64,000 nucleotides of DNA. Origin: Natrialba taiwanensis DSM 12281 (lineage in GTDB: Archaea > Halobacteriota > Halobacteria > Halobacteriales > Natrialbaceae). The stretch covers positions 30,027-94,026 of the forward strand of contig NZ_AOIL01000049.1 of NCBI RefSeq assembly GCF_000337595.1. Direction: 5' to 3'. A model generated the notes under the pieces. It was not told where the DNA came from. It did not search any database and saw only the letters and a list, made by a program, of their open reading frames with translations. Positions 1 to 64,000 of this stretch are shown one piece after another; positions within the stretch are counted from its first letter, which is position 1; the number at the start of each line of letters is the position of its first letter. The position numbers were made by a program, and so were the translations under genes.

Positions 1-843
1 ACCGTCTGTGAGGACTGCGGGCTCGTCGTCGAGGAGGACTCCGTCGACCGCGGTCCCGAGTGGCGCGCCTTCGACGCCGCCGAGAAAAACGAGAAGTCCC
101 GCGTGGGCGCACCCACGACGAACACGATGCACGACAAGGGGCTCTCGACGAACATCGACTGGCGCAACAAAGACGCCTACGGGAACTCGCTCGGCTCCCG
201 TCAGCGCGAGAAGATGCAGCGCCTTCGCAAGTGGAACGAACGCTTTCGCACCCGTGACTCCAAGGAACGCAACCTGAAGCAGGCGCTGGGCGAAATCGAC
301 CGCATGGCCTCCGCAGTGGGCCTGCCGACGAACGTCCGCGAGACAGCCTCCGTTATCTACCGACGCGCACTCGACGAAGACCTCCTTCCTGGTCGCTCGA
401 TCGAAGGCGTCTCGACCGCCTGCGTCTACGCCGCCGCCCGCCAGGCCGGCGTTCCCCGCTCGCTCGACGAAATCGCCGATGTCTCCCGCGTCGAGAAAAA
501 CGAAATCGCTCGCACCTACCGCTACGTCGTTCGCGAACTGGGACTCGAAGTCCAGCCCGCAGACCCCGAGAGCTACGTTCCGCGATTCGCGTCGGGACTC
601 GACCTTTCGGACGAAGCCGAACACCGCGCTCGCGCGCTCCTCCAGAACGCCAAGGAAAAGGGCGTCCACTCCGGCAAGTCCCCGGTCGGACTCGCCGCCG
701 CGGCCGTCTACGCCGCCGCACTGCTGACCAACGAGAAGACCACGCAGGCCGCCGTCTCCGACGTTGCGGACATCTCCGAAGTGACCATCCGGAACCGCTA
801 TCACGAACTCCTCGAAGCCGAGGAAACGCTCGGACTGGCGTAA
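1..843 (+). CDS. tfb: Transcription initiation factor TFIIB, 5'-truncated by window edge
   Basis: General archaeal transcription factor that bridges TBP bound at the TATA box and RNA polymerase and reads the BRE element. The first 280 in-frame codons seen begin inside the N-terminal zinc ribbon: the second knuckle (C-E-D-C-G) is at codons 3-6, so the first Cys pair and the start codon lie outside the window. The B-finger/linker follows to about codon 90, then two cyclin-fold repeats (about 95-185 and 195-278). The C-terminal helix-turn-helix near codon 260 (SDVADISEVTIRNRY) is the BRE-reading element. Haloarchaea usually carry several tfb paralogues; which one this is cannot be told from the sequence. 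Codon use matches the rest of the backbone. Confidence 0.95.
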   Translation, partial: TVCEDCGLVVEEDSVDRGPEWRAFDAAEKNEKSRVGAPTTNTMHDKGLSTNIDWRNKDAYGNSLGSRQREKMQRLRKWNERFRTRDSKERNLKQALGEIDRMASAVGLPTNVRETASVIYRRALDEDLLPGRSIEGVSTACVYAAARQAGVPRSLDEIADVSRVEKNEIARTYRYVVRELGLEVQPADPESYVPRFASGLDLSDEAEHRARALLQNAKEKGVHSGKSPVGLAAAAVYAAALLTNEKTTQAAVSDVADISEVTIRNRYHELLEAEETLGLA

Positions 844-946
844 TCGGTCTCTCCTGATTCGGTTGGCAGCAACTTTGCATCAGCGCTTCTCTCGCAACAC
901 TCGCCGGACCGACACCGTTTTTCTCACGCTCGTCTACGTTCTCGGT

Positions 947-1669
947 ATGGGTCTCGAGTTCGATTCGTTCACGCTCGCCGCGTCGACTACCGATCTCAGC
1001 GAGGAACCGGCCGCCCGCGAGTTCGCCGACGCGATCGAGTTCAGAATGGATCTGGCGAGTGAGCCACTTGCCGCTCTCGAGGCGTACGACGAGCGGGTCG
1101 CGTCCACGCCCGATTCGGTGCCGATTCTCGCCACGAACCGGGCCGCGTGGGAGGGCGGCGAGGCGGCGGACGACGGCCGACTCGAGACGCTGGCCGCAGC
1201 CGCCCGATTCGACGCCGTCGAGGCGATCGATATCGAACTCGAGTCGCTTCGGGCGGGTGCGACGGCAGCGACTGACGCCCGCAAAGCGGCACGAGAACGC
1301 GACGTGAGTGTCGTCGTCTCCGCCCACGACTTCGAGGCGACGCCGCGTGCCGTCGAGATGCGTGAGACGCTTACCGAGGCCTGTGAGTACGGCGACGTGG
1401 GCAAACTCGCCGTAACGGCTGCGGATCGCGAGGATGCGCTGGCGGTGCTCACGGTGACACACCAGCTTACCGCCGCCGGACACGACGTGGCAACGATGGC
1501 GATGGGCGAAGCCGGAAGCCATACCCGAGCCGTCGCCCCGGTCTACGGCTCGCGGATCGGCTATGCTCCAGTCGTCCCCGAGCGGGCGACGGCACCGGGT
1601 CAGTACGACCTCGAGACGCTCGCCGAACTCGTCGAGCGGCTGCAGGCAGCTTCCCCCTCGGCTGCGTGA
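947..1669 (+). CDS. aroD: 3-dehydroquinate dehydratase, type I
   Basis: Dehydrates 3-dehydroquinate to 3-dehydroshikimate through a Schiff base (third step of the shikimate pathway, cytoplasmic). The 240-residue protein is of normal length for type I enzymes. It shows the conserved EFRMDL near the N-terminus, the catalytic His in VVSAHDFEATP, the Schiff-base Lys in GDVGKLAVTA, and the C-terminal GSRIGYAP loop. I chose the ATG at 947 because the barrel begins there (MGLEFDSFTLAAS); an in-frame TTG at 863 would add 28 residues without homology-like character. It lies 100 bp after TFIIB and near the genes that make its substrate (synthase II at 2351-3565, aldolase at 8535-9332), which supports the assignment. 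Confidence 0.95.
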   Translation: MGLEFDSFTLAASTTDLSEEPAAREFADAIEFRMDLASEPLAALEAYDERVASTPDSVPILATNRAAWEGGEAADDGRLETLAAAARFDAVEAIDIELESLRAGATAATDARKAARERDVSVVVSAHDFEATPRAVEMRETLTEACEYGDVGKLAVTAADREDALAVLTVTHQLTAAGHDVATMAMGEAGSHTRAVAPVYGSRIGYAPVVPERATAPGQYDLETLAELVERLQAASPSAA

Positions 1670-1818
1670 ACTGACTCGTTTCGCCGCTCGAACGGGACGA
1701 TCCGGCTGCAGGCATCTCCATCCCGGCTGGAGGGTCCGTTCTCAGTGACCATCTCTCGTGCGTGACTATCGAAACGAATCGGAATGTTAAGGGGCTGGCA
1801 CTCCGAGGACTAAGTACG

Positions 1819-2274
1819 ATGACTTGGCTTCGTGCGCTCGTTATTGGTGGGATCTCTCTTCTCGTCCCTGGAGCCGGCCACGCGCTGCTTCGGGACTGGC
1901 TTCGCGCGTTCGCTTTCGGCGGGCTGTTTATCGTTGCTGGACTGTTCTTCCTGCCGACAGCAGAAATCGCTGCGGCTGATTCGTTCGCCGATAGTATGAC
2001 GATCGCAACCCAGGAAACCGAGCGGATCACCCAGTTCCTCTTCTCGTTTATCGCGCTGTTTGCCGCAATCGATGCGACCTTCCGCGCGCTGGGAGTCCCG
2101 CCCGGCCGGGGTAGTAACGACGCGGACGGGCCGACCTGTCCAACCTGCGGCAAAGAACTCGACGAGGACCTGTCGTTTTGTCACTGGTGTACGACTCGAC
2201 TCGAGTCGCCGCCCGCCGGCGAGGGTGAGACGGCAGGTGCCGTTAACGCGACGGACGAGTCTCGAAACCACTGA
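1819..2274 (+). CDS. Small membrane protein with C-terminal zinc ribbon
   Basis: A 151-residue protein of unknown function. Three hydrophobic stretches are visible: about residues 5-24, 32-48 (FAFGGLFIVAGLFFL) and 74-95 (FLFSFIALFAAIDATFRAL). The C-terminus carries a cytoplasmic-looking zinc ribbon with CPTCGKEL and FCHWC, followed by a short disordered acidic tail. The ATG at 1819 places the start directly before the first membrane segment; an upstream TTG-type start at 1762 would add 19 non-hydrophobic residues. It is followed 76 bp later by the convergent 3-dehydroquinate synthase gene. Membrane-anchored zinc ribbons of this kind are common in haloarchaea and have no assigned role. Confidence 0.85.
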   Translation: MTWLRALVIGGISLLVPGAGHALLRDWLRAFAFGGLFIVAGLFFLPTAEIAAADSFADSMTIATQETERITQFLFSFIALFAAIDATFRALGVPPGRGSNDADGPTCPTCGKELDEDLSFCHWCTTRLESPPAGEGETAGAVNATDESRNH

Positions 2275-2350
2275 ATTGCCGACCGTCAAATGACGACCAA
2301 CGAGCGGAGAACATCAAACGGCGAACATCAAACGACGACCGCCGACCCGG

Positions 2351-3565
2351 CTACTTCTCGATAATGCTCTCTTCGACCGCTTCTCCGAAGTGGCGAGCGG
2401 TATCCTCGTAGTACAGGAGGAGTTCGTCGCCGGCCTCGAGTTCAGTCACCGCCGTCCGTCCGGTCGCCGTTGCTACCTTGATCGTCTCCGCGTTCTGGAG
2501 GAGCGTCTCGATTCGGTCGCCCTCGTCCGTTTCCAGGGCGACGCGGAACATCGGCCGCTGCTCGATCTTGACGCGGCCGACGATGGCCTCGCGCGTGTTC
2601 CCGTCCGTATCGACGATCTGAACCTCGTCGCCGCTTTGGAGTTCCGAGAGATACTTCGTTCCCCCGTCGGGTGTGCGAACGTAGGCGTGAACCGCTCCCG
2701 CGTTGACCCGGAACGGGCGCGAGGCCACGTATGGCGAGTCGGCCGTTTCGGCGTGGACGAAGACCAGCCCGCGGCTCATCGAGCCGACGAGCATCCCCTC
2801 GTCGTGTTCGAGCAGGCTGCCGGTATCGACGCAGACCCGATCTGCGCTGCCGATCTGCTCGACATCGAGCACCTCGGCGAACTCGAGGTCGAGCGATTCG
2901 CGTTCGGCCTCGTCGCGGACCTCGACGGTTCGTCTGATCTCGTCCGGATCGTCGGCATCGAGGAGGACGGCGTCGGAGCCGAGTTCGAGCGTTTCGAACG
3001 CGGTCTTTGCCTCCTCAGCGCTGGTCACGCCCGCGACGAGGTCGGTTTCGTCGCCGATGCGGGCGATCAGGTTTTCGAGCGGGATGATCGTCCAGTCCTC
3101 GCCGATGACGATCGTGTACTCGCCTTCCTCGGCGGCCGTTTCGGCGAAGGCCTCGTACTCCGTATCGAGGATGCGGACGTACGCGCCGCGGTCGAGATCG
3201 CCGTTCCGCCGGAGCGTCGAAAGGTCGGCCGAGCCCGAGAAGTCGTTCGGTAGATCGATCGTCGCGTCGCCCTCGCCGTTCTTGCCGACGATGATCGCGT
3301 CGGGGTCGGCCGCTGAACTCGCGGCGAGTTCAGCGTCGCCGTCCTCGTCGGTGTCGTCGGCCTCGGCGTTGTCGACCAGTGTCACGTCGCCATCGGTTCG
3401 GAACGCGGCGATATTGATGTCGCCGAGTTCACGCACGCGTTCGACGTCGTCCTCGTCGACCAGCACCCAGTCCGCGCCGGCCTCGAGCGCGGCGGTAATC
3501 CGCGCACGGCGGTCGTTCCAGTCGCCGACGGTGTCGTCGGCTTTGATCCAGACAGATCGTGTCAT
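2351..3565 (-). CDS. 3-dehydroquinate synthase II (archaeal AroB')
   Basis: Converts 2-amino-3,7-dideoxy-D-threo-hept-6-ulosonate to 3-dehydroquinate by NAD-dependent oxidative deamination and ring closure, the archaeal replacement for bacterial AroB. The 404-residue protein matches the family: N-terminal MTRSVWIKADD, central GLVFVHAETADSPYVASRPF, and the C-terminal AGDELLLYYEDTARHFG. Family members run 330-400 residues; the extra length here comes from an acidic insertion near residues 70-90. It works directly after the aldolase at 8535-9332 and before aroD at 947-1669, all three within 9 kb. The ATG at 3565 opens onto a shared promoter region with the divergent gene at 3762. Confidence 0.95.
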   Translation of the reverse strand: MTRSVWIKADDTVGDWNDRRARITAALEAGADWVLVDEDDVERVRELGDINIAAFRTDGDVTLVDNAEADDTDEDGDAELAASSAADPDAIIVGKNGEGDATIDLPNDFSGSADLSTLRRNGDLDRGAYVRILDTEYEAFAETAAEEGEYTIVIGEDWTIIPLENLIARIGDETDLVAGVTSAEEAKTAFETLELGSDAVLLDADDPDEIRRTVEVRDEAERESLDLEFAEVLDVEQIGSADRVCVDTGSLLEHDEGMLVGSMSRGLVFVHAETADSPYVASRPFRVNAGAVHAYVRTPDGGTKYLSELQSGDEVQIVDTDGNTREAIVGRVKIEQRPMFRVALETDEGDRIETLLQNAETIKVATATGRTAVTELEAGDELLLYYEDTARHFGEAVEESIIEK

Positions 3566-3761
3566 GACTCGACGGTCAGTGGGAACCGGCTTGAACGTGG
3601 CGGATCTGGCAGGCGATGACGACAGTACAACACCCTACGGCGACCGGTAGGTTTGCGTCGCTCGTCACAGTTGTCATGATCATAGCAATAGTACTGATAG
3701 TAACGATGGTAACGATACTTTCGTAGAAGTGAATAATATCCTACCGGTACTGCGTTTTTGT

Positions 3762-4349
3762 ATGGGTCAGCGTCAGTTCAAACCCGAAGAGACGGCGGAG
3801 TCGGTTTCCGTCGAGCAGGCAGTGAGTCGCCTCGATGTCGACGCGCTCGGCGAGGTCGCCGGGACTGCGTTCGACCATGCGGGAGAACTGGCCGCATTCG
3901 AGTTCGGTCACACCGCCGCCGTCCTCGGTGCGATTCGACTCGCGAGTCGGCGCAGTCGACACGCGACACTCGAATGCGAGCGGCTTGCGGCCGTATTCGA
4001 CGTCGACCCCGATTCGATTCGGGGAGCCGACGCGATGATTGCGAGCCATCTGACCCCACCCGCTGACGCCGCGGAGATTCGAACGCTCCGCCGGCACCTC
4101 ATCGTGACGGAGGAACTGCTGACTGCGGTTCGGTCCGCGACGCAGCCCCGTCCGAACTGCCGCCCTGCACTCGCTGCTGCCGCGCCCTGGCTCCTCGGGC
4201 GGGCGGAGCAAGCGACCACGCGCCCCGATGACGACGCAATCGGCCTCGATGAACGAGCCCTTCGCACCCACGCCGCCCGCATCCGACGCGATCTCGAGCT
4301 AGCTCGGCTCGGGACGAAACTCCACGCACTGGTCGTCGAAGAGCGCTAA
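3762..4349 (+). CDS. Conserved haloarchaeal-type protein of unknown function
   Basis: A 195-residue soluble, alpha-helical protein that I do not recognise. It is rich in Ala, Arg and Glu, with a Cys (ECERL) near residue 70 and no membrane segment or catalytic motif. The ATG at 3762 gives MGQRQFKPEETAESV; an upstream in-frame GTG at 3729 would add 11 hydrophobic residues and is less likely. It is divergent from 3-dehydroquinate synthase II with about 195 bp between them, including the AT-rich run at 3676-3735 that probably holds both promoters. Codon use is normal for the backbone, so it is probably a resident gene. Confidence 0.7.
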   Translation: MGQRQFKPEETAESVSVEQAVSRLDVDALGEVAGTAFDHAGELAAFEFGHTAAVLGAIRLASRRSRHATLECERLAAVFDVDPDSIRGADAMIASHLTPPADAAEIRTLRRHLIVTEELLTAVRSATQPRPNCRPALAAAAPWLLGRAEQATTRPDDDAIGLDERALRTHAARIRRDLELARLGTKLHALVVEER

Positions 4350-4378
4350 GCCGTCATCCGTTCTGTTTCGCCGCAGTC

Positions 4379-5245
4379 TCATTCCCCATCGACTGCCGAG
4401 AGCTTGTGTTTGAACGCGCGGTAGGCGTTGTCCCCTTGCTCCGTGAGCGAGACGACGCGACGGCGGCCGACCGACTCGATCGTGACGTACCCGTCTGCCA
4501 CTAGCGGGTCGAGAACGTGCGTATCGAGGACGCGAAAGGCACCCTTGTCCTCGCCGGCCCGCTCCTCGGGCGACTGGCGATCGGCCATGAACGAGAGCCC
4601 CCGATCCCGCGCGAACTCGATGAGGTCTTTCTTCTTCGGCGGCGCGGTCCGATCCGCGTGGAACCCGTCCCACTCGCCCGGATCGCGGAGAAACCCGAGA
4701 ATCGCGACCTGGTCGGGTGTCGGCGAGTCGACCGGATACGTCGGCAGCCGTTCGACTGCGGCGATGCCGGTCGAGGCCGGTTCCCGTCTGCCGTCGTGGG
4801 CGTAGGATTCGGGTTCCACGTAGTACGCTCGCGCGTCGGTCGAGCCGTCCATACACGCGATCGTCGCCCCGATCGCGGCGATCGTTCCCGCGCCGGAAAC
4901 GTTCACGGAAACGTCGTCGTCCGGGTGCTTCGAGGCGATCGTCGTCACGGCCCCCAGCACGGCGTACACGTCCGTCAGATCACACGCCCACGTCCGCACC
5001 TCGGGAACGATCGCGTCGAGTTCAGTGCGCAGGTCGTCGTGATAGGTCGCCTGGGAACTGTCCGTCGTCCGTCGGTGGGAGTCCTCGGCGACCTCGGTGT
5101 CCGCCGCTTGGGTTCGAGATTCATCGGTGTCCGCCGTCGGTTCGAGCAGATAGACCAGGTCGGCACGCTGGGTTCGGATCGGTTCGCAGATCCGATCGTA
5201 CTCGTAGCCGAGCGGCACGATGTGAACTCGTTTCACCACGTCCAT
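4379..5245 (-). CDS. HFX_2341/DUF6293-type transcriptional regulator
   Basis: A 288-residue protein with an N-terminal Rossmann-like (CARF-related) domain, about residues 1-140, and a C-terminal winged helix, about 175-285. The start MDVVKRVHIVPLGYEYDRI and the glycine-rich VNVSGAGTIAAIGA are typical of the family named after Haloferax HFX_2341. The winged helix is visible as DLIEFARDRGLSF, then VLDPLVADGYVTIESVGRRR, then SLTEQGDNAYRAF. CARF-like domains commonly bind a nucleotide ligand, so a ligand-sensing repressor or activator is likely, but its target is unknown. No CRISPR locus lies in the window. It converges with the unknown gene at 3762 and is divergent from the HAD gene. Confidence 0.8.
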   Translation of the reverse strand: MDVVKRVHIVPLGYEYDRICEPIRTQRADLVYLLEPTADTDESRTQAADTEVAEDSHRRTTDSSQATYHDDLRTELDAIVPEVRTWACDLTDVYAVLGAVTTIASKHPDDDVSVNVSGAGTIAAIGATIACMDGSTDARAYYVEPESYAHDGRREPASTGIAAVERLPTYPVDSPTPDQVAILGFLRDPGEWDGFHADRTAPPKKKDLIEFARDRGLSFMADRQSPEERAGEDKGAFRVLDTHVLDPLVADGYVTIESVGRRRVVSLTEQGDNAYRAFKHKLSAVDGE

Positions 5246-5370
5246 ACGCTGAGGAGACGTGGCGTCGAAATAACACCTGTTGTCTCGAAATTTTCAGCGC
5301 TGTGGTCGGTCCTGCTCTCCGGTGACGGACGGCGAAACGTTGAGAACGGTTGCGTTCCTACGAGGGATAG

Positions 5371-6132
5371 ATGGCCGCCTACGATGCGATCTGTTTCGAT
5401 CTCGATAGAACTCTTTGCGAGGCGACGCAGGACCCCGAGACCGTACTCGCGTCGACGTTCGATCGAGCCGGCGTCGATCCGTTCTGTACGCCTGAGGATC
5501 TCAGGGACGCGATTCCGGCGCTGCCGACGACCGGGACGGCTCGCGAGTTCTACGAGGCGCTGTTTACGGAAGTCGTGGATCGGACGGTGACGGATTCAGG
5601 AAACGGGTCCGCACCCGGTTCCAGTCCCGATCTCGATCTCCGTCACGACGCTGCAGTGCGGCTCGCCGACTCGTATCTCGAAATCCAGGACCCGACGGCC
5701 GTCCGGTTTCGCCCCGGTGCGAAGGCGGCCCTCGAACGCGCTCGCGATCTGGGACACGTCGGGCTCATCACGAACGGCGGCCGGGAAACCCAGACGCAGA
5801 AACTGCGGGCCTTGGGCATCGAGGACGCCTTCGACGTTCGCGTCTTTACCGACCCGGACGCCGGAATCTTCCCCAAACCCGACGCGGCCCCCTTCGAACA
5901 CGCCCTCGCGGCGCTCGAGGCGACGCCGGACACGGCAATCCACATCGGTGACTCGCTCCACGCAGACATCGGCGGTGCCAACGCGATGGGCCTCGATTCG
6001 GCCTGGGTTGATATCGACACCGAAACCCAGAACGAACGCACAACACGACGCGACGGCCCAACGGCACACGAACGCAAACTTCAACCGACGTACGAACTCT
6101 CCTCGCTGGAGACGTTCGAAACGATCCTCTGA
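5371..6132 (+). CDS. HAD-superfamily hydrolase
   Basis: A 253-residue phosphatase-like protein with all four HAD motifs in order. Motif I is FDLDRTL near residue 11 (nucleophile and acid/base Asp), motif II is LITNGG near 130, motif III Lys is in FPKPDAAPFEHAL near 168, and motif IV is HIGDSLHADIGGANAMG near 192. The helical cap sits between motifs I and II, as in the phosphoglycolate phosphatase/haloacid dehalogenase group. The true substrate cannot be deduced. ATG at 5371 is preceded by a short spacer and divergently by the regulator ending at 5245. Residues 215-235 form a charged, variable insertion. Confidence 0.9.
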   Translation: MAAYDAICFDLDRTLCEATQDPETVLASTFDRAGVDPFCTPEDLRDAIPALPTTGTAREFYEALFTEVVDRTVTDSGNGSAPGSSPDLDLRHDAAVRLADSYLEIQDPTAVRFRPGAKAALERARDLGHVGLITNGGRETQTQKLRALGIEDAFDVRVFTDPDAGIFPKPDAAPFEHALAALEATPDTAIHIGDSLHADIGGANAMGLDSAWVDIDTETQNERTTRRDGPTAHERKLQPTYELSSLETFETIL

Positions 6133-6156
6133 GGTCTTCGTGAGACGCCGCCCCGG

Positions 6157-6696
6157 CTACGCTGTATTCGACTCCAGAAGATCCGTGTGAACGACAGCCC
6201 GATACTGGCTGTCGGTCGCATCCTGGAGGCGTTTGAGCAACGCCGCCGCGTCGGCGAACGTTTCCGGAAGGTCGAAGGGGTCGTCTGCCTCCTCGTCGCG
6301 CTGCTTGCAGAGTTTCGTGAACGCGAGCAGCGTCTCGTCCGTCCCGGGCGGGGCGTAGACCGTGGCGATATCCGTCGTCACCTGCTCGCGCCAGTGCTCG
6401 ATCACGGACTCGGCTTTGCGCCGCGTCTGTCGCTTTTGCTCGACGAGTTCAGTTGCGTCGATGCCGGCGTCACCGAGCACGTCGTCGAAGACATCCTGGA
6501 GTTCGTCGGTCTCTTCTTCTATATACGGCGCGTCGGCTTCGGCCTCGATCAACTGGGCGAAGGCCTCCAGTTCGTCCCGCCTGACGGCGACGGGATAGAC
6601 GAACTCGTGGGTGTCCTTCGGCAGCGTATAGGAGTTGCCTTCGGTCCCCTGTTCGCCGGGGCCCGACTGACCCAGCATCAACTCGAGTAGTCCCAT
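6157..6696 (-). CDS. Conserved haloarchaeal-type protein of unknown function
   Basis: A 179-residue acidic, mainly helical protein without a motif I can name. It begins MGLLELMLGQSGPGEQ, has a predicted strand-rich first third (NSYTLPKDTHEFVYPV) and then long charged helices. It contains no Cys cluster or membrane segment apart from one Cys in the C-terminal half (LCKQRDEEADD). It converges with the HAD hydrolase and lies 81 bp downstream of the SprT-like gene on the same strand, so the two may be co-transcribed. The long open frame with haloarchaeal codon use supports a real gene. Confidence 0.7.
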   Translation of the reverse strand: MGLLELMLGQSGPGEQGTEGNSYTLPKDTHEFVYPVAVRRDELEAFAQLIEAEADAPYIEEETDELQDVFDDVLGDAGIDATELVEQKRQTRRKAESVIEHWREQVTTDIATVYAPPGTDETLLAFTKLCKQRDEEADDPFDLPETFADAAALLKRLQDATDSQYRAVVHTDLLESNTA

Positions 6697-6777
6697 ACCT
6701 AAAACAGGTAGCGAGAGGCGAATAAGTGTTCCGCGGTCGGATCGGCGGTATCGTCTCGGTCGCCCCGCAGGCGTGTG

Positions 6778-7356
6778 TTACCACTCGTCGCCGAGTGCCG
6801 TCTTCGCGCCACCGTACTCGCTTGCGGTCGTCCACGTTCTGCCGCTGGCCGTGTGTTCGACCTCGTAAGCCGCACCGCAGTTCCCACAGCGATACCCGTC
6901 CGGAGAGCGGACGGGCTTTGAGGCCCGGTGGCGCTGTGCCGTCCAGTCGCAGTCGGCGGCGAGACACCGCAGGATGTACCGCGGCTCGGTGAACGCGCGA
7001 CAGTGGCGAGGGGCATCGAGTTCAGTTGCGCGCTCGCGAAACCGCGGGCCGTGTCCCGATTCGCCGAAGCGTCGAAACTCCCAGGCGTGGACGAGTTCGT
7101 GTCTGACGATGCCGGCGAACTCGGGCCAGTCGTAGCGGTCGTAGGCGCGTCTGGCGAGGATAACGGTCGCGGTTTCGCGGTCGGCGTGCCAGCGACACGC
7201 GCCGGCGCGGCGTTTCGCCCGGGTGGAGACGGTCCATTCGAGCGCCGAGAGGTCGAGTTCGAAGTCGGCATCGGCGAGGACGTCGCGGGCGTGAATCCGT
7301 GCGCGTGCGATGATCTCGTCGTCGATCGTCAACCGGTTGTCCTCTCCGTCGGTCAC
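6778..7356 (-). CDS. SprT-like zinc metallopeptidase-domain protein
   Basis: A 192-residue protein with the HExxH zinc-binding motif in IVRHELVHAWEF near residue 89, followed by GHGPRFRERA, as in SprT/Spartan-like proteins. The C-terminal third has two Cys pairs (LRCLAADCDW and YRCGNCGAAY) that form a zinc ribbon. In eukaryotes Spartan degrades DNA-protein crosslinks; the bacterial and archaeal relatives are less studied, so a DNA-repair role here is inference. The ATG at 7356 is 106 bp upstream of the divergent NUP-like gene. Length is normal for the archaeal members. Confidence 0.88.
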   Translation of the reverse strand: MTDGEDNRLTIDDEIIARARIHARDVLADADFELDLSALEWTVSTRAKRRAGACRWHADRETATVILARRAYDRYDWPEFAGIVRHELVHAWEFRRFGESGHGPRFRERATELDAPRHCRAFTEPRYILRCLAADCDWTAQRHRASKPVRSPDGYRCGNCGAAYEVEHTASGRTWTTASEYGGAKTALGDEW

Positions 7357-7462
7357 GGGTACGCGGTGGCAAACGGACGGGGAGCGTGAAATTCTTCCGA
7401 TCAGTACATCGGCTCATCCGGCCTCCGGAGCGTCTTTGGCCGCTCGCGATGATCCCACTCGC

Positions 7463-8530
7463 ATGACCGATTCCGGATCCGGCTTCGACTCTGAATCCGA
7501 CCCCGACCCAGATCCCGTTCCCAATCGCGATCCCGATCTCAACCCCAACATTCCGGAGCCCCGCAGTCCGGACCCCGACGAGTTCATCCGACCGTCCGCA
7601 CTCGTCCTTCCCGCCGTCGCCGAGCCGCCGCTGGCCGAGCGCCGTCCCTGGCTCGAGCGTGCCGACCTGACCGACGCGCTCTCGATTCCGGGCACCGAGA
7701 CGCCGCTCTACCTGACCGCGGACGGCGTCGCGATCACGACAACTGGAATCGGCAAGAGCGACGCGGCGACGACCGTGACGGCGCTGCTCGCCGCGCCCGC
7801 TTTCGAACTCGACTCCGCGTACGTCGTTTCGGCGGGCATCGCCGGCGGGCCGCCCGAGCGGGTCGCCCTCGGCTCCGTCGTGATCGCTGATTCGGTCGTC
7901 GACTGGGACCGAAAGCATCGCTGGGATCGGACCCAGACCGGCGCGTCCGACGGTGGCGATGCGCACGGGGATGTCGGTACTGCCGCCGATACCGATCCCG
8001 CCGCCGGCCTCGACCTCCTCGCGTACCGCCCGCGCGATTACGTCCACCGCCTCGACACCGAACTCGTGGACGCGGCGCTCGAGGCCGCCGCCGACGCGAC
8101 CCTCGACTCCGATCCGGCTGCCCGCGCCTATCAGGACGAGTACGAGTTCAGCGACGCGCCGACCGCGGGGCCGACTGTCGAGCGGGGCACGACCGTCTGC
8201 GGCGACGAGTTCTGGCACGGCCCGCGGTACGCCCGCGAGGTCGCGTGGCTCTGTGACGCCTACGGCGTCGCGCCCTACCTGACGACCCAGATGGAGGACG
8301 CGGCGACGGCGACCGCGCTCGATCGGTTCGGCCTGCTCGATCGGTACCTGAGCGTGCGCGCGGTCGCGAACTACGACCGGTCGGCTCCCGGCGAGACCGT
8401 CGAAGAGAGCTTCGACGGCACCGCCGCCAGTCTCGACCTAGCACGCGAGAACGCCGCCCGGGTCGGTCGTACGGTCGTGACTGAACTCGTGGCGAGCGAT
8501 CCGCTCGGGATCGGGACGGATTCGGCCTGA
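7463..8530 (+). CDS. Purine nucleoside permease (NUP)-family protein
   Basis: A 355-residue protein of the NUP family (related in fold to nucleoside phosphorylases). Evidence is LVLPAVAEPPLAERRPW, VSAGIAGGPPERVALGSVV, the VVDWDRKHRWD stretch and the conserved QMEDAATATAL near residue 277. NUP proteins were named from a fungal nucleoside transporter, but the phosphorylase-like fold makes a nucleoside-binding or cleaving role equally possible. Residues 2-38 form a disordered Asp-Pro/Asn-Pro-rich leader encoded by a hexanucleotide-like repeat. An insertion of about 25 residues (GASDGGDAHGDVG) interrupts the core. I chose ATG 7463 because upstream codons lack structure; other starts are possible because the leader is variable. 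Confidence 0.8.
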   Translation: MTDSGSGFDSESDPDPDPVPNRDPDLNPNIPEPRSPDPDEFIRPSALVLPAVAEPPLAERRPWLERADLTDALSIPGTETPLYLTADGVAITTTGIGKSDAATTVTALLAAPAFELDSAYVVSAGIAGGPPERVALGSVVIADSVVDWDRKHRWDRTQTGASDGGDAHGDVGTAADTDPAAGLDLLAYRPRDYVHRLDTELVDAALEAAADATLDSDPAARAYQDEYEFSDAPTAGPTVERGTTVCGDEFWHGPRYAREVAWLCDAYGVAPYLTTQMEDAATATALDRFGLLDRYLSVRAVANYDRSAPGETVEESFDGTAASLDLARENAARVGRTVVTELVASDPLGIGTDSA

Positions 8531-8534
8531 AAAC

Positions 8535-9332
8535 TTAGACTTCGAGCGCCAGTCCGGACTCGGTCAGGGCGTCCTCGGTCGAGAGGTCGTCGTGGACGAC
8601 GCCGGAGACGGCGCGGGTGATGGCTTCGGGTTGTTCGTGCTGGAAGATCGACCGTCCCATCGAGACGCCCGAGCCACCGGCGTCCATGACGCCGCGGACC
8701 ATCTCGACCGTCTCGCGGTCGGTGCCCCGCGACCCGCCGGCGATGACCACCGGCAGGCGCGTCGATTCGACGACGTGCTGGAAGCTCTCGGCGTCGCCGC
8801 TGTAGCCCGTCTTGACGAGGTCCGCACCGACTTCCTCGGCGAACCGGACCGCGTGGCCGAGCGACTCTGCATCCGTCGAATCGACACCGGGTCCGCGGGC
8901 GTAGGCCATTGCGAGCACCGGAATCCCGAATCGATCCGCCGTCTCGGTAACCTCCGCGAGCTGGGTGAGCTGGTCGGGTTCGTAGTTCGAGCCGACGTTG
9001 ATGTGGAACGAGACGGCATCGGCCCCCGCTTTGATCGCTTCTTCGACGGTACCGGTCATGCGTTTGTCCTGCTCGTCCGGCCCGATGGTCGTCGAGCCGT
9101 TGAGGTGGACGATGTAGCCTTTCCCGTTCTTGTTATCGTGGACGCGGGGGGCGATCCCCTTCTGCGTGAGCACTGCGTCGGCCCCGCCGCGGGTGACGCC
9201 GTCGATGGTCGATTCGATGTCTTTGAGTCCCTGGACGGCACCCATCGTGAGGCCGTGGTCCATCGGGATGATTACGTACGAGTCGTCTGTACCGATCCGG
9301 TTCAGTCGCGCGTCGAGTCCTGCTGTAGTCAT
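8535..9332 (-). CDS. 2-amino-3,7-dideoxy-D-threo-hept-6-ulosonate synthase
   Basis: Class I aldolase that condenses aspartate semialdehyde with 6-deoxy-5-ketofructose 1-phosphate, the first step of the archaeal shikimate route. The 265-residue barrel has VIIPMDHGLTMGAVQG at the N-terminus, the Tyr of AYARGPG (general acid), the Schiff-base Lys in ADLVKTGYSG near residue 178, and the phosphate-binding IAGGSRG and GVSMGRSIFQ loops. Family paralogues act as fructose-bisphosphate aldolase, but the genomic context favours the aromatic function. It lies 24 bp downstream of trpA on the same strand and so is probably the last gene of the trpCBA transcription unit. Confidence 0.92.
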   Translation of the reverse strand: MTTAGLDARLNRIGTDDSYVIIPMDHGLTMGAVQGLKDIESTIDGVTRGGADAVLTQKGIAPRVHDNKNGKGYIVHLNGSTTIGPDEQDKRMTGTVEEAIKAGADAVSFHINVGSNYEPDQLTQLAEVTETADRFGIPVLAMAYARGPGVDSTDAESLGHAVRFAEEVGADLVKTGYSGDAESFQHVVESTRLPVVIAGGSRGTDRETVEMVRGVMDAGGSGVSMGRSIFQHEQPEAITRAVSGVVHDDLSTEDALTESGLALEV

Positions 9333-9356
9333 TGCGAGTGTATAGCAAACTTGCGG

Positions 9357-10328
9357 TTATGGCTGTTCTGGTTCCGGTGCTTCTTCCCGTCCGCGGCGCG
9401 CACCCTGCTTGAGTTCGCGCACCTTGGCCTCGAGTTCGTCCGCCGCGGGTGCATCGCCTGCACCGTGGTTGGCTATAATGTCGACGAGCGCGCTGCCGAC
9501 GATGACGCCGTCCGCGCCGGCGTCGACGATTTCGGCGGCGTGGTCGCCCTCGCTGACGCCGAACCCGACCGCCTTGGGGACGTCGTAGTCGGCCAGGCGA
9601 GTTAGGCTGTCGTGGGTTGCGTTCGAGACGTCCGCTCGCGCACCGGTGGTCCCGAGACGGGCCTGGACGTAGGCGAAGCCCGAGACCTGGGACATGATGC
9701 GATCGAGGCGCTCGCCCTCGGTCGTCGGCGCGACGATGAAGACGAGGTCGATATCGTGATCGTCACAGGCGTCCCGAAGCGGGCCGGCTTCCTCTGCGGG
9801 GAGGTCGGGGACGATGATGCCCGAGAGGCCGGCGTCGGCCGCGCGTTCGACGAACGGACGGACATCGGGCTTGTTCTGCGGCTTCGCCGCGCCAGCTTTC
9901 GAGGCGCGTGACGCCTCGCTTGGCCCGTACTGTAGGATCATGTTGTAGTAGGTCATCACCAGCAGCGGGGCCTCGGTCGAGAGGTCGTCGACGAGGTCGA
10001 AGAACTGCCCGGGGGTCGTCCCGGCGTCGAGCGCGCGGTTGATCGCGGCCTGGATGGTCGGCCCCTCGGCGGTCGGCTCCGAAAAGGGCAGTCCGAGTTC
10101 GATCAGGTCCGCGCCGCCGCGGTCGAGGGCTTCGACGTACGCTTTCGTGTCCTCGAGAGAGGGGTCGCCGGCGGTGATGTAGGTGATGAGTGCGGGGTGG
10201 TTCTCGCGGATAGCAGCCTCGATGTCGCTGTCCGTGGTCGCCAGTTGCTCGCCGCCGTCGGCTCGCAGCTCACGGGTCACTTCGTTCCCCGTTCGCTCGG
10301 ACCGGGACGCTCGCGTCTCGCGACTCAT
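9357..10328 (-). CDS. trpA: Tryptophan synthase alpha subunit
   Basis: Cleaves indole-3-glycerol phosphate to indole and glyceraldehyde 3-phosphate, passing indole to TrpB. The 323-residue protein is longer than the usual ~270 because of a 35-residue polar N-terminal extension and an inserted Ala/Lys-rich segment ([13 protein letters not shown]) in the middle. The catalytic Glu is in [19 protein letters not shown] near residue 75. In bacterial enzymes the second catalytic acid is Asp (D-P-L-A-D-G); here it is Glu (E-P-T-A-E-G), which I believe is common in haloarchaea. Its ATG overlaps the trpB stop by 4 bp, so the two are translationally coupled. Confidence 0.96.
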
Positions 10329-11602
10329 GCGTCGAACACCTCCACGTCCGGCGCGGCGTCGAGGTCACGCTTTTCGGTCTCTTCGAGAACCGTCTCCAGA
10401 TCCTTGTCGCCGCGCCCGGAGACGTTGACGACGACGAGGTCGCCGAGTTCCTCGTAGTTCTCCTCTAGGTATCCGAGCGCGTGACTCGACTCGAGCGCCG
10501 GAATGATTCCCTCCAGGTTCGAAAGGCGATGGAAGCCGTTGAGGGCGGCCTCGTCGTCCACGCTCGTCGGCGTGACCCGGCCGGTCTCGACGAGCCGCGA
10601 GAGTTCGGGGCCGACGCCGGCGTAGTCCAGCCCCGCGCTCACGCTGTGGGACTCGACGATCTGCCCGTCGTCGGTCTGGAGGAGCTTCGTCAGCGCACCG
10701 TGGAGGACGCCGTCGGTCCCGGTCGAGAGCGTCGCCGAGTTCGGCGCGACGCCCTCCTTCTCGTCGATGTCGAGGCTCGAGCCGCCGGCCTCCACCGCGT
10801 AGAGGTCGACGGACTCGTCCGGTACGAACTCGTGGAACGCCCCCATCGTGTTCGAGCCGCCGCCCGCGCAGGCGACGACGCTGTCTGGGAGCCGCCCCGC
10901 TTGCTCCTGGATCTGCTCGCGGGCCTCCGCGCCGATGACGGACTGAAAGTCCCGCACCAGTCGCGGGAACGGGTGCGGGCCGACGACGGAGCCGATGACG
11001 TAGTGGGTGTTCTCGACGGTGGTTGCCCAGTCCCGAAGCGTCTCGTTGATCGCCTCCTTCAGCGTCCCGCTGCCGGCCTCAACCGGGTTGACCGCCGCGC
11101 CGTTCATCCGCATCCGATAGACGTTCGGGCGCTGGCGGTTCACGTCCGTCCGGCCCATGTAGATCTCGCAGGGCATATCGAGATGAGCCGCCGCCATCGC
11201 GGTCGCCGTGCCATGCTGTCCCGCCCCCGTCTCGGCGATGATCCGCTCTTTGCCCATGTACTTCGCGAGCAGCACCTGTCCGAGCGCGTTGTTCAGCTTG
11301 TGTGCGCCCCCGTGGACGAGGTCCTCGCGCTTGAGGTAGATTTCGCGGTCGTAGCGCTCGCTGAGCCGGTCCGTGCGCTGGAGCGGCGTCGGCCGTCCGC
11401 CAAAGTCGCGCATGCGCTCGCTGAACTCGTCCATGAACCCGTCCTCGTTCTCGAGGACGTAGCGCTCGTAGGCGTCCTCGAGTTCTTGGAGGGCGGGCAT
11501 CAGTGCCTCCGGTACGTACTGGCCGCCGTAGTCGCCGAACGTTCGCTCGCGGTCGGTTCGGTCGGCGGACGCGTCTACGTGGTCTGATTCGGTGTTGCTC
11601 AT
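10325..11602 (-). CDS. trpB: Tryptophan synthase beta subunit
   Basis: PLP enzyme that joins indole and serine to give tryptophan. The 425 residues show the usual TrpB1 order: [17 protein letters not shown] at the start, the PLP Lys in [15 protein letters not shown] near residue 105, [10 protein letters not shown], the phosphate loop [15 protein letters not shown] near 250, and the C-terminal [14 protein letters not shown] polar extension of about 20 residues precedes the core. It overlaps trpC by 4 bp upstream (ATGA) and trpA by 4 bp downstream. This is the TrpA-dependent TrpB1 type, not TrpB2, judging from the canonical start and GRGDKD motif. Confidence 0.97.
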
Positions 11603-12465
11603 ATCTGTGTCTGTGTTTGTGTCTCCGTCTCCGTTTCCGCCGTCGCTCGCACCAGCGCTCGCGTGTTTGCGGTAACGTCGGTGTCGCCGTCGTGATCCAT
11701 GATCGCGCTGCCGACGAGCAAGGCGTCGGCCCCGGCCTCGCGCATCCGGCGAACGTCCGCCGGTCCCGAGATTCCGCTCTCGGCGATCAGGGTCACGTCG
11801 TCGGGCACTTCGGGTGCAACCGACTCGAACGTGTCGAGATCGACCTCGAGTTCGGCGAGATCGCGGTTGTTGATCCCAATGATCTCCGCGCCCGCGTCGA
11901 CTGCGGCGTCGAGTTCGGCCTCGTTGTGGACCTCGACGAGCGGCTGGAAGCCGCGGTCGCGGGCGGCGGTGACGAGTTCGTCGAGTTCAGCCTCAGAACG
12001 CGTCGCGTTCCGGCTGGCTCGCGAATCGGTCGGTTCGCGAACGCCGACGAATCGGGCGATCAACAGGAGTAGATCGGCCTCGACGACGTCCATCCCGGCC
12101 TCGTCGAGCACGAAATCTTTCCGAAGAACCGGAACGTCGACGGCCTCGCGGACGCGGGTCAGCGCCTCGGGCGAGCCGCCGAAGTGGGTCGGCTCGGTGA
12201 GAACCGAAATCGCCGTCGCCCCGCCCTCGACTATCGCCGTGGCGAGTTCGACGGGGTCGTCCTCGCGAGTGCCATCGCTCGTCGGACTCGTCGGCTTTAC
12301 CTCCGCGATTACCGGCACGCGACCGTCTCGTTCCGCTCGGTCGATCGCGTCGGTGAGCGACCGGGCATCAACCGCAAGACGGTCGCGCTCGGCGCTGTCG
12401 TCGCGCTCGCTAGCGGCTGTAAGGATAGACCGCACCGCCGGTGCGAGCTCCCTACTCTGAGTCAT
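11599..12465 (-). CDS. trpC: Indole-3-glycerol phosphate synthase
   Basis: Closes the indole ring from carboxyphenylamino-deoxyribulose phosphate. The 288-residue barrel has [15 protein letters not shown] (catalytic Lys) near residue 50, [13 protein letters not shown] (second Lys), the [12 protein letters not shown] loop and [16 protein letters not shown] (Glu-Ser). The last 13 residues are a Thr-Glu/Thr-Gln repeat ([13 protein letters not shown]) encoded by a hexamer-like run that overlaps the trpB start. First gene of the operon; the ATG at 12465 is immediately downstream of two TGTACA boxes (12469-12494), and the transcript is likely leaderless or nearly so. The anthranilate-forming genes trpEGDF are not in the window. 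Confidence 0.96.
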
Positions 12466-12468
12466 TAT

Positions 12469-12494
12469 TGTACATCAACGTACTCTTTTGTACA
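12469..12494 (-). promoter_or_regulatory. Two TGTACA boxes upstream of trpC (TRP-box-like operator)
   Basis: Perfect palindromes TGTACA at 12469-12474 and 12489-12494, spaced 20 bp centre to centre (two helical turns). They begin 4 bp upstream of the trpC ATG, and the outer box overlaps the T-rich segment expected to be the TATA element about 25 bp upstream of a leaderless start. TGTACA is the known TRP-box consensus bound by TrpY in Methanothermobacter, so tryptophan-dependent repression by a related protein is inferred. No trpY gene lies in the window. Confidence 0.6.
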
Positions 12495-12570
12495 AAAACC
12501 TTGCGTCATCGGCGGTGCTCACGGCAGTGTGACCGGCGACTATTCAAGGCCGTGTCACCTACGAGCGCGT

Positions 12571-13041
12571 ATGGAGGACGCTACGGACGCCGGTATTTAC
12601 GCGCGCGAATCGTCGTATCTCGACCGGTACGTGCAACTCGGTGCCGCCAGCGGACGGGTGCTGAGCGTCTCCGTTCCCGACACGCCAGAGGCGAACGCCG
12701 AGGCCGACCACCCGGTTCTCGACCGCATCTTCGAGTACTTAGACGGCCTCGATCCCGTCGCGTTCGATGACGTCCAAGTTGCACTGACGGTCCCCACAGA
12801 CCAGCGGGCGGTCCTCGAACAGGTCCGCGAGATTCCCTACGGCGACCAGCTCGATGTCGAGACCCTCGCGCAGGTCACGCCGACGCTCGACGCCGACGAG
12901 CAGTCCGACCACACGACCGTCCGAACGGCACTCGCCGAGAACCCGGCTCCGATTTTGATCCCCGACCACCGCGTCCGTGACGGCCCGAGCGCCCTTCCGC
13001 CGACGGTCGAGCAGAAGTTACGGTCGCTCGAGGAGTTGTAA
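12571..13041 (+). CDS. MGMT/alkyltransferase-like protein lacking the acceptor Cys
   Basis: A 156-residue protein resembling the C-terminal DNA-binding and active-site domain of O6-alkylguanine-DNA alkyltransferase. The family active site is P-C-H-R-V; here the corresponding stretch is ILIPDHRVRDG near residue 128, with Asp in place of the alkyl-acceptor Cys. It therefore cannot act as a suicide methyltransferase by the usual chemistry. It may be an alkyltransferase-like (ATL) protein that flags damaged bases for excision repair, which is inference. It is divergent from trpC with 105 bp between starts. ATG 12571 begins MEDATDAGIYARESSYLDR. Confidence 0.72.
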   Translation: MEDATDAGIYARESSYLDRYVQLGAASGRVLSVSVPDTPEANAEADHPVLDRIFEYLDGLDPVAFDDVQVALTVPTDQRAVLEQVREIPYGDQLDVETLAQVTPTLDADEQSDHTTVRTALAENPAPILIPDHRVRDGPSALPPTVEQKLRSLEEL

Positions 13042-13046
13042 CCCGA

Positions 13047-14087
13047 CTAGTCCGATCCCCGATCCGACACGCTCCGTCGCGTCGCCCATTCCAGTTCGAG
13101 TCCCTCGTGAACGACGAACTCGAGGGCGTTGATCAGGTAATGTGCGACGACGACCACGAGCAGGCTTCCGGTGGCGATAAACACCGCCGCGAGCACGAAT
13201 CCGAGCGCGCCCGTAACGGCGACCCCGACCGATCCCTGCATGCCGTGGCCGAGCGCGAACGCGACCGACGAAACGACCGCGAGCAGCCACGGCGACGCGT
13301 CGAACCCGGTCGCGAAGACGCCGATCAGCGCGCCGCGAAAGAGCAACTCCTCGAACACGGCGATGATCGGAAGCACGACCAGCAACAGCGTGAGCCAGCC
13401 GCCGGTCGAGTCGGGTGCCAGCATCGATCGGAGTTGCTCGTCGTGGTCGAACCCGACCCGCTCTGCGAACGCCGCCCCGAGTTCGTTTGCCGCGTAGAGG
13501 GCGATCCCGGCTCCCGTCCCCAGCGCCAGGCCGCTCGCGAGATACGCGAGGCTGAACTCGATCCCGAGCGCGCTCGCCGGAATCGCAGTGAAGAGGATAG
13601 CTCCGAGAAGGACGACCAAGAACAGCCCCTGCGAGGCGGCGACGTTCGCCAGGAGCAGTCCCGTCGAGAGGTCGTCGGGATCGAGTTCAGCGCGGCCGGG
13701 GTGTCGGTGTCCGTCGTCAGTGCGGATGGACCGATCGTCTCGAGAACTCGACCCGTCGTCGTCGCCCGTCGGCGGCTCCGCGTTCTCGTGCGTGTCCACC
13801 GTGCCATCGCCGTTGCTGTCGCCGCGACCGAGCTGTTCGTGGCGGGTACCCGCGTCCGACTCGTCGGTCACTGGGGGCGAACGCTCCCCGAACTCGTCCG
13901 CGTCGCTGTCGCGGGTCGCCTGCGGCGCGTCGAACGCTTCGCGTCCATCGTCGGTTTCGGCGGTGTCGCCTGCGGGAGTCTCGGCGTCGGCACTCGAAGA
14001 AAACGATGTCTGTGTCAGGTGCGAGAGAACGAGCAAGAGCACGAGGACGACGACGGTCAGCCCCGCAAACGCCGTCCACTGTGCCAT
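13047..14087 (-). CDS. CPBP-family intramembrane metalloprotease
   Basis: A 346-residue membrane protein. One N-terminal helix (residues 5-24, FAGLTVVVLVLLLVLSHL) is followed by an acidic, disordered linker of about 100 residues, and then by a multi-pass domain. The three CPBP/Abi motifs are present: EELLFRGALIG (Glu-Glu-x3-Arg) near residue 247, FALGHGMQG (His) near 283, and HYLINALEF (His-x3-Asn) near 321. This is the Rce1-like glutamate/metal intramembrane protease fold; the substrate is unknown. It follows LonB on the same strand after 15 bp, so the two membrane proteases may be co-expressed. Confidence 0.88.
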   Translation of the reverse strand: MAQWTAFAGLTVVVLVLLLVLSHLTQTSFSSSADAETPAGDTAETDDGREAFDAPQATRDSDADEFGERSPPVTDESDAGTRHEQLGRGDSNGDGTVDTHENAEPPTGDDDGSSSRDDRSIRTDDGHRHPGRAELDPDDLSTGLLLANVAASQGLFLVVLLGAILFTAIPASALGIEFSLAYLASGLALGTGAGIALYAANELGAAFAERVGFDHDEQLRSMLAPDSTGGWLTLLLVVLPIIAVFEELLFRGALIGVFATGFDASPWLLAVVSSVAFALGHGMQGSVGVAVTGALGFVLAAVFIATGSLLVVVVAHYLINALEFVVHEGLELEWATRRSVSDRGSD

Positions 14088-14102
14088 TAGTCTCGTCTGT
14101 GC

Positions 14103-16352
14103 TTACTGCGGGCTCGGGTTCGAGCCGCCGGCGGAGCCGACCGACTGTTGCTCGAACGCCGTGCCGGTGATCGACTTGAGACGGTCGAGCAGCGAGTCCT
14201 TCTCGGGTTCGCCCTCGAGGGCGACATCCAGGACTTCGCTGATGTTCGAACACGGCACGATGTCGATCATCTCCTCGTACTCGTCTTCGATCATCACGTC
14301 CTGTTCGTTCGCTTCGGGGATGATGACCGTGCTGCAGCCGGCCTTGGCGGCGGCCTCGATCTTATGCGTGACGCCGCCGACGGGGAGGACATCCCCGCGG
14401 ACGGACAGCGAGCCGGTCATCGCGATCGACTGATCGACCGGGATGTTTTCGAGCGCGGAGATGACGGCCGTCGCCACCGTGATGGAGGCAGAGTCGCCGT
14501 CGACGCCCTGCTGTCCGGCCTGGACGAACTGGATGTGGATGTCCTTCTCCGAGAGGTCCACGTCGGAGAACTTCTTGATGATCGCGGAGACGTTCTGGAC
14601 CGATTCCTCGGCCATCTCCTGAAGCTTCCCGGTGGCGATCACCTGTCCGCCGCCCTGTGCGGGCGCGATCTCGGCCATCACGGGGAGCATGATACCGGAG
14701 TCCTCGCCCATGACGGCGAGACCGTTGACGCGGCCCTCGACGCCGTCCTCGGTGACCTGCAGCTCGTAGTCTTTGCGCCGCTCGATGTAGTCGTCGGCGA
14801 GCTGTTGCTCGATCGAGCGCGAGCGGCCTTTGGCCTGCAGCACGTCATCGCGGGTGGTCAGATCCCGATCCTCGGCGCGGGCGATGTCGCCTGCGACGCG
14901 GACCAGTCCACCGAGACTGCGGAAGTGAAGCGTCAGGTGGTTCTTCCGGCCCGACCGACGCTTCGCCTCGAGGAGCAGTTCCTCGACTGCCTCGTGGGTG
15001 AAGTGGGGCAGGCGGCCGTCGCGTTCGACCTCCTGAGCGATGAAGCGGGCGTACTTGCGCCGCATCTCGGGCGTATCCTCGATGGTGTCGTCCATGTACA
15101 CTTCGTACCCGTACCCTTTGATCCGGTTCCGGAGTGCAGGGTGCATGTTCTCCATCGCGTCCAGGTTCCCAGCCGCGATCATGACGAAGTCACAGGGAAC
15201 GGGCTCGGTCTGGACCATCGCGCCCGAGGAGCGCTCGGACTGGCCCGTGATCGAGAACTCGCCCTCCTGGATCGCCGTCATGAGCTTCTGCTGGGTGCGC
15301 ACGTCGAGCGTGTTGATCTCGTCGACGAACAGCACGCCCTTGTTGGACTTGTGGATCGAGCCCGGTTCGACGCGGTCGTGAGACGGCGTCTCCATTCCAC
15401 CGGACTGGAACGGGTCGTGTCGCACGTCACCGAGCAGCGCACCGGCGTGGGCACCGGTCGCGTCTTCGAACGGCGCGGTCCGCTTGTCGCCGTTGTTGAC
15501 GATCATGTTCGGCACCATCGCGTCCGTACCGCGACTGGTGTACCGGAAGATCAGCCAGATGATCCCCGCTGCGAGAACCCCAAGGAGGATATTGACGGGG
15601 CTGATGATCGCATAGCCGATGATGACCGCGATGATGATCCACATCAGGATCGAGCGCATCTGGTTGCGCTTTCGCGCTTCCTCCTTGTGCGCATCGATGA
15701 TCTGATCACCCTTCCCGGCTGGAACGGTCCGCACCTTCGGCTCGTTCCCGTCGTCCGGGTTGTGATAGACGAGTACGTCCTGTAACTCCTCTTTCGGCAG
15801 GAGTTGACTCATCGCCTTCGCCAGCATCGACTTGCCGGTCCCCGGCGAGCCGATCATCATCACGTGACGGCGCTGTTTTGCCGCCTTGATGATGATGTCT
15901 CGTGCTTCGTCCTGCCCGATGACCTGATCGACGAGTCGATCCGGAACCTCGATATCTTCCGTCGAGTTGATTTTGAGACCGCCCAGAAGGTCGTCTTCGG
16001 CGATCTCCTCGTCTACCTCGACGCCCGGATCGACCTCGACGGAACTGCCGAGATCGTCGACGGTTTCGATATCGTCGGCCTCGTCGCGTTGATTGCCGTC
16101 ACCGGCAGTATCTTCGTCACCGTCGGTCGGCGATCGTTCTCCCTGACGCTCCGTGGACTGTGACTGCGACTGTGGCGTAGACTCCGGGGGAGACGGCGTC
16201 TGCTGAGAGGGCGAGCGCTCACGGTCGCGCTCATCCTGCACACGCTCGGACTCCCGTCCACGCTCACGCTCCTCGTCCTGTGCCTGCTCTTCGCGTGGCA
16301 CAGTCCCAGAGGCGTCCTCGGGAGGGTCGTCAGCGTTCGTATCGTTGCTCAT
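14103..16352 (-). CDS. lonB: Membrane-anchored archaeal Lon protease
   Basis: ATP-dependent protease at the cytoplasmic membrane; the Haloferax homologue is essential and controls levels of membrane proteins and carotenoid synthesis. In 749 residues one sees an acidic Gln/Ser/Arg-rich N-terminal tail (1-100), Walker A GSPGTGKS near 168, the two-helix membrane insertion inside the AAA domain (about 235-275, IIIAVIIGYAIISPVN), Walker B VLFVDEINTL near 345, and the Ser-Lys protease dyad at about Ser621 (GDSAS) and Lys664 (GGVTHKIEAA). Length is slightly above the ~700 norm because of the N-terminal tail. A TATA-like element sits at 16391-16405. Confidence 0.97.
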   Translation of the reverse strand: MSNDTNADDPPEDASGTVPREEQAQDEERERGRESERVQDERDRERSPSQQTPSPPESTPQSQSQSTERQGERSPTDGDEDTAGDGNQRDEADDIETVDDLGSSVEVDPGVEVDEEIAEDDLLGGLKINSTEDIEVPDRLVDQVIGQDEARDIIIKAAKQRRHVMMIGSPGTGKSMLAKAMSQLLPKEELQDVLVYHNPDDGNEPKVRTVPAGKGDQIIDAHKEEARKRNQMRSILMWIIIAVIIGYAIISPVNILLGVLAAGIIWLIFRYTSRGTDAMVPNMIVNNGDKRTAPFEDATGAHAGALLGDVRHDPFQSGGMETPSHDRVEPGSIHKSNKGVLFVDEINTLDVRTQQKLMTAIQEGEFSITGQSERSSGAMVQTEPVPCDFVMIAAGNLDAMENMHPALRNRIKGYGYEVYMDDTIEDTPEMRRKYARFIAQEVERDGRLPHFTHEAVEELLLEAKRRSGRKNHLTLHFRSLGGLVRVAGDIARAEDRDLTTRDDVLQAKGRSRSIEQQLADDYIERRKDYELQVTEDGVEGRVNGLAVMGEDSGIMLPVMAEIAPAQGGGQVIATGKLQEMAEESVQNVSAIIKKFSDVDLSEKDIHIQFVQAGQQGVDGDSASITVATAVISALENIPVDQSIAMTGSLSVRGDVLPVGGVTHKIEAAAKAGCSTVIIPEANEQDVMIEDEYEEMIDIVPCSNISEVLDVALEGEPEKDSLLDRLKSITGTAFEQQSVGSAGGSNPSPQ

Positions 16353-16390
16353 AGAACTCTGTTCGGTATCTGATTCGAAGGGATTGCCAC

Positions 16391-16405
16391 TGATATACTT
16401 TCTCC
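16391..16405 (-). promoter_or_regulatory. TATA-box/BRE of lonB
   Basis: On the minus strand the sequence reads GGAGAAAGTATATCA, a purine-rich BRE followed by a TATA element. It lies about 40 bp upstream of the lonB ATG at 16352, so transcription should start near 16366-16372 with a short leader. Confidence 0.5.
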
Positions 16406-16640
16406 ATATGAAGAACCGCTAGTAGTGCCGAAAACGCCAGTTCTGAGCCATGTGCGCTCGTTTCCGATCCGCCACCGAGTCTGGCCGTCGTCCCGGAACG
16501 TGATGGGCACCCAACGGCTCCCGCCCGCTTTCGAGTCGTTTCACCGGTGCCGGTTCGTTCCCACTCTCGATCCGCCCAGTAGTTCTTCCACAGTGCCGTA
16601 ACTCGTCACGCTTAAGCGTACTGCCCGAACACTGTCCGGC

Positions 16641-17159
16641 ATGACACGGGGGTTCTATATCGGTCGATTCCAGCCCTTCCACAACGGCCACTACAACATG
16701 GTCGAACGAATCGCAGCGGACGTCGACGAACTCGTACTCGGCATCGGGAGTGCCGACCACTCACACACCGTTCGAAACCCGTTCACCGCCGGCGAACGGA
16801 TCATGATGATCACCAAGTCCCTCGTCGACACCGACCTCGTGACCTACGCCGTCCCGATCGAGGACCTCGATCGGAACTCCGTCTGGGTGAGCCACGTCCA
16901 GAGCATGAGTCCGGACTTCGATGTCGCCTACTCGAACAATCCGCTCGTCATCCAACTGTTTCGCGAAGCCGGCATCGATATCCGCCAGTCGCCGATGTTC
17001 AACCGCGACGTACTCGAAGGCTCGGAAGTCCGCGAACGCATGATCAACGACGGCGACTGGGAAGCCCTCGTCCCCGAAGCCGTCGCCGAAGTCGTCGACG
17101 AAACCAACGGTCTCGAACGCATTCAAATGGTCAGCGATTCCGACTCGAACGGGACCTAA
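16641..17159 (+). CDS. nadM: Nicotinamide-nucleotide adenylyltransferase, archaeal type
   Basis: Adenylates NMN to NAD+ (final step of the salvage route). The 172-residue protein has the nucleotidyltransferase motif GRFQPFHNGHYNMV at residues 7-20 (H-x-G-H for ATP), GIGSADHSHT, and the C-terminal motif FNRDVLEGSEVRERMI corresponding to ISGTxIR. Length is exactly that of archaeal NadM. The ATG at 16641 has a CTTAAG-containing TATA-like element about 25 bp upstream and so is probably leaderless. NAD+ synthetase (nadE) is at the other end of the window (63076-63870), unlinked. Confidence 0.95.
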   Translation: MTRGFYIGRFQPFHNGHYNMVERIAADVDELVLGIGSADHSHTVRNPFTAGERIMMITKSLVDTDLVTYAVPIEDLDRNSVWVSHVQSMSPDFDVAYSNNPLVIQLFREAGIDIRQSPMFNRDVLEGSEVRERMINDGDWEALVPEAVAEVVDETNGLERIQMVSDSDSNGT

Positions 17160-17311
17160 CCGACTGCAAACGTTCGATACCACCGGAATACGGTCGGTGT
17201 CTCTCAGTCGGACCGAATAGTCTCGCCGTCGCAATCCGATCCGTCTGGAGGCAGGACCGCTGCGACGGACCGTTCCGAACACCTTTCCTCAACCGGCGAG
17301 TTCACTGTGAC

Positions 17312-18169
17312 ATGCTCACGCTCGCATCGGACTTTGGCACGCCGTACCCCGCGGCGATGAAGGGTGTACTGGTGCAGCGAACGGACGCGCGGCTGGTCGA
17401 TGTCGCACACGATTTCCCCCGGCAGAACGTTCGCGCGGCCGCTTTTTGGCTTCGAGAAGTGCTGCCCTACTTTCCGCCGGCGACCCATCTCGTCGTGATC
17501 GATCCCGGCGTCGGCACTGACCGGCGTGCGATCGTGGTTCGCGCGGGTGATCACGCGCTCGTCGGGCCGGACAACGGTGTCTTGCTCCCCGCGGCGCGCC
17601 GACTCGCCGACGGCGTCCCGCTCGAGACGTACACGATCGACGAGACGCTCCTCGATCCGGTCGAACCCGCCGGCACCGGTCCGGACGCGACGGCGCTCTC
17701 GGCGACCGGCGGTCGAGACGGTCGCGAGGGGCCGGCCAGCGCCACGTTCCACGGGCGGGACGTCTTCGCACCGGCGGCTGCGGGCGTCCATGAAGCCGGT
17801 ATCGAGGGCATCGACGACCTCGAGTGGCTCGAGCCACTCGCAGACGACCCCGTCGATCATACGCTTCCTACCCCGACGCTTGCGGACGACCGCGCCGCGG
17901 GAGAGGTGCTGGTCGTCGACGAGTTCGGAAACGTCATCACGAACGTTCCCGGCGACGTTCTCGCGGAACGAGAGCGGATCGTCGCGAACGGCGACCCCGT
18001 CTCCGTTGGAGAAACGTTCGCCGCCGTCCCTGCCGGCGAACGAGTCGCAACGGTCGGCAGTCACGGCTACGTCGAACTCGACGTTAACCGCGGTCGTGGC
18101 GATGCGAGCTTCGGGCTCGAACCCGGCGATCGGATCGAACTCGAGCCGATCGACCGCGACGAGGGTTGA
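17312..18169 (+). CDS. S-adenosyl-L-methionine hydroxide adenosyltransferase (DUF62)
   Basis: Hydrolyses SAM to adenosine and methionine; related to fluorinase and chlorinase but using water. The 285 residues carry the family signatures: TLASDFGTPYPAAMKGV at the start (catalytic Asp), VVIDPGVGTDRRAIVVRAG near 62, LVGPDNGVLLPAA near 82, FHGRDVFAPAAAGVH near 147 and the C-terminal VVDEFGNVITNVPGD. The halogenase-specific 23-residue loop of the fluorinases is absent, so ordinary hydrolase activity is expected. The insertion at 120-143 (GTGPDATALSATGGRDGREG) is haloarchaeal low-complexity padding. ATG 17312 starts MLTLASDFG. Confidence 0.93.
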   Translation: MLTLASDFGTPYPAAMKGVLVQRTDARLVDVAHDFPRQNVRAAAFWLREVLPYFPPATHLVVIDPGVGTDRRAIVVRAGDHALVGPDNGVLLPAARRLADGVPLETYTIDETLLDPVEPAGTGPDATALSATGGRDGREGPASATFHGRDVFAPAAAGVHEAGIEGIDDLEWLEPLADDPVDHTLPTPTLADDRAAGEVLVVDEFGNVITNVPGDVLAERERIVANGDPVSVGETFAAVPAGERVATVGSHGYVELDVNRGRGDASFGLEPGDRIELEPIDRDEG

Positions 18170-18350
18170 GCGGCGAACTGCTCGGTTCCGGTTTCCGTTC
18201 GAAGCGTTCCGTGGCGTCTGTTGTGCATCTCGGACCCGTATTGACCGACCGAAAGCGTTCCCTTCGGAGCGTGAATCCAAGGTGCCACAGTGTATGAAAA
18301 TTATACGATTAATTTGGGAGTAGTTTTAACTTCACTAGGGAAGATATTAT

Positions 18351-19886
18351 ATGTGCATGGCTCACGCGTTCTCCTACCCGTGGTGGCTGAGATTTGCCCA
18401 CTGGTTCAACCTCTTTTTCATGGTTCAACTGTTCCGAAGCGGGTACGAACTGATCATGACCCACCCCCGATTCTACTGGAACGACGACGCCGAACCGGGC
18501 GGGGAGTGGCTCCGCGTCGGCGATCGGGAACGGTCGACCGAGTTCGACAAGGACGCGATCGAGGGCGAGGATCTCTGGACCGCAGAGGACGAGATCGATC
18601 CGCCGTCAGCACTCATCTCTCTCCCCGGTCGCGACGGTCTCGGACTGGGGCGACACTGGCACTTCTGGGGCGCGCTCGGGTGGATCGTCACCGGCGCGCT
18701 CTACGTCGGTGCGCTGGCCGTCAGCGGCGAGTGGGCGCGACTGATTCCGACGTCGATCTCGGTCTTCCCGCAGGCCGCGGGCGATTTGATAACATACCTT
18801 CAGTTGCAGGTTCCGCACGCCGAAGGGTACAATGCACTCCAGCAACTGACGTACTTCGGTGTCGTGTTCGTGCTGTCGCCGCTCATGATCGTCACCGGGG
18901 TTCTGCAGGCACCCGCCGTCCGAGCGCACTTTCCGGCGTGGTTTACTACCGTTCGACAGCGGGCCCGAAGCATCCACTTCCTCGGCCTTGTCGCGTTCGC
19001 CGTCTTCGCGGTCGGCCACGTCGGGATGGTTATCGTGCACGGCTTCTGGTCGGAGATGGCCAAAATAGTCCTCGGGAGTTCGGCCGCATCGATCGATCTG
19101 ACGATCGTCGCGACCCTCCTCGGCGTCGGAATCGTCGTCGGCTTCTCCGCGGTCGCCAACTGGGCGTCTCTCACCCGCCCGCTGCGGACGCAAAACGCAC
19201 TCGAGATCGGACTCGATCCGCTGTTGCAGACGTTTTTCCACCACGTGTCCTTCGTCGAGGGCGACGATGTCGACGAGTACTCGGATTTCGCCCGCGTCAA
19301 CGGCAAACCGCCGCGAAACGACGCGTACCGAAACCACTACGAGAACGACTTCGAAGACTGGACGATCACGGTCGACGGCGAGGTCGAGAACGAACTCGAA
19401 CTCGACCGGGAGGACATCCGAACGTTGCCGACGGAGCGCCACATTACCCGCCACGACTGCATCCAGGGATGGACGTACTACGCCAAGTGGGGCGGCGTTC
19501 CCCTGACCGAGATCATCGACCGCTGTAACCCCCACGAGGACGCCGAGTGGCTCGTCTTCTGGACGCTCGACGAAAAGTGGGAGTACTCCGAGGCGGGTCC
19601 GTTCGAGGAAACCGATCCCGAGGTCCCGGAGCGCTACTACGAGGCCATTCGGATGGACAAGGCCCGGGAGCCCCGGTCGATCCTCGCCTACGAGATGAAC
19701 GACGACGATCTGCCCGTCGCCCACGGGGCACCCTACCGGCTCCGCGTCGAAAGCCAACTCGGCTACAAGATGGCCAAGTGGGTCACCCGCATCGAGTTCG
19801 TCGACGACATCGACGATATGGGGAAGGGAAAGGGCGGTTGGCGCGACGACGTGCTCAACTACTTCCCGCACAGCGCCGATATCTGA
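18351..19886 (+). CDS. Membrane-bound molybdopterin oxidoreductase (sulfite oxidase/YedY-like) fused to cytochrome b-like domain
   Basis: A 511-residue fusion. Residues 5-290 hold about five membrane helices of a cytochrome b561/DUF4405-like module with candidate haem His residues (RFAHWFNLFF, RHWHFWGAL, SIHFLGLVAF, HVGMVIVHGF). Residues 310-500 are the sulfite-oxidase-type molybdopterin domain; the Mo-ligating Cys is in RHDCIQGWTYYAKWGGVPL near 370, followed by YEMNDDDLPVAHGAPYRL, which matches the SUOX/YedY signature. Electrons would pass between the Mo site and the quinone pool. The substrate is unknown. The region 18292-18350 before the ATG is unusually AT-rich and must contain the promoter. 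Confidence 0.88.
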   Translation: MCMAHAFSYPWWLRFAHWFNLFFMVQLFRSGYELIMTHPRFYWNDDAEPGGEWLRVGDRERSTEFDKDAIEGEDLWTAEDEIDPPSALISLPGRDGLGLGRHWHFWGALGWIVTGALYVGALAVSGEWARLIPTSISVFPQAAGDLITYLQLQVPHAEGYNALQQLTYFGVVFVLSPLMIVTGVLQAPAVRAHFPAWFTTVRQRARSIHFLGLVAFAVFAVGHVGMVIVHGFWSEMAKIVLGSSAASIDLTIVATLLGVGIVVGFSAVANWASLTRPLRTQNALEIGLDPLLQTFFHHVSFVEGDDVDEYSDFARVNGKPPRNDAYRNHYENDFEDWTITVDGEVENELELDREDIRTLPTERHITRHDCIQGWTYYAKWGGVPLTEIIDRCNPHEDAEWLVFWTLDEKWEYSEAGPFEETDPEVPERYYEAIRMDKAREPRSILAYEMNDDDLPVAHGAPYRLRVESQLGYKMAKWVTRIEFVDDIDDMGKGKGGWRDDVLNYFPHSADI

Positions 19887-20138
19887 CCACTAGACCGCTT
19901 TTTCGCCGCCCCGCTGCACGGCCGGCCTGCCAGTCCGCTATCTCCTCACCCCACTGCCCGGACCGCTGCGTCGACGTTCGGCCCGATCGTCCGCTGCACT
20001 CGTCTCGGCCGCGCCGTCCCGCGGACGATCCGATCGACTGAACTCGACGCGACTTCGGACCGCGGCAGCGACCGTGACGGTCGCTTTCGGTCGGTTCGGT
20101 CGTTCCAGGACGAGAAACGGCGGTCTCGTCGCGACCGA

Positions 20139-20507
20139 TCACCGCGTGGTCCGATCCGGATCGATGACGATCTCGCCGTCGTCGTGGATCGTAATCTCAC
20201 ACCGGGAGAAGAGAAACGAGACCGAGCCTGCTCGCTCGTCGACTGTACCGTGTCGTGTCGTCTCACACCAGTCGACGACGAGTGCGTTCAGAGCGTCCGG
20301 ATCGATGCTGTCCGCGAGCGGCTCAAGGGCGGCTGGATCGACGCCATGAATCGACGAGACCGCGAGGGGAAGTGCCGTCGTTACCGGCTCGTACTCGCTT
20401 TCATCACACCACATGTGATAGGTCTCGCTCTCGGTGTTGTAATAGACGGTTTGGTCAACCGCCTCGGCGACCGGCGTCAGTCGATCTGAAGAAGCCATGC
20501 CGGACAT
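20139..20507 (-). CDS. HalOD1 output-domain protein
   Basis: A 122-residue stand-alone HalOD1 domain, a haloarchaeal output domain often found alone or after sensor modules. Typical segments are SDRLTPVAEAVDQTVYYN at the N-terminus, DPAALEPLADSIDPDALNAL in the middle, and the C-terminal VSFLFSRCEITIHDDGEI. Function is not established. Two ATG codons (20507 and 20498) are both possible starts. About 250 bp of untranslated sequence separates it from the preceding Mo-oxidoreductase, with which it converges, and nothing else recognisable is in that gap. Confidence 0.88.
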   Translation of the reverse strand: MSGMASSDRLTPVAEAVDQTVYYNTESETYHMWCDESEYEPVTTALPLAVSSIHGVDPAALEPLADSIDPDALNALVVDWCETTRHGTVDERAGSVSFLFSRCEITIHDDGEIVIDPDRTTR

Positions 20508-20600
20508 AACGATCGGTAGTCTCGAGTGTTAACACTTAACACTATTGGCCAGTCAGAGTCACCGACACAGTACGGAAACCGAAGAAAAGGTGAGAGCGAG

Positions 20601-22178
20601 TTATTCCGCGGCGATGACGTCGTCGATTCTGACGATCATCGTCGCAGCCTCAGTCGCACTCTCGATCGCTTCGCGCTTGACATCTGCCGGATCGACGACG
20701 CCGAACTCGAGCGGGTCGTCGATGGTCACGTCTTCGCCATCGGTGATCAGGCCGGCACGGCCCTCGGAGTCGTGCGCGGCGCGGAGATCGACGAGCGCGT
20801 CGATCGGGTCCTGGCCGGTGTTCGCCGCGAGCGTGCGCGGGACGACATCGAGCGCGTCCGCGAAGGCGGTGACGGCGAGCTGTTTGCGGCCCTCGATACC
20901 GGCGGCTTCCTCGCGGATCTTGTTTGCGATGGCGATTTCGGTCGCGCCAGCGCCGGGAACGACTTCACCGGAGGCGAGTGCGGTCGCGGCGACGTCGAGT
21001 GCGTCACCGATCGCGCGCTCGAGTTCGTCGACGATGTGTTCGGTACCGCCGCGGACGAAGACGGTGACGGCTTCGGCGGCCGCGCCGCCCTCGACGAACG
21101 CGAGGTCGTCGTCGCCGAAGTTTGCGCTGCGGATGCGGTCGGCTTTGCCGAAGTCGGCTTCTTCCAGGTCGTCGAGTGTGCCGACGCGGGTTGCACCGGT
21201 TGCGGAGAGGATGTCTGCAGTGTCGCTGCTGCCGACGTTCTCGAAGACGAGGATGCCCTCGTTGGCGAGGAACGTGCTGACGCGGTCGTCAACGTCTTCG
21301 GTAGTGACGACGACGTCAGCGCCGCTTTCGGCGACGGTTTCGGCGTAGCCCTGGACTTCGCTTTCCTCGGCGTCGATGGCGGCGTTGAGCTGGTCGATGG
21401 AGTCGATGGCGTACTCGGCGTCGACGTCGCCGGTGCGGACGCCGAGTTCAACATCGAGGACGGCGATCGAGGCGTCCTCGATCTCGGTCGGCATGCCCTC
21501 GTGGGCGGGCTCCTCGTCGATGACGATACCGGGGACGAGTTCGGTCGCGTTCGAGGAGGCACCGATCTGGGTGTGGACGGTGACGTTCTCGCGGGCGACG
21601 CCGTCGTCAGATTCGACGTGGCGGACGGCCTCGACGACCGTTTCGGCGAGCGATTCGGCGGTGAGACCGCCGGTGCCCTTGCCGGTCATGCTGGACTCGG
21701 CGACCTGCTTTAGAACCTCGTCGTCGACGGCGGCTTCGCTGATCTGTTCGTCGATGGCGTCGAGGGCAATCTCGGCGGCTTCGTGGTAGCCCTCGACGAT
21801 GGTCGTCGCATGGACGTCCTGTTCGATGAGGTCTTCGGCCTCCCCGAGCAGGTTGCCAGCGATCACGCCCGCGGTCGTCGTGCCGTCGCCGACCTCCTCT
21901 TCCTGGGTCTCGGCGACTTCGACGATCATCTGGGCCGCGGGGTGTTCGATGTCCATCTCGTTCAGGATGGTCGCCCCATCGTTGGTGATGACGACCTCAC
22001 CACCCGAGTCGACGAGCATCTTGTCCATGCCGCGGGGGCCGAGGGTCGTCCGTACCGACTCGGCGACCGCCTTGCCGGCCATGATGTTGGACGATTGGGC
22101 GTCCCGGCCCTGTGTTCGCTGACTATCCTCGCTCATAATGAACATAGGCTGTCCGCCCATGCGTCGCTGTTGTGCCAT
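20601..22178 (-). CDS. Thermosome subunit (group II chaperonin)
   Basis: ATP-dependent cytosolic chaperonin that folds proteins in a double-ring complex. The 525 residues include the N-terminal ATP-binding stretch [45 protein letters not shown], and [19 protein letters not shown] near residue 395. The C-terminus stops at [11 protein letters not shown] without the Gly-Gly-Met tail that many haloarchaeal subunits carry, suggesting a divergent paralogue. The start at 22178 ([14 protein letters not shown]) is family-typical; the frame stays open for 68 codons upstream but without homology. It has a strong TATA box. Confidence 0.96.
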
Positions 22179-22210
22179 AGCTGAATCCTCACTAACTATG
22201 TCGTCAGCAC

Positions 22211-22228
22211 TTCTATATAAGCGTTTCC
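22211..22228 (-). promoter_or_regulatory. BRE and TATA box of the thermosome gene
   Basis: Minus-strand sequence AAACGCTTATATAGAA, a strong haloarchaeal TATA box with an adjoining BRE-like GGGAAAC. It lies about 35-45 bp upstream of the ATG at 22178, giving a predicted leader of about 10-15 nt. This is one of the best TATA matches in the window, consistent with a highly expressed, heat-inducible gene. Confidence 0.65.
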
Positions 22229-22336
22229 CTCTCGCACCCACTCCGTCTTGCGATTCCCTGTATCGCGTGCCCGCGTGACCCGCGCAACGGCGAAGTCGGT
22301 AGCAAAATATGGATCGACTCGAAACGATGGGGTGGG

Positions 22337-23161
22337 ATGCTGGAGCTGGAACACGGGTTTCGCGTCGTCGATAGCTATGCACGGCTCACGCCCGATCGAC
22401 GCGAGCAGCCCCGCGGTCGGTCGATCACCCCCGACCGACTCGAACGGGAGATGCACCAGGCGGGAATCACCAGATCGATCGTCTTCCCGCCGGCAACACC
22501 AGAGACGAGCTACATCGCTCCGAACAACGGCGTTGCCAGACGAAGCGTCGACCGTCCGTTCGTCGCGTTCGCTCGCATCAACGGCACCCGCCGCCCCGGT
22601 AGCACCGCAACGAATTGCCTCCACAACGCCGTCACTCGCCGCAAAGAGTACCACACGACCCCAGAAGACGTCGAAAAATACGCCTACGACGACCGGTTTC
22701 ACGGCTTCGTACTCGACCCCCTCACCGACGACCTCCCCGACGAGGACGTCATCGACACTCTGGAGGCCGTCGGCCTTCCCCTGATCGTCCGCGGTGGCGC
22801 GGACGCGACGCCAGCTGAACTCGCGGAGACGATCCTCGGCCGCTCGTTTCCCGTTATCATCGCTCACTTCGGCGGGCATCCCCTGGATCGCTCGAAAATG
22901 CACGAGACGATCGACCTACTCGCCGAGTTCGACGACTGCTACGTCGAGACGAGTTTCGTCAAGTACCGTGACCTTCTCGAGCGCGCCCTGCTCGAACACC
23001 CGGATCGAGTTCTTTTCGGAAGCGGCGCGCCCGCCTGTCATCCGAACGTCGCCGTCATGGAAATCCTCACGCTTGATGTCTCGGAGGACAAACTCTGGCG
23101 TGCCTTTTCGAAGAACGCCTGCCGCGTGATCGACGCGCTCGCACCGGACGCCTACGTGTAG
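22337..23161 (+). CDS. Amidohydrolase-family metal-dependent hydrolase (TIM barrel)
   Basis: A 274-residue protein of the amidohydrolase-2/TatD-like type. Visible features are GFRVVDSYARLTPDRR at the N-terminus, FHGFVLDPLTDDLPDEDVI in the middle, PVIIAHFGGHPLD near 175 (His of the metal site) and YVETSFVKYRDLLERALLEH, then RVLFGSGAPACHPNVAV near 225. The N-terminal H-x-H metal motif is not intact (DSYAR instead of DxHxH), so metal binding may be reduced. The substrate is not known. Divergent from the thermosome with about 160 bp between the starts. Confidence 0.75.
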   Translation: MLELEHGFRVVDSYARLTPDRREQPRGRSITPDRLEREMHQAGITRSIVFPPATPETSYIAPNNGVARRSVDRPFVAFARINGTRRPGSTATNCLHNAVTRRKEYHTTPEDVEKYAYDDRFHGFVLDPLTDDLPDEDVIDTLEAVGLPLIVRGGADATPAELAETILGRSFPVIIAHFGGHPLDRSKMHETIDLLAEFDDCYVETSFVKYRDLLERALLEHPDRVLFGSGAPACHPNVAVMEILTLDVSEDKLWRAFSKNACRVIDALAPDAYV

Positions 23162-23484
23162 CCGGGCCCGCGACGGGATTGGTGCTACGTATAACTGGTT
23201 CGACGTATTGGTCTCCGTCGGTTGTCCTCGTCTTCTGCTCTCCGCTCTCTGCCTATCATCTGACCGTCTTTCATCGCCGTTCCGGAACTGCTCCCGTCGC
23301 CCTTCGTCCGGTTCCGGTCGCCGTTTCGGTGATCCTCGATTCGCACCTGTAGCTGCACTAACTCGACTGCTGCGAGGAGTGACGCCATTTATGGTCGTGC
23401 CTCGATACCCACTACGTATGGACTACGGACGACCCTCCCAATCGCCAGCCCTGCACACGATGCGGTCACACCTCCACGCAATCG
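23162..23484. other. Intergenic region without recognisable gene
   Basis: About 320 bp between the amidohydrolase and the DUF368 gene. Frames on both strands are open in places but give Ser/Arg/Pro-rich translations typical of shadow frames. The promoter of the DUF368 gene is presumably near 23400-23460. I see no RNA gene or repeat. Confidence 0.5.
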
Positions 23485-24447
23485 ATGGGATATAACCTCA
23501 CCCAGCGCGTCGGCGACCGCCTCGCGATCCTCCGAATCTACTGTTACGGGCTCTGCATGGGCACCGCCGACGCCCTCCCCGGCGTCTCCGGCGGCACAAT
23601 TGCCCTCCTACTCGGGTTCTACAGCCGCCTGATAACCGCCGTCACTGCCTTCACGCCCGGACGCCTCCTCGACATCCTTCGCGGCTACGATCCCGGCCGC
23701 CGCGTCCGGGCACGCGAAGCCCTCCTCGAACTCGATCTCCCGTTCTTGCTTCCGCTCGGCGTCGGCGTGTTCACTGCCATTGCAATCATCGGCAGCGTCG
23801 TCACTTCGCTCGCATCCTCACACCCCCTCGCACTCTTCGGGTTCTTTATCGGCCTGATCGCCGCCTCCGCCGTCGTCCTCTTTCGAAGCCTCCCGTTCTC
23901 GACCACCGAACACGTCCTCGCCGCGGGCGCTGGTACCGGTCTCGCCTTACTCGTCGCCAGCAACGTCCTCCAACTCCCCGGACAGGGCCCCGTCCGCACC
24001 CTCCTTGCCGGCGCTTTCGCCGTCAGCGCCATGATTCTACCCGGCGTCTCCGGCTCGCTCATCCTGATCCTCCTCGGCCAGTACGTCTACCTGATGTCCG
24101 AACTACACGCGTTCCTCGACGCGCTTCACGAACTCGTCTCGACGACGGGAACGCTCCAGACGCTCGTCGCTCCGGGCACGACCGTGATCCTCTTCGTCAT
24201 CGGCGGCGTCGTCGGACTCGTCACGATCGCCCGCGTCGTCCGCGCGTCGCTCGACCGGCACTGGACGCTCACGATGTTGTTCCTCGTCGGCCTGATCGCC
24301 GGCTCCGTTCCCGCGCCGCTTCACGAAATCGGCGACACGCACGCCTGGACCCCTGACATCATCTTCCTGACCGTCGTGTGGGCGGCCCTCGGTGCACTCG
24401 CACTGTTCGTCCTCGATGAACTCGCTGGCGGGTTCGATCCCGAGTAA
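23485..24447 (+). CDS. DUF368 polyprenyl-phosphate translocase-family membrane protein
   Basis: A 320-residue integral membrane protein with about eight helices. The family signature GTADALPGVSGGTIALLLGFY (residues 27-47, shown here as its start and end) and its inverted-repeat counterpart MILPGVSGSLILILLGQY near 180 are both visible. Bacterial DUF368 proteins recycle undecaprenyl phosphate across the membrane. In an archaeon the natural substrate would be dolichyl phosphate used in N-glycosylation, which is inference. The glycosyltransferase gene that converges from 25535 supports a role in surface glycan synthesis. ATG 23485 begins MGYNLTQRVGDRLAILRIY. Confidence 0.88.
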   Translation: MGYNLTQRVGDRLAILRIYCYGLCMGTADALPGVSGGTIALLLGFYSRLITAVTAFTPGRLLDILRGYDPGRRVRAREALLELDLPFLLPLGVGVFTAIAIIGSVVTSLASSHPLALFGFFIGLIAASAVVLFRSLPFSTTEHVLAAGAGTGLALLVASNVLQLPGQGPVRTLLAGAFAVSAMILPGVSGSLILILLGQYVYLMSELHAFLDALHELVSTTGTLQTLVAPGTTVILFVIGGVVGLVTIARVVRASLDRHWTLTMLFLVGLIAGSVPAPLHEIGDTHAWTPDIIFLTVVWAALGALALFVLDELAGGFDPE

Positions 24448-24518
24448 GGGGCGAGCAGTATCGGTTATCGATCGCTGATCGGGTCTCGTGCCGACGGAAT
24501 ACCGACTGCGCCCGATCG

Positions 24519-25535
24519 CTACCGCCGGTCGTACACGCGAACAGCGCGGTCGTGTCTGACCGAGATCCCGTTCGGGTTCCGCTGGGCCGTCCGATCGCCG
24601 TAGCGGGCACGAGTTCCGTCTACAAATCCGCGGGCCGCGTTTTGAACCACGTCCGTTCCGTCCGATAGCCACCCCGTCGGCGTTTCCTCACCGGAAACGA
24701 TTCGTCGAGCCCCGCTGAATCCGTCACGGAGCGCACTGCCGACCGTCCGAGCGACGACCGTCGGTCGCGGGCCGTAGTTCTTCGCAAGCCGATAGGAGAG
24801 TGCCCGATAGGTTGTCCCCCAATCGAGTTCAGTCATCGTCCCGCCGTCGGCTCCGAGTTCGGTACGGACGGCCATCTCATGTTGCCAGTTCGTATCGAAT
24901 CCGAGTCCGGCGATCCGGTGGGCGCAGTCTCGATCGCCGCCGGTTTCGAGGTATTCGTCGAAGCCGTCGAGTGCGTCGAGAACGGTTCGATCGAAGGCGA
25001 CGTTGTCCCCATTGATAAGCGTGACCGAGCGGCCGGCGATGGTTTGGGTGTGGGGTTGTGCGGGGCCTTCGATTGCGGCGGGGTGGCTGGGTGCGCTGGG
25101 GGAACTCGATGTAGTAGCTGTGCTGGCCGTGCTGGCTGAGGTGGTTGTGTCTTCGTCTGTCTCGCCGGGTGGCTGTATCGGTTCCCCTGCTGTAACCGCG
25201 GGACCAGTTACCACATCCGTTCCATCCGTGTGTGCCTGCTCGATGGCTTGGAACCAGGTCGGTTCGACGGCGTAGCTGCCGTCGAGGAAGGCGATTACGT
25301 CGCCCGTGGCAACGCTGAAGCCGACGTTTCGGGAGACGTTTGCGTTCCGTTCGGAGATCTCGACGAGAACGTCGACATCGGGTCGGTCGCGGACAACACC
25401 AGTCGTGCCGTCGGAGGAGGGTCCGTTGACGACGATCACTTCGGTCGCCGCTGGCGTGTGCTCGGCGAGTGCATCGAGACAGGAGAGCAACTGCTCTCGG
25501 TCGTTGAGCGTCGAGACGACTACCGAGAGCTCCAT
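24519..25535 (-). CDS. Family 2 glycosyltransferase
   Basis: A 338-residue GT-A enzyme, probably cytoplasmic-face, transferring a sugar from a nucleotide donor. Residues 1-110 show MELSVVVSTLNDREQLL, VIVVNGPSSDGTTGVV, ERNANVSRNVGFSVATGDV and the metal-binding IAFLDGSY (D-x-S form of DxD). The acceptor-side motif GGDRDCAHRIAGLGFD is near 222. A Thr/Ser-rich insertion of about 30 residues (TTTSASTASTATTSSSPS) interrupts the domain near 130. Its nearest types are haloarchaeal AglE-like enzymes, but I cannot assign the sugar. Convergent with the DUF368 gene. Confidence 0.88.
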   Translation of the reverse strand: MELSVVVSTLNDREQLLSCLDALAEHTPAATEVIVVNGPSSDGTTGVVRDRPDVDVLVEISERNANVSRNVGFSVATGDVIAFLDGSYAVEPTWFQAIEQAHTDGTDVVTGPAVTAGEPIQPPGETDEDTTTSASTASTATTSSSPSAPSHPAAIEGPAQPHTQTIAGRSVTLINGDNVAFDRTVLDALDGFDEYLETGGDRDCAHRIAGLGFDTNWQHEMAVRTELGADGGTMTELDWGTTYRALSYRLAKNYGPRPTVVARTVGSALRDGFSGARRIVSGEETPTGWLSDGTDVVQNAARGFVDGTRARYGDRTAQRNPNGISVRHDRAVRVYDRR

Positions 25536-25599
25536 ACTATGTGGTAGAACACCCGGGGAGTAAAAAGACGATGGGATTACTGCCAGCTATCGTCGCCCA

Positions 25600-26307
25600 C
25601 TACCGAAGCCGCGTATTCCAGTACGATACCGACGCTGCATGATCCGTGATTGGATGCCCGCCAAGGGCGCTGTCGATCGACCGAAGCGGTGAGGCGAGCC
25701 CGTTCGGAATTGCCCGGTAGAGGCCGTACGGAAGGAGGAAATCGTCTTCGACATCGACCAGCGTCAGATTCGTCTTTGCGAGTAGCGTACTCACCTCGCC
25801 CTTCGAATACAGTCGCGAGCCCATCGGCAGCGCCCAGTTGTAGATACTCCGCGAGCTAAAGCGGTTGAACGTATCGAAGACGACCTGTTCGCTCGCCACC
25901 CGCCGCATCTCCCGCAAGAACGCCTCCGGATCGTCCGCGAGATGGAAAAAGCGCATCGCGATGACGGTATCGAAGTGGTCGTCCGGAAACGGTAGTCGCC
26001 CTGCATCGCCGCGAAGGAACTCGAGTGTCCCTGCGAGTTCAGCGCGCTGTGCTTTCGCTCGCCCTTGGTGCAACATCGCTGCCGAAATGTCGAGTCCGAC
26101 GACGTCCGCGCCCTGCTCGGCCAGCATAACCGTAAATCGCCCGGTACCACAGGCGATTTCGAGGATCGTACGGTCCTCGACGGGCATAATCGCCTCGAGG
26201 ACTGCTTGCTTCTCCCGTCGGTCGATCAACTGTCCACCCTTGGAAAAGCGCTTGTCGTCGTACTCCTCGGCGACGTCGTCAGCCTGGTACCACTCCTGTC
26301 CTTTCAC
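25600..26307 (-). CDS. Class I SAM-dependent methyltransferase
   Basis: A 235-residue small-molecule methyltransferase. Motif I is ILEIACGTGRFTVMLAE near residue 42, motif II GADVVGLDISAAML near 62, and motif III FPDDHFDTVIAMRFFH near 100, as in UbiE/methyltransferase-11 proteins. I prefer the GTG start at 26307 (VKGQEWYQADDVAEEYDDKRF), since the 26 residues upstream from ATG 26385 are unlike the family. The substrate is unknown. It follows the glycosyltransferase gene's upstream region on the same strand with a 64-bp gap. Confidence 0.85.
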   Translation of the reverse strand: MKGQEWYQADDVAEEYDDKRFSKGGQLIDRREKQAVLEAIMPVEDRTILEIACGTGRFTVMLAEQGADVVGLDISAAMLHQGRAKAQRAELAGTLEFLRGDAGRLPFPDDHFDTVIAMRFFHLADDPEAFLREMRRVASEQVVFDTFNRFSSRSIYNWALPMGSRLYSKGEVSTLLAKTNLTLVDVEDDFLLPYGLYRAIPNGLASPLRSIDSALGGHPITDHAASVSYWNTRLR

Positions 26308-26580
26308 ACTGGGCGAAACTACTGTAGTCGTGGGATAAAACGATACTGGACTCGTTCGGAAAATCCGACGGGTCCGGCCAGTCAAGCGACTGGACGAGGG
26401 GTCACCTCCGCTGGTGGGTCGTCGTAGACCGGGAGCCTGTCACTATCACTGTCACTGTCTCTGTTCATCGTGCGTATGGGTTCCATGTATTAATACCACA
26501 TTTGAACCCCTTATACAAACTTCATTGTTCCTATCTACATATAGGGAAGCTTTACCAGCACTGATTCCGCTCAGAATTGT

Positions 26581-26862
26581 ATGAGCACGAGTACCGCAGA
26601 GGATGGCACTGCCGCAGCCGAGGAGGTCCTATCGAAGGACGAATACCGGGACCGTCTTCGCGACCTCCCGCCGAGCGCGAAATTGGTTGCAAAAGTCCTC
26701 GAAACCGATTCACCGCTCTCGCAGGGACAACTCGCCGACGAATCGCTGCTTCCAGACCGCACCGTTCGCTACGCCCTCAACCGCCTCGAGGATGTCGGCC
26801 TCGTGGGGTCGCGCTACAGCTTCCGGGACGCGCGCAAGCAGGTTTACTACCTCAAGAACTGA
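26581..26862 (+). CDS. Small winged-helix transcriptional regulator
   Basis: A 93-residue MarR/TrmB-like DNA-binding protein: LPPSAKLVAKVLETDSPLSQ forms the first helices, then the helix-turn-helix QLADESLLPDRTVRYALNRL, then the wing VGSRYSFRDARKQVYYLKN. There is no ligand domain. Proteins of this size in haloarchaea are usually autoregulated chromatin-like or single-operon regulators. A TATA-like TACATATA lies near 26536-26543, about 40 bp upstream. Start ATG 26581 gives a 25-residue flexible N-terminus. Confidence 0.88.
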   Translation: MSTSTAEDGTAAAEEVLSKDEYRDRLRDLPPSAKLVAKVLETDSPLSQGQLADESLLPDRTVRYALNRLEDVGLVGSRYSFRDARKQVYYLKN

Positions 26863-26923
26863 AGTCGGCTCCGTTTTGGACCCGCTTCGATACGCACATA
26901 CAACCCGCCGATGAGACGCACGT

Positions 26924-27724
26924 ATGGACGTTACTCCCTGCGCCGTTCCCGTCTCCACGCGGGCCCCGACCGGCGAAACCACCGCCTATCTCATCGGCGA
27001 CGACGCCGCGGTCCTCGTCGATCCGGCTGCACAAACGTCCCCATTGGACGAACTCGTCGCCGACCACTCCGTCGAGCACATCCTGGTCACCCACACCCAC
27101 CCGGACCACGTCGGTGCTGTCGAAACCTACGCCGACACGACGGGTGCGACGGTCTGGGCCAGACGCGGCCGCACCACCCGATTTCAGGAGGCGACCGGCT
27201 GTGCGCCCGACCGCGAGTTCACTCCCGGAACCGAACTCTCGCTCGGCGACGGTGACGAGGCGTTCGTCCGTATCCGTGACGCGCCGGGACACGCACCGGA
27301 TCACGTCGCACTCGAGGTTGGAGACGGCGGCCCGATCGTCTGCGGTGACTGTGCCGTCCGCGAGGGCAGCGTCGTGGTCGGGGCACCGGAGGGTGACATG
27401 CGCGCGTACGTAACTACGTTGCGCCGACTCTGGGCGATGGACCCGCCGGTACTGTATCCCGGTCACGGCCCAGTTATCGACGCGCCGCGGGAGACCCTCG
27501 AGCGTCTCCTCGCCCACCGCGCCCGGCGCGAACAGTGGGTCCTGACCGCCGTCGAGGGCGGTGCTGAGACGCTCGATGAGATCCTCGCGGCAGCCTACGA
27601 GAAGGACCTGACCGGGGTTCGCGATCTCGCGCGGGCGACGGTCCGCGCACACCTCGAGAAACTCGCCGTGGAGGGTCGCCTCTCGTGGGACGGCGCGGTC
27701 GCTCGCGCTCGCCGGAGCGACTGA
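26924..27724 (+). CDS. MBL-fold metallo-hydrolase
   Basis: A 266-residue metallo-beta-lactamase-fold hydrolase of the glyoxalase II/LACTB2-like type. The metal site is THTHPDHVGAVE near residue 55, HAPDHVALEV near 124, VCGDCAV near 138 (Asp bridging) and LYPGHGPVIDAPRE near 175. The C-terminal helical segment with AHRARREQWVLTAVEGG and VRAHLEKLAVEGRLSWDG resembles the LACTB2 winged-helix tail. Its substrate is unknown; LACTB2 relatives are nucleases, others hydrolyse thioesters. It begins 61 bp after the small regulator and ends 29 bp before the Cys-cluster gene. Confidence 0.9.
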   Translation: MDVTPCAVPVSTRAPTGETTAYLIGDDAAVLVDPAAQTSPLDELVADHSVEHILVTHTHPDHVGAVETYADTTGATVWARRGRTTRFQEATGCAPDREFTPGTELSLGDGDEAFVRIRDAPGHAPDHVALEVGDGGPIVCGDCAVREGSVVVGAPEGDMRAYVTTLRRLWAMDPPVLYPGHGPVIDAPRETLERLLAHRARREQWVLTAVEGGAETLDEILAAAYEKDLTGVRDLARATVRAHLEKLAVEGRLSWDGAVARARRSD

Positions 27725-27753
27725 CTTTTCCGCCTCGCCGCGTAGCTGTAGGT

Positions 27754-28476
27754 GTGCCCTCGCTCGAAACCGAACTCGACCGCGCCCGCGAACTCTCCGT
27801 CGACGACCTGGCCGACGCCATCGAATCGATCGGCTTCGAGTGCACCCGCTGTGGGGCCTGTTGTACAAGCCACGGCGAGGACGAGCACACGGCGACGGTC
27901 TTTCCCGACGAAGTTCGCGAATTACAGGCCGCCAGCGCGGCAGGCGATGGCGCTGACGCTACCGGTTCCGACACCGCCGAACCGGACACAACTGCCGAAG
28001 CGCGCGACTGGCGCGACGTCGCCCGGCCGATGCCCTACGGCCTCACCGAGGGCGAGGACGGACCGGAAGGCGAAACCTTCGAATGGGCGCTCCAGACCGG
28101 CGGCTGCGGCGACTGCGCCTTTTACGCGGAAGACGACGACGGCGTCGGGGCCTGCACCGCCCACGACGACCGCCCGCTGATCTGTCAGACCTACCCCTTC
28201 AGCGTCGCCCTCGACGGCACCAGCCAGCCGATGGGCGAGGCCGTCGACGAAGCCGGCGTCGTCCGCGCCCACGAGTGCGAGGGCCTCGGTCGCGACATCT
28301 CCCGCGAGGACGCCGAAGCACTCGCCGCCGCGCTCAAAGAACGCGCCGTTCGTGAACTCGAGGAGGCGATCGACGTTCGTGATGCGTATGCGCCCGCCGA
28401 TACCGGGGCGGGCGAGGTCGTCGTTCACGACTCCGAGGGTGCGAAACGGCCGGACGGAACGCGACTTTCCAACTAA
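27754..28476 (+). CDS. YkgJ-family cysteine-cluster protein
   Basis: A 240-residue protein with the YkgJ signature, probably binding zinc or an Fe-S cluster. Cys groups are CTRCGACCTS near residue 30 and CGDCAFYAEDDD...ACTAHDDRPLICQTYPF near 115-150. The middle carries an acidic Ala/Asp-rich insertion (residues 60-85). I use the GTG at 27754 (VPSLETELDRARELSVDDL), since upstream in-frame codons overlap the MBL gene and look non-coding. Function unknown; the same family in bacteria is linked to flagellin modification in some cases, with no basis to extend that here. Confidence 0.82.
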   Translation: MPSLETELDRARELSVDDLADAIESIGFECTRCGACCTSHGEDEHTATVFPDEVRELQAASAAGDGADATGSDTAEPDTTAEARDWRDVARPMPYGLTEGEDGPEGETFEWALQTGGCGDCAFYAEDDDGVGACTAHDDRPLICQTYPFSVALDGTSQPMGEAVDEAGVVRAHECEGLGRDISREDAEALAAALKERAVRELEEAIDVRDAYAPADTGAGEVVVHDSEGAKRPDGTRLSN

Positions 28477-28565
28477 GTGTCTGTGTGAGTGTGCAGACCG
28501 GCGGCCAGTCGATCTGAGGACACGAAACCAACAGGAAATTCACATACGTCTGTGATGGTTTTGCT

Positions 28566-29336
28566 ATGGACATCGCCTGGCAGGATATCAGACACGTCAC
28601 GAAAGTCGACCCGGCAAAGCCGTTACCGGACGATCCCGGCGTCATCGCGGACACCGATCTCGCGATCGTCGGCGGGTCTGACGACGTGACCGAGGCCAAC
28701 ACCCTCGCGGCGATCCGAGCGATCGACGACATCGCCCCCGACCTCCCCATCTTTCAGGAACCCTACAACGCCACGCAGGTCTCGACCGACACCATCGACG
28801 CCGTCGACTCCATCACCGTCCCCGCTGTTTACAACGGCGACCGGGACAACTTCGTCGGCAAACACCTTGACCTCTTCACCGAGGTCGCACGCAAACCCGA
28901 CGAACTCACGGGCAGTTCCATCCCGCTCGTCGGCGACCTGCTCACGTCGAACGGCGTCGACGCCGTCGCTGAACTCGCGACGAAACTGATCGGAGAGGGG
29001 TACGTCGTGCAGAACCTGGATTCGGCGGCAGCGAACGTTTCGGGCGTCGAAACCACGTACATGCCCGACCAGGTCGCAGGTGCGGCGCTCGCGACAGAGA
29101 CGTTCTACGACTTTCCGATCTTCTACGTCGAGTACTCGGGTACCTACGGCGGCCCGGAAGACGTCACGGCAGCCGCGCGATACCTCGACGAAACGGTACT
29201 CCTCTACGGCGGCGGCATCGACACGCGCGAGAAAGCCACTGCGATTCTCGAGGCCGGCGCGGATGCGATCGTCGTCGGCGACTGTTTCCACGACGATCCG
29301 GATACTTACCGCGAGACGATCCCGCCCCAATCGTGA
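28566..29336 (+). CDS. Geranylgeranylglyceryl-phosphate synthase-family protein
   Basis: A 256-residue TIM barrel that makes the first ether bond of archaeal lipids, joining geranylgeranyl diphosphate to sn-glycerol 1-phosphate. Key segments are WQDIRHVTKVDPAKPLPDD at the N-terminus, IFQEPYNATQVST, the signature FYVEYSGTYGGPEDV near residue 187, LLYGGGIDTREKA near 215 and AGADAIVVGDCFHDD near 235. In the family these loops bind glycerol phosphate. Length fits the haloarchaeal form. The N-terminal third is slightly divergent, so a paralogue with changed chain-length preference is possible. ATG 28566 is the only convincing start. Confidence 0.88.
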   Translation: MDIAWQDIRHVTKVDPAKPLPDDPGVIADTDLAIVGGSDDVTEANTLAAIRAIDDIAPDLPIFQEPYNATQVSTDTIDAVDSITVPAVYNGDRDNFVGKHLDLFTEVARKPDELTGSSIPLVGDLLTSNGVDAVAELATKLIGEGYVVQNLDSAAANVSGVETTYMPDQVAGAALATETFYDFPIFYVEYSGTYGGPEDVTAAARYLDETVLLYGGGIDTREKATAILEAGADAIVVGDCFHDDPDTYRETIPPQS

Positions 29337-29428
29337 GCGTTACGCGAAGAGAACTGACGAACTCGCCAGTGGCTCCTCGGTCGTCGGTTTCGGACCGGAC
29401 AGCGCGTCACTCTCCGGTAACGGTGACG

Positions 29429-29884
29429 TTAGAACGTGTCTTCGATAATCTCGCCGACTGCGAAGTTCGACTTGACCTCGGTGACCTCGATCTTGACGCG
29501 TTCACCGACATCCGCGCCGGGAACGATGATAACGTAGCCGCGTTCGACGCGGGCAATCCCGTCACCCTGCTTGCCGATATCTTCGATTTCGACGTAGCGC
29601 GTTTCACCGACATCGACCGGTGGCTGTGGCTCCGAAGTGGCGGTTTGTGGCTGTGGCTGCGGTTGTGCCGCCGCCGATGCCTCGACCTCACCTTCCTCGC
29701 CCTCGCGAGAGATGAGCGCCACACGGTAGACCTCCTCCGGATCGATGTCGCCGGTCTCGACTTCTTGACGTGGTACCTCGATGACGTATCGGTCCTCCTC
29801 TGCCGAAACCTCCGTACTGAACAGACACAGGAGTTTTTCAGATATTTCCACAGGTAGACCCTCAATTCCACCTCTGACGCTCAT
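29429..29884 (-). CDS. TRAM-domain protein
   Basis: A 151-residue protein whose C-terminal 60 residues are a TRAM domain: VEIEDIGKQGDGIARVERGY, then VIVPGADVGERVKIEVTEVK. TRAM is a beta-barrel RNA-binding fold; small archaeal TRAM proteins act as cold-response RNA chaperones. The N-terminal half (SEKLLCLFSTEVSAEEDRYV) is a short alpha/beta region, linked by a Gln-Pro repeat (QPQPQPQT). The ATG at 29884 begins MSVRGGIEGLPVEISEKL; the frame extends upstream without family similarity. It lies 92 bp upstream-of-nothing on its strand, beside the radical SAM gene on the same strand. Confidence 0.88.
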   Translation of the reverse strand: MSVRGGIEGLPVEISEKLLCLFSTEVSAEEDRYVIEVPRQEVETGDIDPEEVYRVALISREGEEGEVEASAAAQPQPQPQTATSEPQPPVDVGETRYVEIEDIGKQGDGIARVERGYVIIVPGADVGERVKIEVTEVKSNFAVGEIIEDTF

Positions 29885-29975
29885 CCGTATTAGAACTACC
29901 GACCACGACCGAGAATTTTTCTCCACACGCCCGGTTTCAGCCGCACCGCCACGCGCTCCACTCACGTACTCTCGC

Positions 29976-31763
29976 TCAATCCGCGTGCTCGAACGGGCGC
30001 GTCGTCACGAACTCGTCGAGTTCAATCGCCGTCTCGAGGCCGGCGTCCGTGACGGACTCGTGGGGACGGTTGACGACGATGTCGCCCGCAGTCCGGTCGC
30101 CGACGCCGGGGATCGCGGTGAGTTCGTCCATCGAAGCGCCGTTGAGATCGAGCGGGTACGGAACGCCGGTCACGGAGCGATAGCCGTGGTCGACGACGGC
30201 GATGTCGATCGTCCGCCCAAGTTGGCGTTCGCCGGGGATACCAACGAGCAGCGGATAGGTGCCGAGCTGGCGGCCGAAGGTCTTTCCATCCTGGTGATAC
30301 TCGAGGTGGACGTCCGAGAGGACGGTCCCTGGTGGCGCGACGCGTTCGAGCATCGGGTTATCGATTTCTTCGCGCACTTGCTGTTTGTAGCGCTTGAAGA
30401 GCTTCTTGTGCTCGTTCGCGATTTCCGCTCCCGTATCGGACATGTCGGTGCCGTCGAAGGACATGACCTGTCTGATGTTCACGCGCCGAAGCATGTAGCC
30501 CTCGTCGTAGACGCGCTGGAGGAACTCGCGGTTGTGCCGGTACGTTTCCTCGCGTTCACCCTTGAGTCCGTGGAGGAGGTTGATTCCGGGGAGAAGCTTG
30601 GGCAGTCGGCGCGGGCGAGCGTCGCCGGTCGTTGCATCGGCGGTCGGATCGTTCGGTCCGCCCGGCCGCCAGCCCGCTTCTTCGTTGACGATGCGAACGG
30701 CTTCGAAGCACTCCTCGGCGGTGACGTTCAGGTTGTTCTCCTCCTGGACGATGGGATCGGCGGATTCTAACCCGAACGCAGCCGTGTCACCGGGCGTGTT
30801 GTGCTCGGCGATAATCCGAATCCCCTCGCGGCTCTTCTCCGGCCAGTTGACGATCGTGATGGGATTCATATTGTCCAGATGAAGCGTGTCGAGATTCGGT
30901 GCGACCTCCCGGATGCCGCTGTACAGTTGGCGGAGCGCGTCCGGGTTTGGTGCCTCGCCATCGCCGCCGTAGGCGAGGATATCCGCCTGCCGACCGATTC
31001 GGAAGTGTTTCACGCCGTAGTCCGCGAGCGCGTCGACCTCGCCGACGACGGTCGGCGCCGGACGGAACGAGGGGTTTCCGTACAGCGGTTCGGTACAGAA
31101 CGAGCACCGATAGGCACAGCCACGCGAGGTCTCGAGTTCAGCGATGAGGTACTCGGGGTGGTTGGGGTGTTGCTCGACGATGAAGGCCCCCTCCTGTGCC
31201 CATCGCGAGACCTCGTCGATGTCCCGCATTCGATTGTTGAAGCCCTCGAGGCCGCTTTCGACGAGATCGTGGACGGCGGCCTCGACGTCGCCCTTGGCGA
31301 CGAAATCGAAGTCTAAGTCCTGCCGTTCGGTTTCGGTCGCGCCGGCGTTCTCGTCGCCGACGCCGAACTTGACCGGGCCGCCCATCAGGCTCGTGCCGCT
31401 CGCCGTCCACGCGAGTTTGCGTACCTCGTCGGGTTCGGCGGGCGTGCCGCCGACGTACTTGCCGGGGACGGTCATCCCGCCCAGATAGATCATGAGATCG
31501 GCGTCGTCGACAGCGCGCCATCGATCAGGATCGTCTCGCAGCCCGTCGATCGTGTGATACGTAATTTGCTCACGCGGGACGCCCGCATCAACGAGCGCAC
31601 CCGCCGTATACCGGGGATACGTCGAGATGTACGGCGGCACTCCGAAGTGTGCGGGTTCGTCGACGTACCCGTCGACGATCGTCACCGAGAGCGCGTCCGT
31701 CTCCGTCCCCGTCCCGGGGTCGGGACCAGAGCCGGGGTCGGAGCCGGAGTCGGAGCCAGTCAT
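29976..31763 (-). CDS. Radical SAM protein with C-terminal helix-hairpin-helix
   Basis: A 595-residue radical SAM enzyme. The cluster motif is TSRGCAYRCSFC near residue 205 (Cx3Cx2C), preceded by a cobalamin-binding-like N-terminal domain (SVTIVDGYVDEP, DADLMIYLGGMTVPG) and followed by GLESADPIVQEENNLNV. The C-terminus has a helix-hairpin-helix (LNGASMDELTAIPGVGDRTA) that suggests nucleic-acid binding. It resembles archaeal radical SAM proteins of unknown role. The start at 31763 gives a low-complexity Asp/Gly/Ser leader (SDSGSDPGSGPDPGTG). It is divergent from the small zinc protein at 31893. Confidence 0.88.
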   Translation of the reverse strand: MTGSDSGSDPGSGPDPGTGTETDALSVTIVDGYVDEPAHFGVPPYISTYPRYTAGALVDAGVPREQITYHTIDGLRDDPDRWRAVDDADLMIYLGGMTVPGKYVGGTPAEPDEVRKLAWTASGTSLMGGPVKFGVGDENAGATETERQDLDFDFVAKGDVEAAVHDLVESGLEGFNNRMRDIDEVSRWAQEGAFIVEQHPNHPEYLIAELETSRGCAYRCSFCTEPLYGNPSFRPAPTVVGEVDALADYGVKHFRIGRQADILAYGGDGEAPNPDALRQLYSGIREVAPNLDTLHLDNMNPITIVNWPEKSREGIRIIAEHNTPGDTAAFGLESADPIVQEENNLNVTAEECFEAVRIVNEEAGWRPGGPNDPTADATTGDARPRRLPKLLPGINLLHGLKGEREETYRHNREFLQRVYDEGYMLRRVNIRQVMSFDGTDMSDTGAEIANEHKKLFKRYKQQVREEIDNPMLERVAPPGTVLSDVHLEYHQDGKTFGRQLGTYPLLVGIPGERQLGRTIDIAVVDHGYRSVTGVPYPLDLNGASMDELTAIPGVGDRTAGDIVVNRPHESVTDAGLETAIELDEFVTTRPFEHAD

Positions 31764-31892
31764 ACCGACCGATAGCGCCTCGAACGACAAAACGGTGACT
31801 AACGGGAGACACGAGACGCGAGACAACGAGGGTGTCCAACACGAACCACCGCAACCGCCGCGTTGATGGTCCTGGTCCCGGTACTGTCGATC

Positions 31893-32051
31893 ATGCCACC
31901 AACCGAAGAAATCGTCTGCACCGACGACGACTGCTTCCTCGACCTGTTCGAGAACCACTACACCTACGACGTTCCCGACGAGTTCGACAGCTCCGAACTC
32001 TCGTGTCCCGTCTGCGGCGGTACCGACTGTCTCGAACCGGTCGAACTCTGA
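31893..32051 (+). CDS. Small CPxCG-type zinc-finger protein
   Basis: A 52-residue acidic protein: MPPTEEIVCTDDDCFLDLFE at the start and CPVCGGTDCLEPVEL at the end, so Cys-x4-Cys and CPxCG-x2-C pairs can hold one zinc. Such single-zinc micro-proteins are abundant in haloarchaea and several affect swarming or biofilm; the role of this one is unknown. In-frame ATGs upstream (31863, 31866) would add 9-10 hydrophobic residues and are less likely. It is divergent from the radical SAM gene, 129 bp apart. Confidence 0.8.
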   Translation: MPPTEEIVCTDDDCFLDLFENHYTYDVPDEFDSSELSCPVCGGTDCLEPVEL

Positions 32052-32150
32052 GCCACCAGTCTCCGTACAGCCCATCCGTCACTGCGCCAGTGAACTCGAT
32101 CGACCATCGCGTCAGACGTTATTTTACTCAACACCAAAATTAATAAGAAC

Positions 32151-32267
32151 ATGGCTATCGTAGTTGCCCCATCGGCTATGTTACGCGCTCTCACCCAGGT
32201 CTCCGCCCAGCACAGCGCATCGGCTCCCGCCCGCCGTGTCGGTTTCACAAGAGGTGATGCGGAGTGA
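32151..32267 (+). CDS. Possible 38-aa upstream ORF coupled to the Hsp20 gene
   Basis: An ATG at 32151 opens a 38-codon frame (MAIVVAPSAMLRALTQVSAQ at the start) whose TGA overlaps the GTG start of the Hsp20 gene by 4 bp (GTGA). An AT-rich TATA candidate (TTATTTTA, 32119-32126) is 25-30 bp upstream, which would give a leaderless mRNA for this frame. Inside it, AGAGGTGAT at 32250-32258 is a strong Shine-Dalgarno for Hsp20. It may be a real small leader peptide that couples translation; the short length leaves doubt. Confidence 0.35.
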   Translation: MAIVVAPSAMLRALTQVSAQHSASAPARRVGFTRGDAE

Positions 32268-32932
32268 ACAAACCGTCCCTTGGCTCGTCGATCACACACG
32301 TGCTTTACCGTCAACTCGGCCGGGCAAGCAGTCGCATCCAGAACCAGCGCTCACTGCCCGTCGACCTCCTCGAAAACGACGACTCCTACCTCGTCGTCTT
32401 CGACGCTCCCGGTGCCGAAACAGACGACGTCCAGGTCCGGTACATGGACGGGACCGTCAAGATCAGTGTCGACCGTTTCCGCCCGTTCCGTGACAGCTAC
32501 GAGATGCGATTTCCCGGCCGTGGAACCAACCTCAGCGGCACGGCCGACCTCCCGGCCGATGCCGTCGTCGACCCCAACGCCGGAACCGCAACCCTTTCGG
32601 ACACCGGCTCGCTCCGGATCGAAATCCCCAAAGCGAGTTCGCTTCAGGAACCGGCTGCAGACGATATCGAACTCGCCGATACTCGTCCGTCCGACAGCAC
32701 GCCACCCGACGAACTCGACGACGCGCACGATACACACGACACCACCACTGAAACGACAACGACGAACACAACTGACGCCACACCGCCGTCGGCAGACGCC
32801 AGTACCAGCGCAAACACAACTACAAACGCCGATCGCGACCCCAACCCCAACCACAACACGACCACCACCGCAACCGACTCACAATCCACCGACATCGACT
32901 CGACTCCCTCCAGTGAACTCGCACTCGAATGA
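32264..32932 (+). CDS. Hsp20/alpha-crystallin-family small heat shock protein
   Basis: A 222-residue protein with an alpha-crystallin-like domain at about residues 28-128 (SLPVDLLENDDSYLVVFDAP, then TVKISVDRFRPF and LRIEIPK). The last ~80 residues are a Thr/Ser/Asn-rich low-complexity tail, much longer than the usual C-terminal extension. Small heat shock proteins hold unfolding proteins without ATP. The GTG start at 32264 is supported by an SD sequence of eight matches (GAGGTGAT) ending 6 bp before it and by a 4-bp overlap with the preceding 38-codon frame. The long tail may affect oligomer size. Confidence 0.85.
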   Translation: MNKPSLGSSITHVLYRQLGRASSRIQNQRSLPVDLLENDDSYLVVFDAPGAETDDVQVRYMDGTVKISVDRFRPFRDSYEMRFPGRGTNLSGTADLPADAVVDPNAGTATLSDTGSLRIEIPKASSLQEPAADDIELADTRPSDSTPPDELDDAHDTHDTTTETTTTNTTDATPPSADASTSANTTTNADRDPNPNHNTTTTATDSQSTDIDSTPSSELALE

Positions 32933-33316
32933 ACGGGCTCAATTCCGAGTCGATTGGAAACACTCAGCGGCGTCCACAGTCGCCACTCACATGTAGTCCC
33001 CGGTTGGAGGTGTAGCCCCGTTCCAGCCGTCACGATCTGAACTCTGATACGACGGCCCCCCTGTTCACTTCCGGAATCGCTGAAGAGCCAAGTTGGACTT
33101 CCAGTAGTGATTGGCGGCCGGCCACGGCGCGACCGTCACGCCGCCCACTCCGTTCCGGCCACTGATTTCGCAGGATAGCGGAGACCTGGAACCAGTCGCT
33201 GGTTCGGCTCCGATTCTGAACTCACCGTAGCTAAAACGGCAAACGGCGTCTCTGGTGAGGTGAGTGACTGAAGAACGCCGAATCAGTTCCGGCCACACTT
33301 CTGGTTTTTTGCGGAT
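32933..33316. other. Intergenic region upstream of tRNA-Met terminus, nothing recognised
   Basis: About 380 bp between the Hsp20 gene and the 3' end of tRNA-Met. Only weak frames on the minus strand are open and they run through the tRNA. A T-run (CTGGTTTTTTGC) at 33301-33312 lies just past the tRNA 3' end on its strand and may serve as its terminator. Confidence 0.45.
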
Positions 33317-33421
33317 GGGCCCTGACGGATTCGAACCATCGACCACTCGGTATCTCACATGACCGCATAGATGCGATCGTGTTATGAGCCGAGCGCTCTA
33401 ACCAGACTGAGCTAAGGGCCC
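33317..33421 (-). tRNA. Elongator tRNA-Met (CAT) with ~31-nt intron
   Basis: The minus strand folds as a full cloverleaf: acceptor GGGCCCT/AGGGCCC, D stem GCTC/GAGC, anticodon stem CTCGG/CCGAG with loop CTCATAA (anticodon CAT at 33384-33386), T stem GATGG/CCGTC with loop TTCGAAT. The mature RNA is 74 nt without CCA. An insertion of 31 nt lies after position 37, folding as CAC-GAT-CGC paired with GCG-GTC-GTG. A haloarchaeal elongator tRNA-Met with an intron is known from Haloferax. The short distance to the island makes it look like an integration site, but the att repeat belongs to tRNA-Thr instead. Confidence 0.93.
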
Positions 33422-33593
33422 GTTTTCCGTCTATACAGAGAAAAACGTGGCCTGTAGTTAACCCTTACTCTCCGTCTTGGTGTAGCAAATTGGCCTCGAC
33501 AACTATGCGAAAGCATACGATCACACTACCGACAGCCACAACAGACCTGGGCAGCGACGGGCCTATGTGGTCGGCGACCGGATACTACTGCGT

Positions 33594-33905
33594 ATGTCGG
33601 ATCGTCGTCGACTCACGCAGTTCCTGCGTTCGAAACTCCAGGCGGCAGGCGAGCAGTACGAACACGTTCGGGGGTCGACCGATCGCCAACTCGAAGAAGC
33701 CCAGCACGCCTATGAAGTGGCCAAAAACGCTCGCCAACTCCCCTCCGATAGCGAAGGCCGGGCACAAATCGTTTGCCGACGGTATGCAGAACGCCGAGCA
33801 GCAATGCTTGATGACCAGTACCATCCAGCGTGCTACGAAGCAGACCATCCGGACTGTGAAGGCTGTGTCGAGGATATCCGTGCGGGACGAATCGAGACGT
33901 GGTAG
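33594..33905 (+). CDS. Conserved haloarchaeal-type protein of unknown function
   Basis: A 103-residue charged protein, MSDRRRLTQFLRSKLQAAGE at the start, mostly helical (coiled-coil-like to residue 60), ending in a Cys group CYEADHPDCEGCVEDIRAGR that could bind zinc. No known family role. Start ATG 33594 is chosen over an upstream one at 33567. It lies between tRNA-Met and the left att repeat, so it is backbone, not part of the island, and is divergent from tRNA-Met. Confidence 0.75.
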   Translation: MSDRRRLTQFLRSKLQAAGEQYEHVRGSTDRQLEEAQHAYEVAKNARQLPSDSEGRAQIVCRRYAERRAAMLDDQYHPACYEADHPDCEGCVEDIRAGRIETW

Positions 33906-33942
33906 GTACATCCTCACGACAGCGCTCACAACTATTGGACTG

Positions 33943-33997
33943 TCGCTACTGAACTCGGCGCTGTATCGCTACTGAACTCGGCGCTGTATCGCTACTG
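33943..33997. repeat. 23-bp tandem direct repeat, 2.4 copies
   Basis: The unit TCGCTACTGAACTCGGCGCTG plus TA occurs at 33943-33965 and 33966-33988, with a partial third copy to 33997. The copies are identical. They end 36 bp before the left att repeat of the island, suggesting slippage or recombination near the junction. Confidence 0.9.
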
Positions 33998-34032
33998 TTC
34001 TGTTACGAATACCGAACTGATCGGGAGAAACG

Positions 34033-34047
34033 AAGCCTAGGCCGGGA
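34033..34047. repeat. attL: left 15-bp direct repeat of integrated element
   Basis: AAGCCTAGGCCGGGA, identical to 60741-60755. Bases 34035-34047 copy the last 13 nt (acceptor stem plus T-stem edge) of tRNA-Thr(GGT); the neighbouring bases differ on both sides, so this is the complete repeat. The integrase gene starts 51 bp inside. Confidence 0.85.
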
Positions 34048-34098
34048 CATGATCCAAAGGTTCAATGTCTTCCCTAATAAAACATCGGTGTTCACTGA

Positions 34099-35343
34099 AT
34101 GCCAGATAACAGAAAGCAAATTACGAACCTGCGAGACAGAATCCAGGAATCGAATGAAATCGAACGGAGAGATCAGGAACTTCTCATAAAATTTTCTGAC
34201 AGAATTGACCTGCTCAAATCGGAGTATACCGACCATCGACACAACAAGCTGCTCCGCCACTGTACCATCCTGGCCGAAAACGTCGGTGGCCTCGCGGACG
34301 CCCTCGAGGACCGCGACGCGGCAGAGGATCTTGTACGGTGGATCAACCGCAATTACGACAACGAATACACGAATCACGACTACCGGACCGCTATCAGGGT
34401 CTTCGCTCGGCGGGTGACGGACGGCGACGACCTTCCGGAGAGCATCAAGTGGATCCCATCGGGGATGTCCAACAGCCACGACCCGGTTCCCGATCCAGGC
34501 GATATGCTCCGCTGGGAAGACGACATCCTTCCGATGATCGACCAGACCAGAAACTCTCGTGACGCGGCCCTCATCGCAGTCGCCTTCGACTCCGGGGCCC
34601 GAAGCGGCGAACTCCAGGGCCTTACTATCGGCAACGTGAGCGACCACGAGCATGGACTCTGTATCCACGTCGACGGGAAGACTGGACAGCGCTCGGTCAC
34701 GCTGGTACCGAGTGTGCCGTATCTCCAGCGCTGGCTGAACGACCATCCCGAGCCGGATAACCCAAGTGCGCCGCTCTGGTCGAAACTGACGAAACCCGAG
34801 GAACTCAGCTATCGGCAGTTCAACAACTGCTTTTCCGACCCAGCTGAACGCGCCGGGGTCAAGAAACCGGTGACGCCGACCAATTTCCGGAAGTCCAACG
34901 CAACGTATCTCGCACGTCAAGGGATGAATCAGGCGTTTATCGAAGATCGTCAGGGGCGGAAGCGAGGCAGCGACGCGACAGCCCACTACGTCGCACAGTT
35001 CGGTGGCGAAGCCGACAACGAGTACGCGAAAATGCACGGGCTCGAAGTCGAAGAAGACGAATCCGAGCCGCTGGGGCCAGTCGAATGCCCGCGGTGTCAG
35101 AAGGACACGCCGCGTCATCGAGAAACGTGTGTCTGGTGTAATCAACCGCTCGAGTACGGCGCGATCGAATCGATCGAAGAGGATCAGAAAGAGGTCCGGG
35201 ACCAGGTCTTCCGGCTCGCGCAGAAAAATCCGGAGTTCCTCGAGGACATCCAGCAAGCGAGAAAGTTCTCCGATATCGTTGACGACAATCCCGATATCCT
35301 CGAAGACGCACAAGCGTTCGCCGAGTCCCTCTCGGACGAGTAG
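34099..35343 (+). CDS. Tyrosine recombinase/integrase with C-terminal zinc ribbon
   Basis: Site-specific integrase of 414 residues, presumably responsible for insertion at tRNA-Thr. A coiled-coil/SAM-like N-terminal domain (1-150) precedes the catalytic domain: Arg I in DSGARSGELQGL near 170, Lys in VDGKTGQRS near 196, the box-II region VTPTNFRKSNATYLARQG near 262, and the nucleophile Tyr in ATAHYVAQF near 299. The usual box-II His is Asn (TNFR) and the second His/Trp is missing (EDRQGRKRG), so activity may be reduced. A zinc ribbon (CPRCQKDTP, CVWCNQPL) follows at 333-355. TAATAAAAC about 25 bp upstream suggests a leaderless start. Confidence 0.9.
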   Translation: MPDNRKQITNLRDRIQESNEIERRDQELLIKFSDRIDLLKSEYTDHRHNKLLRHCTILAENVGGLADALEDRDAAEDLVRWINRNYDNEYTNHDYRTAIRVFARRVTDGDDLPESIKWIPSGMSNSHDPVPDPGDMLRWEDDILPMIDQTRNSRDAALIAVAFDSGARSGELQGLTIGNVSDHEHGLCIHVDGKTGQRSVTLVPSVPYLQRWLNDHPEPDNPSAPLWSKLTKPEELSYRQFNNCFSDPAERAGVKKPVTPTNFRKSNATYLARQGMNQAFIEDRQGRKRGSDATAHYVAQFGGEADNEYAKMHGLEVEEDESEPLGPVECPRCQKDTPRHRETCVWCNQPLEYGAIESIEEDQKEVRDQVFRLAQKNPEFLEDIQQARKFSDIVDDNPDILEDAQAFAESLSDE

Positions 35344-35348
35344 CGCCA

Positions 35349-35543
35349 TTACTTGAGGTTCCGTCGTATCCGATCGAGTTCTGCTTGTATCTTGTCGATG
35401 TCCTCAGCCGTGGCTCCGTTCGAGAGGAGGGCCAGAGCATACGCTCGCGCCTCCGTGTCGCCGTAAGCGAGAACCCGAGACAAGAACTCGGTGTTCCGGT
35501 CCGCGTAGCGGCTCACTTCGCTGATCGGTTCCTGGCTACTCAT
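35349..35543 (-). CDS. Small protein convergent with the integrase
   Basis: A 64-residue helical acidic/basic protein (MSSQEPISEVSRYADRNTEF at the start; KIQAELDRIRRNLK at the end) with no Cys. Its 3' end is 5 bp from the integrase 3' end, on the opposite strand. I do not recognise the family. Small convergent partners of this sort next to haloarchaeal integrases could be excision factors or simple regulators, which is inference. Codon use is normal. Confidence 0.6.
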   Translation of the reverse strand: MSSQEPISEVSRYADRNTEFLSRVLAYGDTEARAYALALLSNGATAEDIDKIQAELDRIRRNLK

Positions 35544-35684
35544 TGCTCTCCTTCTGTCTGGGAAGTCGATTTTCGTGCTGTGCGTTCGCTATAGCGGGTG
35601 CTGATCGTTCCTATGGTCATTTTCGTGAGTTCGTCGTGTTGCCGGTTACGGCATCAAGTGTTTCTCGGCTCCGTGGGGGGTCTA

Positions 35685-35707
35685 CTGGCCCTCAATGTGG
35701 GGGCCAG
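35685..35707. other. Perfect 7-bp hairpin in intergenic region 35544-35840
   Basis: CTGGCCC and GGGCCAG separated by 9 nt. It sits in a 297-bp non-coding stretch between the divergent genes ending at 35543 and starting at 35841. It may be an operator or structured leader. The promoter of the gene at 35841 is probably the A-rich CCAAAAAATAG near 35803-35813. Confidence 0.4.
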
Positions 35708-35840
35708 CAATCGTGGGTTTCCTTCAAGAGCCGATGCGTGCTTCACACTTGGCACGAGGGCCTTTGAGTTAATATAAATTAGTGAAGCCAGATAATTGCG
35801 GAACCAAAAAATAGTTTGCGCAAGTCGGATAGCAGGTAGT

Positions 35841-36407
35841 ATGGAACCTTCAGATGACGTTGTCACCAATATCCGCGATTCATGGGAAGCGGAAAACGAT
35901 GCGTTCGGGCGAGTCTACGAATCGATTTTAGGTATCACCGAGTTCACGAGACACGATGAGATTGCTGAGGTCGCCAGATGCGCCCCCAATACCGCAAAGA
36001 AGCACTTGAGACGACTGAATCAGATGGGTATCGCCGAATTTCGAAACCCAGGTCGTGCCCTCATGTTCCGTCGGAACGACGCGTACCTGGAATGGCGAGA
36101 GGTAACCCAGATCGCGGACGATCACTCGGTCCAAGATCTCGCTGAACGGGTTCGTGAGCTGGAAGCGACAGAAGCTGAACTCAAAGAAGAGTTCGGCGTT
36201 GAAGGACCGGACACCGCCTCAGTATACAGATCAGACAGTGATCGGCCAACACACGAACTAATGCAGGCGATCGGTACATGGAACGGTATCCAGCGGGATA
36301 TCCGCCTCTACGAGGCAGCGCGCCAACTCCAGCAGAACGACGGTCGTCTGATATCGGCGTTCGTTGCGACTCCCACCGACGACCATGCGTCGTCCGAGTC
36401 GCAATGA
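35841..36407 (+). CDS. Winged-helix regulator, first gene of a coupled pair
   Basis: A 188-residue protein with an N-terminal winged helix (FTRHDEIAEVARCAPNTAKK, then HLRRLNQMGIAEFRN, residues 33-70) and a C-terminal coiled-coil-like region (ERVRELEATEAELKEEF). It resembles haloarchaeal DUF7342-type proteins, from memory. Its last codon overlaps the next ATG (ATGA), so the two are co-translated. As first gene of a small cassette on a mobile element it may be the antitoxin or repressor of the pair. ATG 35841 has an A-rich TATA candidate about 30 bp upstream. Confidence 0.75.
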   Translation: MEPSDDVVTNIRDSWEAENDAFGRVYESILGITEFTRHDEIAEVARCAPNTAKKHLRRLNQMGIAEFRNPGRALMFRRNDAYLEWREVTQIADDHSVQDLAERVRELEATEAELKEEFGVEGPDTASVYRSDSDRPTHELMQAIGTWNGIQRDIRLYEAARQLQQNDGRLISAFVATPTDDHASSESQ

Positions 36408-36841
36408 CTACCACGAACCACGTCCCGACGATCATCTGGGACACCGACCCGGATAGGGAATCCCTGCGGGTGATTCACCGGTTTCTGAGTCGTCGTGAGG
36501 CGATCGAGAAGGCCAGCCTCGAGCCATACAGGACTCACCCGCGTCTGGTACGTGCAACCGTTAGTGACCAGGGTTCGTCGACAACATCTGGACTTCTCGA
36601 GATACGATGGTACGAAACGAGGGATTTCGCCATCACGTATCAGACGGACCGTGAGAACGGGGGCTCTCCATTCCTCCAGTGGACACATCTTCCTGACGCA
36701 GATGAAATCAACGTATCACACGGCGGGTCAGACGACGTGCAAACGCTGACGCCGCCATCTCACCATCCAGGCGAGAATCGGTTTCATCCGCTCCGAGTTC
36801 TGTCCCACGTGCTTGCTACCATCGAAGAATGTACGAAATAG
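36404..36841 (+). CDS. Unknown protein coupled to the winged-helix regulator (toxin candidate)
   Basis: A 145-residue alpha/beta protein, MTTTNHVPTIIWDTDPDRES at the start, ending HHPGENRFHPLRVLSHVLAT. It overlaps the upstream regulator by 4 bp. I do not recognise the family. The pairing, the mobile setting and the His-rich C-terminus are reminiscent of archaeal toxin-antitoxin cassettes such as those with TumE-like toxins, but sequence support is thin. About 200 bp of non-coding sequence follows before the next cassette. Confidence 0.6.
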   Translation: MTTTNHVPTIIWDTDPDRESLRVIHRFLSRREAIEKASLEPYRTHPRLVRATVSDQGSSTTSGLLEIRWYETRDFAITYQTDRENGGSPFLQWTHLPDADEINVSHGGSDDVQTLTPPSHHPGENRFHPLRVLSHVLATIEECTK

Positions 36842-37006
36842 GGGGTTCACGTCGTCCCGGTCGAGCAACCCGATACTGTCGGTGACAGTACCTTTGGTGT
36901 CAGCAGTTTCCATCACCAAAGCCTCTAGCTCTTGTATAGGTGTGCTATCAGTGATGTTTGAAACGCCACTTATTGTGGATTAGTCATATCGTCTCAAATC
37001 ACGAAA

Positions 37007-37021
37007 GGGTTTTATAAATTG
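37007..37021 (+). promoter_or_regulatory. TATA box of the HTH-nucleotidyltransferase cassette
   Basis: GGGTTTTATAAATTG, a strong TATA element 25-30 bp upstream of the ATG at 37042, predicting a nearly leaderless transcript. Confidence 0.6.
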
Positions 37022-37041
37022 TTTGCGTAATATGAGACGAC

Positions 37042-37992
37042 ATGGTAGAAAAGAGCCACTTCCGACTCTTATCACATCTTATAGAGGGGGGTGAGCCGGA
37101 AGTGAGTATCAGTACGCTCGCTGATCAACTCGATTGGAGCGCTGGCCACGCCTCACGTATCGTCTCCGAGTTAGAAGCCTACGGCTACGTACAAACCAAG
37201 CAAAGCGGTCGGCAAAAGTTGGTTTCTCCGACGGATATCGAACCAATCGAGCAACTCGAGGGACTTCTCACGGAGTATAGCCACATGGATCTGCCCGATC
37301 TCGTTGCTGGCGCTGGGTTACTCGTGCTCTATTATCTCGATCGAGGACGGACCGCAACCGAGTTGGCCGAACTGAGCGGTGTTAGTCAGGCAACGATATA
37401 CCGCCGGTTAGATGACTTTCAGCGCGTTGGTGTCGTTGGGAAATCGAAATCCCGGTATCGTCTCAATGATCCGTTCGCAGAGTTGGCCTCGATCGCTCGA
37501 GGGCTGCTCCACCAGAAACATCGTCGCGAAGCAGAGCGACATGCGAGTGGGCTCAATTTTCTCTGGGAAAGACACGACGAATTCCTCTTCGCCTGCGACA
37601 GTGACGTTACTGCTGACGGATTTTACCTGACCGGGCCTGCCCTGTTCGAAGCGTTCGATGTTCCGCTTCTCACGAGGGATCGGCGACACTACTTCCGGAC
37701 GGACCGACTCTCCGAGATCACTCCCGCAGAATTAGTCTGCCACACACTGCTGATCGATGACGGTCCCCGGTACCGAACGTACTGTCTCTTATTGATACAA
37801 CAACAGGGTATCGAGAGGACAGCACTACGGGAACGTGCTGAACACTATCTCCCCGAAGCAGGGATCGACCTGCACGCCATCGTCGATGAGCTCATCGATT
37901 ACTTAGAGACAGACGGAACGACAACAACCGAGCAACTGCCCAAATGGGAAGACTTCAAACAAACGGCCAGAGACTATGAGATCACTGTATGA
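37042..37992 (+). CDS. Double winged-helix regulator, likely antitoxin of nucleotidyltransferase pair
   Basis: A 316-residue protein with two helix-turn-helix units: ISTLADQLDWSAGHASRIV (residues 22-40) and ATELAELSGVSQATIYRRLD (110-130). The C-terminal half is alpha/beta with DGFYLTGPALFEAFDVPLL, similar in outline to AbiEi-type antitoxin domains. It overlaps the nucleotidyltransferase gene by 4 bp (ATGA). An AT-rich promoter (GGGTTTTATAAATTG, 37007-37021) with a good TATA box precedes the ATG by about 25-30 bp, so the mRNA is leaderless. Base composition is lower in GC than the backbone. Confidence 0.78.
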   Translation: MVEKSHFRLLSHLIEGGEPEVSISTLADQLDWSAGHASRIVSELEAYGYVQTKQSGRQKLVSPTDIEPIEQLEGLLTEYSHMDLPDLVAGAGLLVLYYLDRGRTATELAELSGVSQATIYRRLDDFQRVGVVGKSKSRYRLNDPFAELASIARGLLHQKHRREAERHASGLNFLWERHDEFLFACDSDVTADGFYLTGPALFEAFDVPLLTRDRRHYFRTDRLSEITPAELVCHTLLIDDGPRYRTYCLLLIQQQGIERTALRERAEHYLPEAGIDLHAIVDELIDYLETDGTTTTEQLPKWEDFKQTARDYEITV

Positions 37993-38834
37993 GTTCTCGT
38001 GAACGATTCGGTCGGAATTATATCGAGACCGAGCTCCGGCAAATCGCAGATCACCTCCAGACAGACGTTGATGCCTATCTCATCGGCGGTGGCGCAATGT
38101 CACTTCACGAGCCGTCTCTCAAGGACACGACCAAAGATATCGATCTCGTCGTCGTGGACGAGGCGGCCCTTAGCCGTCTAATGGGGGTACTCGACGACCT
38201 CGGCTATGAGGAAGTTACCGATCTCGGTGACGAATACGATCGGTTAGGAGCGCGTCACTGCGTTCGAAACGATGCCGGCTGTCAGTTCGATGTCTTCTAT
38301 CGACAGATTGCCGATAAGCTGTATTTCAGCGACGGGATGCAAGCGCGGAGCGAGGCGTTCCTTTCGGACGAGTTCTTCTCGGTCGGTCTCGTTTCGTTCG
38401 AGGATATATTCCTCTTCAAGGCCGTCGCAGAGCGTCCGGACGATATCGGAGACATGGCGACACTCGTCCAGACAGATCTCGACTTCGATGTGATCGAAGA
38501 CGAGATCGAACGCCAGGTCGATCTTCTGGGAGGAGAGCAATTTGTCACAGTGATCTCCGAATCGCTGGAACGGCTCGATCAGAACGAAGGTATCCAAACA
38601 CCCCTTGACGATGTCGTCCGGGAGTACTACCAACGGTACATGAACGGGTACGAACTCCGGTTACAGTTAGACGAGGACACCGCAAAATCCGTCAGCGAAC
38701 TCGCGTCGACGTTAGACGTTTCAGAGGAAGAGATCGAACGTCGATACGAGTATCTCGAGCAGTACGGATTTGTCGAACGGACCAGTGAAGGGATACGAGA
38801 TACCGGGAAACGCGACGAATTTCAGCGGTCCTGA
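37989..38834 (+). CDS. Nucleotidyltransferase-fold protein, likely toxin (AbiEii/MenT-like group)
   Basis: A 281-residue protein with the nucleotidyltransferase core AYLIGGGAMSLHEPSLKD near residue 30 and the metal pair KDIDLVVVDEAAL near 49; a third acidic position is in CQFDVFYRQIADKL near 98. The C-terminal part (DTAKSVSELASTLDVSEEEI) is a further winged helix. Such proteins act as toxins that modify tRNA or other targets in type IV-like TA systems; the chemistry of this one is unknown. It is coupled by 4 bp to the regulator upstream and so forms a two-gene cassette. Confidence 0.78.
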   Translation: MSSRERFGRNYIETELRQIADHLQTDVDAYLIGGGAMSLHEPSLKDTTKDIDLVVVDEAALSRLMGVLDDLGYEEVTDLGDEYDRLGARHCVRNDAGCQFDVFYRQIADKLYFSDGMQARSEAFLSDEFFSVGLVSFEDIFLFKAVAERPDDIGDMATLVQTDLDFDVIEDEIERQVDLLGGEQFVTVISESLERLDQNEGIQTPLDDVVREYYQRYMNGYELRLQLDEDTAKSVSELASTLDVSEEEIERRYEYLEQYGFVERTSEGIRDTGKRDEFQRS

Positions 38835-38843
38835 TAGCTCGTC

Positions 38844-39425
38844 CTACTTTTCGAGAGAGTCGCCGAATTCTTTCTGAAACCCTTCGAGAAGCCGTCCGAA
38901 GCCGGATTGGAGGAAAAACTCGGCGTCCTCTTTCGCCTCGAGGAGGTGCTTTCGGCGTTTGTCCGAGTACTCCGTCGCCATCTCGTCTAATTCGGCGGCG
39001 AACGCCTCGATCGTCTCCTCGTCCTCGAGGGAATCGTAGGTTCTGAACACATCTTTCAGCCCGCGCTTGGCTGATTGCCTGACACGACCGTCCTCGTCCG
39101 TCAGTGCCTCCAGCAGGAATCCACCGATTTCGTCCGTTTGTTGGCGAACGGTGTCCACATCTGCCTCGATCGATCGGTCGCTCTCAGCGACGGCGAACAC
39201 CAGTGCGATCCCCGGCGTCAGTCGTTCTGCAACCCGGACAGTCGACTGTCGGACGTATCCATCATCGCTCTGGGCGTAGATGGCGGTCAACTCGTCAAAG
39301 CAGGTCTCGAACAACTGAACCCGTTCATCGAGATCTAACTCCTCAATTTCGTCGATCGTCTCGGTAACCTGCTCGGAATCACCTGATCGAATGTCGGCCG
39401 CAAATTCGTCCCACCGTTGTTCCAT
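38844..39425 (-). CDS. HEAT-like helical repeat protein of unknown function
   Basis: A 193-residue acidic helical protein with a HEAT/Armadillo-like pattern: DGYVRQSTVRVAERLTPGI near 55-75 and DGRVRQSAKRGLKDVFRTY near 112-130 are two copies of the same D-G-x-V-R-Q-S repeat. It probably mediates protein contacts. It converges with the nucleotidyltransferase gene (9 bp between stops). No family name can be given. Codon use is normal. Confidence 0.7.
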   Translation of the reverse strand: MEQRWDEFAADIRSGDSEQVTETIDEIEELDLDERVQLFETCFDELTAIYAQSDDGYVRQSTVRVAERLTPGIALVFAVAESDRSIEADVDTVRQQTDEIGGFLLEALTDEDGRVRQSAKRGLKDVFRTYDSLEDEETIEAFAAELDEMATEYSDKRRKHLLEAKEDAEFFLQSGFGRLLEGFQKEFGDSLEK

Positions 39426-39595
39426 ATCGACCTCTTGGGCGACCTAGTCCATAATACTCGGCTTATTGGAGACACGATGAGGTGAGGACAGGAATGGGCG
39501 TGATTTTGAGGGTGTTGGCAGCCTCGACGGCCACAATGATGATCGATCTGGATACATCCCGTACGGTTTTGCGTTCCGACCACTTCTTATCTACT

Positions 39596-40564
39596 ATGCC
39601 GTTTAGTGTGAGTTGGCACACGCTCCTCGACGAACTCGATGATCTCCCGGATGGAGCGACGCTCGTCACGCCCCTATCGCACAATCGGTTCCGGATTAGT
39701 GACGTACAGGAGCAACGTGTCATCATCAGCTTCGAGGACAAAGACGAAAAGCGACCCCTCCAGCGCGATCAGTTCGAGACACTATACCGCCGCATCACCG
39801 ATGCACCGAACGGGTTCCAGCTCGACCGGCTCCCGCCTGATGCCGATCCCTACCCGGCGGTGTGGAGCCTCCATCCTCGATTCGAGATCGACGAGGATGC
39901 TGGCGTGATCGTCGAGACCGATGGGCCGACAGCGACACAGCTGCTCGAGGCTGAGACCGAGCCGGAGACCGAAGACCGGACGGAGCCCGATCTCGATGTG
40001 TACGCCGACGCGCTCCTGCTGGTTGATGCGCTCGAGCGCCACGACGTAACCACGCTGGAGGAGATGGAAACGGAGGCACTGGTCAATCTGTACACCCTAC
40101 TCTCGGATGTGCAGCGTAACGCCAACAGTTTCCGCCAAGATGTCGCCGACGTGCTCCTCAATCGTCTCCACCACGATCGGCCCGTCAACGGTCCGTTCGG
40201 CTCTGTCCAGCGGACGAGTCGCCGTAACCGTTCCCTCAAGGATGACGAGGTGGTTCTGGCGGCGTTCGAAGACGCTGGAATCGATTCCGAGCGTGTCATG
40301 GGAGTAGACCGCGACAAGGTTGACGACGCGCTCGAGGTGACAGAGCTGGCCGAGAGCGACGTGTACGAAATCAACGAAAGCGAGTACGTTCGAAAGGCCG
40401 AGGTAGATGAGGAGGTCAAAGAGACCCGACTACAAGGTCTCAAAGACCAACTCGCAGCGACAGAAGGCGAAGAAGCCCAGGAGCTACGCCAAGAGATCGA
40501 GGACCTGGAGGACCGCATCGACGAACTCACGAGTTTCCGGACGGGAGCGGAGGTACACGAGTGA
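39596..40564 (+). CDS. Conserved unknown protein with C-terminal coiled coil
   Basis: A 322-residue protein. An N-terminal beta-rich domain (MPFSVSWHTLLDELDDLPDG, then RFRISDVQEQRVIISFED) precedes a helical middle domain and a C-terminal coiled coil (TEGEEAQELRQEIEDLEDRI, residues 290-312). No catalytic motif is visible. ATG 39596 is favoured over an upstream ATG at 39482 because that extension is Thr/Val-rich and unlike the rest. It is divergent from the HEAT-like protein. In-frame repeats of Glu-Thr occur near 120 (EAETEPETEDRTEP). Confidence 0.7.
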   Translation: MPFSVSWHTLLDELDDLPDGATLVTPLSHNRFRISDVQEQRVIISFEDKDEKRPLQRDQFETLYRRITDAPNGFQLDRLPPDADPYPAVWSLHPRFEIDEDAGVIVETDGPTATQLLEAETEPETEDRTEPDLDVYADALLLVDALERHDVTTLEEMETEALVNLYTLLSDVQRNANSFRQDVADVLLNRLHHDRPVNGPFGSVQRTSRRNRSLKDDEVVLAAFEDAGIDSERVMGVDRDKVDDALEVTELAESDVYEINESEYVRKAEVDEEVKETRLQGLKDQLAATEGEEAQELRQEIEDLEDRIDELTSFRTGAEVHE

Positions 40565-41058
40565 CGGCTACCGTACACCGCTACCCGGTAATATTCTCGT
40601 TACGTATCTCCCTGTTCATTGGTGCGTTGGATGAGTAAACTAAGTGGGGTGCGCGCACATCCTCGACGCTTGAGTTTTATGTCATTTGATGCAGACTACC
40701 ATCAGTAGGTGATAGATTATATCATCTCACCATTATTCGATACCGAAACCGAAACCAGGATCTGACTCCATATTTCCGAACTCCCCTTCTAGGGCAGCCT
40801 AGAGCACCTTCGAAGGTGGTTTTCGTTCACTCAGAAGGTGAGGGTTTTTATGTTAGGGATCCCTCTACCAGAGTAGACACTACAGGTAAATGCTCAGTTC
40901 ACGAGAATGGGGAGTTAGTTCGAACCTGTTTAGGTCAGGTTCGGACGTCCCTTGCGGCAGCAGTATGTCTTTGGTGTGCGAAGACAGCCGTATCTACGCA
41001 CGTCGGTACGTAAATCTTACTGCCGGAAGGCGAACCGACTGCAGTCCTTCGATTACGC
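40565..41058. other. Intergenic region with two inverted repeats
   Basis: About 490 bp without a convincing gene. It holds GGTGATAGATTATATCATCTCACC-type near-palindrome at 40708-40731 (arms GGTGA/TCACC around a TATA-like centre) and a perfect 8-bp inverted repeat CGAACCTG/CAGGTTCG with a 7-nt loop at 40921-40943. A 65-codon frame at 40816-41013 looks like remnant or noise. The hairpins may be operators or a short structured RNA. Confidence 0.45.
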
Positions 41059-41724
41059 TTGAATCTTAGGAACATCATCAACCGACTTCGAGAACAGCAC
41101 TCCCACCATCCTAGCCTGGAAGGGCAGATCAAGGTCTACGTCGCGCATCACTGGGTACAGACAGTGCCTGGTGAAGCGGGCCCAGACCTCGGGAAAAGGG
41201 ACATGGAAATGACCCTCAACGAGTTGGGGTTGGAACTCAGTTGCAACCTTGACACTGCAGTTGACAACCTCTTCGAAGCTGGGTTGCTTGACCGCTATGA
41301 GCCCGACGGACCCGACTGGTACATCATTCGGGAACGCGACGGCGAGTTCGTTATGGGAGAGAAAAAGTTCCCTGCAGCGGTCCATGACGAATGCGGACGT
41401 GCAATCGAGTACATCCGTTCGATGGATCCCTCCGACGAGGACGGAAAGACGGCCGTCGCTGATGGGGGGGACTCCCGAATAACGAACGAGGACGGTGAAA
41501 CACTCCGCGAAGAACTCGCGCGAGAACTCGGCTTCGAACCTGGCGAATTGGAAGACCATCTTCGGGTCGGTACGCCGCGGAACCGGCGGGAGAAACTGGA
41601 ACAACTCGTCAAGGCCATTCGAGACAGCGAGACCTTCGAAATGCCGGATTCGTTCGACGAGATCCGGCTAGTCCCGAAGGGTTATCGCTACCACCGCGCG
41701 GAGTCCGTGCTTAGCACTGCCTAA
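41059..41724 (+). CDS. Unknown protein, possible TTG start
   Basis: A 221-residue protein, MNLRNIINRLREQHSHHPSL from a TTG at 41059. No ATG or GTG lies upstream in frame before the TAA at about 41012-41014, so either TTG is used, translation starts at the internal ATG of MEMTLNELGLELS (about codon 49), or the 5' end is lost. The middle resembles a winged helix (SCNLDTAVDNLFEAGLLDRY). The last 70 residues are charged and helical. Function unknown. Confidence 0.6.
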   Translation: MNLRNIINRLREQHSHHPSLEGQIKVYVAHHWVQTVPGEAGPDLGKRDMEMTLNELGLELSCNLDTAVDNLFEAGLLDRYEPDGPDWYIIRERDGEFVMGEKKFPAAVHDECGRAIEYIRSMDPSDEDGKTAVADGGDSRITNEDGETLREELARELGFEPGELEDHLRVGTPRNRREKLEQLVKAIRDSETFEMPDSFDEIRLVPKGYRYHRAESVLSTA

Positions 41725-41964
41725 GCACAAAACTCGCTAAATTCGTATTTTTGACACTCAATTTCAGTCTATCGATGCGGACGAGAATGGTCTTGCAAGT
41801 CTGTACCGGTACGGGGGCGCTTCCGGACAGGTGTCTTTACAACCGCAATGAGAAGGAGACGGGCATGCTTAACTCTACTTCGCTTAATCGCTTTATCGTA
41901 TAACCCGATTACGAACCGGCCGTTGGACGGCATAAATCGGTGGAGTTGGCCCAGGAGAACCAAA

Positions 41965-41973
41965 GATATAATC
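41965..41973 (+). promoter_or_regulatory. TATA box of the second recombinase gene
   Basis: AGATATAAT about 25-30 bp upstream of the ATG at 41996, giving a leaderless transcript. The 270-bp intergenic region before it holds nothing else recognised. Confidence 0.5.
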
Positions 41974-41995
41974 GGATTTACTGCGATATCCGATC

Positions 41996-42589
41996 ATGGT
42001 TCGTGTCGACGACAGCGATGACGTGACGAAGTGCTGGCTTTCGCCCGGTGAACTGGACCGGCTGGAGCGAGCTGCTGGAGAGGACGGATGGGAGCGTGAG
42101 GTGGCGATCCAGCTGATGGGCCGGTGCGGGCTCCGAGCGTCAGAAGTGAGCTATCCGAGCGATAGCAACCTGCGGTACTCCGACGACGGAGATATCTGGC
42201 TGTTCGAGGTCCAAGGAAAGAACACCAAGGGTGGGTCAAAGAAGACACGCGACGCATGGATGCCCGACGATGTTGCCGACGACATCCACAAATACAGCCG
42301 TGAGCGTGGGCTCGATCTATCTGACCGGTGGGTCGACGCTAGCACACCTTCCGTCCGTCGGTGGGTCAACGAAGCCACTCACACCGTCGCGGAGCAAACC
42401 GACAACCCACGTTGGCGGTCGGTCTCGTCCCACGATCTCCGCCGATCCTGGGCGACCTATCATCTCGTCGAACGCCAGGTCGACGTTCGGACCATGATGA
42501 GTATCGGCGGATGGTCCGATTACTCCGCTATCGAGCCGTATCTCGCAGAGCCGACCGAAGCGCGTATTGGAGAGGCCATGCGGCCGTAG
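41996..42589 (+). CDS. Short tyrosine recombinase (catalytic domain only)
   Basis: A 197-residue XerC/phage-integrase-type protein without the N-terminal arm/core-binding domain. Catalytic residues are all in place: Arg in MGRCGLRASEVSY near 43, Lys in VQGKNTKGGSKK near 73, His-x2-Arg in SSHDLRRSWATY near 146, Trp in IGGWSDYSAIEPYL near 170 and the nucleophile Tyr in that same stretch. Haloarchaeal plasmids and viruses often carry such short recombinases, so this element has two recombinase genes. The role of this one (resolution or inversion) is unknown. Confidence 0.85.
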   Translation: MVRVDDSDDVTKCWLSPGELDRLERAAGEDGWEREVAIQLMGRCGLRASEVSYPSDSNLRYSDDGDIWLFEVQGKNTKGGSKKTRDAWMPDDVADDIHKYSRERGLDLSDRWVDASTPSVRRWVNEATHTVAEQTDNPRWRSVSSHDLRRSWATYHLVERQVDVRTMMSIGGWSDYSAIEPYLAEPTEARIGEAMRP

Positions 42590-42616
42590 AGGATCATTCT
42601 CCCGGAGCAACGAACG

Positions 42617-42721
42617 TTAGTCCCGCAACTGGGCAACGGTTCGACCGAGTTCTCGAGCACGCTCGCTCTCTGAGATATCATACCACTCTTCCAACGAACG
42701 AAGTTGGTCCTCGAGATCCAT
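42617..42721 (-). CDS. Possible 34-aa micro-protein convergent with the recombinase
   Basis: A frame not long enough for usual gene calls: MDLEDQLRSLEEWYDISESE at the start, ending in RELGRTVAQLRD. It is amphipathic and acidic, with haloarchaeal codon bias. Its 3' end is 27 bp from the recombinase stop, convergent, as with the 64-aa protein that faces the first integrase. The repeated arrangement supports a real gene, but length makes it uncertain. Confidence 0.4.
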   Translation of the reverse strand: MDLEDQLRSLEEWYDISESERARELGRTVAQLRD

Positions 42722-42910
42722 GTTGGTGGGGAGGTGTACTCCGCTACACGGTAGTGCGTCGCTGGATAAGTAAGTCCGTGCTCGAGCATCCACCTTCGAG
42801 AGGAGTCCGGAACGATCCAGGAGGAGTTGGTGTCGCCTACCAGGAGTTGGTCCAACTTCGCCGCACCTGCCGGCTATTGGAAGTCAGGGCGAACCTCCTA
42901 GAACAGGGGT

Positions 42911-43120
42911 AGTGCTCGAGTCGGCATAGACGACGATACGTTCGAAGATGTCTTCGCCGAGCAGGGGGCCTCGGGACCGGGCGAATACCTGTTACCGGGT
43001 CGCCACCGCGACGGAGAGGTCGACCAGAGAGTAATGTACCGGCTCGCCGACGACGTTCACCCCCTCCTCGTCGAATGGGTCGGGTATCTCACGAGCATCT
43101 CTACCGGAGCCGACCAATAG
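42911..43120 (+). pseudogene. Remnant coding fragment without start codon
   Basis: An in-frame 69-codon stretch reads DDDTFEDVFAEQGASGPGE, continuing to MYRLADDVHPLLVEWVGYLT before TAG. It is acidic and coherent like haloarchaeal protein but has a TAG just upstream and no ATG/GTG/TTG until about 43034. It looks like the 3' part of a lost gene left beside the repeat array. Family unknown. Confidence 0.35.
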
Positions 43121-43139
43121 GGACCCGGGGAATAGGTAG

Positions 43140-44065
43140 TGACCCGGCGACTGAGACCGGGGGCAGTTAGTCGGGGAGACCAGAGAATCGTCGGTGAGTA
43201 TCCCTCTCTCGGCAGGAGAAACCCAGTCTGTCGGTAGAACTGGATTCTCAGTCGGCCAAAACGGCAAAATTCGGATTGGGCACACGGGGTACAATGGCCG
43301 GGGTGCTCGAGGCGATCCGTCCCGACTCACCGGGCTGAATTGGTCGGGCGTTGCCGGGTAACTGGACGGCACCAACACGAACCCAATGAACGGGTCAACG
43401 AATAAGACCAATCTGTCGGTAGAACCGCCTTTTTCGCCGGACAAAATAGCCGAATTCGGATTGCGAGGGATCGGGCTTACCCCCTATTTCGTCGGGTCGA
43501 AATAGTCGGATAACACCCCGTCGACACTGGTAGTTAGTCGGGGCTTCCCGAACGTCGGCCGAGATCCTCTTCGGTATCGAACGCAGTTCTCCCTCTGTCG
43601 GCAAAACCGTTATTCCCGTCGGGTGAAACGGCCGTATTCGAATTTTAACGGGTCGGGCTGACCCCCTTATTCAGCCGGGTCGAAATAGTCGGGAACGGTC
43701 GTAATGCCACCGGCAACCACTCGAGAATTACCCGAGCTTCGCCGAGACCGGCTCTCAGTGTCAAACACGTTTGTCCGTTCTGTCGGCTAAACCGTCTTTC
43801 TCGTCGGGCGAAACGGCTGTTTCCGGTTCGTGGATAAGCAGCAGTTCACTACCTATCAGGCCGGGTCGAAATGGTCGGGGATAACTTCGATGGCACCAGC
43901 AGTTGGTCGGGGCTTACCCGACCGTCGGCCAAAACCGGCTTTCGGTATCGGATACGGTCGCTCCTGCTGTCGGCTAAACCGTCTTTTCCGCCGACCGAAA
44001 TGCTCGAATTCGGTTCGGAAGAGATCACCAACTCCAACGCCTCTCGTCGGCAAAGTTGGTCGGAG
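43140..44065. repeat. About five diverged ~185-bp tandem repeats
   Basis: The anchor TCTGTCGGYWRAACCG recurs at about 43227, 43412, 43594, 43779 and 43966, spacings 185, 182, 185 and 187 bp. Each unit also keeps CGTCGGRYGAAACGG, a GAATTCGG-type motif, GGGTCGAAATRGTCGGG and RGCAGTTRGTCGGGGC. Copies are strongly diverged from each other, so the array is old. A further partial copy precedes 43227. No convincing gene runs through it; frames open on both strands are translations of the repeat. Function unknown; candidates are replication origin iterons, partition sites or repeated RNAs. Confidence 0.75.
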
Positions 44066-44184
44066 TATTGTCGTGGAGATCGTCAATTGGTCAGTGGATC
44101 AGGATACCGATGTAGCGGTGCCAAGCTATTGGACCGACCAATCGAGAAATAAGTCGACAGTCCGGTTAGCCGACTGTAACATTG

Positions 44185-44207
44185 CTTAGACTAAGTAAAG
44201 GTTATAA
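44185..44207 (+). promoter_or_regulatory. Promoter and palindromic operator candidate of the defence-like operon
   Basis: CTTAGACTAAG at 44185-44195 is a 5-bp inverted repeat around one base, directly upstream of GTTATAA (44201-44207), a TATA-like box about 30 bp before the ATG at 44236. The palindrome overlaps the BRE position and may be the site of an autoregulator such as the AbrB-like protein encoded first. Confidence 0.45.
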
Positions 44208-44235
44208 CAGTCCGATTAAGTGATGTGAACATCTG

Positions 44236-44445
44236 ATGACTCGGAAACGAATCGGACAGAATACGGGGAACTCCGGCCGGGTAAATCTCTCTGGCCTCGA
44301 GCTGCAAAAGTTCGGGGCTGATGTCGGTGATTCGGTGAAAGTCGACATTGCCGAGTCCAAGAGCATTGCTCATGCAATGGTCGACAATAGCAACTATGGG
44401 GAATTCGTGATCGTATCAAAACCTGACTCTGAGGGAGGAGATTGA
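44236..44445 (+). CDS. Small AbrB/MazE-like protein, first gene of the defence-like operon
   Basis: A 69-residue protein. The stretch RVNLSGLELQKFGADVGDSV followed by KVDIAE has the look of a swapped-hairpin AbrB domain (loop G-D-x-V then beta strand). Its stop overlaps the ATG of the DUF499 gene by one base (TGATG), with GGAGGAG as Shine-Dalgarno inside its 3' end, so it is translationally coupled to the next gene. It probably autoregulates the operon. Such a small DNA-binding protein leading a defence operon is unusual in the DUF499 group as I know it. Confidence 0.6.
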   Translation: MTRKRIGQNTGNSGRVNLSGLELQKFGADVGDSVKVDIAESKSIAHAMVDNSNYGEFVIVSKPDSEGGD

Positions 44446-47400
44446 TGAGTAGTACCGAGTACACAGCGCTATTTGACGCCTGTACGCCCCGAGAAGACGT
44501 TCTCGAGGGGACGCTTCAGGAAGATCAGTTTGCAGCGAGTCTCGCAACCGTTGCACACTCGTCAGAGGATGCACCGCCGGTCTACAAGGATCCGTCTCTG
44601 TTCTTCGAGATGACGTATCCCACGGACGGGCTGCGTACCCTGCTCAGCAATCTTACCGGACGATTTCTCGCAGGTGGTGGGTACGAAGGCCGGTACAATA
44701 GCAGCATCCTTTGTCTCGATACCCGTTTCGGCGGTGGGAAAACGCACGACTTGATAGCATCGTACCATCTCGCGACGGACCCCACATCTATCGGCGATCT
44801 CGAGCGACACCTTCTCGAGGACGACGCGAATCTCGTCGACGACTATCACGACGCCGTCGATGACGGACTGACCGTTGATTCCGCTGTCTTTGTTGGCGGT
44901 CACGTCGACGCTCGAAACGCCCGAAGCGATCGTTCGGATCCGAACGCTCCGAATACGCGGACGATGTGGGGTGAAATCGCGTATCAGCTGTACGGCCTCG
45001 AGGGATACGAACACCTCAAAGAGTACGACCAAGAGCAGCAAGCACCCGGCGGAAACACCCTCAAGGATCTCTTTGAATACGGCGATGGGCCAGCCCTGAT
45101 CCTGATCGACGAGATCGCCGCGTATCTCGAGGCCGCGTCGGGAGTCGAGGTCGGTGACGCGACCCTCGCAAGCCAGACGCTCAGCTTCATCCTCTCGCTG
45201 CTCGAGACGGCGTCCGAGGTCGACGACGTCACTGTCGTCTACAGTATCGCCGATACCGCGTTCGAGGAGGAGGCGGAAGAAGTCAGGAATCTCGTCGACG
45301 AGCTCAACCAGATCGGGCGTCGTCAGCACAAGACGATCACGCCGACCGACGAGAGCGAGGTCGGGCAGGTGCTTCAGCATCGTCTCTTCGAGGAGATCGA
45401 CGACGAGGCAGCGGAGTCGATCGCGCAGAACTACTTCCAGTTTTACACGGAGAGCGATCGGCAGTTCCCGCAAGAAGCGACCGAAGCGAGCTACGTCAAT
45501 CGGCTGACCAGAGAGTATCCGTTCCATCCGACGGTTCTGGACACGCTGACCGAAAAGATCGACACGATTCCGCGGTTCCAGCGGACCCGCGGTGCGCTGA
45601 AACTGCTGGCTCGGGCCGTCTACTACCTCTGGAACAACCAGCCGGAGCGCTACGATCGCCATTTCGTTCGGCTGTACGATCTCACGCCGTCGGACGACGA
45701 TCCAGGCGGGAGCATCGACTCGACGCTCCACGAGACGCTCTTCGAGTTCGTCGACCTGAGTGCGGCTGTGTCGGCGGACATCTATAGCGAGGACGGGACC
45801 GCGCACGCACAACTCGAGGACCGGAAGTGGACCGAGAAGGGGATCCCACCGCTCGGGAGCCACCTGACGACGGCGGTCCTTTGGCACAGCCTCGCGTACG
45901 GTGAGCAGGCGACCGGGCTGACGCGAGCGGAACTCAACGCGACGCTGGGGCACCAGGATATCCGGTTCGACAACTACGACTCCGCACTCGAGGCACTGGC
46001 CGGCGGCGACATGACTGTCGCGTGCTACTACCTCTACGACGAGGAACGAGTGCGGTTCAAGTCCGATCCGAACCTCATCCGGATTATCGACCAGCGCGTG
46101 GACAACACGCCCGATGCGCAGGCTCGATCGCGGTTCGAGTCCCGGCTCGAGACCGAAGTCGGAACCGGCGGCTTCGAGACGGTCGTCTTCCCCGAATCGC
46201 CGGCCGATCTCCCGGACAAGATATCGAAGCCACAGCTCGCCGTCATGCACATCGACACCGCACCGGTGTCCGACGGCGGTGAGAATACACCGGAGAAGAT
46301 CCAGACGCTCTACGAGAAGTCCGCATCCAAACACGGCGGGCAGGTCCAGAGTCGAGTCTACAAGAACTACGTTCTCTTCCTCGCACCGGACAAGGAACGT
46401 ATCAAGAGTGGGATCCAGGAAGCCCGACAGCTCGAGGCGATCGAGGCGCTGCTCGACGACTCTCAGCAGACGGCGGACCTATCGAACGAGCAGATCGAGG
46501 AACTCCGGGAGCGTCGCGATCAGGCCCACGGGCTGCTCGGCGAACTCGTCCGTGGTGTCTACCGTCACCTCTACTACGTCGATCGGGACGGGCTGACCCA
46601 CATCACGATCAACGCAACCGAGGCCAACGGCGGGACGACGCTCGTAAACGCGGTCGAAGAGACCCTCGACGATCGCCTGATCAGAGCGGACGCCAGCGCG
46701 AAGGGGACGGCGTTCTTCAAACAAAAACTCTGGCAGCGGACCCAGGACAGTATGACGACCCAGCAACTGGTCACCCAGTTCGCAAAGAAACCCGGTCTTC
46801 CCTACCTCTTAAATACGAAACCGCTGCGAAAAACGGTCGAACGAATGGTCGACGACTCTGGGTACGTCTACTGGGACGGCGAAAGCGAGACCGTCTACTG
46901 GGACGGCGACGAGGACGCACAGCTGGACAACTGGGACGAGGATACACCGCTGGTCGAGTCACCCGACGTTCGAACGTCGATTCAGGACTCGGACGTGAAG
47001 ATCGGCGACGAGTACGTCGTTTACACGGATATCGAAGCGTTCCTCGAGGTGCACGCCGACTCGATCGAGGTTCCCGAACCGGTAGAGCCGGAGGGCGACG
47101 ACGAGTCGGACGACGGAGCCGAGTCGACGAGTGGAGACTCGACGGGCTCGGGTTCGAAACAGGTCGCGCTCGGAACTGACGACGAGCGAGCACAGCCCTC
47201 CGAGTGGGACCACGCAACGAGTCTGATGGCCGCCTCTCGAGCGTTCAAGGAAGTCCGCGGCGAGGCGATTTCGGCGGCCACGTCGGACGGCGATGCCGGC
47301 GTGTCGCAGGTCACGGTCGAGGTCGGCGGCGAGGATCAGCTCTCGAAGGGCTCGTTCATCGCCCAACAGAGTGCGCTCAAGAACCGGGCCGATCACGTCT

Positions 47401-47687
47401 CGGTTCGGATGCAGTACGAGACGGTGTCGGACTCGAACGCCACGTACGAGGCGACGTTCCGTGGCGGTCTCGGGGAGTTCTCTCGCGTGACGAACCAGCC
47501 GGACCCGTTCGGCGACACGGTCAGGATCGACCTGAAGTTCCGGGTTGACCTGCCGGAGCCGGAACCGATCACGGACGATGAGGACGATCTGCTGGCGGAA
47601 CTCGAGGACGCCCTCGGACAGACCAACATCGACGTGAAGGTACAGGCTCGAGGACCGACCGAGATCGTGCCAGAGGCCAAACAATGA
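44445..47687 (+). CDS. DUF499 (COG1483) AAA+ ATPase
   Basis: A 1080-residue P-loop ATPase. Walker A is DTRFGGGKTHDL near residues 92-103 and Walker B ALILIDEIAAYL near 215-226; QRTRGALKLLARAVYYLWN near 380 is a further conserved family segment. The C-terminal 200 residues contain an acidic linker (DDESDDGAESTSGDSTG) and a beta-rich region (SVRMQYETVSDSNATYEATF). DUF499 ATPases occur with DUF1156 methyltransferases and helicases in anti-phage islands; the biochemical role is not settled. ATG 44445 is preceded by GGAGGAG. Its last 4 bases overlap the next gene. GC is backbone-like, unlike the methyltransferase that follows. Confidence 0.9.
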   Translation: MSSTEYTALFDACTPREDVLEGTLQEDQFAASLATVAHSSEDAPPVYKDPSLFFEMTYPTDGLRTLLSNLTGRFLAGGGYEGRYNSSILCLDTRFGGGKTHDLIASYHLATDPTSIGDLERHLLEDDANLVDDYHDAVDDGLTVDSAVFVGGHVDARNARSDRSDPNAPNTRTMWGEIAYQLYGLEGYEHLKEYDQEQQAPGGNTLKDLFEYGDGPALILIDEIAAYLEAASGVEVGDATLASQTLSFILSLLETASEVDDVTVVYSIADTAFEEEAEEVRNLVDELNQIGRRQHKTITPTDESEVGQVLQHRLFEEIDDEAAESIAQNYFQFYTESDRQFPQEATEASYVNRLTREYPFHPTVLDTLTEKIDTIPRFQRTRGALKLLARAVYYLWNNQPERYDRHFVRLYDLTPSDDDPGGSIDSTLHETLFEFVDLSAAVSADIYSEDGTAHAQLEDRKWTEKGIPPLGSHLTTAVLWHSLAYGEQATGLTRAELNATLGHQDIRFDNYDSALEALAGGDMTVACYYLYDEERVRFKSDPNLIRIIDQRVDNTPDAQARSRFESRLETEVGTGGFETVVFPESPADLPDKISKPQLAVMHIDTAPVSDGGENTPEKIQTLYEKSASKHGGQVQSRVYKNYVLFLAPDKERIKSGIQEARQLEAIEALLDDSQQTADLSNEQIEELRERRDQAHGLLGELVRGVYRHLYYVDRDGLTHITINATEANGGTTLVNAVEETLDDRLIRADASAKGTAFFKQKLWQRTQDSMTTQQLVTQFAKKPGLPYLLNTKPLRKTVERMVDDSGYVYWDGESETVYWDGDEDAQLDNWDEDTPLVESPDVRTSIQDSDVKIGDEYVVYTDIEAFLEVHADSIEVPEPVEPEGDDESDDGAESTSGDSTGSGSKQVALGTDDERAQPSEWDHATSLMAASRAFKEVRGEAISAATSDGDAGVSQVTVEVGGEDQLSKGSFIAQQSALKNRADHVSVRMQYETVSDSNATYEATFRGGLGEFSRVTNQPDPFGDTVRIDLKFRVDLPEPEPITDDEDDLLAELEDALGQTNIDVKVQARGPTEIVPEAKQ

Positions 47688-48310
47688 CGTCACAGTCGCG
47701 TCCGGAGTCCGCGCTGTCGGCTCGAGAGCAGCCCGGTGTCAGCGGTCTCGGCAGTAGCGTCTACGGCGGTCGTCCGAACTTCGCACTCGTTCGAGATGCT
47801 GGCCCCGATGGCGGCACGCTGACGCTATACGAGTTGCTGCCTGCGGACCAGGCAACGGCCCGGCGGGAGCGACTCGAGCGCTCGAATCCGAACCAGCAAC
47901 TCGTGGCCGATTCGTTCGAGGACGTATTCGGCGAGTCGGATAGCCTCGAGGTCGACCACTGGGACTGGGACGAGTGGACGGCCGTGAAGATCAGACGGCT
48001 GTCCGGCAGTCGACTACGGTCGATCCTGCCGCTGGTTCGCGAGACGCTCGACGGGGCTGGGGTCCACGACTCGAGTGTGACGGGTTCCGGGCAAGGGGAG
48101 GTCTTCCTTCCTGAGACGGCCGGGGTTCGGCTCGCGCTGGGTTTTGTCGGCGTCAAGCCGATCCAGCGCATCGACCGGATGCGAGCGTTCTGCCGGGGTA
48201 TCGTGCGGATGAGCGATGAGGAGTGTTACTATTGGCACGCGAAGTGTCGATCTCCCTCGAGTCCAAACGGGGAGAAAGCACTGCGAATGCTACTAACAGA
48301 CCATATTTAA
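47684..48310 (+). CDS. Small partner protein between DUF499 and DUF1156 genes
   Basis: A 208-residue alpha/beta protein with an N-terminal disordered part (MTSQSRPESALSAREQPGVS) and a core with SVYGGRPNFALVRDAGPDGG, SRLRSILPLVRETLDGAGVH and the C-terminal IVRMSDEECYYWHAKC. It is locked to the ATPase by a 4-bp ATGA overlap and to the methyltransferase by a 2-bp gap. In bacterial systems the same slot is held by DUF3780; the C-terminal W/Y-rich EE-x-YYW pattern is similar in outline, but homology needs a profile search. Function unknown; a structural or regulatory subunit is likely. Confidence 0.75.
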   Translation: MTSQSRPESALSAREQPGVSGLGSSVYGGRPNFALVRDAGPDGGTLTLYELLPADQATARRERLERSNPNQQLVADSFEDVFGESDSLEVDHWDWDEWTAVKIRRLSGSRLRSILPLVRETLDGAGVHDSSVTGSGQGEVFLPETAGVRLALGFVGVKPIQRIDRMRAFCRGIVRMSDEECYYWHAKCRSPSSPNGEKALRMLLTDHI

Positions 48311-48312
48311 TC

Positions 48313-51198
48313 ATGAGTGAGCAACCGATCAAAGATACGGAAAAGTCGCTGAAACCGCTTGCTATAGAGGGGAAGTTACCGCTGAAAGCGGTTGGTATTG
48401 AAAACCTGAAAGAAGACAATCCAAAACATCTACCTCCCCATAGATATCTTCATCCGTGGTTCGCTCGTCGGCCAACACCTGCATCGCGACTTGCAATTCT
48501 TGCATCAGTTCTCCCATCTGATGTTGAATCGGATACACTATTAGATCTGATGCAGATCGGTCCGAAGGAAGACTTAGATGTGCCGATTGAGACATATGTA
48601 GAACAAAAGAAGGCAACTGAAGGCAGCCGAAGTGGGACTCTTAGTGAACACTACAAATACCCACGACCATTTGAACAATCACCAACAGATTCGGAAAAAG
48701 AGAGCCTACATCGGGAATTGAAGGAAACATGGGACGGTGAGCTTCCCACGGTTCTTGATCCAACTGCTGGTGGCGGGGTGATCCCATTTGAAGCTCTACG
48801 CTATGACCTACCGGTGAAAGCCAACGAAATTAACCCGGTTCCGGTGACAATTCTCAAAGTTTTACTTGAATATGCACCAGACGTAGGATCACTCCGTGAG
48901 GAAGTCGAAAGATGGGCGAGCAAAATCGATAGAACCGCAACTAAGCGTCTAGAACCATACTTCCCAAATACAAATCCGCAACAAAGTGTTGATTGTTATA
49001 TTAGTACGCATACTATTACATGTCCAACCTGTGGATCAGATATTCCACTTATCCGAAATTGGCATGCAAAAACTAAGAAAGCAGGAACAGAAGTTGTTGT
49101 AAAGCCGAACTTTGACGAGGATGGTACAATCAGCTATGAGTGTCTTGAATCACCAACAAGCGAAGAGTTAGATGGATTGGACCCAAAAGATGGTCCCATC
49201 TCTCGAGGTGGAAATGCACAGTGTGTTGCTTGTGACGTTGTTTGCGAAGCAGAGAAGATCCAGGAAAAATACCAAAATGGTGATTTCAAATTCGATATTT
49301 ATGCTGTTAAATATTTCTCACCTGATGGTCAGTCACACATCCGGTCGCCAACATCTGCGGATTATGATGCACTTGAACAGGCAGAGGAAGAAATAGAATC
49401 TAATTATGAACTTGCAACGCTACTATCAACCGAAATACCGAAAGGAGCAAAGACAAATGAGCCAATTTCGTATGGAATGACCGAGTGGCGAGATATCTTC
49501 AATCCTCGCCAACTCATCTCTCATTACACGTACTGGGACGCATTTGAAGAACACAAGCCTAAAATCCGCGAAGAATACGACGAAAAGACTTCTGAAGCGA
49601 TTCTATCGTTATTGGCCTTAGTTTCTGGAAAGTTGGTTGACTATAACTCGCGAATGACACCATGGCAAGCGAGTCGGGGTTACCCAGCAAACGTAAGTGG
49701 TGGGAAGAATCTGACGTTACAACGCTCTTTTGCTGACCTCAACATGTCTGTTGGAGGAATGGGAGGGTACAAAGCAACGATTGACAAAATCCTTGATTCC
49801 TATGAGAAGATAGTTTCCTACTTGGACGCCGATACGCCAAGTGGAGATGTTCAAAACGGTGATGCCGCTGATCTCCCCTACGACCCCAATAGTATCCAAT
49901 CAGTTGTAATAGATCCTCCCTATTATAGCAGTGTTATGTATTCTGAACTTTCTGACCTTTATTATGTTTGGATTCGGAAATACCTCAATGATGTAGTTCC
50001 TGATGTGTTCAACACCCCACTCACCGAAAAGTCTGAAGAAGCTGTTGCGAACACAAGTCAATTTGATTCTGTATCTAGTGAAAACTCGTCAAAGCGCAAT
50101 CTCGCCAATGAGTTCTATGAGAAAAAGATGAGCGATATTTTCTCTGAACTTTATCGTGTACTGGAACCAGGCGGTGTTATGACGGTAATGTTTACTCACA
50201 AAGAAACCGATGCATGGGATACCCTCACTATGTCTCTGATTAAATCGGGATTTGTTATTACCTCTACTCATCCAATTACAAGTGAGATGCCCCAACGAGT
50301 CTCAATGCAGGGCAATGCCTCAGCTGATAGTACACTTCTACTCACGGGTCGAAAGCCTCACAAAGAACGTGAACCTGAGAATGCGCCCCCTTCCCTTTGG
50401 AGTGATGTCAAGTCTGACACTCGGGAAGTTGCAAAAGAAGCAGCCCGCGATCTCATCGATTCCGGAATGAGCCTTACAAAAACCGACATCATTATCAGCG
50501 CCTTTGGACCAACACTTCGTGTTTTCACAGATGCGTATCCGGTCGTTGACGACGAAGATAATGAAGTTCCACCACGACGTGCTCTCGAGGAGGCCCGCGA
50601 AGCTGTAACCCAGGTCCTCGTCGACGAATACCTCGAGGCTGAGGGGATCGACGAACTCGACGACGTCACGGAGTGGTATATCCTCTGCTGGCTCGTCCAC
50701 GAGTCCGAGACGTTCTCCTACGACGAGGGCCACCAGCTCGGGCTCGGGATCGGTGTCGACATCGACGAAATCAAGCGCAGCACCAAGACCTGGCGCAAGA
50801 GCCGGGGTGACATCTCCCTTCGTGGCCACGATGGTCGCGTCCAGAACATCAACGAGAAACCCGAGGACCGCTCGAGTCGCATCCCCGTGAATCCGGACGA
50901 CCTCTCCTTCAGCCTCGCGCTGGACAAGATCCACGCAGCGATGCACGTCTACGATGTCCAGGGCGAGAGTGCCTGCTGTGACTGGCTTCGAGAGCGGAAC
51001 TTCGACACCGACTCGACGTTCAAGTCGACCCTCAAGGCGCTGCTCCAAGTGCTGCCCCACGATCACGACGACTGGGAACTCGCCCGGGATCTCGCAGCCG
51101 GACGAACTCGAGACGTTCTGGATCTCGAGTTCAGTCCGAACGTCTTCGCTGATCACGACGATAAGACTATGCAGAGCGAACTCACAGACCATCAATAA
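48313..51198 (+). CDS. DUF1156 Zn-ribbon DNA methyltransferase (COG1743)
   Basis: A 961-residue SAM-dependent DNA methyltransferase, likely N6-adenine or N4-cytosine. PPHRYLHPWFARRPTPASRL at 36-55 is the DUF1156 signature; SAM motif I is LDPTAGGGVIPFEALR near 150; a zinc ribbon has TCPTCGSD near 237 and CVACDVVC near 303; the catalytic DPPY motif is VIDPPYYSSVMYSEL near 533. Base composition changes sharply: bases 48313 to about 50575 are AT-rich with unusual codons, and the last ~620 bp are as GC-rich as the neighbours, implying recombination inside the gene. ATG 48313 follows the partner gene by 2 bp. It probably marks host DNA so the helicase/ATPase act on unmodified DNA. Confidence 0.92.
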   Translation: MSEQPIKDTEKSLKPLAIEGKLPLKAVGIENLKEDNPKHLPPHRYLHPWFARRPTPASRLAILASVLPSDVESDTLLDLMQIGPKEDLDVPIETYVEQKKATEGSRSGTLSEHYKYPRPFEQSPTDSEKESLHRELKETWDGELPTVLDPTAGGGVIPFEALRYDLPVKANEINPVPVTILKVLLEYAPDVGSLREEVERWASKIDRTATKRLEPYFPNTNPQQSVDCYISTHTITCPTCGSDIPLIRNWHAKTKKAGTEVVVKPNFDEDGTISYECLESPTSEELDGLDPKDGPISRGGNAQCVACDVVCEAEKIQEKYQNGDFKFDIYAVKYFSPDGQSHIRSPTSADYDALEQAEEEIESNYELATLLSTEIPKGAKTNEPISYGMTEWRDIFNPRQLISHYTYWDAFEEHKPKIREEYDEKTSEAILSLLALVSGKLVDYNSRMTPWQASRGYPANVSGGKNLTLQRSFADLNMSVGGMGGYKATIDKILDSYEKIVSYLDADTPSGDVQNGDAADLPYDPNSIQSVVIDPPYYSSVMYSELSDLYYVWIRKYLNDVVPDVFNTPLTEKSEEAVANTSQFDSVSSENSSKRNLANEFYEKKMSDIFSELYRVLEPGGVMTVMFTHKETDAWDTLTMSLIKSGFVITSTHPITSEMPQRVSMQGNASADSTLLLTGRKPHKEREPENAPPSLWSDVKSDTREVAKEAARDLIDSGMSLTKTDIIISAFGPTLRVFTDAYPVVDDEDNEVPPRRALEEAREAVTQVLVDEYLEAEGIDELDDVTEWYILCWLVHESETFSYDEGHQLGLGIGVDIDEIKRSTKTWRKSRGDISLRGHDGRVQNINEKPEDRSSRIPVNPDDLSFSLALDKIHAAMHVYDVQGESACCDWLRERNFDTDSTFKSTLKALLQVLPHDHDDWELARDLAAGRTRDVLDLEFSPNVFADHDDKTMQSELTDHQ

Positions 51199-51263
51199 AC
51201 AACAGAATCACGATCTGGATTGTCCTATATTTCTTAAACAGATATCAGAATATAATGGCCCTA

Positions 51264-52124
51264 TTATTTTATTTCCGAGTCAAATATGGCTCGGAATAGT
51301 TGACGCCGGTTATTCTTTTTATCTTTGTATCCATTCCGGCCATGTGAGATCTTATGATTCGCAACAATCAGTAGATCACCAGAGTTAAGATTAAACTCGG
51401 TGTAAAATTTACTACTGTTTTCCAATTTATCATTCATCCAATTTAGTGCTGCCTGGAGATGTTCTACTTCGTTAACATTCCATTCTGACGTGTTATCCAA
51501 TGAGAACCTGTTCACAAGCCCATATCGGTTAATATCGAAAGCCGGTCCAGTTACAGACGTACCAGATCGGTCTACGTCACTTCGAGTGAGTGCCTGCTCT
51601 GAGGATAGTGCATTTGCTAACGTCGGCTGTTCACGTGCAAGTTGACAGAATGCACTTACAGAATTGAATATCCGGCTTTCTCCACCACTCTCAGCTTGAG
51701 AGCGACATAACATCATCGTCGTTGGTATAGTACCAATTGGCTCAAGCGTCCCATCAACATGAACTGCTTGCTCCTCGTTAGAGAAGAACCCTTCATGATT
51801 TCCACCAGTGTTCTTTCCGCCCCCTATTTGATTAATCCCAAACTCGTCATGTAAACTCCTGTCATTTGAATATGAAGATGGAACAAATGCTGAATCAAAT
51901 CCGAATTCTTGTGCGACCTTCGCCAGTTCTTTTCTAGGCTGGTTAATATCACCGATAGTCATTTTCGCAAAACCTAGCTCTCTATATGTATATAGTACAG
52001 ATTGTTTGAACCCATCAGATGATGGATCAAACTTTCCAATGTCGGCTTTCTTAGTCACAGATTGATTGTACTGAGCATGACAAACAGGGTCTAGATCGAT
52101 GTTTGAGAGATCACTAATTTCCAT
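51264..52124 (-). CDS. TauD/clavaminate-synthase-like Fe(II)/2-oxoglutarate dioxygenase
   Basis: A 286-residue oxygenase. The first metal pair is HVDGTLEPIG (His122, Asp124); the distal His and the 2-oxoglutarate Arg lie in SHGRNGYKDKKNNRRQLFR (about His261 and Arg274). The H-G-R spacing is closest to clavaminate synthase/asparagine-oxygenase types that hydroxylate amino acids or peptides. The gene is AT-rich and on the opposite strand to the defence-like genes, two bases downstream of the membrane protein. I infer a recently acquired two-gene insert. It is not a TET/JBP-type base hydroxylase by motif. Confidence 0.85.
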   Translation of the reverse strand: MEISDLSNIDLDPVCHAQYNQSVTKKADIGKFDPSSDGFKQSVLYTYRELGFAKMTIGDINQPRKELAKVAQEFGFDSAFVPSSYSNDRSLHDEFGINQIGGGKNTGGNHEGFFSNEEQAVHVDGTLEPIGTIPTTMMLCRSQAESGGESRIFNSVSAFCQLAREQPTLANALSSEQALTRSDVDRSGTSVTGPAFDINRYGLVNRFSLDNTSEWNVNEVEHLQAALNWMNDKLENSSKFYTEFNLNSGDLLIVANHKISHGRNGYKDKKNNRRQLFRAIFDSEIK

Positions 52125-52126
52125 TG

Positions 52127-53170
52127 TCAGGTATCCCCTATTTCTAAAGCCTGGAGAGCATTAGCTCTTGATGCAACCGCTAAAGCACGTACGGATAACT
52201 CATCATCCTTATCAACGAATGCATCAATTCTATCGGACGTAATCGCTAATACCCCAATTCGACCAGGAAGCGGTATAGCAAGTACACTATCATAGTATTC
52301 ACCTATACCTTCTTCTTGAACATGTTTAGGGCGACTATTTTCAAGAGCCTCCCAAACGATTGATGGGTTCCCACGAGCTTTTACCCAACTACTTCCCCGA
52401 GGGCGATCGCTAGGTGCAGGATATTTCGTAAAGCTTGTTAGGACTTCTACCTGTTCGTCATTGTCGAGATCCATTCTTGTTCGCAAATATAGCTTTGCAG
52501 TGAATGTACCTCCTGTGAAAATATAGGGGCAGAGATCAACAATCTCTTTAGTTGCTCTATTCAACCTCTTTGCAGCTTTATCACCGATATTCAATTTATT
52601 CAGCGAGATATTTGTTTCTCTAGAATCATTAAATATATTTTCTCTCTTTAGACACTTTTGGATAGTTTTCTGATCTTTGTTCGACACATCCTCATACTTC
52701 GGAAGATTCTCTGATAATTGTTCAATTATCTTCTCTTCGTCTCTATTTCTTGATTCTTCATCGTAAATCAAATTGAATAGGGCTAACTGGCCAGCTAATC
52801 TTTCACAAAGATTAACCAAACGAATCCGTGTTGCCTTCTCATTCAGTAATCTCAGTTCTTTTGGTATCAAACGTATAGTCAGAATAACTAATGATAAGAG
52901 GAATATGTAAACAACCCAGATGATAACACTAGTTACTGGATCAAGTATTTGCAGTGAGAGGATGAACCCAAGCAGTGCACCTGATGCTACTAATACTGCT
53001 TCTATTACTCTCAATCCTGCTTGTAGTTGGCCGAACCGTTGGCCACCGGCTTGTCGTCTAAATTCTAGGAGAAGGTCTTGGTACCGTTGCAAGACGGATG
53101 AATCAAATTCATGGGCAACATCGTCTGATTGGGAGACTTTAGAGAGTATCTCCTTCGCTTGGTCAGACAT
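52127..53170 (-). CDS. Two-TM protein with C-terminal GAF-like region
   Basis: A 347-residue protein. Membrane helices are at about 52-72 (RVIEAVLVASGALLGFILSL) and 78-100 (TSVIIWVVYIFLLSLVILTI). The N-terminal 45 residues and the middle (EESRNRDEEKIIEQLSENLP) are coiled coil-like. The last 140 residues are alpha/beta with YYDSVLAIPLPGRIGVLAIT near 305, the pattern of a GAF sensor domain. Function unknown; related membrane-plus-GAF proteins sense small molecules. Same strand as the dioxygenase, 2 bp apart, so the two are co-transcribed. Strongly AT-rich compared with the rest of the window. Confidence 0.75.
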   Translation of the reverse strand: MSDQAKEILSKVSQSDDVAHEFDSSVLQRYQDLLLEFRRQAGGQRFGQLQAGLRVIEAVLVASGALLGFILSLQILDPVTSVIIWVVYIFLLSLVILTIRLIPKELRLLNEKATRIRLVNLCERLAGQLALFNLIYDEESRNRDEEKIIEQLSENLPKYEDVSNKDQKTIQKCLKRENIFNDSRETNISLNKLNIGDKAAKRLNRATKEIVDLCPYIFTGGTFTAKLYLRTRMDLDNDEQVEVLTSFTKYPAPSDRPRGSSWVKARGNPSIVWEALENSRPKHVQEEGIGEYYDSVLAIPLPGRIGVLAITSDRIDAFVDKDDELSVRALAVASRANALQALEIGDT

Positions 53171-53281
53171 TAATGAGTCAGTGAGACTCCCTCTACATTA
53201 TACTAGTGGGTGACCAATGTACCTATAGAACCTATGCTGGAAGTTAAGTATAAACAAAGTCAACCGTGAGACAGTTCGAAC

Positions 53282-56200
53282 ATGTCGGGACTCTCTGAGC
53301 GGGACTGGCTATCGATTTATCAAAGCCAACCCAGTGAAAATGGAGCCTATCTAGTTGACGAGTTCTATATTCCTGCACTCGAGCGAAGCGTCCGCTACGA
53401 CCGCATTGCCGGCTACTTCTCGAGCAGCGCACTCGCGGTCGCCTCTCGCGGGATCGACACGCTCCTCGAGAACGATGGCGAGATGCGCCTCGTCGTCGGT
53501 GCCGAACTGTACGAGACTGACCGCCCGGTTCTCGAGGCACTGACCGACGAACTCGAAGAATCGCTCGATGATCTCGACGACGAACGATTGAACGCACAGC
53601 TCGCACTCCTCGCCCGCCTCCTCCGCGAAGATCGACTCCACATCAAGGTCGCCGTGCCTCGCGAGGGAAACTGGCGGATCTTCCATCCGAAGATGGGCAT
53701 CTTCCACGACGCGGACGACAACGCGCTGTCGTTCGAGGGGAGCGTCAACGAGACCATCGGCGGCTGGAAACGCAACTATGAGCGGTTCAAGGTCCACTGT
53801 TCGTGGATTGAGGAACAGCAGTCGTACGTCGACGGCGACATCGACACGTTCGATCGACTTTGGTCGAACGAACACCCCTATATCGAAGTGTACGATCTGC
53901 CCGAAGCGATCGAGAAGGAACTCATCGACTGGAAGGATCCTGACTCGGAAACCGAACTCAAGGAAGCGATCCAAATAGCACGTGGGGAAGCGCCGCCGAC
54001 CGAACGCGACAAGGCGAATATCGTCGCCGACGGTCACCTCTCGCCAGGTGGGCTCGCACTCGCCGAAGAAGCGAGTACGATCGAGCCGTGGCCACACCAG
54101 CGCGTCGTCTCTGATACGCTCGTCAGCACCTATCCGAATAGCTTCCTCCTCTGTGACGAGGTCGGGCTCGGGAAAACCATCGAGGCAGGTCTCACTCTCT
54201 CCCGGCTCGGTCTCACCGACGAACTCGAGACGGGACTATTGCTCGTTCCAGCAAGCCTCACGATCCAGTGGCAGGAGGAGCTTTGGGAGAAGTTCAACCT
54301 GAACGCGTTCCGCTACGATCGAGGGAGCAACTACGAGTACGCGTTCATCGATGCGTTCGGTCAGGAGCACTCACCGCCGGCTGTCTCCGATATCGATCCC
54401 GGCTCGCACGAACAGGCGTGGGTCGACAGCCCCATCTGGCGGTTCCTCCACCAGCGCCAGACTGACGATACCATCGACGGGCCGACGATCGTCGTGATGT
54501 CCTGGCATACGGCTCGAATGTCCGGCCGCTGGGAACAGATCGCACCAGAGAGTGGTGACCAGGTCCGGACACGCGACGACGTTCCGGCGAGTTGCCGCGG
54601 CCGATCGCTGGAGAATCGAGAGGGGGTCTGGGACGCTGTCATCGTCGACGAAGCCCACAACGCCCGGAAAGGGAGTAACTTCTACTCGCTACTCGAGCAA
54701 CTCCGTGAGCACACCCAGACGTACTACCTGCTGACTGCGACACCGATGCAGCTCCACGCTGGCGAACTCTACGATCTCATGTCGCTGCTCGATTTGCCCG
54801 GCGAGTGGGACAATAAAGACGACTTCACCGAGTTCTTCGAAACCCGACAGGCACTCTCACAGGCGCTCAAGTCGGAATTATGGGCTGATAATACGTCGAC
54901 TGATGATTCGTGGTCGGCACAGGCGACACTCACACAGGGACGCTACCAGGACCGACTGCCGGGCGAACGGAGTCTCTCCGACCGGGTTTTCGACGCCGTC
55001 GCCGATGAACTGGATGTCGGCGACGAGCAGCACGCCCGTTCCATCGCAAAACAACGGGTTCTCCGAGCCTGTGACCTCGCTGGCGACTACGGTAAGCACT
55101 ACGACGGGTACATCGAGACGTTCGAAGCCGCGATCGACGGATACGACATCGACCCGTTCGACGCGAAGGAGGACGAGAAGTTGAAGTACCTCCTGTATCC
55201 GGAATGGAAGGCCGACGAGGAGTGGCTGATGTTTTCGCGGAACGACCGGCTCAACGCGTTAGACGAACTCTCTGAAGCGGGCTGGCAGGTCGTCCGAGAC
55301 GTTCTGTCCGCTTCGACGCCGGTGGACGCGCTCATTCATCGCAACACTCGGCCAACGCTCCGCAAATACGAGCAGGTCGACCTACTCGATGAGACCGTCC
55401 CGGACCGCGATCCTGAGCAGCACAAGATCGAACTGACCGAGGAGACGCGCCACGTTTACGACCGGATCGACGATTTCACGCGGAAGTTCTACAAACTCGC
55501 CCAGCAATCGAGTGAGGCCGAATCGCGCGCTATCGGGTTCGTGATGACCACGTACCGCCAGCGGCTTACGAGCAGTGTCTACGCCATCTCGCAGAGTCTT
55601 CAGGCCCGACTCCAGAAACTGCGGAGCCAACGGGCCGTCCTCAAAGGAAAACAGCGAGCGGCGGACCGCAGATCTCGTGGCTCCGAACAGGTCGTTCTCG
55701 AGACGCTCTCCGAATACGATCTCGAGGACATCGACGTACTGGACGAACTCGAGGACGACCTCGAGGATCAAAATCTCGCGGAAGTCGTTCCGAACGTCAC
55801 AGACGAAGGGGTCCACCTGTTAGAAGAGGAAATCGAGGAATTGGAGTCGTTCGTCGGTGAACTCGAACGAATTGATCAAGATCCGAAAATCAGCCAACTC
55901 AGAGACGATCTCGACGAACTGGATAAAGACGGCCACAATCGAACCATTGTCTTTACGCAGTACACGGATACGATGGACTTCATTCGAGAAAGTCTCGTGC
56001 CGATCTACGGTGGGAGAATCGCGACGTACTCTGGACGCGGTGGTGAGCTGTACGATCCCGAGGCCGACGAGTGGACAACAGTTGGCAAGGAACGGGTAAA
56101 GCGAGAATTCTCGGCGGATTCGGGTAGCGTCGGTATTCTCGTTTGCACTGACTCGGCCAGTGAGGGGCTGAACCTCCAGGAATGTGGCGCACTGATCAAT

Positions 56201-57205
56201 TACGATCTGCCGTGGAATCCGATGCGAGTCGAACAGCGAATCGGTCGTATCGATCGTATCGGCCAGGAACACGACGAGATCACGATATTGAACTACAGCT
56301 ACGAGGATACGGTCGAAACGGACATCTACGAACGACTCGACGACCGCATTAACCTCTTCGAGAACGTCGTCGGAGAGATGCAACCCGTCCTTTCCGGCGT
56401 CAGTCAACAGATTCGAGCCGCAACTCTCGAGGCCGAAGGAGACAACAGCTCCGAGGTCGTCGAGAAGGCTGATCGAGAGTTTTCGGAGCAGATCGAGGAT
56501 CAAGAGAACGCCGATCGCGTCGATGTCGGGGAATCTCTGGAAACCGTAGAGACGCCTATTCGGCAAGAAATCATCGATGAGGCGAAGCTCGACGCCTGGA
56601 AGTCCTACACCCATCCAGATCTGATCGACGTTGGTGAGACAGACTACAGCTACACAGAGCCGTTCGAAACGTCGGGTCTCGAGGCCACGTTGGTCGGAAA
56701 CGAAACCCTCGTAGAGGAGGGGATCACGTTTACCCCAATTAGTGAACTCGATATCGAGCTGGTGAAGAGCGAATATGCCGATGCTGTCGACTTCGAGGAG
56801 ACGATCTATCGCCTCACTTGCAGCGGGCTCAACGTCCCAGAGTCTGATGGTGAACACACACTCGCTGAAATCATTTCCTCCGACGAGGATGCTATTGCGG
56901 TGACGTTTTCGGCAAAGTGTGCCGATGAGTTCTCATCGGTCCACTATCTCGCCCCAGGGAATCCGTTGCTTAGACAGCTCATTGACGTGATCCGAGAGCA
57001 GAGTAAGAATCCAGCCCGGCTTTCGAAGCGAGCGGAAGACCGCGACGAGTCTCGCACCCGGCCAGTTGTTTGTGGGTGGGGGCGAGATGGTAACCTTGCG
57101 AGACTTAACCGAGATGGTGCTATCAAAGAGCATCAATCGATTGAGGCACTCAACGTGTGGAAGAAGACCTTTTTGGAAAACCGGGAGCGAGCCAATCAAT
57201 CCTGA
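53282..57205 (+). CDS. PLD-domain SNF2 helicase of the defence-like system
   Basis: A 1307-residue protein. Residues 1-200 form a phospholipase-D-like domain with HPKMGIFH near 134 (H-x-K) and FEGSVNETIGG near 150. The SNF2/DEAD core follows: Walker A DEVGLGKTIEAGLTLSR near 291, Walker B VIVDEAHNARK near 452, motif III LLTATPMQLHAGE near 484, helicase C-terminal ASEGLNLQECGALINYDLPW near 960, and motif VI VEQRIGRIDRIGQEH near 985. PLD domains of this kind can cut DNA. DISARM class 1 has a SNF2 helicase too, but without this fusion partner set. It starts 111 bp after the AT-rich insert. Confidence 0.92.
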   Translation: MSGLSERDWLSIYQSQPSENGAYLVDEFYIPALERSVRYDRIAGYFSSSALAVASRGIDTLLENDGEMRLVVGAELYETDRPVLEALTDELEESLDDLDDERLNAQLALLARLLREDRLHIKVAVPREGNWRIFHPKMGIFHDADDNALSFEGSVNETIGGWKRNYERFKVHCSWIEEQQSYVDGDIDTFDRLWSNEHPYIEVYDLPEAIEKELIDWKDPDSETELKEAIQIARGEAPPTERDKANIVADGHLSPGGLALAEEASTIEPWPHQRVVSDTLVSTYPNSFLLCDEVGLGKTIEAGLTLSRLGLTDELETGLLLVPASLTIQWQEELWEKFNLNAFRYDRGSNYEYAFIDAFGQEHSPPAVSDIDPGSHEQAWVDSPIWRFLHQRQTDDTIDGPTIVVMSWHTARMSGRWEQIAPESGDQVRTRDDVPASCRGRSLENREGVWDAVIVDEAHNARKGSNFYSLLEQLREHTQTYYLLTATPMQLHAGELYDLMSLLDLPGEWDNKDDFTEFFETRQALSQALKSELWADNTSTDDSWSAQATLTQGRYQDRLPGERSLSDRVFDAVADELDVGDEQHARSIAKQRVLRACDLAGDYGKHYDGYIETFEAAIDGYDIDPFDAKEDEKLKYLLYPEWKADEEWLMFSRNDRLNALDELSEAGWQVVRDVLSASTPVDALIHRNTRPTLRKYEQVDLLDETVPDRDPEQHKIELTEETRHVYDRIDDFTRKFYKLAQQSSEAESRAIGFVMTTYRQRLTSSVYAISQSLQARLQKLRSQRAVLKGKQRAADRRSRGSEQVVLETLSEYDLEDIDVLDELEDDLEDQNLAEVVPNVTDEGVHLLEEEIEELESFVGELERIDQDPKISQLRDDLDELDKDGHNRTIVFTQYTDTMDFIRESLVPIYGGRIATYSGRGGELYDPEADEWTTVGKERVKREFSADSGSVGILVCTDSASEGLNLQECGALINYDLPWNPMRVEQRIGRIDRIGQEHDEITILNYSYEDTVETDIYERLDDRINLFENVVGEMQPVLSGVSQQIRAATLEAEGDNSSEVVEKADREFSEQIEDQENADRVDVGESLETVETPIRQEIIDEAKLDAWKSYTHPDLIDVGETDYSYTEPFETSGLEATLVGNETLVEEGITFTPISELDIELVKSEYADAVDFEETIYRLTCSGLNVPESDGEHTLAEIISSDEDAIAVTFSAKCADEFSSVHYLAPGNPLLRQLIDVIREQSKNPARLSKRAEDRDESRTRPVVCGWGRDGNLARLNRDGAIKEHQSIEALNVWKKTFLENRERANQS

Positions 57206-57261
57206 ATCGGATCCGGAGCATCTCTACTCTCACACCAGCGGTAAAGAGTCCGTAGCGTAGA

Positions 57262-58425
57262 CTACGATTCCATCTCGAACGCCTGTTCTAGCAGATCAGC
57301 AATGCTCTGAATTGCACCAATTGCAGTCTGATCGATTTGCAGGCTGACCCGATCAGTCTCGCCGAGATGCTTCTTCCCAAGCGAAAGTACAATCTCGTCG
57401 TCAGGAGAGAGTGACGCGGAGAGCCAGGCGGTCACGTTTTCCGAGCCGACGAACCAAGCTGTAGTGAGATCATACCACGATTCCTCACGCTCGTCCGCTG
57501 AAGGATGATTCGACTCGAATCCCTCTTGCTTGAGTTCGGTCGCAAAGCTCCGAAGTTCTTCACAGTCACTTCGCTCGAGTTGGACAGTGACTCGGTGCTT
57601 ATCCCCACCGAATCCCCAGTCCTTCTTTCCGATCTGAAGCGTCAAATGTCCAGTCGGTGATCGGGAGATCGTTGCCCAGGCTCGGCTGCTATGAGAATAT
57701 CGTCCTTGACGAAGATATCGCTGTGCGACTGCGACCCACTCCCCGGACTTATCGAACGACGCCCAGTACTCGCCTGGAATGGGTATCTCGAGTTCGACAG
57801 CCGGAGACTTTTCCTGTCTCAGCCATCGTATGACATCTGGATAGCCCTCAAGGCCAGATCGGTCTGGGAGCGCACACGGCCAGACAGTGAGCAGCCCCGA
57901 GAGATCGACATCGTACCCCGAGAAATCGTCTTCATACAGCCATACGACGCTATATCCTCGATTCAGATAATGGTCCGTCACAGCTTCGATGTCTTTGCCC
58001 TCGTTTCGATACTGTGCTTCGACTGCGATTCCATTCCCGTAGGGAGCACATGGCTCATCAAAGCTCAAGAGAACGTCCGCAATCCTCTCATCCACCCCTG
58101 ACTCAAGTTCGACTGTCGCGTCAGGAAAATCGTGCTCGAGCCGGGCATAGGCAATAGACTTCATCTTGAGGTGTTCGTCCGACTCTCCAGGACATTTGAC
58201 AGCGTTACCGAGATCACCAAACGTCGATTGGCCGTCGGTAGCTGAGAGTTCAGCTCGATCGTCCCGGTCGTGGTGACGGAAGTGCCGTGAGACGAACGCG
58301 TCACCTCGTTCATACGATTTCACGACACCCATGGGATCGTCACAGACAGGGCACGTCACTTCAGCATCATCGTCAACCTGTGGCGGGATAACACGGTCAC
58401 CGTCCACCGTTCCAAGATACGGCAT
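57262..58425 (-). CDS. CoiA-like nuclease-domain protein
   Basis: A 387-residue protein. The N-terminus has a zinc finger (VTCPVCDDPMGVV near 24) and RHFRHHDR near 46; then EHLKMKSIAYARLEHDFP, and the PD-(D/E)XK-like nuclease core ELESGVDERIADVLLSFDEP with VEAQYRNEGKDI near 131. The last 200 residues are a haloarchaea-specific beta-rich domain. CoiA-type proteins help process incoming DNA in competence; in this context a role in degrading foreign DNA is inferred. It converges with the helicase (57 bp between stops), so it may be an accessory gene of the system. Confidence 0.75.
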   Translation of the reverse strand: MPYLGTVDGDRVIPPQVDDDAEVTCPVCDDPMGVVKSYERGDAFVSRHFRHHDRDDRAELSATDGQSTFGDLGNAVKCPGESDEHLKMKSIAYARLEHDFPDATVELESGVDERIADVLLSFDEPCAPYGNGIAVEAQYRNEGKDIEAVTDHYLNRGYSVVWLYEDDFSGYDVDLSGLLTVWPCALPDRSGLEGYPDVIRWLRQEKSPAVELEIPIPGEYWASFDKSGEWVAVAQRYLRQGRYSHSSRAWATISRSPTGHLTLQIGKKDWGFGGDKHRVTVQLERSDCEELRSFATELKQEGFESNHPSADEREESWYDLTTAWFVGSENVTAWLSASLSPDDEIVLSLGKKHLGETDRVSLQIDQTAIGAIQSIADLLEQAFEMES

Positions 58426-58796
58426 AGTAATTCAGCTGTTGATCGCGTGTCGTCTCTACTACAAGTTAAATTTATGTTAATAACATGACTTAGTGGAACT
58501 GGCAACAGTAGGAACGACCCATCGCGGGTCGAAATTTTCGCGTACCACCGAAGACGGTGCCCCCTCTATTTCCACTCCAGCGGTGCGGAGGCGTAGCGGT
58601 TAGTTTGGTCCTTTGGCCTTAGCCACACCTCCTAAGGGGGACCCGGACGCAGCGCGTCCGGTTTCTCACGCAAGCCTCGCTGAGGCGATCGAGTCGAAGC
58701 AACGCGATTGCTCTGACGAGCCACGAAACCACAAAAATCACCGCTCATCGCCAGAAACTAAGGTACGAAACAGTGTTGCCACTCACTAGGCGGCGC
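58426..58796. other. Structured intergenic region with successive hairpins
   Basis: About 370 bp without a gene. Inverted repeats include GACCC-5 nt-GGGTC near 58516-58530, a perfect CCGGACGC-AGC-GCGTCCGG at 58643-58661, and GCCTC-GCT-GAGGC near 58674-58686. The 5' part (58440-58490) is AT-rich and probably holds the CoiA gene promoter. The cluster of stems resembles a small structured RNA or an origin/transfer site beside the mobile-element protein gene. Confidence 0.5.
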
Positions 58797-60578
58797 TCAG
58801 TCGCCGAGCGCGTTTCGGCTTTTCATCCGTCGCGGGAGATTTTCTCGCTCCTCGAGCAGCTTTTGCCGCGTCCTGTCGAGGGGACGATCCCCTCGAGACC
58901 GGCTGGTATCCGCACGAGCCTTCGACAACTGGAATACATCCGTGAGACGGAATCGTTCGGTCGATCCGTCAGCATACTCGAATTTGATCCAGATTCCGCT
59001 GATGCCGAGTTCATCATCGTACTGCTGCTGATAGCTGGTGACGGCCTCACGGGCGATCTCAAGGGCCTCATCTCGATCAGTTGGCGTGTATCGGACCTGG
59101 AGGAGCTTCCGGCTGCGCTCGTCAGTGTCACGAACGCCAACCTCGTAGGAGTTCTTGAAACGACTGAACGGCCCGCTCTCGAACCCAGAGGCGTCTTCTG
59201 CGACCTGCATAGCTGTTGCCCCAATAGTTCGTCGGAACTGCTCCTCAGCCGATCTGACGCGCTTGAGCATCTCTTGGGCAGCGAAGTCGCTCTCGACCTC
59301 GAGCTTCCCGTAGGTATGCCGGACGAATCCTTCGAGCCGGTCGACCACTCGACGGATTGTCCGATAGGAGTAACCGGTCTTCTCGGCTGCGTCCTTCGGT
59401 GAAATCTCTCCGCCGTCGGTAAGGAGCATCTCGGTTACCGCTCGATCACTTCCGTTCATGTCGCCCCAGAGTCGCATCACGGCGTTCTCCTGCTCACTCT
59501 CGATCTCCGGAAGTGGACAGTCAACGAGCTTCAGGCTTCGACGGCTTCGACGCTCTGGATCGAAGTAGGCGTCCTCGTGATATTCGTCTCCGCCGGTCAC
59601 GTCGAGGCCAGCCCAATCGAGGATGTTCATCAACATCTCTTCGATTTCACGCTGACACTGCTCGATGTCGAGTGCATCCTCGCGATCCCAGTAGATGGTT
59701 TCGTCTGTAATCGAAGACTGGAACGAAACCTCGAGTTTGGGATGCCACCCGAACTGATCGGGGTTGTAGTTATCGGGATTTCGCATGTAGTAGTGCTTCA
59801 CCTCTTTCCCGATCTTGTGGCCAGGGATAAGCTTCGCTGCGCGCTCTGAGTCAACCATCGTCGTCACATGGTCGCCGGGACGCTCGCGGTTGTCCTCGAC
59901 GTGCTTCCGGTAGCCCGATCGATCGGACTCGAGCAGTTGGTGAATGCGCGCAATTGGTCCGTCGGCCGCATAGATCGGTCCGGAGACATCCTGCTTCGGA
60001 CGGACGTACACCGCAGCGTCGTTAACGTTACTCGACCCGTGCGGGTTCGAGAAATACCGACGTGGAACGTCGAATGCCGCGAACGCCTCAGCCGTGAGAT
60101 CGACGTAGTCCGCGAAGTCGATATTCGACGCCTGGGCACGAACGGTGAGATACGGCCGACCCAGATCCATGTAGCCGTTGACCTTGCTAATCTCGCCCGT
60201 CTCATCGTCGCGTTTCTTCATGTCCGGCCAACGCGGATAGACGGTGAACGTGCCGCCTTTCACCCGCTGGCTCGAGTCGGCGCTCTCGTCGTCGTACGTC
60301 TCGTCCATGCAGACGACATACACGCGATAGAGGTACGCCGTCTCGAGCTTGTACGACGGATCTGACCACGGGAGAATCGGCTGATCGTCGTAGTCTAGGA
60401 CGGCCGCCCATTCTTGTCCATCGAACTCGAACGTCGTCGACGGCTTTCCGTTATTGACCCAGTCGTGCTCTTTCCGGAAGGTGGTGAGTCCATAGTACGG
60501 CTTCAGCCCGTATTCGTCGAAATTGAGGTAGGCGTCGAACTCGTGGCACTGGGTCTCGAGGAACTGCTGGGCGGCCAC
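58797..60578 (-). CDS. Haloarchaeal mobile-element protein (DUF7845-like) with HTH
   Basis: A 593-residue protein I recall as typical of integrated haloarchaeal elements (DUF7845-like, unverified). It starts at GTG 60578 (AAQQFLETQCHEFDAYLNF). The middle is alpha/beta; a winged helix is visible near 405-435 (SPKDAAEKTGYSYRTIRRVV, DRLEGFVRHTYGKL). The C-terminus is charged and arginine-rich. Its position next to the attachment site suggests replication, copy control or maintenance of the element; function is unproven. GGAGAGGTGG about 7-15 bp upstream is a Shine-Dalgarno, within the small frame that precedes it. Confidence 0.7.
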   Translation of the reverse strand: MAAQQFLETQCHEFDAYLNFDEYGLKPYYGLTTFRKEHDWVNNGKPSTTFEFDGQEWAAVLDYDDQPILPWSDPSYKLETAYLYRVYVVCMDETYDDESADSSQRVKGGTFTVYPRWPDMKKRDDETGEISKVNGYMDLGRPYLTVRAQASNIDFADYVDLTAEAFAAFDVPRRYFSNPHGSSNVNDAAVYVRPKQDVSGPIYAADGPIARIHQLLESDRSGYRKHVEDNRERPGDHVTTMVDSERAAKLIPGHKIGKEVKHYYMRNPDNYNPDQFGWHPKLEVSFQSSITDETIYWDREDALDIEQCQREIEEMLMNILDWAGLDVTGGDEYHEDAYFDPERRSRRSLKLVDCPLPEIESEQENAVMRLWGDMNGSDRAVTEMLLTDGGEISPKDAAEKTGYSYRTIRRVVDRLEGFVRHTYGKLEVESDFAAQEMLKRVRSAEEQFRRTIGATAMQVAEDASGFESGPFSRFKNSYEVGVRDTDERSRKLLQVRYTPTDRDEALEIAREAVTSYQQQYDDELGISGIWIKFEYADGSTERFRLTDVFQLSKARADTSRSRGDRPLDRTRQKLLEERENLPRRMKSRNALGD

Positions 60579-60668
60579 TTAGACCACCTCTCCCATTGAT
60601 AGCCGGCTCTCATATCCGGCGGCCGTCTCGGGCGGCGCGCTGATGACATGCCTCGCGCGACACCCCAA
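60579..60668 (-). CDS. Possible 29-aa leader frame upstream of the mobile-element protein
   Basis: A TTG at 60668 opens LGCRARHVISAPPETAAGYE and ends LSMGEVV before TAA, which directly abuts the GTG start of the next gene (TAAGTG). Its 3' end contains the Shine-Dalgarno of that gene. It may be a conserved leader peptide or coincidence; length and TTG start leave it doubtful. Confidence 0.3.
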   Translation of the reverse strand: MGCRARHVISAPPETAAGYESRLSMGEVV

Positions 60669-60740
60669 TTTATGAGAGTTGAAACTGTAGTGTTCAGATA
60701 GCCTTCCCCCATTTACGGGAGAAATTGAAGGAGTCGTATC

Positions 60741-60755
60741 AAGCCTAGGCCGGGA
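60741..60755. repeat. attR: right 15-bp direct repeat at the tRNA-Thr 3' end
   Basis: AAGCCTAGGCCGGGA, identical to 34033-34047. Bases 60743-60755 are the 3' end of tRNA-Thr on the minus strand, so integration leaves the tRNA intact here. Confidence 0.85.
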
Positions 60756-60813
60756 TTTGAACCCGGGCTCTCGTCCTTACCAAGGACGCGCTTTACCGCT
60801 AAGCTACCCAGGC
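60743..60813 (-). tRNA. tRNA-Thr (GGT), target site of the integrated element
   Basis: The minus strand folds as a cloverleaf of 71 nt without CCA: acceptor GCCTGGG/CCTAGGC (one G-T pair), anticodon stem CGTCC/GGACG with loop TTGGTAA (anticodon GGT), T stem CCGGG/CCCGG with loop TTCAAAT. Its last 13 nt are duplicated at the far end of the island (34035-34047), as expected for integration into the 3' end of a tRNA gene. Confidence 0.93.
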
Positions 60814-61028
60814 ACGCATTTAGATGGAGTGGTGCCATGGGTTATATCCCTTTCCATCTACAGCAGCCGTGTCATGCGATTTCACTCCGAGAGTTCAGGT
60901 TTGGGAGACCGATAGTTTGGAGTGCTGGCATCGCCACTGGCGGTGGGTGCTGTCTTTCGGTACGAAACAATGGTGATAACTGGCCGAGTTCAGCTTGCAC
61001 TCGAGTGAGAACGACTGGGAGAACGGGA

Positions 61029-62054
61029 TTATGGATCGGTTGCAGACGGGACACAACCGGTCGAGTAGTTGTCGTGGTTTTGATCGACAGCGGGGTGATC
61101 GAGTTCAGCGAGACCGTCCGTGACTGGGGGGAAGGTCGGGAGGGGGGTGTCGGTGGGGAGGGGGGTGTCGGTGGGGAGGAGGGTGTCGGTGAGGGTGGGT
61201 GCGAGCTCAAGGGCGGAAGCGGAGGGTGATGTGTCGGCGGTGGCTGCGCCGGTGCGGATGGCGAGTTCGAGGATGTCGCGTTCGAGATTGGTGTTGATTG
61301 AGTGGGGGGAGAGCGTTGTCTTTGTTGTTTTTGCGGTGTTTGCGGACGTGGTGGGTTTTGAAGGGGTTGTTTCGGTGGTTGGGTTGGCGGCTGTGCTGGG
61401 TTGTGTGCTTGATAGAGAGGTTGCGGGAGGGGATGTGGATGTATTGGTGAGCTCGGTGCGTCTGGTCTGGTCGCGTCCGAAGGCCTGCACGGTGTGGACG
61501 GCTTTGTCGGCGGCGTCGGTGCGTGCGAGTAGGGAGAAGCCGCGGGCGACGAGGATGTCTGCGGCGAGGATTGTGAGATCGTCTGTGTACTGCGATTGCG
61601 ATAGCGGCTGAGAGTGGGGACCTGACTGAGATTGTGACTGTTCCTGGTGCACTGACTGTGAGTGTGACTGGGATGCGGGCTGATCCGCGTGGGCACTGTC
61701 TCCGCACCAAGTGTTTTCGTGTGCGAGTTCACGCGTGAGCCGGAGTCCCTCGTAGATGAGTTGGACGCCGGCGGCGTGGGTGAGGAGTGTGTCAGTGTCG
61801 AGTTCGGTGGACTCTATGGGCCGGTCGCCGTCTCGGCGCTGGGGGTGGTCCTGCTCTCGATCGTTCGTCGGAGCCGAATCGTCGAGGAGACTAGAGAGTT
61901 CGGGTGTGTGTATCGTGGCGCTCTCGATGGTGAGGACACCGGGAAGCATTGAGGCGTCCTCCAGAACGGTATCGAGGAGCGAAGCCAATCGCGGTGGTTC
62001 CACATCCGCGACAGCGTCGACGGCAGTACGCCGACAGGAGTCGGCCTTGTCCAT
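61029..62054 (-). CDS. Conserved haloarchaeal protein (DUF7114-like)
   Basis: A 341-residue mainly helical protein. The conserved part is residues 1-200: MDKADSCRRTAVDAVADVEP, THAAGVQLIYEGLRLTRELA near 92 and ILAADILVARGFSLLARTDA near 165. It is interrupted by a Gln/Ser repeat region (SQSHSQSVHQEQSQSQSG) and followed by a long Thr/Ser/Pro tail with an LPTDTP repeat that is encoded by a G-rich 18-bp tandem repeat. From memory it resembles DUF7114; function unknown. It is divergent from the enoyl-CoA hydratase (60 bp). Confidence 0.75.
   Translation of the reverse strand: MDKADSCRRTAVDAVADVEPPRLASLLDTVLEDASMLPGVLTIESATIHTPELSSLLDDSAPTNDREQDHPQRRDGDRPIESTELDTDTLLTHAAGVQLIYEGLRLTRELAHENTWCGDSAHADQPASQSHSQSVHQEQSQSQSGPHSQPLSQSQYTDDLTILAADILVARGFSLLARTDAADKAVHTVQAFGRDQTRRTELTNTSTSPPATSLSSTQPSTAANPTTETTPSKPTTSANTAKTTKTTLSPHSINTNLERDILELAIRTGAATADTSPSASALELAPTLTDTLLPTDTPLPTDTPLPTFPPVTDGLAELDHPAVDQNHDNYSTGCVPSATDP
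61142..61195. repeat. Three 18-bp G-rich tandem repeats inside the DUF7114-like gene
   Basis: GGGGGGTGTCGGTGGGGA twice (61142-61159, 61160-61177) and a variant GGAGGGTGTCGGTGAGGG (61178-61195). They encode the LPTDTP repeat on the minus strand. Runs of four or more G could form G-quadruplexes. Confidence 0.85.
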
Positions 62055-62114
62055 TAGCAGGATGTTACGAGGGCGGAGGCAAAGACCTTTGGAAACGCCG
62101 GATCGACTCCTGTC

Positions 62115-62978
62115 ATGATCGACATTGACGATCCGGGCGCTGCTGACGGTGACGGGTCGCGATCGGAGCCGGAGTCGTCGGATCGGATAGTGACGATTAC
62201 GCTCGATCGTCCCGATGCCCGAAACGCGTTGACGATTGAGGGGCTCGATGCGCTGGCGGCTGCGATCGAATCCGTCGGTTCGACTCTGGATTCGCCTTCG
62301 ACCTCTCCTTCGACTCCGATGACGGAACCGTCCTCTCGATCGGCCGACTGCGGGGAGTCGCCGTCGGCGGCAGGCGCTCGATCAGTACCGACGGCACCCG
62401 TTATCTACATTCGCGGCCGTGGCCCTGCCTTCTGTGCCGGTGCCGACCTCGACGCCGTGAGCGATTTCGACGGCGACCGCGATCGAGCACGCGAGTTCGC
62501 GCGACTGGGACAGCGCGTCGCTCGCGCCATCGAGACCTCGCCGGCGATCGTCGTTGCGGGTATCGACGGACCGGCGATGGGCGGCGGTCTCGAACTCGCG
62601 CTCGCCTGCGACGTGCGCGTCGGGACGCCAGCATCGACCTACGGCGAACCGGGGGTGACGTTCGGCCTGTTTGGTGCCTGGGGTGGCACGGTCCGCCTTC
62701 CCGAACTCGTCGGCCGGGGCGCTGCTCTCGAGTTCGCCCTGTCAGGTCGCACCGTCGACGCCGAGGAGGCGCTACGACTGGGACTCATCTCGCGTCTCGA
62801 GGACGATCCGCGGACGGTTGCCGAGGCGATCGCTGACAACGCGAGTGACACACTGGCGGTGCTGAAGCGTCGGGTTCGGGACGATAGCAAGCGGGAACTA
62901 CAGGAACGGCGCGAAGCCGAGGCATTCGCTGAACTCGTTGCTCGCCACGCTGAGGATATCGGGTCGGTACTCGAGTAA
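62115..62978 (+). CDS. Enoyl-CoA hydratase/isomerase-family protein
   Basis: A 287-residue crotonase-fold protein, likely hydrating enoyl-CoA in fatty-acid or amino-acid breakdown. Features are ITLDRPDARNALTIEGLDAL near 32, the oxyanion-hole segments GRGPAFCAGADLDAVSDF near 98 and VAGIDGPAMGGGLELALACD near 140, then PGVTFGLFGAWGGTVRLPEL. The Glu pair of classic hydratases is only partly kept (GLFGAWG instead of G-x-x-P-x-x-G), so isomerase or other crotonase chemistry is possible. A Ser/Thr/Pro-rich insertion lies near residues 60-90. Confidence 0.85.
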   Translation: MIDIDDPGAADGDGSRSEPESSDRIVTITLDRPDARNALTIEGLDALAAAIESVGSTLDSPSTSPSTPMTEPSSRSADCGESPSAAGARSVPTAPVIYIRGRGPAFCAGADLDAVSDFDGDRDRAREFARLGQRVARAIETSPAIVVAGIDGPAMGGGLELALACDVRVGTPASTYGEPGVTFGLFGAWGGTVRLPELVGRGAALEFALSGRTVDAEEALRLGLISRLEDDPRTVAEAIADNASDTLAVLKRRVRDDSKRELQERREAEAFAELVARHAEDIGSVLE

Positions 62979-63075
62979 CGGCGCTGGCTGGTCACATGGG
63001 GTCTGCCTCTGTGGCGACGAGCCGGCCGAATTCACCTGCGAGGAGTTATCGGGGAGCCAGTTCGTCGACCGGGAG

Positions 63076-63870
63076 TTACGTGAGCGGGTCCGGTGACGGC
63101 GGTGCCCGTCGCTTGTGCTCGCTGCGTTCGTACATCTCGCGGACGCGGTCGACTGTTTCGGGCGTTACGTCGAGTTCTCTGCAGGTTGCAGCGACGGAGA
63201 GTGGGCCGTCAATGTGAGAGACGAGGATCGAATCGAGCGTCTCGTAGCTGATACCCATCTCGCCCTCGTCGGTCTGGTTGGCCCACAACTCCGCGGTTGC
63301 GGTCTTGGATGCGAGGTCTTCGGGGACACCGACGTGGCGGGCGAGTTGGCGGACCTGTGCCTTGTAGAGATTGCCGATCGGGTGGCAGTCGACTGCGCCG
63401 TCCCCGTACTTCGTGAAGTAGCCGACGGCGGCCTCGCTACGGTTGCCAGTTCCCAGCACGAGCCGGTTCTCGTGGTTCGCCACGAGATAGTTCAGCACGG
63501 CTCGAACGCGAGCGCGTGCGTTGCCGACCGCCTCGCGATCGCCTTTCGCCTCAGGGTAGGCCGTAAGCAGCGAGTCGATAAGCGGCTCGATTTCGATCAC
63601 GTCGTACGTAATGTCGAGTTCTCGGGCGACTCGCTCGGCGTCGCTCATGTTCTCGTCACCGCTGACGGTCGCGGGTAACACGAGCGCATGGAGGCTGTCG
63701 GTTCCGAGTGCGTTGACGGCGAGATGACCGGTCAGCGTGCTGTCGATTCCGCCGGAGAGGCCCAGGACGGCGCCATCGGCGTTTGCGGCTGCAATCTGCT
63801 CGCGGATGAAGGTCGTGATGTGTTCACGGCGCTGGTCTAGTTCGGCCTCCGAGAAACGAGGGTCGATCAT
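63076..63870 (-). CDS. nadE: NAD+ synthetase, ammonia-dependent
   Basis: Makes NAD+ from nicotinic acid adenine dinucleotide. The 264-residue protein has the PP-loop SGGIDSTLTGHLAVNAL near residue 40, GTGNRSEAAVGYFTKYGDGA near 140 and the C-terminal ANQTDEGEMGISYETLDSIL near 203. There is no glutaminase domain, so it uses free ammonia. It complements nadM at 16641-17159. The ATG at 63870 gives MIDPRFSEAELDQRREHIT. About 130 bp of sequence remain beyond it to the window edge with no gene start visible. Confidence 0.94.
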   Translation of the reverse strand: MIDPRFSEAELDQRREHITTFIREQIAAANADGAVLGLSGGIDSTLTGHLAVNALGTDSLHALVLPATVSGDENMSDAERVARELDITYDVIEIEPLIDSLLTAYPEAKGDREAVGNARARVRAVLNYLVANHENRLVLGTGNRSEAAVGYFTKYGDGAVDCHPIGNLYKAQVRQLARHVGVPEDLASKTATAELWANQTDEGEMGISYETLDSILVSHIDGPLSVAATCRELDVTPETVDRVREMYERSEHKRRAPPSPDPLT

Positions 63871-64000
63871 GGTCCACTGTATGAGTGCAGGTGTCTAATA
63901 GGCTGCCCACACGGGCAAAACCTGACCGATCGGTCAATTTTGTGTGGCGCTGGTGATAGCGTCGCGAGCCGTCGTGTGGCCATGGGAAACGGAACGCGCA

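Follow-up and report, generated by a model that had tools for sequence, protein, structure and literature searches.

The locus described here belongs to a window of 64,000 nucleotides of the Natrialba taiwanensis DSM 12281 genome and has a core of four genes, encoding a DUF499 ATPase, a DUF7680 protein, a DUF1156 adenine methyltransferase and an HKD/PLD-SNF2 helicase. This core is carried on an integrative island of ~26.7 kb in a tRNA gene. It probably represents an antiviral system similar to restriction-modification, which is of the BREX-related (Hma) kind centred on DUF499, acts by the mechanism proposed below and forms a DUF7680 branch. This branch is best explained as lying beside, or within, the Type-2 BREX-related systems, and not as a wholly new system.

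Organization of the locus

The six open reading frames of the preliminary description were found at the positions and on the strands reported there (Table 1). The tight coupling of the first four genes was also recovered: the stop of the AbrB-like gene and the start of the DUF499 gene overlap in TTGATGA (44442-44448), an ATGA overlap (47684-47687) joins the DUF499 and partner genes, and only 2 bp separate the partner (stop 48308-48310) from the methyltransferase (ATG 48313). The helicase had been described as following this operon, but two minus-strand genes split it from the methyltransferase, so that at this locus it stands outside the coupled operon. These two embedded cargo genes had been overlooked. 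The island extends between the two copies of the tRNA-Thr end (34033-60755); it is of low GC and contains foreign genes.

Table 1. Features of the locus and of its island (positions in the window).
Feature	Position	Strand	Basis or remark
attL-like copy of the tRNA-Thr 3' end	34033-34055		AAGCCTAGGCCGGGA, identical to 60741-60755
Tyrosine integrase, left island end	34099-35343	+	PF00589 2.5e-14
Conserved leader (~44-50 bp) before the AbrB-like gene	44185-44235	+	Probable promoter/operator
AbrB-like small protein, 69 aa	44236-44445	+	Probable autoregulator, putative role
DUF499 AAA+ ATPase	44442-47687	+	TTG start, or ATG at 44445
DUF7680 protein (208-aa partner)	47684-48310	+	PF24728
DUF1156 N6-adenine DNA methyltransferase	48313-51198	+	HmaB match, motifs
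Embedded cargo 1, TauD/TfdA-like Fe/2OG dioxygenase	51264-52124	-	PF02668, motif residues, low GC
Embedded cargo 2, two predicted TM helices and GAF-like C-terminus	52127-53170	-	Hydropathy
SNF2 helicase of 1307 aa with fused HKD/PLD nuclease	53282-57205	+	NF042964, PbeA
Satellite, CoiA-like Zn-ribbon and PD-(D/E)XK-like nuclease	57262-58425	-	Conserved residues
Satellite, DUF7845 and HTH protein	58797-60578	-	PF25227 8.9e-102
tRNA-Thr(GGT) with attR-like 3' end, right island end	60741-60813	-

Distribution of the four-gene core

DUF7680 was detected in 64 of 391 Halobacteria genomes. In all the 65 haloarchaeal DUF7680 loci fetched, the ATPase and methyltransferase genes adjoin the DUF7680 gene, and the helicase is present in all 63 loci that are long enough, each of which keeps the core order. 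The linkage of DUF499, DUF7680, DUF1156 and helicase is thus not due to chance. Most bacterial DUF7680 loci also contain the ATPase, the methyltransferase and the helicase, with the same slot as in haloarchaea. The bacterial carriers belong to Chloroflexota, cyanobacteria, Bacillota, Actinomycetota, Planctomycetota and alphaproteobacteria. The proposed archaeal branch of a DUF499/DUF1156/(DUF3780)/helicase family is therefore a branch, but not a solely archaeal one. A co-occurrence test set beforehand gave a divided answer: the 208-aa partner is always accompanied by DUF499 and DUF1156, while the CoiA-like gene mostly is not.

It is very improbable that the locus is a chance cluster or a decayed island remnant whose genes have no common function. 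The low GC and foreign genes of the island and the embedded genes on the other strand would fit such an origin; however, the core linkage is exceptionless in the long-enough haloarchaeal loci, the motifs are intact and the gene order is kept in several bacterial phyla. For the four-gene core this explanation is refuted; it may apply to the dioxygenase, CoiA-like and DUF7845 genes, if these are counted into one machine with the core.

The DUF499 ATPase and the AbrB-like leader gene

The ATPase matches the DUF499 family (PF04465, 1.5e-32) and the PADLOC model HmaC (4.6e-95), and the claimed Walker motifs were found (Walker A GGGKTH, Walker B LILIDE). Among the ATPases over 900 aa, GGGKTH is conserved in all but one of the 61 haloarchaeal sequences, in all 23 bacterial ones of the DUF7680 type and in all 26 of the DUF3780 type.

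The AbrB-like protein is named from a motif and from family conservation only, as it matched neither a Pfam family nor an AbrB model. Its homologues directly precede DUF499 in 29 of the 65 haloarchaeal loci; the leader gene suggested as a possible component is thus recurrent, but in under half of the loci. The segment just before it displays 81-94% identity, over 32-51 bp, with sequences upstream of about 30 other loci, whereas the sequence farther upstream is unrelated among loci; from this conservation the segment is probably a promoter/operator. When the repeat units upstream were folded as a consensus RNA, the structure was weak and many of its pairs were broken.

The DUF7680 protein and its relation to DUF3780

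The 208-aa partner is a DUF7680 protein (PF24728, 2.2e-39), a family that was found named in no paper. The DUF3780 model (PF12635) matched none of the proteins of the window locus; it gave no match in the 391 Halobacteria either, where control sequences also gave none. With diverse sequence sets only, the hhalign comparison of DUF7680 and DUF3780 is collinear with P 3.2e-06, and its score of 45.5 exceeds the highest of 60 shuffles (24.2). A second profile comparison, made with other sets, gave P 0.0059, and early comparisons with few or haloarchaeal-only sequences were weak (P 0.0026-0.28). The AlphaFold (AF2) model of the DUF7680 protein (pLDDT 86.7) has the topology of the DUF3780 model, b-b-b-a-b followed by a run of helices. 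DUF7680 occupies the gene slot of DUF3780, and the two are never together in one locus. Moreover, DUF7680 is fused to ASCH in seven Chloroflexota ORFs, and DUF3780-ASCH fusions have been reported (PMC12839542). Taken together, the profile match, predicted topology, gene slot, mutual exclusion and ASCH fusions suggest that DUF7680 is probably a diverged DUF3780. The partner, proposed as a new component, is indeed a real part of the system, but probably not an unrelated novelty. Fold searches with the DUF7680 and DUF3780 models against the PDB, and with the DUF7680 model against viral models, returned nothing below E 0.001, and no DUF7680 was found in the viral contigs searched. We propose that DUF7680 acts as an adaptor or reader.

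The DUF1156 methyltransferase and its variable centre

The methyltransferase was confirmed as a DUF1156 protein (PF06634, 5.6e-07; N6_N4_Mtase, 1.1e-04; HmaB, 3e-64), with DPPY at residue 534 and the Cys pairs 237/240 and 304/307. Its centre (residues ~160-600) is hypervariable. Between the window and locus L062, identity is 93% for the ATPase, 95% for the partner and 92% for the helicase, but 67% for the methyltransferase, where most of the centre is at about 35-55% and the sequence from about residue 720 at 95-100%. Over 16 related operons, mean identity is 93% for the ATPase and 90% for the helicase, and about 59-71% for the methyltransferase centre. This divergence within operons otherwise 92-95% identical suggests an exchange of specificity, and the recognition part appears to be often swapped between genomes. 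Restriction specificity may follow the variable centre, although variability alone is no proof of it. A precedent for the methyltransferase as specificity setter is found in BREX: a reference cited in PMC12839542 calls PglX the specificity factor in its title.

The HKD/PLD-SNF2 helicase

The helicase matches NF042964 (5.8e-100), SNF2 (1.7e-16), HmaA on the SNF2 core only (8e-60) and, weakly, PLDc_2 (0.003). PbeA of PADLOC matches residues 21-344 (4.4e-67), and the N-terminus is homologous to the HKD N-termini of the DUF3780-type helicases (hhalign E 1.3e-28); these two results make the PLD/HKD assignment firm, and the PLD-like nuclease domain claimed for this protein is upheld together with the SNF2 core. 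The motifs are HPKMGIFHD (135), GLGKT (295), DEAH (456) and RIGRIDR (986). Past the SNF2 core, no nuclease family was matched. The HKD motif is present in 63 of 63 haloarchaeal DUF7680-type helicases and HxK in 18 of 19 bacterial ones.

This conservation argues for catalysis, and against a reading other than restriction-modification, in which replication of viral DNA would be blocked in the manner of BREX, without cutting, and the HKD domain would be a DNA-binding or regulatory module. In the PLD family, a chain with a lone HKD motif is active only as a dimer, which favours such a block. BREX is described in PMC13326643 as restricting phages by inhibition of their DNA replication, and PMC12839542 derives the DUF499 BREX-related systems from BREX. 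We regard the block without cutting as unlikely, and DNA cutting by the helicase as the preferred reading.

In the helicase tree, the cores of the HKD-helicases form one clade against the Type-1-like and BrxHII-like helicases (SH-aLRT 98.6); this tree comes from a quick search and has long branches, that leading to the DUF3780 helicases being very long.

Comparison with known systems

The BREX-related Types 1-3 were published in 2026 (PMC12839542), and Hma of PADLOC corresponds to Type 1 (for example L145 of Thermus and L261 of Rhodococcus). All three Hma proteins have counterparts in the window, namely the DUF499 ATPase, the DUF1156 methyltransferase and the SNF2 helicase. However, Hma/Type-1 helicases bear a C-terminal PD-(D/E)XK nuclease and no HKD, unlike the window helicase. 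The two Type-1-like helicases compared (L145 and L261) are without an N-terminal HKD, with Walker A at about residue 120-130, and in both loci the small partner is absent and a HEPN-domain protein adjoins the methyltransferase. Hma loci with embedded genes are also known (HECs, PMC12988326).

The Type-2 systems (NF042962, NF042963 and NF042964 with DUF3780; PMC12839542; plasmid locus L144 of Pseudomonas) share with the window the order of the four genes, the DUF499 ATPase, the small alpha+beta partner, the DUF1156 methyltransferase whose Cys pairs lie between motif I and DPPY, the HKD-SNF2 helicase and occasional inserted cargo. As in Type 2, the methyltransferase of the window also has an inserted recognition region, which is variable, and the N-terminal HKD nuclease of the helicase takes the place of Tudor. 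Unlike in Type 2, the partner is DUF7680, missed by the DUF3780 model, and the ATPase and methyltransferase belong to a separate clade in their trees. The three NF models, which are NCBIfam equivalogs of named anti-phage families, scored far below their curated cut-offs (207.6/1200, 143/1000 and 335.9/1100 bits, respectively).

Both the DUF499 tree and the methyltransferase tree keep the DUF3780 lineage apart from the DUF7680 lineage, with the Type-1 sequences unresolved between the two. This topology and the very long branch to the DUF3780 helicases would suit a fourth separate subtype, with the HKD helicase and a look-alike partner gained independently of the DUF3780 systems. We find this improbable, as the helicase cores group at 98.6, the HKD domains are homologous, and DUF7680 has its fold, its place in the gene order and its ASCH fusions in common with DUF3780. 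The probable kinship with DUF3780 and the single HKD-helicase clade place the locus as a branch beside Type 2. The idea of a new system is retained as a branch of a known family, whose kind is already published (Hma in PADLOC; Types 1-3).

Type-3 BREX (BrxC, BrxXI, BrxHII and PglZ) and ARMADA share with the locus a homologous helicase and the association of methyltransferase and helicase. PglZ had no match among nine proteins of the locus, and BrxA/F and the YprA-like helicase none among the proteins scanned. DUF1998 (DrmB, the DISARM hallmark) was not matched, and the DrmD/DrmA matches are confined to the SNF2 core. The hallmark genes of BREX and DISARM are thus lacking, as the preliminary description had noted.

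Embedded cargo and satellite genes

Cargo of various kinds fills the slot between methyltransferase and helicase in 16 of 61 relatives. In the window, the dioxygenase (3.3e-18 with its family) has intact H122-x-D124 and distal H257. The predicted TM helices of the second cargo protein are at ~53-101 and its GAF-like C-terminus was recognized by eye only; no relative was found in the 391 Halobacteria genomes nor in plasmids.

The CoiA-like protein matched no CoiA model in Pfam; its name comes from residues D117, E136-x-Q138 and C25/C28, which are conserved across 25 aligned sequences. Its gene is near only seven of the 65 DUF7680 loci and elsewhere adjoins DISARM/ARMADA-like genes; it was rejected as a core part, contrary to the first suggestion. 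The DUF7845 gene adjoins it also in L109 and L127. The best reading takes the genes for the dioxygenase, the two-TM protein, the CoiA-like nuclease and the DUF7845 protein as exchangeable cargo or satellites.

Proposed mechanism and significance

The combination of marking and cutting enzymes claimed for the locus was found, the methyltransferase and the HKD helicase being encoded together. The DUF1156 enzyme would mark host DNA by methylating adenine at N6, and its inserted recognition region would determine the site. The DUF499 ATPase and the DUF7680 adaptor may form a complex that surveys how DNA is methylated; where the DNA is unmarked or foreign, the SNF2 translocase with its N-terminal HKD nuclease would be loaded and would degrade it. 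The AbrB-like product probably represses its own operon.

More tentatively, DUF7680 and DUF3780 may form one superfamily of methylation-reading adaptors, and the locus a re-targetable platform with a slot for defence genes; we view this joint reading as possible but doubtful. If true, the adaptors would link methyltransferases of exchangeable specificity to one shared HKD translocase-nuclease, and exchange of the recognition region between otherwise near-identical operons would reprogramme restriction. The slot would then collect extra defence genes, and the dioxygenase and its two-TM partner could act on modified viral bases.

DUF7680, a Pfam family of unknown function, gains a probable relative in DUF3780, a set of partners and a role that can be tested. 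Among the DUF499 systems, the HKD branch with a partner protein is extended to haloarchaea. Where near-identical operons diverge mainly at the centre of the methyltransferase, they provide a natural experiment on which subunit sets restriction specificity, and the insertion slot is a hunting ground for new defence genes.

Gene content and conservation of the locus

The six open reading frames of the preliminary description were all recovered at their positions, and the assignments of the DUF499 ATPase, the DUF1156 methyltransferase and the PLD/HKD-SNF2 helicase come from Pfam, PADLOC and NCBIfam. The same identification of the locus proteins shows that the 208-aa partner is DUF7680 (PF24728). 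The catalytic motifs of the ATPase (GGGKTH, LILIDE), the methyltransferase (DPTAGGG, DPPY) and the helicase (HPKMGIFHD, GLGKT, DEAH, RIGRIDR) are unbroken. Two AT-rich genes (GC ~39-44%) located on the minus strand between methyltransferase and helicase had been omitted; one encodes a TauD-like dioxygenase, the other a protein that has two predicted TM helices and ends in a GAF-like region.

DUF7680 is present in 64 of 391 Halobacteria genomes. In the 65 haloarchaeal loci taken into the neighbourhood survey, DUF7680 is always adjoined by DUF499 and the methyltransferase, and the helicase is found in 63 (the remaining two run off contig ends). The proposed co-occurrence with DUF499/DUF1156 holds for the partner but mostly not for the CoiA-like gene, which is near 7 of the 65 loci and whose close homologues elsewhere adjoin DrmMI/BrxHII-like genes. 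The AbrB-like leader gene occurs in 29/65 loci, with a conserved ~50-bp leader common to them. A scan of genomes with the DUF7680 alignment recovered 80 loci, 29 of them bacterial (including Chloroflexota, cyanobacteria, Bacillota, Actinomycetota and Planctomycetota). The order DUF499, DUF7680, methyltransferase is observed in most of these 29, many contigs being short. Plasmids of Aminobacter and Nostoc have this order too; in Euhalothece the DUF499 gene is separate from the rest.

The methyltransferase-helicase gap contains 0.7-6 kb of other genes in 16 of the 61 measurable haloarchaeal loci: an SF1 helicase related to Mokosh MkoA, a PHP-AAA ATPase, an HSDR_N protein, DUF3800, Nmad3, a STAND-like protein and others. 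In bacterial loci this slot holds VapC, MBL or TnpB genes. The dioxygenase and two-TM genes of the window are cargo of this slot; no relatives of the two-TM protein were detected in the 391 genomes nor in plasmids. Defence genes embedded in Hma loci are already known (PMC12988326). A recurrent protein of ~312-323 aa without Pfam match, encoded 8-9 bp 3' of the methyltransferase in five genomes (loci L069, L081, L082, L083 and L088), is a candidate new embedded defence gene.

Relationship to DUF3780 and to the BREX-related systems

DUF499-centred "BREX-related" systems comprise Type-1 (the Hma system), Type-2 (HKD-helicase and DUF3780) and Type-3 (PglZ and iSTAND) (PMC12839542). DUF3780 occupies the slot corresponding to that of DUF7680, and none of the loci compared contains both. 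DUF7680 and DUF3780 are probably homologous, as indicated by profile comparison, modelled topology and ASCH fusions. In an hhalign comparison of 22 diverse DUF3780 with 33 DUF7680 sequences, the match reached a probability of 88 (P 3.2e-06) and a score of 45.5 along 151 collinear columns; 60 column shuffles scored no more than 24.2, and the reversed profile scored 11.9. Other sets were weaker (P 0.0059; 0.0026 to 0.21), and haloarchaeal DUF7680 alone gave P 0.28. The AlphaFold2 models (pLDDT 86.7 for DUF7680 and 85.2 for DUF3780) both display the order strand-strand-strand-helix-strand and then several helices in succession, in agreement with the published description of DUF3780 (PMC12839542); neither model had a PDB fold match at E 0.001. 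In seven ORFs from Chloroflexota, DUF7680 is preceded by an N-terminal ASCH domain (PF04266, E 8.6e-06 to 1.3e-04), and DUF3780 fusions to ASCH/PUA and RAMA are described (PMC12839542). We propose that DUF7680 would act as a reader/adaptor.

As in Type-2, the DUF7680 loci combine a partner gene in the matching slot with an HKD-SNF2 helicase whose N-terminus is homologous to that of the DUF3780-type (E 1.3e-28). A single branch (SH-aLRT 98.6) sets the SNF2 cores of the two lineages with a partner gene apart from the other helicases, the BrxHII-like outgroup included, in a tree obtained by quick search and with long branches. In contrast, the partner differs, and the methyltransferase and ATPase trees place DUF3780-type and DUF7680-type in separate groups, with Type-1 not resolved between them; a separate fourth subtype is possible. 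On these sequence comparisons, the simplest filing of the DUF7680 branch would be beside or within Type-2.

Probable integrative island and flanking elements

Features of the island and its flanks (window coordinates).
Feature	Position	Strand	Remarks
106-bp tRNA gene	33316-33421	minus	just left of island; found by Rfam, not by ARAGORN
AAGCCTAGGCCGGGA, 15-bp direct repeat	34033		first copy
Integrase gene	34099
Two-gene module	37042-38834		double winged-helix HVO_2833-like protein, DUF6036-like nucleotidyltransferase
197-aa tyrosine recombinase	41996-42589		PF00589, 4.6e-12
Five direct units, ~183 bp	43223-44140		immediately 5' of operon
AAGCCTAGGCCGGGA, 15-bp direct repeat	60741		second copy, 3' end of tRNA-Thr

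Since the two copies of AAGCCTAGGCCGGGA enclose the integrase gene and a low-GC region, the system is probably carried by an integrative island of ~26.7 kb. The 106-bp tRNA gene probably contains an intron, and the two-gene module looks like a toxin-antitoxin pair. The 197-aa tyrosine recombinase is strongly conserved across distant haloarchaeal genera, and in other genomes it is found next to DUF499 operons, on either side.

The ~183-bp units are spaced by 185, 182, 185 and 187 bp and are 61-77% identical to the first unit over a 56-bp core. Arrays of 3-5 units also occur in other genomes (G034, twice, G275, G291, G097, G141 and partly G092), mostly 3' of the same 197-aa tyrosine recombinase, whose copies are 87-95% identical; a 221-aa nucleotidyltransferase also precedes several. 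The genes that follow differ, some being defence-like (DUF499-like, DrmE-like, DrmMI-like). The array may serve a defence-swapping platform as a set of recombination or segregation sites. At two loci (L279 and L282), unit copies lie beside ORFs whose translation contains a repeated short peptide, CRISPR-array-like.

Variability of the methyltransferase

BREX-related systems are viewed as restriction-modification-like, with a recognition insert placed within the methyltransferase (PMC12839542). Between the window and locus L062, which has a closely similar operon, identity is 93% for the ATPase, 95% for the partner and 92% for the helicase, whereas it is 67% for the methyltransferase. Most of the stretch from residue 160 to 600 of this enzyme lies at 35-55%, with a single block of 40 residues at 72%, and identity is 95-100% from about residue 720 on. 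In 16 related operons, the mean identities are 93% (ATPase), 90% (helicase) and 75% (methyltransferase), the central methyltransferase blocks being mostly at 59-71% and the C-terminal ones mostly at 87-93%. Within these 16 operons, the methyltransferase centre forms six clusters at 80% identity, the ATPases one at 85%. This variation amid near-identical operons suggests that the recognition region is repeatedly exchanged or fast diverging. On the model of BREX PglX, the methyltransferase would define where DNA is marked and also where it is cut.

In the literature searched, DUF3780 is mentioned in one paper and DUF7680 in no paper, and we did not find the branch described under this component. 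Judged from sequence, the DUF7680 loci are a real and widespread branch of a known kind of system, with a predicted antiviral function.
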